A stretch of 30,387 bases of DNA from the IMG/VR virus record IMGVR_UViG_3300030380_005628, positions 3,024 through 33,410 of that record. One strand, given 5' to 3'. Positions within the stretch are counted from its first letter, which is position 1. Each line of letters opens with the position of its first letter. The notes under the pieces are model-generated. The model was not told the origin of the DNA, did no database searches, and was given only the letters and a program-made list of their open reading frames with translations. This DNA is from a virus. This document shows, in pieces, positions 1-30,387 of the stretch. Both the position numbers and the translations under genes were made by a program.

Positions 1-1
1 T

Positions 2-109
2 GAAAATGGTTTTGAGCGACTTGGAATGGGTCGTGAGGACGAATATTTCTGGAAAACAGCAAAAGAACGCGAAAATTCACCTGAAGAGGAAGAAAATGAC
101 TCCAAGTAA
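2..109 (+). CDS. C-terminal end of an unidentified gene, cut by the left edge
   Basis: An open frame enters from the left edge and stops at TAA 107-109, giving 35 visible residues. The tail is very hydrophilic and acidic, with an FWKTAKERENSPEEEEND segment. The start and main domains lie outside the window, so no function can be assigned. In T4-like phages the genes just before gp25 and gp6 are usually baseplate hub or wedge genes, so a baseplate role is plausible from position only. Its last 14 bases overlap the start of the next gene, which suggests translational coupling. This frame, rather than the longer one opening at base 6, is judged to be the coding one here, because the other frame gives an unlikely Lys/Gln-rich stretch before its ATG at 96. 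Confidence 0.55.
   Translation, partial: ENGFERLGMGREDEYFWKTAKERENSPEEEENDSK
86..92 (+). promoter_or_regulatory. Shine-Dalgarno site deciding the start at 96
   Basis: GAGGAAG lies three bases before ATG 96-98, with its GAGG core six bases upstream. It supports the short 53-residue reading of this gene and argues against the in-frame ATG at base 6. Confidence 0.6.
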
Positions 110-257
110 CGACTTTTTAGACAATTTAGCTAACGATCAGCACCAAAAAATGCTTCGTGAGATTGCTAACGATAAAATTACACCAAAAAAGACAGATAAA
201 ATCAAAGAAAGTGAACTTTTTGACCCAGAAAGTGATCCAGAACCACTTTTTGGTTGA
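96..257 (+). CDS. Small hydrophilic protein, 53 residues, unknown function
   Basis: The protein starts MTPSNDFLDNLAND and ends with an acidic DPESDPEPLFG tail; it has no cysteine, membrane segment or signal peptide. I do not recognise the family. The start at 96 is chosen because it has a good Shine-Dalgarno site, overlaps the upstream stop by 14 bases, and avoids a Lys/Gln-rich extension that would arise from reading the upstream gene in the wrong frame. Its stop codon TGA 255-257 touches the late-promoter-like motif before gp25. From its position between an upstream gene and gp25 it may be a small baseplate assembly or accessory protein, but this is inference only. Confidence 0.6.
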   Translation: MTPSNDFLDNLANDQHQKMLREIANDKITPKKTDKIKESELFDPESDPEPLFG

Positions 258-263
258 TAAATA
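256..263 (+). promoter_or_regulatory. T4-type late promoter motif before gp25
   Basis: GATAAATA matches the NATAAATA late promoter described for T4-like cyanophages (T4 consensus TATAAATA). It starts inside the upstream stop codon and ends 21 bases before the GTG start of the gp25 gene. It probably drives gp25, gp6 and the giant gene. Confidence 0.6.
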
Positions 264-284
264 ATACATAATTGCCGTATTGTT

Positions 285-686
285 GTGCCATTAGAGAGGG
301 TTAGTCAAGGTTTTATAGATGTCAGCATGACATTTAAGAAAAACCCATTGACTAATGATTTAATTACGATTAAAGATCGAAATGCAATTGCACGTTCCAT
401 CAAAAATATCGTATTTACCGTTCCTGGAGAGAAAGTTTTTAATGAAAACTTTGGATCAAAGATCTCTGAGTTACTTTTTGACAATATGGACGACTTAACT
501 GCGGCAAACATTAAAGATGAGATTACAAGGTCTATTGAAAATAATGAACCAAGAGTTAGATTGAGAAAAGTTAGGACTTCTCCCAACTTTGAAAACAATC
601 AATTTGATGTGACTATCATATATGACATTATTGGTGTAGATGTACCTGCACAGCAATTAGAATTCGTCTTGCAACCAACAAGGTAA
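285..686 (+). CDS. 25: Baseplate wedge subunit gp25
   Basis: This is a 133-residue protein, almost the length of T4 gp25 (132). It belongs to the GPW/gp25 lysozyme-like fold family, which in contractile tails contacts the first sheath ring and sits in the inner wedge with gp6 and gp53. The family signature is visible: a central PGE at residues 47-49 followed by F-x3-FGS around 53-58 and LLFD just after. The start is GTG at 285, giving MPLERVSQGFIDVSM; no ATG gives a full-length protein and there is no strong Shine-Dalgarno site. It follows a late promoter motif and is directly followed by gp6, the usual T4-like order. Confidence 0.92.
   Translation: MPLERVSQGFIDVSMTFKKNPLTNDLITIKDRNAIARSIKNIVFTVPGEKVFNENFGSKISELLFDNMDDLTAANIKDEITRSIENNEPRVRLRKVRTSPNFENNQFDVTIIYDIIGVDVPAQQLEFVLQPTR
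680..683 (+). promoter_or_regulatory. Ribosome binding site of gp6 overlapping the gp25 end
   Basis: AAGG lies five bases before ATG 689, directly before and touching the gp25 stop codon TAA 684-686. This close packing suggests translational coupling. Confidence 0.5.
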
Positions 687-688
687 AA

Positions 689-2812
689 ATGCCATTAGTT
701 AATTTTTCTAACCTGGATTTTGATCAGGTTAAAACATCACTCAAAGAATACCTAAGATCAAATTCCAACTTCACGGATTATGATTTTGAAGGATCTAACC
801 TTTCATCAATTATTGATGTTCTGGCATATAATACTTACATTACCTCATATAATGCAAACATGGTTGCGAATGAGGTATTCATTGATAGTGCAACTTTAAG
901 GGAAAATGTAGTTGCTTTAGCAAGAAATATAGGATATGTTCCAAGATCAAGAAAAGCAGCAAGAGCAACTGTTAGTTTTACCGTTGATACATCAGAAATT
1001 ACTCCAACTCCAGCAACAATTACTCTAAAAAAAGGTATTGTTGCTACTACAAATAGTCGTTTTGGATCTCAATCCTTTGTATTTTCTATTTTAGATGATA
1101 TAACAGTTCCCGTTTTCAATGAAACGGCAATTTTTAATGACATAATGATTCATGAGGGAGTTCTTTTAGAATCAAATTTTACATATTCTTCCGTAAATCC
1201 AAATCAAAAGTATATTTTACCAAATGCAGGTATTGATACTGAATTAATTAGAGTTTCTGTAAAGAATAGTCAAACTTCTACAGCAGCTGCAAAATATAGT
1301 CTTCAAGATAGTCTTTTTGATATCAATGGCGAATCAAAAGTTTACTATCTACAAGAAATCGAAGATGAAAGATATGAGTTAATTTTTGGAGATAATATTT
1401 TTGGAAAAGCACTAGAGGAAGGAAATTATGTTACAGCAAATTATATTGTCACTAATGGTGATTCTGCAAATGGCATCAGTCAATTCAATTTTGGTGGAAG
1501 AATCTCCTATGTTAGAAATGGAGTTGAGTATAACGTAACTTCCGGTATTTCTCTCTTAAGTCCAGGGTTAATTGCTTCAGGTGGAGAAAACATTGAAACA
1601 ATTGAATCTGTTAAAAAATATTCAACTCGGATATATGCAACTCAAAACAGGGCACTGACTTCAAATGACTATGAAACTTTAATTCCGTCAAGAATTTACC
1701 CAGAAACTGAATCTATTTCTGTTTTCGGTGGAGAAGAGTTAGTTCCTCCCCAATATGGAAAGGTTTTTATCAGCATCAAACCAAGATTTGGTGATTATCT
1801 ACCAAATTTAATTAAAGAGAACATTAGACTGAAACTTAAAAAGTTTTCAGTAGCAGGAATTGTTCCAGAAATATTAGATCTCAAATATTTGTTTATTGAG
1901 AGTGATGCAAAAATATATTACAACTCAAATTCAGTTTCATCTGCAGAGTTAGTATCTACTGTTGTTCAAAATAATGTTAAAAAGTACTCCGAATCAACTG
2001 AGTTAAATAAGTATGGAGCGAGATTCAAGTACAGCAAATTCTTAAAAATAATTGATGATAGTCATGAATCTATAACGTCAAACATTACGACGATTCAAAT
2101 GAGGCGTGATTTAAGAGTATCACTAAATGCATTAGTTGAATATCAAATTGGCTTTGGTAATTCTTTCTATATTAAGAGCATGATTGGATATAATATTAAA
2201 ACTTCTGCCTTTAGAGTAGATGGTATTAACTCTGATGTTTACCTATCAGATTTACCGAATACAAATAGAGAAACTGGAGAATTATTCTTATTCACAGTTC
2301 CATCTATAAACTCTACATCTGCATCAATTTTAAGAAGAAATGTTGGAACGATTAATTATAAGCAAGGTATTTTGACTTTAAATCCTATAAACATTCTAGG
2401 AGGAAAGGTTAAAGATGGTCAAACGATTATCGAAATATCTGGATCTCCAACATCAAATGATGTAATAGGGTTACAAGACCTTTATTTACAACTCGATGTT
2501 GGTAATAGCAATTTTGAAACTGTATTGGATGAAATTGCATCTGGTCTCGATCCATCCGCATCTAACTATATTGTAACATCCAGTTATGCAAATGGCATTT
2601 TAGTTAGACCAGGCGGTAGAGGAAGTGTACCAGTGACCACGACAAGTGCTGCTACAGGCGGCATTACAGGCACTACAGGGACTTCAACACAAACAGTAGG
2701 TAGTGTCGCAGCAGGCACATATTCAGCACCTTCTACATCTTCACCTGCTCCATCCACTGGAGGCGGCTCAGGCGGTTCCAGCGGCGGCGGCGGTGGCGGT
2801 TACGGTTACTAA
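689..2812 (+). CDS. 6: Baseplate wedge subunit gp6
   Basis: This 707-residue protein (T4 gp6 is 660) is of the baseplate J / gp6 family; two copies per wedge form the inner ring of the baseplate. Visible family features are the N-terminal helical region with SLKEYLRSN and DFEGSNLSSIIDVLAYNTY, a typical Y-x-L-x-FGD segment with FGD at residues 233-235, and the J-type stretch around 298-330 (ENIETIESVKKYSTR, then RALTSNDYE). The last 60 or so residues are different: a Thr/Ser/Ala/Gly linker ends in a run of glycines and GYGY. This tail uses GGC codons and is much more GC-rich than the rest. The start has an AAGG site and lies two bases after gp25. Next comes the giant gene in the T4 gene 7 position. 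Confidence 0.92.
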   Translation: MPLVNFSNLDFDQVKTSLKEYLRSNSNFTDYDFEGSNLSSIIDVLAYNTYITSYNANMVANEVFIDSATLRENVVALARNIGYVPRSRKAARATVSFTVDTSEITPTPATITLKKGIVATTNSRFGSQSFVFSILDDITVPVFNETAIFNDIMIHEGVLLESNFTYSSVNPNQKYILPNAGIDTELIRVSVKNSQTSTAAAKYSLQDSLFDINGESKVYYLQEIEDERYELIFGDNIFGKALEEGNYVTANYIVTNGDSANGISQFNFGGRISYVRNGVEYNVTSGISLLSPGLIASGGENIETIESVKKYSTRIYATQNRALTSNDYETLIPSRIYPETESISVFGGEELVPPQYGKVFISIKPRFGDYLPNLIKENIRLKLKKFSVAGIVPEILDLKYLFIESDAKIYYNSNSVSSAELVSTVVQNNVKKYSESTELNKYGARFKYSKFLKIIDDSHESITSNITTIQMRRDLRVSLNALVEYQIGFGNSFYIKSMIGYNIKTSAFRVDGINSDVYLSDLPNTNRETGELFLFTVPSINSTSASILRRNVGTINYKQGILTLNPINILGGKVKDGQTIIEISGSPTSNDVIGLQDLYLQLDVGNSNFETVLDEIASGLDPSASNYIVTSSYANGILVRPGGRGSVPVTTTSAATGGITGTTGTSTQTVGSVAAGTYSAPSTSSPAPSTGGGSGGSSGGGGGGYGY
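2640..2812 (+). repeat. Low-complexity Gly/Ser/Thr tail of gp6
   Basis: This GC-rich in-frame stretch encodes TGG, TTGTST, SAPSTSSPAPS and a terminal GGG-rich run ending GYGY. Glycine is mainly GGC here, while GGA and GGT dominate elsewhere. It is probably a flexible linker or a recently expanded repeat. Confidence 0.7.
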
Positions 2813-2836
2813 TACGATTACTAATAGTATCATAAA

Positions 2837-5800
2837 ATGTCAGAAAAGAGAGTTCAGTTTAACAACATAGTACAAAATCAACTCCCCTCCTATGTGAGAG
2901 AGGAGTTCCCTCTTATTTCTGAATTTTTAAAACAATATTATCAGGCACAAGAATATCAGGGTGCTCCTATTGATTTAATTGAAAATATCGATAGGTATAT
3001 TAAATTAGATAATACAACAAATTTAACTTATTCAACTACATTACTGGAAGATATCTCATTTAATGACTCTACAATAAAAGTTGATCTTGCAGTTTCACCA
3101 ACAGGGACCAAAGGTTTTCCTGATACCTATGGACTAATTCAAATTAATGATGAAATTATTACCTACACAGGTAAAACAAATTCCTCCTTTACTGGATGCG
3201 TAAGGGGATTTGTAGGAATTACCTCATACATACCGCAAGGAAATAATGATAATTTAGAATTTACATCTACATCTTCTCAAGAACATGAAAAAGGTGATGA
3301 AATTAAAAATCTTAGTTGTTTATTTTTAAAAGAATTTTTAAAGAAAACAAAGAAACAATATTTACCATTACTTGATGAAAGATCTTTATCAGAAGATCTG
3401 AATCAAAATTTGTTTATAAAGCAGTCTAAAGATTTTTATCTTAGTAGAGGAACAGATAGATCTTTTGAGATTTTATTCAGAGCTTTGTACAATGAAGATG
3501 TAACTGTTGTAAAACCAAGAGATTTCTTATTTACTCCATCCAACTCAGATTATAGAGTTACAAGTGATCTAGTTGTTGAGTCAGTTGTTGGCAATCCTTT
3601 AGATTTAGAACAAGCAACTTTATTCCAAGATGCTTATGGATATAATTCTAATATCACAAAAGCATATGCACCAATCACTGGGGTAGAAAAATTACAGCAG
3701 GTAGGATCGGGAAAAAGTTTTTATAAGTTTAGTCTTGATGCAGGATATGATAGAGATGTTATTGTTGATGGTATCATATATGGGGCATTTTCTGTTCACC
3801 CAAAAACAAAATTAATTGGACAAGTTGGATCTGGAGTTTCAATTCTTAATGTAGATTCCACTGTAGGTTTTGGTACAACCGGAGAATTGTCTGTTACTTA
3901 CAATGACACCACCACAGGAATTGTATCTTATACATCAAAGACGTTAACAGAATTTTTAAATTGCACTAATGTAACAGGAACGATTGTTGATGGTGAAGAT
4001 GTTGGAATTAATACTTATGCATTTGGTAGATCATCTAAAAATCAAAATGAGGTAATTAGAGTAAAAATCAATTCAGTTCTTAGTAATGTAGAAATTCCCG
4101 ATAACACTAAAGAGTATAGAGATGGAGATTCTGCAAGGATTAGAACTTTAGGAAAAGATAAGACTGATTCAATTTTTAAAAATTGGTTTTATAATTATTC
4201 AACCACACATAGAGTTGAACTTGTCAAATTAATTGACTCCTCTGATAGTAGTTACGAACTTAAATTATTTAAGGATCATTATTTTAAAGTTAATGATACA
4301 GTCGTCTTAACTGATAATAGTGGAAATAGAAAAGACTCAGTAATATATCAAGTTACTTCACCATCATCCATTTCTGTAAAAGGTCAAGGTAATTTAGATT
4401 CAAATAGATCGTACACCCTAAAAAGAAATATTTTAAGAGGTAATGCGACTAATTTTGCATCTGCAGGTTTAAGTCAGGCAAATGTGCAAGCTGTATTTGA
4501 CGGAGATGAAAATTTTCTTGTAACTTCTCCATCAATTCCTTCATATTTTACTGCGGCGCTAAACACAGATGATAGATCTACAACTTTTTCTGAAACCGTT
4601 CCAGCAGGAACAGAAGTAGAAATTTCAAGATTAGGAAAACATAGTTTCTACACTGGAGATCCTGTTTATTATAGTGGTGAAGTAATCACCGAAAAATTTA
4701 TTGCTGATGATAATACTATTCAAACAAGAACAGGAAGAGGAACTTCTTTAGGAGCAAACTTCCCTGATGGTTTATATTTTGTAAAAAGAGTTTCAGATAC
4801 AACAGTAAAATTTGCTAAGAGTAGAAGTGATTTATTTAATAACAGATTTGTTGAAGTTGAAAGTGAAACAAAAGTAATTAATAATAAAGTAACTCCATAT
4901 GAATTTAAGGATAAAACTTTAAAATCTCAAAAGATTGTTAGAGAAATTCCAAAACGTGCTCAACATACTGGCAAACTTACTCCTACAAAACCTGGATTTA
5001 CTGGAGTATTAATTAACGGAGTAGAAATTTTAAATTATAAAGGTAATGATGTTATAAACTACGGAAAAATTGAAGAAATTGAAGTTCTGTCTCCTGGCCA
5101 AAATTTTGATATTATTGATCCCCCATTAGTTCTTATTGAAGATTCAGTTGGAACTGGTGCTACAGGAAACGCTGCAGTTCTTGGAAATCTGAATCAAATT
5201 AGAGTTATTGATCCTGGATTTGATTATACAGAAACTCCAGTCATAACAATCACTGGTGGTAATGGAAGTGGTGCATCTGCACAACCAAATATGAAACTGA
5301 TTAATCATTCGGTTTCATTCTTTGCGGAACCAGCATCAAATAGAGTTGGACTTGGTGCTACTGTATCTACTATTGGATTCGGAACATTCCATAAGTTTAG
5401 AAATACTGAACAAGTAATATACAGGACAAACGGACAGGATGGTATTGGTGGATTAACGACCGATGCAAAATATCATGTATCAGTAGAGGACAACGAAACT
5501 GTTAAACTCTTTAATACTGTTGGAGATGTTTTAGCAGGAATTAATACTATCGTATTAACTTCGTTCGGTAATGGATCACATAGTTTACAAAGCGTTAATA
5601 AGAAATCTGTAGTTGAGTCTATTTCTGTAATATCAGGCGGATCTGGATATGAAAATAAAAAGAGATCAGTTGCCATTGCCGGAGTTAGTACATCTCAAAA
5701 TACAATCACGATCAAAAATCATGATTATCTGTCTGGAGAAAAAGTAAAGTATACTGCAGGCACCTCTACAATTGAAGGTTTAAGTGATGGATCAGAATAT

Positions 5801-8800
5801 TATGTAATTAAACTTGACGATGATAATTTTAGATTAGCAAATATAGGTCTTACAACATCTTCTAGAACTTTCTTCTATGATACAAATCAGTTTGTCGAAT
5901 TGAAATCGACCGGTGCTGGAACTCATTCCTTTAACTATCCAGAAATTTCTGTTACTATCGCTGGGCCCATTGGTATATCCTCCATCGGAGAGGAAACTTT
6001 CCAAGCACAATTGCAACCAATATTCCGTGGACAAGTAACTTCTGTCAATCTTTCAAATAATGGTGTCGGATATGGTTCTTCAGAAGTATTAAATTTAGAT
6101 AGACCACCTTCAGTCACTTTAGTCCCCGGAACTGAAGCACAGATGCAACCCATCATTAATGATGGAAAACTTCAGGAAGTATTGGTAATTAATTCTGGCA
6201 GAAGATTTAATTCTCCTCCAGATCTAGTTTTAGAAGGTGAGGGAGTTGGTGCAGTTATTGTTCCTATTCTAACAGATGGGACTATCACTTCAGTTAAAGT
6301 TTTAGAATCTGGAACTGGATATAACCAATTAACTACAACCATTAGTGTTGTTTTCCCTGGATCAGGTGCAACGTTAAAAGCAAAACTTCAAAATTGGAGA
6401 GTTAATCTAACACAAAAATATCTTTCTTCGTGGAAAGATGATGATGGTGTAATTACAAATGGTGTAAATGAAGATTTTGAACTACAATATGCTCACATTT
6501 ATGCTCCAAGAAAATTAAGACAATTAATTTATTCGGTTGACCAGGATGGAAAAGTTCTTTATGGGGAAACTGATCTTAAAATAAACGTCAATACTAGACA
6601 AGAAGAACCATCAATACAACATTCACCGATTATTGGTTGGTCATATGACGGGCATCCGATTTATGGACCATACGGATATTCAACAAGATCTGGTGGTGCT
6701 GTAACTCAAATGAAGAGTGGGTATGTTGAAGATGCTCCTAAAGAAAATAGACCTCCACTTACCATATGGCCAAGCGGTTTCTTTATAGAAGACTTTACTT
6801 ATAAAAATTTACCTGATGAGGATGTTCTTGACGAAAATAATGGAAGACATTGTGTCACTCCAGATTTCCCAAATGGATCTTACGTATACTTTGCTACAAT
6901 AGATACGGTAGCAGATACCCAATCACCATATGCAGGATTTAGAAGACCAGTTTTCCCATATTTGGTAGGAGAAAACTTCCATGCAAAACCAAATGAATTT
7001 AATTTTGCTAAAACTTCAAATCAGGATAATTACAATTTCAATGCCTCTGGTTATGTAAAAAATACCACGCCATTTAATTATTTTGATGGTAACGAAAGAT
7101 ACGAGTATCTTTCCTTACCAAATGATTTAAAGCAATCTGTAGAAATTACTAATACCAAAAAAGGATCAATTCAGTCAGTTGGAATTTTGACTGGTGGCGA
7201 CAATTATAAGGTAAATGACCCCATTGTATTCAATGAATCAAACACAGGTGGTACAGGCGTTTCTGCGAGGGTCTCAAGAGTTCTTGGTAGACCTGTAGAA
7301 AGTGTAAGTCTTGCAACTAGTTCTGTTTCTAACGTTGAATTTTATCCAGATGGAAAGGGAAAATATCTCTTATTTGCAGACAATCCACATCAATTCCAAA
7401 ATTCAGATATCATTACAATATCTGGAGTTTCAACAACTTCTACAGATTTAGAAGGAATTTATTCTGCTGGAATCGGAACGAATGTATACACACTAACCGG
7501 GGTAGGAACAACTGCTGTAGAAACTGGGACTGTAGCACAAACAGGTGTTACAACATTCTTCAATGTATCAGGAAATTTAAATTACCCTAACATCAGGGAA
7601 AATGATATTCTTCAAATCGGAACAGAACAAGTAAAAGTTTTAAATGTTGATAACAGACAATCAAGACTTAGAGTTCTAAGATCTTTCAATGGAGTTGTTG
7701 GAGTATCTCATACAGTTGGAACTGGAGCTACTGTAACTCAAAGAAAAATATCAATCTCTGCAGGATTTAAAACTGACTTTGCATACAAATTAAATAGACA
7801 AATTTACTTCAATCCATCTGAAACTGTTGGTTTAGGTAGCACTGCTGGTGTGGGAATTGGAAGCACAATTTTCTTCTCAAATCCAGGAACTGGTGCTACA
7901 AGTTCAATTATTCCAACTAAAACTTTGCTTATTAGAGATCATGATTTGAACACTGGTGATCTTGTGACATATTCTGCTAATGGTGGAAGTGGAATTATTG
8001 TTCAAGACGAGACCAATGTTGGAGTTGGAACGACACTTGCAGACGGAACTCAATTATTTGTTGCTAAAGTAACAGATTATCTGATTGGACTTTCAACCGT
8101 AAGAGTTGGTCTTGGAACCACGGGAACTTTTGTTGGTGTAGGAACAACAGCATCTACAACTTTAGCATTCTTGAGTGTAGGATCTGGAGTAGTTCATAGT
8201 TTGAAAACAAATTATGATGTAATCACTGGAAATGTTAGTAGAAATAGAGTAACTGTTTCTACTGGACAATCTCATGAAGTTGTCATCAATCATGATATAT
8301 TCTTAGACATAAATCCTGGAGTATCTTCAGCATTTAATATAAGATACAATGACTTTAATCGTAAAGTAATTGTTGATCCACAATCTTACACCTCAACGGG
8401 TATTAATACATCCACTGGTGTTATTACTATTACTAATCACCAATTTACTAAAGGTCAAAAAATTGTTTATACTTCAGGAGATGTTGCTGAAGGATTAGTA
8501 AATGAAAAAATTTATTATATTGGTATAATCGATAATAATAGATTCAAATTAACAGAAACTTATGATGATGCAATAAGAAAAATACCAGCTGGAGTTGGTA
8601 TTGCAAGCACTGGTGGTGGTGGAACTATCAATCCAATTAATCCACCATTAAAACTGTACAAAAACTCTACTGTTGATTTTATTTTAACAGATTCTTCTTT
8701 ATCATATACTCAACAAGCAACTAATTATTCTGCGTTTGAGTTTAACTTATATGCGGATAAGAATTTCACTAACATATACACTGGTAAAGTTAGTGATGGT

Positions 8801-11800
8801 AAAAATTATGATGTAACTAAAACTGGAAGACCCGGTATTGATGGAACTGCAAAAGTTTCTTTGGTTGTAAATGAAAATACTCCAGATGAACTCTATTATA
8901 GATTAGATCCTGTTTATGAGAGTGACTTACCCACCACTAAATCTGAAGTTAATGTGGATGGGGATGTTTTACAAAATAATACCATTGAAATTAAAAAAAG
9001 TCTTTACAATGGAAAACATAAAGTATCAACAGCATCTACAAACTTCTTTGAATTTACGATTGGAATAACTCCAGAAAAATCTTCTTATATTTCATCTACT
9101 TCAGCTGCTATTATCAATTATGAAACTGATTGCACCCACACAAAAGGTCCTATCAGTCAACTTGAAATCATAAGTGGTGGTAAAGCATATTATTCTCTGC
9201 CAGGAATTACAACCGTTTCCTCAGTTAATGGAACTGGAGCGATTTTAGAAGTAGATAGTAACACCATTGGTCAAATCAATAAAACTAGAATCAAAGATAT
9301 TGGTTTTGATTTCCCTGTTGATAAAACTTTAAAACCATCAATTACTCTACCAAATATAATTAAAATTGAATCCCTTAAGTCATTTGAATCCATTGGAATT
9401 ACTTCCAGTGGTAGAGGATATTCAACTGCACCTAAACTTTTAATATTTGATGGAAAAACAAAAGAAAGAGTCACTGATATTGATTTAAAATATGATCTTG
9501 GTGACGAGAAGGTAACTATTCTTAAAAATACTAAAGGAATCAGCAATACCTTACCAACAATCATACCAACAGCAAATACAAATGGCGTTGGTATTAGCAC
9601 CATTGGATTTAATACAACAACTAATCAAGTCACAGTGACTTTAGCAGTTGGATTTAGTACTGCTGAAAGTTTCCCAATCGCAGTTGGCGATAAAGTTCTA
9701 GTAGAAAATATTAGTGTTGGTGTTGGTTCCACAGGAAGAGGATTTAACTCCTCCGGATATAACTTCAAATTATTCCCTATTATTGATGTAGATCCAAATA
9801 TTGGTGGAGTTGGAGCAACTGTTTCTTATAGTCTTGAGGGATTATTTGATTCTAGTAGAGGAGAATTTGTTGGCGAGTTTGACAAATTTAATTCTGGGGG
9901 AAGAATTATTCCTGAGAAACTTTTCCCAACCTTTGATATTGCATTAAAGGACAATAATTTTATTGATGGCGAAGTAGTTGAGTCTGACACTACTTCAGGA
10001 ATAGTTGAAAGTTGGGATAGAAAAACTGGAGATCTTAGAGTTTCGACTGATAGAGATTTCTTAATTAATGAAGTTATCAGAGGAACTGCATCAAAAACTC
10101 AAGGAATTGCTTCTTCTATCACAACTTTTGAATCTTCAGTTGATACTGGTTCATCATCAAAAGTTTTGAAAGGATCTAGAACAGATTCCGGATTCTTAAA
10201 TGCAAATATGCAGAGAGTTCAGGATAGTTTCTACTATCAGAACTTCTCATATTCACTTAGATCAAGAGTTGATTATGATACCTGGAATGATGTTGTAAGT
10301 ACTACCAACCATACCGCAGGTTTCAAAAAATTTGCTGATTATCAACTTGAAACTCCAGCATCATTCTCCGAAGTAACTTCAAATTCGATGGCAGTAGGAC
10401 TATCGACTGAGTTATCTTATTTTACAGTTGTCAACGATCTTTATGGAGTAGCTGATTTAAATTGTGTTTATAATTTTGATATTGTTGCTGAAAATTCTTT
10501 AGACATTGCTGGTTCTGTATATTCTGATGAAGTAATTTTTGCAAGTAGAATTTTGCAAGATTACTTTGAATCATTTGGAAATAGGGCTGTTCAAATTGAC
10601 GATATGAGTGGATTATTTAACAGTAATCCCAGAACATCTAGATTTGCTTTAATTGATAGTTTTAATATTAATAATAGTAGAGCAATGAAGTATTTCATCT
10701 ACTTTAAAGATGAAAGATTTATTGGTGAAAGACAATTTAATATAGTCACCATGGTTCAAGATGGAACATTTGCATATATGAACCAATATGCAAGAACGGA
10801 TACCGTTGGTGAACTTGGATCATTTGATATGACTATCTCAGGAAATAATGGTTCTTTACAGTTCTTCCCCATCAAACCTGATGTCAATGATTATCAAGTT
10901 GTTAATATTGCATATCATCTCGATGATAATGTAACTGGAGTTGGAAGTACAGTATCCTTTGATAATGTAGTCGAGATACAAACGGATAGTGTTGATTGCA
11001 CTAGTGGTCGTACAACAATTGTCTCTGTTGCAAACACTATTAGATCTATGAAGATCTATTCTTGTTTATCTGATTTAACTAATAATGAATATCAATATGA
11101 TGAATTGAATGTAGTTCATGATGGTAGTGAAATTTATGTATCAGAATTTGGTAGATTAACTACAAATGGAACTGGTCCGTTTGTAGGAACTGGATTTGGA
11201 ACTTTCTATCCATTCTTTGATGGATCTACAATTAAGATTGATTTTATCCCTGTTGCTGGAGCAGCAGTTACTGCAAATACAATGCAGATTGGAATTACTT
11301 CCGAATCTATTGTTGGATTTGGAACAACAGAGATGAAACATGCTTTCCTTGATGCACAAACCACAACGATTGCTGCATCTGGAAGCCCCGGAATTACTAC
11401 AGTTGCATCTTATCTTCCAGAATATGATGCTGCATATTTCATGGTTCAAATTTCTGATACTGGAAGTAATCATAATCATCATGAAATGAGAGAAATGCTT
11501 GTTCTTGATGATTTCTCATCTACTGATGTGGAATCAACAACATATATTCAAGAATTCGGTATGGTAGAAACTGAAACTACTTTACCATACGTGACTGGAC
11601 TTGGAACGTTTGGTGCAAGAGTAAATTCTGCTAATGGAGTATCATTAACGTTTACTCCAAATCCAGGTATTGGCGTAACAGTCAAAACCTTCATGAATGC
11701 ACTTAGAATTGAAGATGATAGTAAAGATCAAATTGATTTTGATAATGGCTTGATTGTTTCACATTATGCAAGATATGAAGGAAGACAAAATGCTGTTAGA

Positions 11801-14800
11801 AAAACATTTGGACTTAATCATAAAGGTGCTCCAATCTTTGAAAAATATTTCGTAGGAAATGACAGCGACATTGTTAGCATTGATGCTAATACGATTAAGA
11901 TTCCAAATCACTTCTATGTTACTGGTGAAGCAATTCGATATGATAGAAATGGTGGAATTACATCATCTATTGGTATTGCAACTACAAGTTTTGCTGGACT
12001 TGGTAATACAGAATTCCTTCCAGTCAATCAAGATATATTTGTAATTAAAATTACTGATGAAACAATTAAACTTGCATCAACTGCAGAAAATGCTCTCAAG
12101 AGAATTCCCATTGCTATTGAACTTGAAAGTGTTGGTATTGGAACCTCTCACAGATTTGTAGCAACAAATCAAGATGCTAAGTGCTTACTTGCTATTGATA
12201 ATTTAATTCAATCACCTATAGTATCTACTGCTCAAACTCAAACTCTTGCAGATAGAGTATCGACTCTTGATACTACCATATCTGTGAGTGGCGTTACGTC
12301 ATTCTTTGGTGGAGATTTGATAAAAATGGGCAATGAAGTCATGAAGATCACTGGTATTGGTGTTGGTGGTACAAACATATTTACTGTTATCCGTGGTCAT
12401 GTTGGAAGTAATATTTCAGTGGGAGCAACTGGTGATATAATCACCAAAGTTGTAGGCAACTACATTATTAATGATAATGTTCTGAACTTCGTTGAACCCC
12501 CATTTGGTGGTCAACCAATTGGAAGTGTTACTAACAGGCCAGACGAAAGAGATTGGACTGGTATTACAACTGGTTCTACTTTCCAGGGAAGAATGTTTAT
12601 GAGATCTGGAACACCAGACACAACGGAAGACACTTATTCCGGAAACGTACTATTCGATAGTCTTTCTGATCAATTTGATGGTACAACTCCAACCTATGTT
12701 CTTACCTCTGCAGGGTCATCTACAATTTCGGGTATATCTTCCGGAAATGGAATTATCTTAGTCAATGATATTTTCCAAGAACCTGGAAATAGTTCAGACT
12801 ATACTATGGGAGAGAGTGCTGGTATTACGACCATTACATTTACCGGAACAGCATCATCAACAACAACTGATGCTAATACTGCCGGTCTTCCTCTTGGTGG
12901 AGTTTTACTTTCAGTAGGGTCTACAGCAGGGTTGGGATATCAACCTTTAGTTTCTGCAGGTGCAACTGTCAGTGTTTCTGGACTTGGAACTATTTCATTG
13001 GTTAGTGTAGGAAATACTGGATCTGGATATAGAGCACCAAATAAGTATGAATTCCTTGCAAATATTGCATCTCCGGTTGGAGTGGGATCAACTGAAATTT
13101 ACATAGAAAATACTGGAAGTGTTCTAAATCTGGTTAGTATCCTAAACAGTGGATCTAATTGCACAATTGGTGTCGGAACCGATTTTACACCGGTTACAAT
13201 TGTTTCCGCCGCATCTACTTTTGTTAGAATTGGAACTGGAAATACAATTTCTACTGCAATTTCTCAAGGAACTAAAACTAAAATTATTATTAATAATCCT
13301 CAAATTGGATTTGTAAATGTAAGTGTTGGTGAAAGTGCAACGGGAATTTCCACAATGACGCATGTTGGTTTTGCGACTATCATGACGGGAACTGGTAATA
13401 TCTCAACTTCAGTTACAATAACAAATCCAGGTTCTGGATATACCACTCTGATTAAACCATTTGCAGAAATTGATGATCCACTTTCCTACTCAAATATTCC
13501 ATTAAATTATGTTGGAACTGCTCAATCTGGACTGAATGCAACTGTAGATATTGTTGTTGGTAATGGGTCAAGTATTATTGATTTCTCAATTAATAATACA
13601 GGTGTTGGTTATGCTCCTGGAGAAATTCTTACTATTCCAATTGGTGGTTTGGCTGGAATTCCTACTTCGGGAACATTTAGTAGATTTGAATTGGATGTTC
13701 AAAAAGTATTCTCTGATGAATTTACTGGTTGGACAATTGGAACTTTACAAACTCTTGATGACCCATCTATCAATTTTGATGGTAGCACCAAAGCATTTAA
13801 TATTACTCTTGGTGGTAATCAAATTTCAATTAGATCCAATAGAGGATCTAAGATTGATGTAGAACAAGTTCTTATAGTGTTTATTAATGATATTTTACAA
13901 GAACCTGGTCAAGGTTATCAATTCCCAGGCGGTAGTGTTATTACTTTCGCTGAAGCACCAAAACCTGGTGATTCATGTAAGATTATTTTCTATAAGGGAA
14001 GTGGAGATGATCAAGATGTTATCTTGAGGGAAATTATTGAAACTGTGAAGAAAGGTGATGAAGTTACCCTTGGATATGATCCAAGTCGTGGCCAAGATAA
14101 GTTCTTACAAGAAAATGCAAGGACTGTAACAGCAGTTAATACGACTGACCAAGTTCAAACATTCCCATATTTTGGTCCAGGTAATACTGCAGATGAAACA
14201 TTGTTTAGACCACTTGTATGGTGTAGACAAACTGAGGACAAAATTATTGATGAAAAACGTGTCTCTAAAGATAGGGAACTATATGAACCACTTATCTATC
14301 CATATGCATATATAACAAAATCTGTTGGTATTGGTTCCACTCACATATATGTTGATAGAGTGAGACCACTATTCAATGGAAGAAATGAAAATGACACTAG
14401 TCTTTTATTCCAGAACAAAGTTAAATTTGTTTCTCAAGTCGTACAAGTAGGAGCATCTGCTACTGCAATTGTAAGTGCTGCAGGAACTGTATCATCTCTT
14501 GTTATATCCGATGGTGGTTCTGGATATCTATCTGCCCCTACTGTTAGTATTGCTGGAACCGCACAGCAAGATGCCACATTGGGATTAACCACTGCTACTG
14601 CTACTGCAACTATTAATGCAGCAGGAGCTGTTTCATCTTTAACTCTAACTAATGTTGGAACTGGTTATACATTTGACAAACCACCAGGTGTTCTGATTTC
14701 TTCTCCTGGATATAGTGAGGAAGAAAATTTAATCACAAACTTCCTTGGTGATTCTGGAATTATTGTTGGATTTGGAACAACGACTGTAAGTGGAGTTACC

Positions 14801-15316
14801 ACTCAATTTATCTTTGACCTTCATATTCCATATGGATCTAAGTTAAGAGAATCAACAATCGTTGGAACTGCGGTAACTCTGAGTTCTTTGAGTAAGAATG
14901 ATTACTTTATTGTTTCTAATTCTAATGTTGGATCTTTGACCACTTCCATTACCTCAATTGATCATCAAGATGGTTCCACTGCTGGTATTGGTAAATCGTT
15001 TGTTGACAACGTATATGTTGTTCAAAATGCACATAACGTTGAAAGAAATATCATCGGAATTGGAGTTTCGGTATTCAGAAGAGTATTTGTAAATGTTGAT
15101 GATTCTTTCGCATTTGGAACTGCTGGAACTATCTCCACAACCACTCTCGCAGGTTATGGTGATTATAGTTGGGGTAAATTTGTAATGGCATCGAGAGCAG
15201 GATTAACCTCTCATATTGCATATACATCTGATGGGATAATCGGAATTAATACCTCTATGAGGGTTGAAAGATCTCAACAATTGAAGTCCAAAAATTATAT
15301 CCCATCCAATACATAA
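2837..15316 (+). CDS. Giant modular baseplate/virion protein with YHYH-like domain (gene 7 position)
   Basis: One uninterrupted frame of 4159 residues fills about 40% of the window. The N-terminus (residues 1-60, with EEFPLISEFLKQYY and QGAPIDLIENIDRYIK) and the following region (FIKQSKDFYLSRGTDRSFEI) look like the conserved head of the large wedge protein found after gp6 in T4-like cyanophages. A YHYH-like domain spans about 1255-1400 (IIGWSYDGHPIYGPYGY at 1265-1281; NGRHCVTPDFPNGSYVYF at 1335-1352). The rest is built from recurring modules listed separately, and the C-terminus has a GDYSWGKF motif and ends LKSKNYIPSNT. I see no signal peptide, membrane segment or enzyme signature. Its position between gp6 and gp8 suggests the role of T4 gp7, the wedge organiser (1032 residues in T4), but there is no direct sequence match. 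ATG 2837 lacks a clear Shine-Dalgarno site. Similar proteins are sometimes labelled VrlC-like or YHYH domain proteins. Confidence 0.85.
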   Translation: MSEKRVQFNNIVQNQLPSYVREEFPLISEFLKQYYQAQEYQGAPIDLIENIDRYIKLDNTTNLTYSTTLLEDISFNDSTIKVDLAVSPTGTKGFPDTYGLIQINDEIITYTGKTNSSFTGCVRGFVGITSYIPQGNNDNLEFTSTSSQEHEKGDEIKNLSCLFLKEFLKKTKKQYLPLLDERSLSEDLNQNLFIKQSKDFYLSRGTDRSFEILFRALYNEDVTVVKPRDFLFTPSNSDYRVTSDLVVESVVGNPLDLEQATLFQDAYGYNSNITKAYAPITGVEKLQQVGSGKSFYKFSLDAGYDRDVIVDGIIYGAFSVHPKTKLIGQVGSGVSILNVDSTVGFGTTGELSVTYNDTTTGIVSYTSKTLTEFLNCTNVTGTIVDGEDVGINTYAFGRSSKNQNEVIRVKINSVLSNVEIPDNTKEYRDGDSARIRTLGKDKTDSIFKNWFYNYSTTHRVELVKLIDSSDSSYELKLFKDHYFKVNDTVVLTDNSGNRKDSVIYQVTSPSSISVKGQGNLDSNRSYTLKRNILRGNATNFASAGLSQANVQAVFDGDENFLVTSPSIPSYFTAALNTDDRSTTFSETVPAGTEVEISRLGKHSFYTGDPVYYSGEVITEKFIADDNTIQTRTGRGTSLGANFPDGLYFVKRVSDTTVKFAKSRSDLFNNRFVEVESETKVINNKVTPYEFKDKTLKSQKIVREIPKRAQHTGKLTPTKPGFTGVLINGVEILNYKGNDVINYGKIEEIEVLSPGQNFDIIDPPLVLIEDSVGTGATGNAAVLGNLNQIRVIDPGFDYTETPVITITGGNGSGASAQPNMKLINHSVSFFAEPASNRVGLGATVSTIGFGTFHKFRNTEQVIYRTNGQDGIGGLTTDAKYHVSVEDNETVKLFNTVGDVLAGINTIVLTSFGNGSHSLQSVNKKSVVESISVISGGSGYENKKRSVAIAGVSTSQNTITIKNHDYLSGEKVKYTAGTSTIEGLSDGSEYYVIKLDDDNFRLANIGLTTSSRTFFYDTNQFVELKSTGAGTHSFNYPEISVTIAGPIGISSIGEETFQAQLQPIFRGQVTSVNLSNNGVGYGSSEVLNLDRPPSVTLVPGTEAQMQPIINDGKLQEVLVINSGRRFNSPPDLVLEGEGVGAVIVPILTDGTITSVKVLESGTGYNQLTTTISVVFPGSGATLKAKLQNWRVNLTQKYLSSWKDDDGVITNGVNEDFELQYAHIYAPRKLRQLIYSVDQDGKVLYGETDLKINVNTRQEEPSIQHSPIIGWSYDGHPIYGPYGYSTRSGGAVTQMKSGYVEDAPKENRPPLTIWPSGFFIEDFTYKNLPDEDVLDENNGRHCVTPDFPNGSYVYFATIDTVADTQSPYAGFRRPVFPYLVGENFHAKPNEFNFAKTSNQDNYNFNASGYVKNTTPFNYFDGNERYEYLSLPNDLKQSVEITNTKKGSIQSVGILTGGDNYKVNDPIVFNESNTGGTGVSARVSRVLGRPVESVSLATSSVSNVEFYPDGKGKYLLFADNPHQFQNSDIITISGVSTTSTDLEGIYSAGIGTNVYTLTGVGTTAVETGTVAQTGVTTFFNVSGNLNYPNIRENDILQIGTEQVKVLNVDNRQSRLRVLRSFNGVVGVSHTVGTGATVTQRKISISAGFKTDFAYKLNRQIYFNPSETVGLGSTAGVGIGSTIFFSNPGTGATSSIIPTKTLLIRDHDLNTGDLVTYSANGGSGIIVQDETNVGVGTTLADGTQLFVAKVTDYLIGLSTVRVGLGTTGTFVGVGTTASTTLAFLSVGSGVVHSLKTNYDVITGNVSRNRVTVSTGQSHEVVINHDIFLDINPGVSSAFNIRYNDFNRKVIVDPQSYTSTGINTSTGVITITNHQFTKGQKIVYTSGDVAEGLVNEKIYYIGIIDNNRFKLTETYDDAIRKIPAGVGIASTGGGGTINPINPPLKLYKNSTVDFILTDSSLSYTQQATNYSAFEFNLYADKNFTNIYTGKVSDGKNYDVTKTGRPGIDGTAKVSLVVNENTPDELYYRLDPVYESDLPTTKSEVNVDGDVLQNNTIEIKKSLYNGKHKVSTASTNFFEFTIGITPEKSSYISSTSAAIINYETDCTHTKGPISQLEIISGGKAYYSLPGITTVSSVNGTGAILEVDSNTIGQINKTRIKDIGFDFPVDKTLKPSITLPNIIKIESLKSFESIGITSSGRGYSTAPKLLIFDGKTKERVTDIDLKYDLGDEKVTILKNTKGISNTLPTIIPTANTNGVGISTIGFNTTTNQVTVTLAVGFSTAESFPIAVGDKVLVENISVGVGSTGRGFNSSGYNFKLFPIIDVDPNIGGVGATVSYSLEGLFDSSRGEFVGEFDKFNSGGRIIPEKLFPTFDIALKDNNFIDGEVVESDTTSGIVESWDRKTGDLRVSTDRDFLINEVIRGTASKTQGIASSITTFESSVDTGSSSKVLKGSRTDSGFLNANMQRVQDSFYYQNFSYSLRSRVDYDTWNDVVSTTNHTAGFKKFADYQLETPASFSEVTSNSMAVGLSTELSYFTVVNDLYGVADLNCVYNFDIVAENSLDIAGSVYSDEVIFASRILQDYFESFGNRAVQIDDMSGLFNSNPRTSRFALIDSFNINNSRAMKYFIYFKDERFIGERQFNIVTMVQDGTFAYMNQYARTDTVGELGSFDMTISGNNGSLQFFPIKPDVNDYQVVNIAYHLDDNVTGVGSTVSFDNVVEIQTDSVDCTSGRTTIVSVANTIRSMKIYSCLSDLTNNEYQYDELNVVHDGSEIYVSEFGRLTTNGTGPFVGTGFGTFYPFFDGSTIKIDFIPVAGAAVTANTMQIGITSESIVGFGTTEMKHAFLDAQTTTIAASGSPGITTVASYLPEYDAAYFMVQISDTGSNHNHHEMREMLVLDDFSSTDVESTTYIQEFGMVETETTLPYVTGLGTFGARVNSANGVSLTFTPNPGIGVTVKTFMNALRIEDDSKDQIDFDNGLIVSHYARYEGRQNAVRKTFGLNHKGAPIFEKYFVGNDSDIVSIDANTIKIPNHFYVTGEAIRYDRNGGITSSIGIATTSFAGLGNTEFLPVNQDIFVIKITDETIKLASTAENALKRIPIAIELESVGIGTSHRFVATNQDAKCLLAIDNLIQSPIVSTAQTQTLADRVSTLDTTISVSGVTSFFGGDLIKMGNEVMKITGIGVGGTNIFTVIRGHVGSNISVGATGDIITKVVGNYIINDNVLNFVEPPFGGQPIGSVTNRPDERDWTGITTGSTFQGRMFMRSGTPDTTEDTYSGNVLFDSLSDQFDGTTPTYVLTSAGSSTISGISSGNGIILVNDIFQEPGNSSDYTMGESAGITTITFTGTASSTTTDANTAGLPLGGVLLSVGSTAGLGYQPLVSAGATVSVSGLGTISLVSVGNTGSGYRAPNKYEFLANIASPVGVGSTEIYIENTGSVLNLVSILNSGSNCTIGVGTDFTPVTIVSAASTFVRIGTGNTISTAISQGTKTKIIINNPQIGFVNVSVGESATGISTMTHVGFATIMTGTGNISTSVTITNPGSGYTTLIKPFAEIDDPLSYSNIPLNYVGTAQSGLNATVDIVVGNGSSIIDFSINNTGVGYAPGEILTIPIGGLAGIPTSGTFSRFELDVQKVFSDEFTGWTIGTLQTLDDPSINFDGSTKAFNITLGGNQISIRSNRGSKIDVEQVLIVFINDILQEPGQGYQFPGGSVITFAEAPKPGDSCKIIFYKGSGDDQDVILREIIETVKKGDEVTLGYDPSRGQDKFLQENARTVTAVNTTDQVQTFPYFGPGNTADETLFRPLVWCRQTEDKIIDEKRVSKDRELYEPLIYPYAYITKSVGIGSTHIYVDRVRPLFNGRNENDTSLLFQNKVKFVSQVVQVGASATAIVSAAGTVSSLVISDGGSGYLSAPTVSIAGTAQQDATLGLTTATATATINAAGAVSSLTLTNVGTGYTFDKPPGVLISSPGYSEEENLITNFLGDSGIIVGFGTTTVSGVTTQFIFDLHIPYGSKLRESTIVGTAVTLSSLSKNDYFIVSNSNVGSLTTSITSIDHQDGSTAGIGKSFVDNVYVVQNAHNVERNIIGIGVSVFRRVFVNVDDSFAFGTAGTISTTTLAGYGDYSWGKFVMASRAGLTSHIAYTSDGIIGINTSMRVERSQQLKSKNYIPSNT
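3036..3232 (+). repeat. 'RG' module, giant protein copy 1
   Basis: About 65 residues with the pattern L-x-I...TI-x-V...FP...GLI-x-INDEIITYTG...F-x-GC-x-RG. Related copies occur at about 7541-7745 and 12249-12452 in the same gene, at 23199-23447 in the DUF4815 gene and at 28316-28540 in gp15. Confidence 0.6.
4618..5757 (+). repeat. NH-xxx-TGE-xxxY modules 1-3 of the giant protein
   Basis: Three degenerate copies start near 4618 (GKHSFYTGDPVYYSG), 5376 (FHKFRNTEQVIYRTNG) and 5698 (TIKNHDYLSGEKVKYTAG). Each is followed by an L/D-G-x-x-YYV segment and a short strand ending in K/R-F/L-A. Further copies lie at 7916, 8414 and 11884. Confidence 0.55.
5083..6390 (+). repeat. GxGY module cluster in the giant protein
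   Basis: Several copies of a short motif, hydrophobic-x-V-x-x-x-G-x-G-Y followed by P-x-V-x-I and a Gly/Ala-rich turn, occur here. Examples are IRVIDPGFDYTETPVITITG, ISVISGGSGYENK, VNLSNNGVGYGSS, VLVINSGRRFNSPPDLVLEG and VKVLESGTGYNQL. It is probably a beta-rich repeat. Confidence 0.6.
6600..7040 (+). other. YHYH-like domain within the giant protein
   Basis: Residues about 1255-1400 carry the core of the YHYH family (Pfam PF14240): GWSYDGHPIYGPYGY, then NGRHCVTPDFPNGSYVYF about 60 residues later, with a FRRPVFPYLVG segment after it. The literal YHYH tetrapeptide that names the family is not seen upstream of it; the nearest candidate is LQYAHIYAPRKLRQ. The biochemical role of the family is unknown. 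Confidence 0.7.
10631..11717 (+). repeat. Three tandem degenerate domains in the giant protein
   Basis: Three consecutive domains of roughly 95-120 residues (about 10639-10921, 11001-11300 and 11352-11714) share a pattern: a hydrophobic MKYFIYF/AYFMVQIS strand, an acidic helix or loop, V-x-DG or VLDD, then Y-x-x-E/Q-F/Y-A/G, a GT/GS-F step, and F-x-P near the end. Aligned examples are YVSEFGRLTTNG with FGTFYPFF, and YIQEFGMVETET with LGTFGARV. Confidence 0.5.
12640..14010 (+). repeat. Pair of QEPG modules in the giant protein
   Basis: Two copies of a module of about 90 residues contain FD-x-x-S-x-FDG...G-I-x-V...NDI-F/L-QEPG...Y...IT-F. The QEPG strands begin at 12749 (GIILVNDIFQEPG) and 13868 (VLIVFINDILQEPGQGY). 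The second copy is more complete and is followed by APKPGDSCKIIFYKG. Motifs of this type are common in phage tail and fibre proteins. Confidence 0.55.
14450..14735 (+). repeat. GxGY module pair near the giant protein C-terminus
   Basis: Two neighbouring copies, SSLVISDGGSGYLSAPTVSI and SSLTLTNVGTGYTFDKPPGV, are separated by an Ala/Thr-rich spacer (ATATATINAAG). They are the least diverged copies in this gene. Looser copies lie at about 12981-13650. Confidence 0.6.
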
Positions 15317-15322
15317 TAAATA
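15315..15322 (+). promoter_or_regulatory. T4-type late promoter motif before gp8
   Basis: AATAAATA begins inside the giant-gene stop codon (TAA 15314-15316) and ends 27 bases before ATG 15350. It probably starts a transcript covering gp8, the DUF4815 gene and the three small genes. Confidence 0.6.
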
Positions 15323-15349
15323 AAAAAAACTCCATTAAATTGGCACAAA

Positions 15350-16900
15350 ATGGCTGCAATTATAACTGATCAAATTAGAATATTGAATGCAAAGAATTTT
15401 GTATCTGGAGTTAGTTCCAGTTCTAATTCATACTATTCTTTTATTGGTCTACCAAATCCATCAGACTATCAAAGTGACTGGGACTCAAATCCTCCCGCTC
15501 CTAAGGATAATTTTTCTGAAGAGAATGATTACTGGGATACCATGATCGCTCTGAAGAAAATAAATTCTTCCGATGTTCGGCAGGTAATTCCCAAGAGAAA
15601 TTGGGCTTCTGGCACCACTTATGACATGTATAGACATGATTATAGTGTGACCAAAACTGCGGCAGTTTCTGGTGCCACTAATCTTTATTCTGCATTTTAT
15701 TATGTAATGAATAGTGATTTCAAAGTTTATATTTGCCTTCAAAATGGGTCAGAACCAAACAATCCAAATGGTAAACCGTCACTTGATGAACCAACATTCA
15801 CAGATTTAGAACCAAGATCTGCTGGTTCTAGTGGTGATGGGTATATTTGGAAATATCTTTATACAATTAAACCTAATGAGGTTGTTAAATTTGAGTCTAC
15901 TGATTTTATACCAGTTCCTGCCAATTGGGAATCCTCAACTGATAACTCAGTTGTTAGAGATAATGCTGTAGACGGATCTATTAAAATTGTAACTGTAACT
16001 AACGCTGGAGTTGGTTTAGGAACTGCTAATCAAACTTATACGAGAGTTCCAATTGAAGGTGATGGTTCCGGAGCAGAGTGTACCGTAACTGTTGGTGCTG
16101 ATTCTAAAGTAAGTAGTGTAACAGTTTCAAATCAAGGATCTGGATATACTTTTGGAAGTTTGAATTTAATTTCTGGTGGAGTTCCAACCGGAACTACAAT
16201 TCCCACTTTTGATGTGATCATGTCTCCTCAGGGTGGACATGGAAAAGATATTTACAGAGAACTTGGAGCATTCAATGTTCTGCTATATTCTAGAATTGAA
16301 AATGATAATGAGAATCCAGATTTTGTAACTGGTAATCAAATTGCAAGAGTTGGTGTTGTAGAAAATCCCGAAGTATCGACTGGGACAATTTTAAGTTCAG
16401 ATAAAGCAAGTGCTCTTAATGCACTAAGACTGACTGGAACAGGATATAGTTCTGCTTCATTTACTGCAGATGCATACTTTACTCAAACAGTTGCTACTGG
16501 CACTACTGCAGTTGGTAGAGTTGTAAATTATGATGCAACAACAGGAGTTTTAAAATATTGGCAAGATAGATCTCTTGCAGGATTTAACACCGTTGGAACT
16601 GCTTTGACAAATCCAACATATGGTTTTGGTATAGAATCATTTACTGCTTCACCGTCACCAGGTGGAAGTTTAACTATTGTTCCATCAAGCGGATCTAATT
16701 TAGCAATTGATACTTCCTTTACTGGTATCTCAACCATAATAAATAATAAAACATATTATCTTGGTCAGTCATTTACCAGTGGAGTTGCAGGTCCTGAAGT
16801 TAAAAAACATGCAGGAAATATTATCTACGTTGATAACAGACCTTCAATTACCAGATCATCTAACCAAAAAGAAGATATCAAAATCATTTTGCAGTTCTAA
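15350..16900 (+). CDS. 8: Baseplate wedge subunit gp8
   Basis: This 516-residue protein matches T4 gp8 (334 residues), a wedge protein that binds gp7 and gp10 in the baseplate periphery. Recognisable conserved pieces are VIPKRNW at residues 79-85 (T4 has VIPRRDW), GDGYIWKYLYTI at 162-173 (T4 GDGYVWEYLFEI), and the C-terminal NIIYVDNRPSI at 490-500 followed by a strand ending in LQF. The extra length lies in the middle: residues about 208-285 carry two GxGY-type modules, and about 370-420 carry an SGA-type module. This suggests insertion of shared phage modules into a conserved gp8 core. Its location straight after the gene 7 position and before the DUF4815 gene fits the wedge operon. Confidence 0.9.
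   Translation: MAAIITDQIRILNAKNFVSGVSSSSNSYYSFIGLPNPSDYQSDWDSNPPAPKDNFSEENDYWDTMIALKKINSSDVRQVIPKRNWASGTTYDMYRHDYSVTKTAAVSGATNLYSAFYYVMNSDFKVYICLQNGSEPNNPNGKPSLDEPTFTDLEPRSAGSSGDGYIWKYLYTIKPNEVVKFESTDFIPVPANWESSTDNSVVRDNAVDGSIKIVTVTNAGVGLGTANQTYTRVPIEGDGSGAECTVTVGADSKVSSVTVSNQGSGYTFGSLNLISGGVPTGTTIPTFDVIMSPQGGHGKDIYRELGAFNVLLYSRIENDNENPDFVTGNQIARVGVVENPEVSTGTILSSDKASALNALRLTGTGYSSASFTADAYFTQTVATGTTAVGRVVNYDATTGVLKYWQDRSLAGFNTVGTALTNPTYGFGIESFTASPSPGGSLTIVPSSGSNLAIDTSFTGISTIINNKTYYLGQSFTSGVAGPEVKKHAGNIIYVDNRPSITRSSNQKEDIKIILQF
15973..16200 (+). repeat. GxGY modules inserted in gp8
   Basis: Two copies occur: IKIVTVTNAGVGLGTANQTY (degenerate) and VSSVTVSNQGSGYTFGSLN, joined by a GDGSGAECTVTV strand. 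T4 gp8 has no equivalent that I recall. Confidence 0.55.
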
Positions 16901-16906
16901 AGAATT

Positions 16907-19900
16907 ATGTCTCAGCAAACAAATCTCAATGTAGCTCCTTATTTTGACGACTTTGATCCTGCTAACGACTACCACAAAGTCCTATTTAAACCAGGATTTC
17001 CGGTTCAGGCGAGAGAATTAACAACTTTACAATCTATTCTTCAGAATCAGATTGAAAAATTTGGACAGCACTTTTTTAAAGAAGGTGCAAAGGTAATACC
17101 TGGTAATACTGGATATAGTCAATTATACTATTGTGTTCAACTGCAAAATACATATCTTGGAGTTCCTGTTTCTGCATATGCTGATCAGTTAATTGGAACA
17201 AAAATTACTGGTGAAGAATCTGGAGTAACTGCTGTTGTTGATAAAATACTTTTACCTGAAGATTCTGAAAGAGGAAATCTTACACTCTATATTAACTACT
17301 TAAGTTCCAGTACAGCAAATAATTCAACTCAAACTTTTTCTGATGGTGAATCACTAAGTTGTAATCAAATTATCTCATCTGGTCTTCTTGGAAACTCAAC
17401 GATTGCTGCTGGATCGCCTTTCGCAAACGCTCTTGCTTCAGATGCATCTGCAACCGGATCTGCTTTTCAGATTCAACAAGGAGTATATTTTATTCATGGA
17501 AATTTTGTAAATGTTCAAACTGAAACTTTAATTCTGGATCAGTATGGAGAAAATCCAAACTACAGGATTGGTCTTCAAGTTACTGAAGAGATTGTTAATG
17601 CTGATGCTGATGAAACATTAAATGATAATTCTCAAGGATTTAATAATTATTCTGCTCCAGGAGCTGATAGATTAAAAATATCTGTAAGTTTATTTAAAAA
17701 ACCATTAACTGACTACAATGATGATCAGTTTGTAGAACTAGCAATCGTAGAAGATGGAAATATTAAAACTCCTACTAAAAGGGGAGATTTGGGTGGAGGA
17801 GTTGGATCTCTTGATATTAGAGATATTTTAGCAAGAAGAACATATGCAGAATCTGGAGATTATTATGTAAAGGCATTTGATCTCTCTGTTCATGAATCTC
17901 TCAATAATCAAAAAGGTAATAGAGGAGTATTTAATTCTGGGCAATTAACTTATGGTGGTCTAATTCCAACTGATGATTTAGCACTTTATAAATTTTCTCC
18001 AGGTAGAGCATTTGTTCGTGGATATGATATTGATGTTGCAAGCACTACGTATATTGATGTTCCAAAACCAAGAACAACAAAAACCATTGAAGATCAGTCT
18101 ATCATATACAATACAGGACCAACTTTAAAATTAAATAGAACTTTTAGAGCACCAGATGTTGGTATTGGCAATACGTATGTTCTTAGTTTAAGAGATCAAA
18201 GAGTTGGTGTAAACACTGATGGCACATCAGGAAATCCTGATCCAGCTGGAAAGGAGATTGGTGTAGCAAGAGTCTATGACTATAGATTAGAATCTGGATC
18301 ATATGATGCAAATAATAGTTCACTTAATCAATGGGATATCGCGTTATATGATGTTCAAACAACTGTAGATTTAGTTCTCAACCAACCGACTACACTCTCC
18401 GTTCCTACTTTTGTTCAAGGTTCTCGTAGTGGTGCAACTGCATTTTTAAAAGATGCAGTTTCCAATTCAAATGCATTATCTGTGTATGAAACTGAGGGAG
18501 ATTTTATAGTAAATGAACCTCTAGTATTTGATGGAGTTGCTAATGGTAGAATAGCCATTGCAGTAACTGCTCATGATTTATCTGCAGTTAAATCCGTATT
18601 TGGTTCAAATGATAGAGTAACTGGTATTAATACTTTTGCAGCAGATGTAATTCAATCAAAGAGTATAGTACTTGGAGTGGCAAATGTTTCCGAGGTATCT
18701 GGTGGCGTTAGTACAGTACGAAGTACAAATAATGCAATGCCTGGTGCATTTAAAGTAGGAGATCTTGTTGAATACACTAACACTGCAGTCAGTATAACTG
18801 ACCCTTCAATGGCAAGAGTTGTAGGTGTAGCAACTAATACTATTTCAATCGCTGCTGTAACTAATGTTCCTGGAATTGTAATCGGAGCTCTTCCAACAAG
18901 TGATGTTAATGTAAGTGATTTTAGATTAGTAACAACTAAATTGGATTCATCTTCGGATAATACACTTTATACTCATTTACCAAAAGCAAACATTGCTTCA
19001 GTTGATCTTACTAATGCAAATTTAGTTATTAGAAAAACTTTATCTGTAGACATTGCTTCTAATCGACTTTCCTCTCAAGTGACTGCAGCGGCAAATGAAA
19101 CATTTTTACCATTCGATGAAGAAAGATATTCTCTTATTAGATCTGATGGAACTGCAGAACCATTAACTGCAGACAAGGTGGCAATTGATTCTGCCGGAAC
19201 AGGACTTAACATTTTTGGTCTTGGAGCAAACGACACCGGAGCATCTTTAATTGTTTCTATTAGAAAAGTAAAACCAACATCAAAAATAAAAATTAAAAAT
19301 AGAGTTAAAACTCTAATTGTTGATAAATCAAATAACGCTGCCTCAGGAACTGGATCAACAACTGTAAACGATGGTCTGGACTATGGAGATGGTAATTTCC
19401 CATTCGGAACCAGAGTTCAGGATGAGACAATTTCATTAAATGTTCCTGATATTATCACAATTCATGGTATTTTTGAATCATCTGATACCAATGCTGCCTC
19501 TGCGCCAAAGGTTTCTTTAATTAATATCAATAGTACTTCTACCACAACAGCAGAATTATTGATTGGAGAATCCTTTACTGGTCAAACAACTGGGTCTGCA
19601 CAGATAGTTACTGAAAAACTTACCGCAGGTCAAATTTCATTCACTTCTACTAATGATGTACAATTAGTAGAAGGTGAAACAGTAATATTCCAAGAGAGTG
19701 GAGTTCAGGCAATAGTATCTGTCTTAGAATCTCCAAGTTTTGATATTTCTCAAAACTTTAGTTTTATTACTGGCCAGGAAGAAACTTTCTATGATCAAGG
19801 AAGAATAAAAAGAAAGCAAGGTAAATCTGCTCCAGCAAAACAATTAAAAATTTATTTCTCAAGTGCTTCATTTGATTCAACAGACAATGGAGATATTACC

Positions 19901-22900
19901 ACAGTAGAGTCTTATAAGAATTTTGAATATGGGTCCGAAATTAAGTCTGTCAATGGTTTCCGCATGTCGGATATTATTGATATTAGACCAAGAGTTTCTG
20001 AGTATACTGTCGCAGAAGATGCAAGATCTCCACTAGAATTTTTTGGAAGAACTTTTAATAGTGCTGGCAATTCTGCCACTAACATATTAGCGTCAGATGA
20101 ATCGATTCTAACAACATTTTCATATTATCAAGGTAGAATTGATAGAGTTTTCTTAGATAAGAATGGAAAGTTTCAAGTTGTTTATGGAACTCCATCTGAT
20201 CTTCCACGAAGACCTAATCCCGTTGATGAAGCATTGGAGGTCGCTGAAATTACGCTACCCCCATATCTCTATAATGTAAGTGAAGCATCTCTTAGATTCT
20301 TGGAACATAAAAGATTCCAAATGAAGGATATTAAAAATCTTGAAAATAGAATTAAGAGTCTTGAATTTTATACATCATTGTCTGTATTAGAGGCTAACAC
20401 AGCAAACTTACTCATAACTGACGGTGATGGTCTTAACAGATTTAAGTCTGGTTTCTTTGTTGATAATTTCTCTACATTTAGACCTCAAGAAAATCGTATT
20501 GGAATTAAAAATAGTATTGATAGAAAACATAAAGAGTTAAGACCAAGACACTATACAAATTCAGTCGATCTTATTTTTGGACCTGTTGTAGGTGTAGATC
20601 CAACTGCGGATTTAAATTTTGCTTCTATTGAAGGAACAAATATCAGAAAGGCAAATGATGTAATTACTCTCGATTATAGTGAAGTAGAATATATTAATCA
20701 ACCATTTGCGACTAGAACTGAAAGCGTAACTCCCTTCCTCATAAGTTTCTGGCAAGGAACTATGGAATTGAATCCTGCTTCAGATACTTGGGTAGATACC
20801 GTAAGAATTGATGCCAAGATTATTGATGTAGAGGGTGATTATGCTTCTACCGTAGAGCGTTTAGCAGATACAGAAGGTCTTGACCCACAAACCGGTTTTG
20901 CTCCTATTGTTTGGAATTCTTGGGAAGCAAATTGGACTGGTTTTGAATTTAATGATACTACTAGAACAACAACTTCTGGTTTCCGAAACGTCGGCGGCAC
21001 CAGAGGTGTTGGTGGTTGGATCAATGGTGGTTCAGGTGTTGCACAATTAGTTCAAACTCAAGTATCAGATGTAGTAGAAGAAACTCTCAGAGAGACAATA
21101 GAAACTGGTGTTGAGTCTAGAACTGGTCTTAGGACAATTGTTACAGAGCAGTTTGATACAGAGTCTGTCGGAGACAGAACTGTAAGTAGGGATCTTGTTC
21201 CATTCATGAGGTCAAGAAACGTTGAATTTGTTTCTAAGAGAATGAAACCTCTAACCAGAATGTACGCATTCTTTGACGGTGAAGATGTAACCAAATATTG
21301 TGTTCCTAAATTACTTGAAATTTCCATGGTCTCCGGAAATTTCCAAGTTGGGGAAACTGTTACGGGACGCATGACTCCTACTGGCCTTGGTTTGAATGAT
21401 AGAAATCCACCAAGAATTACATTCAGAGTTGCTCAGTCTAATCATAGAGAGGGTGAATATAACGCACCTGATCAAGTGTTCAGAGAAAATCCTTATAATG
21501 GAACTCCTTTAGGAGCAGTATACTCAGCATCTGCAACCATCCTCAACGTTGATACATTCTCACTTTCAAATGAAGCACAGGGGCAGTATAGTGGTTATGT
21601 TGCTCAGGGAATGGTTCTCAGAGGTGCTACAAGTGGTGCAGAGGCAACGATTGCAAATGTAAGGTTAGTTTCCGATTTAGCAGCAAACATTACAGGAAGT
21701 TTCTTTATTCCTAATCCAAACAATGTAAATCATCCAAGATTTGAGACAGGAACGAAAAACTTTGTTCTCATTAATGATGAGGATAATGATGTCAATGAAG
21801 CAACAACTGTTGCTGAGGAAGGATTTACCTCCTCTGGAACTCTTGAAACTATTCAAGAAAATATTCTTTCTATTAGAAATGCAAGAATTGAGCAAAGGCA
21901 GGAATTCCAGGAAAGAAACGTTAACCGAAATCTTGGAACACAAGTTGTTGGTTCTCAAGTTGTCGGTTCAACTTCCAGAGATGTTGTTGTTGGTTGGTAT
22001 GATCCACTAGCACAATCTTTCTTAGTTGAAGAAGAAACTGGAGTATTTGTCACCAAATGTGATGTTTACTTCAGGACAAAAGATGATATGGACATTCCTC
22101 TTGTGTTCCAACTCAGAACAATGGAGAATGGATTCCCAACACAAAAGATTCTTCCTTTCTCTGAGATTGTTATTGATCCTGCGGATATTGATACGTCAGA
22201 TGATGGATCTGTAGCAACTACAATTGAGTTTAAAGCTCCTGTTTACCTAGAGGGTGGTAATGAATATGCAATAGCACTTGCATCTAACTCAACTAAGTAT
22301 AGTGTTTACATATCGAGAATTGGTGAAAATGATCTTTTAAGTGATGTATTTATTTCAAACCAACCATATCTTGGATCTCTGTTTAAATCTCAGAACGCAT
22401 CTACTTGGGAAGCAAGTCAGTGGGAAGATCTTAAATTTATCATGTATAGAGCGGACTTTATTGATTCTGGAACGGTAGAATTTTACAGTCCAGAATTAAC
22501 TGAAGGTAATAGACAGATTCCAACTTTACAACCAGATTCAATTGTACTTTCTTCTAGAAAAATACGAGTTGGTCTTGGAACTACAGTTAAAGATTCTTCA
22601 TATGAATTTGGTAATACTTTCTTCCAACAAACAACTAATGCAACCGGTAATTTAGTTGGAACGGCAGGAACAGCTGCTGGGACATTAACAGTTTCAAATG
22701 CTGGTATTGGTTTGACTCCAAATGATGGATCACTTACCTTTACAGGAGTCAATCTTGTTACATTAAGTGGTAGTGGTAGAGGTGCTCAAGCTCAGGTCAG
22801 TGTTGTAGATGGTGTTGTTACTACTGCACGAGTAACTAATGCAGGTGGTAGTGGATATCAAGTAGGTGATGTTCTTGGAATCAATACAATTGGTAATGCT

Positions 22901-24460
22901 TCGGTCGGTAGAAATGTAAGACTAACAGTTTCTGCAATCGGTGATCCCAATGAACTTGTGCTTGATAATGTTCAAGGAGAGTTTGTTGTTGGTTCAGCAA
23001 AAACCATGATGTACATTAATAGTGCAGGAATTACAACCGAACTTAACTATGGATTCCCTGGAGGTGTTGGTGGTGATGTTCAAATTTCTACTATTAACGT
23101 TGAAAGTGATGGACTTCATGCAAAAGTTGAACATCAAAATCATGGAATGTACTTTATTGACAATAAAGTCATTCTATCTGGAATCTCTCCAGATGTTAAA
23201 CCAACCAGATTAACAGCATCTTATTCACCTGATTCTACTGCTGGAATTTCTGTTGTTGATGCTTCCAACTTTACCACATTTGAAAATGTTGGTGTAGGAA
23301 CAACCAATACTGGTTATCTACTAATTGGTGATGAAGTAATTGAATATACATCTGTCACCGGTAGTAATATTGGTGGTAACATTGTAAGAGGATCAAATCC
23401 AATAACATATCCAGTTGGAACTCCAGTATTTAAATATGAACTTGGAGGAGTCAATCTACACAGATTCAATAAAACTCATTCTCTGAGTGATGTTTCAATC
23501 GGAAGTTCAATTACTTTTGATTCGTATAATATTAAACTGGATATGTCGGAGAAATTCAACACTAACAATGATGATCGTAGTAATGATGTAGGATATCCAA
23601 AATTATACATTGCAGAATCTAAATCGACTGGAGGATTAGGAATCAAGGCAACTCAAAATATGCCATTTGAAATTATTACTCCAATTGTTCAAAATGTCAC
23701 TGTTAGAGGAACATCTCTTAGTGCTGAAGTTAGAACAATAACTGGTCAAAGTATTAGTGGAAATGAAATTGCATATATTGATGCTGGATTTGAACCATTA
23801 ATCGTTAACAAACCAAACTATCTTGATAGCACTAGAATACTTGCATCTAAAGTTAATGAGGATGCTAAACTAACTGCTATTGAGGGGTCCAAGTCCATGC
23901 AAATGAGGCTTAATTTGGTGACTACTGATTCTCGTGTATCACCAGTTGTTGATGGTCAAAGAGTTAGCACTATTCTTTCTTCAAATAGAGTTAATAGTGA
24001 GATTACAGACTTTGCAACAGATCCAAGAGCAAATGGAATCTTTACAGATCCAACTGCATGTCAATATGTGTCTAAGGAGATTACTCTAGAAAATCCAGGA
24101 ACTTCGTTGAAGGTCATACTGGATGCTCACATTAATGATTATTCTGATATAAGAGTGTTCTATGCCATTAGTAATAAAACTGGATTTAATCCAATCTTTG
24201 TTCCATTCCCAGGATATGCAAATCTGAATTCTAGAGGTCAAATTATTGATCCAGCTAACAATAATGGTGAACCTGATAGTTTTGTATCAAAAACACAAAC
24301 TTATGGTTTTGATAGTGAGTCAATTGAATTTAAAGAACATACATTTACTAGAGATCAACTGCCACCATTTAAATCCTATAGAATTAAAGTTCTATTGACA
24401 GGAACAAATCAAACTTATGTTCCAAGATTTAGAAACCTGAGAGTCCTTGCGTTAGCATAA
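16907..24460 (+). CDS. DUF4815 virion structural protein, 2517 residues
   Basis: The N-terminus (VAPYFDDFDPANDYHKVLF, then QARELTTLQSILQNQIEKFG) is typical of DUF4815 (Pfam PF16075) in T4-like cyanophages and large myoviruses. A second conserved mark is FSPGRAFVRGYDIDV around residues 364-378. Around 1130-1190 is a coiled-coil-like block, MKDIKNLENRIKSLEFYTSL followed by GDGLNRFKSGF. DPLAQSF at 1699-1705 starts a conserved beta region (VTKCDVYFRTKD). SGA, GxGY and RG modules occur at about nucleotides 17191 and 19549, 22680, and 23199. In T4 this position holds genes 9, 10, 11, 12 and wac, none of which is recognisable here, so it may supply outer-wedge or fibre-anchoring functions; that is inference. 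It starts six bases after gp8 and its stop overlaps the next ATG as TAATG. Confidence 0.85.
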   Translation: MSQQTNLNVAPYFDDFDPANDYHKVLFKPGFPVQARELTTLQSILQNQIEKFGQHFFKEGAKVIPGNTGYSQLYYCVQLQNTYLGVPVSAYADQLIGTKITGEESGVTAVVDKILLPEDSERGNLTLYINYLSSSTANNSTQTFSDGESLSCNQIISSGLLGNSTIAAGSPFANALASDASATGSAFQIQQGVYFIHGNFVNVQTETLILDQYGENPNYRIGLQVTEEIVNADADETLNDNSQGFNNYSAPGADRLKISVSLFKKPLTDYNDDQFVELAIVEDGNIKTPTKRGDLGGGVGSLDIRDILARRTYAESGDYYVKAFDLSVHESLNNQKGNRGVFNSGQLTYGGLIPTDDLALYKFSPGRAFVRGYDIDVASTTYIDVPKPRTTKTIEDQSIIYNTGPTLKLNRTFRAPDVGIGNTYVLSLRDQRVGVNTDGTSGNPDPAGKEIGVARVYDYRLESGSYDANNSSLNQWDIALYDVQTTVDLVLNQPTTLSVPTFVQGSRSGATAFLKDAVSNSNALSVYETEGDFIVNEPLVFDGVANGRIAIAVTAHDLSAVKSVFGSNDRVTGINTFAADVIQSKSIVLGVANVSEVSGGVSTVRSTNNAMPGAFKVGDLVEYTNTAVSITDPSMARVVGVATNTISIAAVTNVPGIVIGALPTSDVNVSDFRLVTTKLDSSSDNTLYTHLPKANIASVDLTNANLVIRKTLSVDIASNRLSSQVTAAANETFLPFDEERYSLIRSDGTAEPLTADKVAIDSAGTGLNIFGLGANDTGASLIVSIRKVKPTSKIKIKNRVKTLIVDKSNNAASGTGSTTVNDGLDYGDGNFPFGTRVQDETISLNVPDIITIHGIFESSDTNAASAPKVSLININSTSTTTAELLIGESFTGQTTGSAQIVTEKLTAGQISFTSTNDVQLVEGETVIFQESGVQAIVSVLESPSFDISQNFSFITGQEETFYDQGRIKRKQGKSAPAKQLKIYFSSASFDSTDNGDITTVESYKNFEYGSEIKSVNGFRMSDIIDIRPRVSEYTVAEDARSPLEFFGRTFNSAGNSATNILASDESILTTFSYYQGRIDRVFLDKNGKFQVVYGTPSDLPRRPNPVDEALEVAEITLPPYLYNVSEASLRFLEHKRFQMKDIKNLENRIKSLEFYTSLSVLEANTANLLITDGDGLNRFKSGFFVDNFSTFRPQENRIGIKNSIDRKHKELRPRHYTNSVDLIFGPVVGVDPTADLNFASIEGTNIRKANDVITLDYSEVEYINQPFATRTESVTPFLISFWQGTMELNPASDTWVDTVRIDAKIIDVEGDYASTVERLADTEGLDPQTGFAPIVWNSWEANWTGFEFNDTTRTTTSGFRNVGGTRGVGGWINGGSGVAQLVQTQVSDVVEETLRETIETGVESRTGLRTIVTEQFDTESVGDRTVSRDLVPFMRSRNVEFVSKRMKPLTRMYAFFDGEDVTKYCVPKLLEISMVSGNFQVGETVTGRMTPTGLGLNDRNPPRITFRVAQSNHREGEYNAPDQVFRENPYNGTPLGAVYSASATILNVDTFSLSNEAQGQYSGYVAQGMVLRGATSGAEATIANVRLVSDLAANITGSFFIPNPNNVNHPRFETGTKNFVLINDEDNDVNEATTVAEEGFTSSGTLETIQENILSIRNARIEQRQEFQERNVNRNLGTQVVGSQVVGSTSRDVVVGWYDPLAQSFLVEEETGVFVTKCDVYFRTKDDMDIPLVFQLRTMENGFPTQKILPFSEIVIDPADIDTSDDGSVATTIEFKAPVYLEGGNEYAIALASNSTKYSVYISRIGENDLLSDVFISNQPYLGSLFKSQNASTWEASQWEDLKFIMYRADFIDSGTVEFYSPELTEGNRQIPTLQPDSIVLSSRKIRVGLGTTVKDSSYEFGNTFFQQTTNATGNLVGTAGTAAGTLTVSNAGIGLTPNDGSLTFTGVNLVTLSGSGRGAQAQVSVVDGVVTTARVTNAGGSGYQVGDVLGINTIGNASVGRNVRLTVSAIGDPNELVLDNVQGEFVVGSAKTMMYINSAGITTELNYGFPGGVGGDVQISTINVESDGLHAKVEHQNHGMYFIDNKVILSGISPDVKPTRLTASYSPDSTAGISVVDASNFTTFENVGVGTTNTGYLLIGDEVIEYTSVTGSNIGGNIVRGSNPITYPVGTPVFKYELGGVNLHRFNKTHSLSDVSIGSSITFDSYNIKLDMSEKFNTNNDDRSNDVGYPKLYIAESKSTGGLGIKATQNMPFEIITPIVQNVTVRGTSLSAEVRTITGQSISGNEIAYIDAGFEPLIVNKPNYLDSTRILASKVNEDAKLTAIEGSKSMQMRLNLVTTDSRVSPVVDGQRVSTILSSNRVNSEITDFATDPRANGIFTDPTACQYVSKEITLENPGTSLKVILDAHINDYSDIRVFYAISNKTGFNPIFVPFPGYANLNSRGQIIDPANNNGEPDSFVSKTQTYGFDSESIEFKEHTFTRDQLPPFKSYRIKVLLTGTNQTYVPRFRNLRVLALA
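22672..22935 (+). repeat. GxGY modules in the DUF4815 protein
   Basis: A degenerate copy (TLTVSNAGIGLTPNDGSL) is followed by a clear one (VTTARVTNAGGSGYQVGDVL), with GSGRGAQAQVSV between them. The layout is the same as in gp8. Confidence 0.5.
23199..23447 (+). repeat. 'RG' module in the DUF4815 protein
   Basis: The segment contains TAGISVVDASNF, GYLLIGDEVIEYT and NIVRGSNPITYPVGTPVF. It matches the pattern of the RG modules in the giant protein and gp15. Confidence 0.5.
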
Positions 24461-24681
24461 TGTATAAAGTTAAAGATCATGCGGATCTTTTGAGAGATCC
24501 GCACACTGGTGCAATTGTAAATTCTAATTCTTTAGATCATGCCAAATATGTAAAGAGACGTGAGGCAAAAGATAAAGAGCATCAAAAGGTACAAACAATT
24601 GAGGATGAAGTTGCTAGTATGAAAGATGATATTGATGAAATCAAATCACTATTAAAGGAGTTAATCAATGGACCCAAATGA
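24460..24681 (+). CDS. Small conserved-type phage protein, 73 residues, C-terminal coiled coil
   Basis: The N-terminal part, HADLLRDPHTGAIVNSNS, resembles small proteins seen in T4-like cyanophages at this place, in which an RDPxxxAxxN core is conserved. The C-terminal 30 residues (IEDEVASMKDDIDEIKSLL) have heptad-like spacing and should form a coiled coil, so it probably oligomerises or binds a virion protein. The start codon overlaps the stop of the DUF4815 gene by one base (TAATG), indicating translational coupling. The first codons contain two mutually exclusive inverted repeats, described separately. Function is unknown; a virion or assembly role is inferred from the neighbours. Confidence 0.75.
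   Translation: MYKVKDHADLLRDPHTGAIVNSNSLDHAKYVKRREAKDKEHQKVQTIEDEVASMKDDIDEIKSLLKELINGPK
24472..24503 (+). repeat. Overlapping inverted repeats at the start of the 73-residue gene
   Basis: TGCGGATCT (24480-24488) and AGATCCGCA (24495-24503) form a perfect 9-bp stem with a 6-base loop. AAAGATC (24472-24478) and GATCTTT (24484-24490) form a competing 7-bp stem with a 5-base loop. Both share 24484-24488. No T-run follows, so it is not a standard terminator. Confidence 0.6.
24654..24660 (+). promoter_or_regulatory. Strong Shine-Dalgarno site for the 60-residue gene
   Basis: AAAGGAG lies seven bases before ATG 24668, inside the preceding coding sequence. It is the best ribosome binding site in the window and supports this short gene being real. 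Confidence 0.75.
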
Positions 24682-24850
24682 TATTAGTTTAGATAATCTT
24701 TCTAAGAGTTTTGAATATGCCAAGTTGTCCGGTGAAATAGATAGTTGTAATGATATTGAAGAACTTAGAAATATTGCTAAGTGTTTTTGTAAACTTTATT
24801 ATAAACAGCAGGAAACAATGCAAGTAATGGGTTTAGCAAATGGCAACTAA
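24668..24850 (+). CDS. Small helical protein, 60 residues, unknown function
   Basis: This acidic, mostly helical-looking protein (LDNLSKSFEYAKLSGEIDSC, then NDIEELRNIAKCFCKLYYKQ and QETMQVM) has three cysteines and no membrane segment. The start is well supported by an AAAGGAG site and by a 14-base overlap with the previous gene; the end overlaps the next gene by 11 bases. Such tight packing suggests co-translation with its neighbours. I do not recognise a named family with confidence, although proteins of this size with a LKLYxKQQE-like helix occur in cyanophages. A superficial likeness to NblA was considered and not accepted. Confidence 0.72.
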   Translation: MDPNDISLDNLSKSFEYAKLSGEIDSCNDIEELRNIAKCFCKLYYKQQETMQVMGLANGN

Positions 24851-25229
24851 AAACGTAACCTTTGATCCTGATGCTGGAATACCAAAAGGTGTGAACCTAA
24901 CCATTCACACTGGATCAGATTTTGCGACAAATTTCAATGTTGTCAATACTTCTAATAGTGCCTTTAATCTTACTGGTTATAGTGGATCATCTGCAATGTC
25001 TAAAAGTGTTGCTATCGGAGCAACACTTGGTATTACAACTTCATTTGCTGTTGGGTTCACAAGTGCCTATGACGGTAAGTTCAAAGTATCTTTAAACTCC
25101 ACACAAACAAGAAGTTTGGATGAAGGAAGATACGTTTACAATGTATTAGTAAGTTCAGGCACCACAGTTTATAGTATTGTAAACGGTAATGTTTTAGTTA
25201 TTGCAGGAATAACTACAGCACCGTCATAA
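24840..25229 (+). CDS. Small beta-rich virion protein, 129 residues
   Basis: The protein MATKNVTFDPDAGIPKG continues with alternating strands: LTIHTGSDFATNFNVVNTS, FNLTGYSGSSAMSK, GKFKVSLNSTQTRSLDEGRY and VYNVLVSSGTTVYSIVNGNV. This order (strand, ND/TS turn, NLTGY, then L-x-x-GRYVY and a final GNVLV strand) is typical of small structural proteins in T4-like cyanophages and recalls the N-terminal beta-sandwich of baseplate upper proteins; the latter comparison is structural inference. The start overlaps the preceding gene by 11 bases. Its TAA stop is inside the late promoter motif for gp13. It is likely a virion component, perhaps a decoration or fibre-attachment protein. Confidence 0.7.
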   Translation: MATKNVTFDPDAGIPKGVNLTIHTGSDFATNFNVVNTSNSAFNLTGYSGSSAMSKSVAIGATLGITTSFAVGFTSAYDGKFKVSLNSTQTRSLDEGRYVYNVLVSSGTTVYSIVNGNVLVIAGITTAPS

Positions 25230-25232
25230 ATA
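25225..25232 (+). promoter_or_regulatory. T4-type late promoter motif before gp13
   Basis: CATAAATA overlaps the stop codon TAA 25227-25229 and ends 22 bases before ATG 25255. It probably drives gp13 and gp14. Confidence 0.6.
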
Positions 25233-25254
25233 TAGTTACGGAATTAGTGTATAA

Positions 25255-26100
25255 ATGGCTCAACCCGCAAGCAGGTCTGACCTCGTAAACTACTGTAAGA
25301 GACAACTGGGGGCACCAGTATTAGAAATCAATGTTGCCGATGAGCAAATTGATGATCTAATAGATGATGCACTACAGTATTTTTATGAAAGACATTTTGA
25401 TGGTGTTGTTCAGACTTTTCTAAAATACAAAATTACTGAAGCAGATATTGATAGAGGTAGGACAAGAGGAAATAATAAAACAGTTGGAATTGTAACTACA
25501 ACTGCAGATGCAAATATTGATAATCAAACAGTAACTTTCTCATACGAAGAGAATAGTAATTATATTCAAGTACCACCATCAGTTATTGGGATAACTAAAA
25601 TTTTTAAATTTGATGGTGCAAACACTGTAACTAACAACATGTTCAGTGTAAAATATCAGATGTTCCTTAATGACATATATTATTTTGGAGGAACTGAATT
25701 ACTAACTTATGCAATGACAAGATCCTATCTTGAAGATATGGACTTTTTGCTGAACACACAAAAACAAATTAGATTTAATCAAAGACAAGATAGACTTTAC
25801 TTAGACATTGATTTTGCAGAACTAAGTAAAGATAATTATATCGTCCTTGATTGTTATAGATTACTTGATCCAAATCAGTTTACAAGAGTTTGGAATGACT
25901 CTTTCTTGAAACGATATGTAACTCAACTAATCAAACGTCAGTGGGGACAAAATCTAATGAAGTTCCAGGGAGTTAAATTACCTGGAGGTATTGAATTGAA
26001 TGGTAGACAAATCTATGATGATGCACAAAAAGAACTAGATTCTATCAGAGAGATAATGTCTAATACTTATGAAATTCCCCCTATGGACATGATTGGTTAA
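25255..26100 (+). CDS. 13: Neck / head completion protein gp13
   Basis: This 281-residue protein (T4 gp13 is 309) with gp14 forms the neck that closes the filled head and joins it to the tail. Family landmarks are QLGAP at residues 17-21 (T4 RLGAP), the helical DEQIDDLIDDALQYFYERHF ending in DGV around 29-51, and the C-terminal WGQNLMKFQGVKLPGG from residue 230 followed by NGRQIYDDAQKELDSIRE, which parallels T4 HQGMMLPGGVTIDGQRL. It has its own late promoter motif. The gp14 start follows the gp13 stop by four bases, so the two partners are made together. Confidence 0.92.
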   Translation: MAQPASRSDLVNYCKRQLGAPVLEINVADEQIDDLIDDALQYFYERHFDGVVQTFLKYKITEADIDRGRTRGNNKTVGIVTTTADANIDNQTVTFSYEENSNYIQVPPSVIGITKIFKFDGANTVTNNMFSVKYQMFLNDIYYFGGTELLTYAMTRSYLEDMDFLLNTQKQIRFNQRQDRLYLDIDFAELSKDNYIVLDCYRLLDPNQFTRVWNDSFLKRYVTQLIKRQWGQNLMKFQGVKLPGGIELNGRQIYDDAQKELDSIREIMSNTYEIPPMDMIG

Positions 26101-26104
26101 AAAT

Positions 26105-27550
26105 ATGCTTAACCCATACTTTCAACAAGGATCAAGGTCTGAACAAAACTTAATTCAAGATCTCATCAATGAACAATTGAGGATGTATGGTGTTGAGGTG
26201 CATTATCTTCCAAGAAAATATATTACAGAGAATACAATTATAAAGGAAGTAATACAATCAAAATTTGATGATGCATATCCAATAGAAGCATATGTTGATA
26301 ACTTTGAAGGGTATGGAGATACATCCACGATTTTATCTAAGTTTGGAATTCAGGCAACAAATGAAATAACTTTGATTATATCAAAAGAAAGATTTGAAAC
26401 TTATATCTCCCCTCTTATAAAGAATGAGGAAAATATCAAATTATCAACCAGACCAAAAGAAGGAGACTTGATTTATTTTCCTCTTGGGGATCGTCTGTTT
26501 GAAATTAAATTTGTTGAACATGAAAAACCTTTTTATCAATTACAAAAGAACTATGTTTATGAGCTGAGATGTGAACTCTTCCGTCTTGGAGATGAAGTCA
26601 TCGATACTGGTGTTGAGGATATTGATGACATTCTAACTGGTGGTGAATCTGATGGATTGTCTGAAGATGGTAGATCCACAACCGTTGGACCATCTCAAAC
26701 TTTAACATTAGTCGGAACTGGAGTAACAGCAACTGCAATAACTGGAATTGTTACTTCTGGTGGTATTAGACTGATTACAGTCACTAATAGGGGTGGAGGA
26801 TATATTGGAGTACCAAGAATTGGAATATCTTCTGCACCTTCGGGTGGAGTCACTGGTATAGCCTCTGCTCGAATGATTGGTGGAATTATTGTTTGTAATG
26901 ACAGTGCAAATCCAAAGGCGAGATCTGTTCAAGCAGTTGATATTGTAAATCCAGGTTTTGGATATACTGTAGCACCAGGAGTAAGATTTATCGGTGGTGG
27001 TGGAGCAGGTGCTGCAGCAACAACCAAGATTGGTGATGGAATTGTAGGGGTTGTTACTCTTACTGATGCTGGATCTGGATATACAACTGCACCATCAATT
27101 ACATTCAGTAATGAAGTATTCTTAAGCGGTGTAACCACTGTATCTGCCGCTGCAACAGCAGTTGTAGGTTCTGGAGGTACAATTACGTCAATTAGGATTA
27201 CTAATGCTGGTTTGGGTTACAGTGTTGCTCCCACGGTCACTCTGTCTGATCCAAATATGAATTCTTCCGGCAACTTTACATTCAATGAAATAGTTACTGG
27301 ATCTGTCAGTGGAACTACGGGTAGAGTTAAGACTTGGAACTCTACTACAAATGCCCTTGAGGTTGGTAATATTACCGGAGAATTCACTGTTGGGGAAAAT
27401 ATAGTTGGTTCAACATCAGGCGCATCTCATGGATTATTAAGTATAAGAATAGATCCCACAGATGATGGATTTAGCGATAATATTGATATAGAAAACGAAG
27501 CAGATTCTATTTTAGACTTCTCTGAGCAGAACCCATTTGGTATTCCATAA
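26105..27550 (+). CDS. 14: Neck protein gp14 with internal repeat insertion
   Basis: ATG 26105 is preferred over an upstream TTG at 26093 because it gives MLNPYFQQGSRSEQNLIQDL, the expected gp14 N-terminus (T4 has NPYFQFNSRSE). The protein is 481 residues against 256 in T4. Residues 1 to about 190 are the gp14 core (MYGVEVHYLPRKY, FPLGDRLFEIKFVEH, YVYELRCELFRLG). Residues about 205-390 consist of four GxGY modules with Y at 233, 287, 326 and 372; about 390-450 is an SGA module. The last 20 residues (IENEADSILDFSEQNPFG) look like a normal gp14 C-terminus, so the repeats seem inserted before a conserved end. It acts with gp13 in sealing the capsid and forming the tail-binding neck. Confidence 0.88.
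   Translation: MLNPYFQQGSRSEQNLIQDLINEQLRMYGVEVHYLPRKYITENTIIKEVIQSKFDDAYPIEAYVDNFEGYGDTSTILSKFGIQATNEITLIISKERFETYISPLIKNEENIKLSTRPKEGDLIYFPLGDRLFEIKFVEHEKPFYQLQKNYVYELRCELFRLGDEVIDTGVEDIDDILTGGESDGLSEDGRSTTVGPSQTLTLVGTGVTATAITGIVTSGGIRLITVTNRGGGYIGVPRIGISSAPSGGVTGIASARMIGGIIVCNDSANPKARSVQAVDIVNPGFGYTVAPGVRFIGGGGAGAAATTKIGDGIVGVVTLTDAGSGYTTAPSITFSNEVFLSGVTTVSAAATAVVGSGGTITSIRITNAGLGYSVAPTVTLSDPNMNSSGNFTFNEIVTGSVSGTTGRVKTWNSTTNALEVGNITGEFTVGENIVGSTSGASHGLLSIRIDPTDDGFSDNIDIENEADSILDFSEQNPFGIP
26701..27252 (+). repeat. Four GxGY modules in gp14
   Basis: Copies centre on TNRGGGYIGVP (26783), NPGFGYTVAP (26948), DAGSGYTTAP (27065) and NAGLGYSVAP (27203), spaced 54, 39 and 46 residues apart. They are separated by Gly/Ala-rich segments such as GGGGAGAAATTK. 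Confidence 0.75.
27275..27450 (+). repeat. SGA module in gp14
   Basis: The sequence reads FNEIVTGSVSGTTGRVKTW followed by ALEVGNITGEFTVGENIVG and STSGASHG. The same pattern (gE-x-V-x-G-x-x-SG-x-x-x-x-V...G-x-L-x-V...F-x-x-GE-x-I-x-G-x-x-S) occurs in the giant protein at 9951-10120, in gp8 near 16468-16600 and in the DUF4815 protein near 17191 and 19549. Confidence 0.5.
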
Positions 27551-27553
27551 ATA
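27546..27553 (+). promoter_or_regulatory. T4-type late promoter motif before gp15
   Basis: CATAAATA overlaps the gp14 stop TAA 27548-27550 and lies 39 bases before ATG 27593. It probably drives gp15 and gp16. Confidence 0.6.
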
Positions 27554-27581
27554 GTTTTTATTATACCAATAATATCATTAT

Positions 27582-27585
27582 AGGA
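27582..27585 (+). promoter_or_regulatory. Ribosome binding site of gp15
   Basis: AGGA lies seven bases before ATG 27593, at normal spacing. Confidence 0.45.
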
Positions 27586-27592
27586 CTCAAAG

Positions 27593-28594
27593 ATGTTTGA
27601 ATATTTTTATAACGAAATTTTAAGGAGGACCATTATTTCTTTTGGTACTCTTTTTAATTCTATAACGATAAAACAAACTAATTCTTCAGATGACGTTGTT
27701 AGCGTTGTCAGGGTTCCTTTGGCCTATGGACCAACTCAAAAGTTTTTGGCAAGACTTGAGCAGTCTGCTGATTTAAATAAATCAACGGCAATAACTCTAC
27801 CAAGAATGTCATTTGAATTTACTGGATTGACATATGATGGTTCAAGAAAGGTAAGCACGACTCAGCAATATACAGTAAAAGATCCTGATGACGGATCTGA
27901 AAGCAAAAAGATATACATGCCAGTTCCATATAATATGCAATTTGAACTGAGCATTATGGCAAAATTAAATGATGATGCCCTTCAAATTGTTGAACAGATT
28001 CTACCATATTTTCAACCATCATATAATCTTTCGGTAGAACTTGTTGAATCGATTAAAGAAAAAAGAGACATTCCAGTTGTCTTAGAAAATATCACGATGC
28101 AAGATGATTATGAAGGAGATTTTACTTCTAGGAGAGTTCTTCTTTATACTCTAAGATTTACCGCAAAAACATATCTGTTTGGCCCAGCAACAAGTGGAAC
28201 CAAAGATATCATCAAGAGAGCATCTGTCAGTTATCTCACAGGTACAGATCTTACAAATTCTACAAGAGAAGTTACATTTACAACTATTCCAAGGGCACTT
28301 AAAAATTATACTGGTGATGTAACAACAACACTTTCTGCAGATATTACCAAAACACTCAAAACATTCGAGGTTGAAGATGCAAGCGGATTAACTGCCAAAT
28401 CTCGTATTGATGTTGAAGGTGAATTGTTATTCATTAAATCAATAACAGGAAATAAACTAACCGTTCTGAGAGGACAAGACGATACTACCATATCTGAACA
28501 TTTAAGAGGAGCACCGGTTCACATCATTAATGCTGATGATAATGCACTGATTGAAGAAGGTGATGATTTTGGATTTAGTGGTAGTTTAGTATGA
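27593..28594 (+). CDS. 15: Tail completion and sheath stabiliser gp15
   Basis: This 333-residue protein matches T4 gp15 (272 residues), which forms the hexameric ring at the top of the tail that stabilises the contracted-state-ready sheath and docks to the neck. Matches are the N-terminal MFEYFYNEILRRT (T4 MFGYFYNSSFRRY), VRVPLAYGPTQKF, the strongly conserved QIVEQILPYFQP at residues 131-142 (identical in T4 as I recall it), and KRDIPVVL with SRR further on. Residues about 240-325 are an extra domain containing DVEGELLFIKSI and KLTVLRGQDD, an RG module like those in the giant and DUF4815 proteins. The 3' end overlaps gp16 by four bases (ATGA). Confidence 0.92.
   Translation: MFEYFYNEILRRTIISFGTLFNSITIKQTNSSDDVVSVVRVPLAYGPTQKFLARLEQSADLNKSTAITLPRMSFEFTGLTYDGSRKVSTTQQYTVKDPDDGSESKKIYMPVPYNMQFELSIMAKLNDDALQIVEQILPYFQPSYNLSVELVESIKEKRDIPVVLENITMQDDYEGDFTSRRVLLYTLRFTAKTYLFGPATSGTKDIIKRASVSYLTGTDLTNSTREVTFTTIPRALKNYTGDVTTTLSADITKTLKTFEVEDASGLTAKSRIDVEGELLFIKSITGNKLTVLRGQDDTTISEHLRGAPVHIINADDNALIEEGDDFGFSGSLV
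28316..28540 (+). repeat. 'RG' module at the gp15 C-terminus
   Basis: TLKTFEVEDASGL, then SRIDVEGELLFIKSI, KLTVLRGQDD and EHLRGAPVHII follow the RG pattern of the wedge proteins. T4 gp15 lacks this extension as far as I recall. Confidence 0.5.
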
Positions 28595-29010
28595 CAAGTA
28601 AATTTGACAGTTTAAATGAAGAGTTTGATGTTGTTGATGATATTGTTCAACCTGAGGTTGTCAACGATAAAATTGATAAAGTTAAATCTTCTGTAGATGA
28701 TGTTAGAAAAGATTATGACTATACGAGAGGTAATCTTTATAGCATAATTGAAAAAGGTCAGGAAGCAATAAATGGTATTCTTGAATTAGCACAAGAGAGT
28801 GAAATGCCCAGAGCATATGAAGTTGCTGGACAACTAATTAAAAATGTAGCAGATGCCACTGATAAATTGATGGATCTTCAGAAAAAACTGAAAGACGTTG
28901 AAGAAGAAAAACAATCAGGGCCATCTAATGTAACCAATGCATTATTTGTAGGATCAACTGCCGAGTTGGCAAAACTATTAAAGAGTGAGCGTGGAGAAAA
29001 GAATAAATAA
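28591..29010 (+). CDS. 16: Small terminase subunit gp16
   Basis: This 139-residue acidic, helical protein corresponds to T4 gp16 (164 residues), the small terminase that recognises DNA and stimulates the gp17 packaging motor. The matching pieces are DYDYTRGNLYSIIEKGQ near residues 41-57, MPRAYEVAGQLIKNV followed by DKLMDLQKKLKDVEEE (T4 SPRHMEVFATLMGQM, then LKLHKDMKDI), and ALFVGSTAELAKLL from residue 117 (T4 VFMGSPTEL). The start overlaps the gp15 stop as ATGA. The large terminase gp17 is not in the window; a fibre-like gene follows first. The C-terminus is short and charged (KSERGEKNK). Confidence 0.85.
   Translation: MTSKFDSLNEEFDVVDDIVQPEVVNDKIDKVKSSVDDVRKDYDYTRGNLYSIIEKGQEAINGILELAQESEMPRAYEVAGQLIKNVADATDKLMDLQKKLKDVEEEKQSGPSNVTNALFVGSTAELAKLLKSERGEKNK
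29002..29009 (+). promoter_or_regulatory. T4-type late promoter motif before the last gene
   Basis: AATAAATA overlaps the gp16 stop (TAA 29008-29010) and lies 42 bases before ATG 29052. Confidence 0.6.
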
Positions 29011-29011
29011 A

Positions 29012-29031
29012 TTTGGGAGAGAAATCCCAAA
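29012..29031 (+). repeat. Perfect intergenic inverted repeat
   Basis: TTTGGGA (29012-29018) and TCCCAAA (29025-29031) form a 7-bp stem with loop GAGAAA. It lies just after the late promoter motif, so it would sit near the 5' end of that transcript. No T-run follows, which makes a terminator unlikely. Confidence 0.6.
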
Positions 29032-29051
29032 GTACATAGGTTACTAATACA

Positions 29052-30387
29052 ATGCCAAGAGAGGATTTACCTTCGATTGAAGACTTTACGAAAGATTATA
29101 GCAATCTACCATCAATCGAAGAATTTATAACTGAAGAAGTAAATACAGAGTTACCATCTGTTAAGGATTATCTTGAAGAAGAAATCCAGACTATTGAAGA
29201 TGTTGAAGAAAATACTCTTTCAGAGGTAGGAGATATAATTCCACCATTTCCAGAATTAATTCGTTTGATTAATGATGTCAGGAAGGACATCCCAGATATT
29301 CCGGAAATAAAGTATTATGATAAAGAATTAAACAACCTAACCGAACAGATCAATCAAGTAAGAGAAGAGATACTTGAAGTTCCTGAAGTTAGATATTATG
29401 AAGCAGAGATAGAGGCAATCTGTGAACAGATTGATTTGGTAAAGCAGGTAGTAGAAAAAAACGCTGCAGAAATTCCAGAAATAAAATATTATGACGATCA
29501 GATCAACGTATTAGAAGAACGTCTTGCTCAGGTAAATCAGAATATTGAGGAACTACCTGAACCAAAATATTATGAGGAAGATCTTCAGTCTATTAGAATA
29601 GCAATACAAGAAGTACAGGATCAAATTCCTACATTCCCTAAGTGGGTTAATGAGGTAAATGAAGTTCCCGACTTCTCTTGGATTGGAAAAACCTTTAGTG
29701 TCATTGACGATGATTTTATTAAAGTTCATGATGCAGTTGAAGGGCTGAAAGGAAAGGTTGAATTTGATTTAGATCAGATTGCAGAGCATTTTGATAGAAA
29801 AGAATTTGAAACTAGAACATCCTTTAATGAATTTCGGAAGGATCTGAATAGTAGATATGATTCTGAGAAAGAAAGATCTGATTCGGAAAAGGAAAGAATC
29901 TGGAAGGAAATAAAAGAAACTTCCATGAGAATGTGGGGACACCACAAAGAATTTAAAGATGATGATAGGAAGTTAAAAAAGCAAATTTTAGGTGAGTACA
30001 ATCTTCTCAAAAAATCTCTCAAAGATCAAATTGAAGGTGTAAATCAAGAGAGTGTAAAAACTGATGAATTACTTCTCAATTACTTCAATGAACTGAAGAA
30101 AGAAATTACAGAATTGCCTGAAGTAAAATATTATGATGAACAGATTGATAAACTTGATGATGAATTTAAGTCCTTAAGAACTCTTGTTGAAGAAATAAAA
30201 GAAAAACAAGAGGTCTTAAAAGAGGAAGTCAATAACAGACCAATTCAATCAGATCTAAGTGAATCTAATGTTGATCCACTAACTCCATTAGATCAAAACT
30301 TTGCCACACTGGATGATTTGTCTAGTCATTACAGGTTATTTTTGAATCGAATTCAACAACAACTGGCAACCATTGGTGGTGGCGGTG
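29052..30387 (+). CDS. Coiled-coil, probably fibre-like virion protein (5' part, cut by right edge)
   Basis: The frame runs from ATG 29052 (MPREDLPSIEDFTKDY) to the window edge without a stop, at least 445 residues. It is rich in Glu, Lys, Asp, Ile and Leu, with heptad-like stretches throughout. Three LPS(I/V)-x-(D/E)-(F/Y) repeats open the protein at 29067, 29106 and 29151. Five copies of (I/V/L)PE-x-(K/R)YY(D/E) follow at 29298, 29379, 29472, 29553 and 30114. The middle holds a PDFSWIGKTFSVIDDDF segment, and the visible end enters a glycine run after RIQQQLATI. Proteins with repeated PExKYYD motifs occur in cyanophage virion clusters. A trimeric fibre or whisker-like role is likely but not proven. 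No clear Shine-Dalgarno site is present. Confidence 0.7.
   Translation, partial: MPREDLPSIEDFTKDYSNLPSIEEFITEEVNTELPSVKDYLEEEIQTIEDVEENTLSEVGDIIPPFPELIRLINDVRKDIPDIPEIKYYDKELNNLTEQINQVREEILEVPEVRYYEAEIEAICEQIDLVKQVVEKNAAEIPEIKYYDDQINVLEERLAQVNQNIEELPEPKYYEEDLQSIRIAIQEVQDQIPTFPKWVNEVNEVPDFSWIGKTFSVIDDDFIKVHDAVEGLKGKVEFDLDQIAEHFDRKEFETRTSFNEFRKDLNSRYDSEKERSDSEKERIWKEIKETSMRMWGHHKEFKDDDRKLKKQILGEYNLLKKSLKDQIEGVNQESVKTDELLLNYFNELKKEITELPEVKYYDEQIDKLDDEFKSLRTLVEEIKEKQEVLKEEVNNRPIQSDLSESNVDPLTPLDQNFATLDDLSSHYRLFLNRIQQQLATIGGGG
29298..30137 (+). repeat. Five PExKYYD repeats in the last gene
   Basis: Copies start at 29298, 29379, 29472, 29553 and 30114, with spacings of 27, 31 and 27 residues and then 187. 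The first four thus form a tandem coiled-coil repeat, and the fifth is isolated after a different central domain. Confidence 0.8.

Follow-up and report, generated by a model that had tools for sequence, protein, structure and literature searches.

The window, a stretch of 30,387 nucleotides from IMG/VR virus record IMGVR_UViG_3300030380_005628, a viral contig of 33,410 bases, contains a single open reading frame of 4,159 codons (2837-15316, + strand) in the gene position of the baseplate wedge protein gp7 of phage T4. This raises the question of whether the giant protein is the gp7 of this phage, and, if so, how the scaffold is laid out in so long a chain. The gene is preceded by gp25 (285-686) and gp6 (689-2812) and followed by gp8 (15350-16900; PF09215) and a VrlC-like protein (P0004, 16907-24460; DUF4815, phrog_358), all on the + strand, and the order gp25-gp6-giant-gp8 puts it in the gp7 slot. 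The initial annotation of one intact frame about four times as long as T4 gp7, lying between gp6 and gp8, was borne out: the frame starts with ATG, has no internal stop and is 4.03 times the length of T4 gp7 (1,032 aa), with a calculated mass of 449 kDa. The phage is a marine cyanomyophage. By DNA, its closest named relative is Synechococcus phage S-SM2, at 77% identity across 97% of the initial 24 kb. The PHROG 2885 profile, 'baseplate wedge subunit', is matched in full length (positions 5-4178 of 4179, 4,193 bits). At the other end of the window, an open frame (29053-30387) continues past the last nucleotide; its product is glutamate-rich and probably coiled-coil, and about five spaced PE(I/V/P)(K/R)YY(D/E) repeats can be read in it by eye.

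In about 30 independent IMG/VR contigs the frame is uninterrupted up to where the compared DNA stops, some 3,620 aa, and pN/pS lies between 0.12 and 0.35 in each 260-codon bin. These results show that the gene is real and constrained along its full length. An assembly artefact is ruled out by the independent contigs, and a chance or spurious frame by the low pN/pS together with the 180-528 stops found in the remaining five frames across 2837-15316.

A phmmer search of the PDB with the entire giant protein gave nothing useful, and the PF23786 Baseplate_wedge profile stayed under its cut-off with the whole protein, while the N-terminus alone reached the cut-off and 10 of 11 relatives were positive. 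A profile built from 11 N-termini had two T4-type gp7 sequences as its sole significant PDB matches (6e-6 and 4e-5), and one built from three compact relatives alone matched T4 gp7 at residues 645-759 (4e-6). In the reverse direction, residues 641-1032 of T4 gp7, used alone as the query, found the giant protein at 5e-6, and a T4 gp7-family HMM had it as the sole match among the 11 window proteins (1e-7). T4 gp7 residues 1-640, which form its N-terminal exterior domains, matched neither the giant protein nor any of 13 relatives. The giant protein is therefore a gp7 family member without the T4-type (Straboviridae) architecture. The homology is visible only with profiles or with the C-terminal part of T4 gp7 alone, and thus the whole-protein phmmer search was uninformative.

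Three landmarks of the giant protein correspond, in unchanged order, to T4 gp7 residues 645-892 (all coordinates within the gene are on the + strand). Landmark 1 is an N-terminal helix-turn-helix (aa 1-69, 2837-3043), the counterpart of T4 gp7 residues ~645-690 and also of the core-bundle motif of XM1 gp17 (XM1 anatomy: PMC10457771). Landmark 2 is a core segment with FIKQSKDFYLSRGTDRSFEILFRALYNEDVTVV (aa 156-261, 3302-3619), the counterpart of T4 residues 726-759. The shared motif reads DFYLSRGTDRSFEILFRALYNEDVTVV in the giant protein and DFYSTKGIEASYKFLFKVLYNEEVEIE in T4 gp7. Landmark 3 is an FSY/HPAG element (aa 2456-2512, 10202-10372) with the sequence YQNFSYSLRSRVDYDTWNDVVSTTNHTAGFKKF, the counterpart of T4 residues 865-892. 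A profile of this HPAG element, built from eight relatives, recovered it in all six held-out relatives at E<1e-15. Its top two among 177,635 PDB sequences were T4-type gp7 (residues 865-892), a match that is weak alone (E 0.065-0.085). By these scores, the element is strong inside the gp7 family and weak to T4 by itself, and its match to T4 gp7, taken alone, is only suggestive. When T4 gp6, gp7, gp8 and gp10 were scanned with all three landmark profiles, gp7 alone was significant, and hhalign of the three landmarks against a six-member T4 gp7 family returned probabilities of 94.8, 96.5 and 82.0%. Further, a 587-aa protein of Desulfovibrio phage 7757 is reached from T4 gp7 by tblastn (residues 645-888, E 1e-3) and has all the landmarks, a combination that makes it a natural bridge.

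The fold was examined in a compact 549-aa relative (L188), which we modeled with AF2 from 25 sequences. The model is weak overall, with a pLDDT of 51, and good only at residues ~100-220. In a Foldseek search against 350,542 PDB chains, three matched at E<=0.001, and all were T4-type gp7 (9f4a, 5iv5 and 5hx2; E 1e-14 to 8e-11); diffocin and Streptomyces CIS baseplate chains appeared only below threshold. In the structural alignments with T4 gp7, TM-scores are low and the rmsd is large; what they match is local folds and not the domain arrangement. The sequence tests and the fold test of L188 returned T4 gp7 only, in agreement with the wedge-organiser identity proposed at the outset. We conclude that the giant protein is very probably the true gp7 of this phage, with a small scaffold that it has in common with T4 gp7 and the compact gp7s and that beta modules have expanded at three points.

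The first of these growth points separates landmarks 1 and 2, the second separates landmarks 2 and 3, and the third lies downstream of landmark 3; they hold 87, 2,195 and 1,648 residues, respectively, and contain beta modules plus a YHYH domain. Insert I1 carries an RGF-type module (aa 86-131, 3092-3229) that is missing in compact gp7s. Insert I2 (aa 262-2455, 3620-10201) holds beta modules and the YHYH domain, and the C-terminal extension (aa 2513-4159, 10373-15313) has one HGxxVxY-type and six GYP-type modules. The initial annotation had pictured a large array grafted onto gp7. A large added array is indeed present, but it is not simply attached to the end: about 2,200 aa interrupt the scaffold, and another 1,650 or so are appended. 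The landmark HMMs were applied to 14 named phages as well as to the IMG/VR loci. The order helix-turn-helix, core segment, HPAG was found in each of the 136 locus ORFs holding all three, and in all 70 cases with YHYH this domain lay between the second and third landmarks. These two landmarks are 84 to 2,809 residues apart across the surveyed gp7s, and in compact relatives the landmarks are close together, with as few as 84-90 residues linking landmarks 2 and 3. In T4 gp7 ~640 residues precede the core, and in giant gp7 none do, so one scaffold was probably enlarged independently, at different points, in the T4 and cyanophage proteins.

The giant protein contains 14 GYP-type, six HGxxVxY-type and two RGF-type module copies. 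The second RGF-type module follows early in I2 (aa 336-383, 3842-3985). A cluster within 4631-6376 comprises HGxxVxY copies at aa 599-679, 849-913 and 958-1028 and GYP copies at aa 739-815, 919-951 and 1062-1180, and two more HGxxVxY modules occupy aa 1699-1772 and 1864-1928 (7931-8620). The description of a protein made mostly of shared beta modules and a YHYH-like domain was right about both components, but the share it gave them is not borne out: recognised modules and YHYH together cover about one third of the length, and about two thirds of the chain falls outside any assigned module. Over 14 relatives, the number of GYP modules tracks gp7 length (r=0.92), which fits growth by module accumulation. 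Most of 30 long relatives either lack a stretch at aa ~3381-3560 (12977-13516) or cannot be aligned there, which marks it as a hotspot of module gain or loss. GYP-type modules also occur in gp8 and gp14, and the RGF type also in the VrlC-like protein. In the gp14-like protein of the window (26093-27550), three GYP-type modules in common with gp7 lie in the C-terminal half. Sharing of GYP modules between gp14 and gp7 has likely led to module-bearing proteins being misnamed as Hc2.

The YHYH domain (PF14240; aa 1206-1426, 6452-7114) scored 76.5 bits against a gathering cut-off of 25 (E=3e-21, profile positions 90-184), and 78.8 bits in a second scoring. Its model has a pLDDT of 87. With this model, Foldseek matched viral YHYH-type proteins only and found no match among solved structures, hence none to any solved enzyme. 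An alignment search with the domain found relatives in genome contigs; a single-sequence search found none. Four MAG contigs (L261, L262, L297 and L298, binned as Planctomycetaceae, Euryarchaeota and Dehalococcoidia) have gp7-like YHYH ORFs of 1,129-1,147 aa, open throughout the covered stretch, and are probably cyanophage contigs in these MAGs. As the gp7 copies have lost much of the cellular histidine cluster (see below), we speak of a YHYH-related domain and do not assume an enzymatic role.

Giant gp7 shares 75.5% identity with its S-SM2 counterpart, compared with 79.6% for gp6 and 79.0% for VrlC, so the three proteins evolve at about equal pace. No hypervariable stretch was found over aa 1-3380 in the long relatives. 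Both results argue for an architectural role and not for a receptor-binding tip, and the second rules out a hypervariable receptor-binding protein.

XM1 gp17, T6SS TssG and P2 gpI have a wedge scaffold role like that of T4 gp7 (PMC10457771, PMC6300606). By homology with T4, XM1 and TssG, the scaffold of giant gp7 together with two gp6 would form the core bundle and trifurcation in each of the six wedges. The 2,195-residue insert would loop outward and return. Since compact relatives bridge landmarks 2 and 3 with fewer than 100 residues, both of its ends are probably adjacent at the wedge core, which makes the earlier question of how such a protein packs into the baseplate concrete. The 1,648-residue C-terminal array would hang off as a free tail. 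Six copies would contribute ~2.7 MDa to the baseplate, mostly peripheral, and we infer that the arrays lie outside it. They would be largely structural, possibly binding surfaces via YHYH, rather than forming a hypervariable receptor-binding tip. More tentatively, and on balance less likely than not, gp7 may be an evolvable chassis, in which contractile-tailed phages extend a ~250-residue scaffold at fixed growth points to anywhere from 480 to 6,800 residues, the beta-module loop and tail of the cyanomyophages making an outer baseplate layer that assumes tasks performed in T4 by the N-terminal domains of gp7 and by separate peripheral proteins.

Identification of the giant protein as gp7 conflicts with published views. 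According to one report, cyano- and pelagimyophages have no gp7 and use VrlC in its stead (PMC7029224), and Sullivan et al. (2010) assigned gp7 to the non-cyanophage core only, the gp7 clusters being too divergent (PMC3037559). On this account, the slot would be occupied by a giant that is unrelated to gp7 and serves as a receptor-binding or fibre protein, and the literature does link YHYH with host recognition. We regard this account as very improbable: in the window, the T4 gp7-family HMM matches the giant and not VrlC, and the PDB sequence and fold tests return gp7 only. VrlC as gp7 is ruled out, as the VrlC-like protein is without any gp7 landmark. Moreover, I899_gp055 of Pelagibacter phage HTVC008M (L341:33435-36485), a 1,016-aa protein between gp6 and gp8, has all three landmarks, and VrlC of that phage has none. 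By its landmarks and position, I899_gp055 is the gp7 of HTVC008M; its annotation as 'head closure Hc2' is a misnaming that probably arose because its modules are common to gp14. The landmark and HMM tests, the lack of landmarks in VrlC and the presence of all three in I899_gp055 therefore contradict the published statements. As for virions, T4-GC969 was detected in those of S-SM1 by mass spectrometry (Sullivan et al., PMC3037559), and Syn19_088 (6,483 aa, gp7 slot) is labelled GC 969. This is the best available evidence for giant gp7s in virions, and it concerns an orthologue of the window protein.

Two other alternatives accept the gp7 identity and differ on what the chain does. For tail-associated YHYH domains, a metal-dependent hydrolase activity relying on a histidine triad plus an aspartate has been predicted (PMC7824862), in which case YHYH could turn gp7 into a hydrolase attacking the cell envelope. 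Consistent with this, H1262, D1271, D1319 and D1332 are invariant among the gp7 copies and H1220 is kept in 87%. However, the gp7 copies have lost the histidines at 1205, 1219 and 1221, positions that are 95% His in stand-alone cellular YHYH proteins, and position 1334 is His in 21% of them versus 93% of the cellular proteins. With three to four of the six cellular histidines lost, much of the His cluster of the stand-alone type is gone, which weakens the published prediction for these copies, and the fold search gives no solved enzyme. A hydrolase is thus unlikely, and a binding or structural role appears more likely. It is also conceivable that scaffold and arrays act as separate proteins, produced by cleavage of the long chain once assembly is complete. 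The great length and modularity of the chain and the gain or loss of modules near aa 3381-3560 would suit such processing, but a cut in I2 would split the scaffold, which itself spans aa 1-2512, and purifying selection shows no unevenness from one end of the protein to the other. We consider cleavage improbable.

Cyanomyophages and pelagimyophages are very common marine viruses, and they do possess gp7, a point that sequence settles where the literature is wrong or silent. Homology clustering missed it because the few hundred residues of the scaffold are spread over chains of up to 6,800; the three search landmarks uncover gp7 even where a phage annotation gives it no name or a wrong one. Within the literature and collections searched, the demonstration of this scattered scaffold and the correction of the 'gp7 absent' view are the new content. 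The giant gp7 itself is a further member of an already known family, annotated as gp7 in S-SM2 and others.

Among relatives, the protein in the gp7 slot ranges from 503 to 6,817 aa. It is short in Mendera (503), BUCT-ZZ01 (607) and Ochrobactrum phage OC (631 aa), and of intermediate length in S-CRM01 (1,454) and S-CAM1 (3,032 aa). In most named cyanophages its length is 4,067-6,817 aa: Bellamy 4,067, S-SM2 4,156, P-TIM68 4,307, P-HM1 4,446, P-SSM2 5,195 and, longest of all, S-RIM8 6,395, Syn19 6,483 and ACG-2014d 6,817 aa. A length of 4,159 aa is therefore an ordinary size in this family.

Among known systems, XM1 gp17 (242 aa) is small beside giant gp7, and XM1 gp17, TssG and P2 gpI gave no significant sequence match to it. 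T4 gp7 (1,032 aa; PDB 5IV5, 5HX2) has the same gene order and the same order of the three landmarks. Its core is preceded by ~640 residues, landmarks 2 and 3 are ~105 residues apart, and its tail is short, whereas giant gp7 has nothing before the core, ~2,195 residues between these landmarks and ~1,648 after them. The compact gp7s of Stenotrophomonas phage Mendera (503 aa), Ochrobactrum phage OC (631 aa) and Desulfovibrio phage 7757 (587 aa), as well as compact IMG/VR loci such as L188 and L194, also have the three landmarks in the same order; unlike giant gp7, the compact gp7s are without YHYH and have few or no modules. The giant 'virion structural protein' of Syn19, S-RIM8 and ACG-2014d (6,395-6,817 aa) resembles giant gp7 in landmarks, YHYH and slot, but its insert between landmarks 1 and 2 is ~590 aa long compared with ~90, and no HGxxVxY modules were detected in it. 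In Syn19 and S-RIM8 (L006, L007), two genes stand between the giant and gp8, namely gp9 and one for another 'baseplate wedge subunit' (about 1,400-1,550 aa), while both are missing there in the window phage and the S-SM2 lineage. S-SM2 gp7 (SSM2_097, 4,156 aa; gp7, baseplate wedge initiator) agrees with giant gp7 in slot, length and modules; the two align colinearly over their full length, with 75.5% identity and only 13 gap columns, and differ only by sequence divergence.
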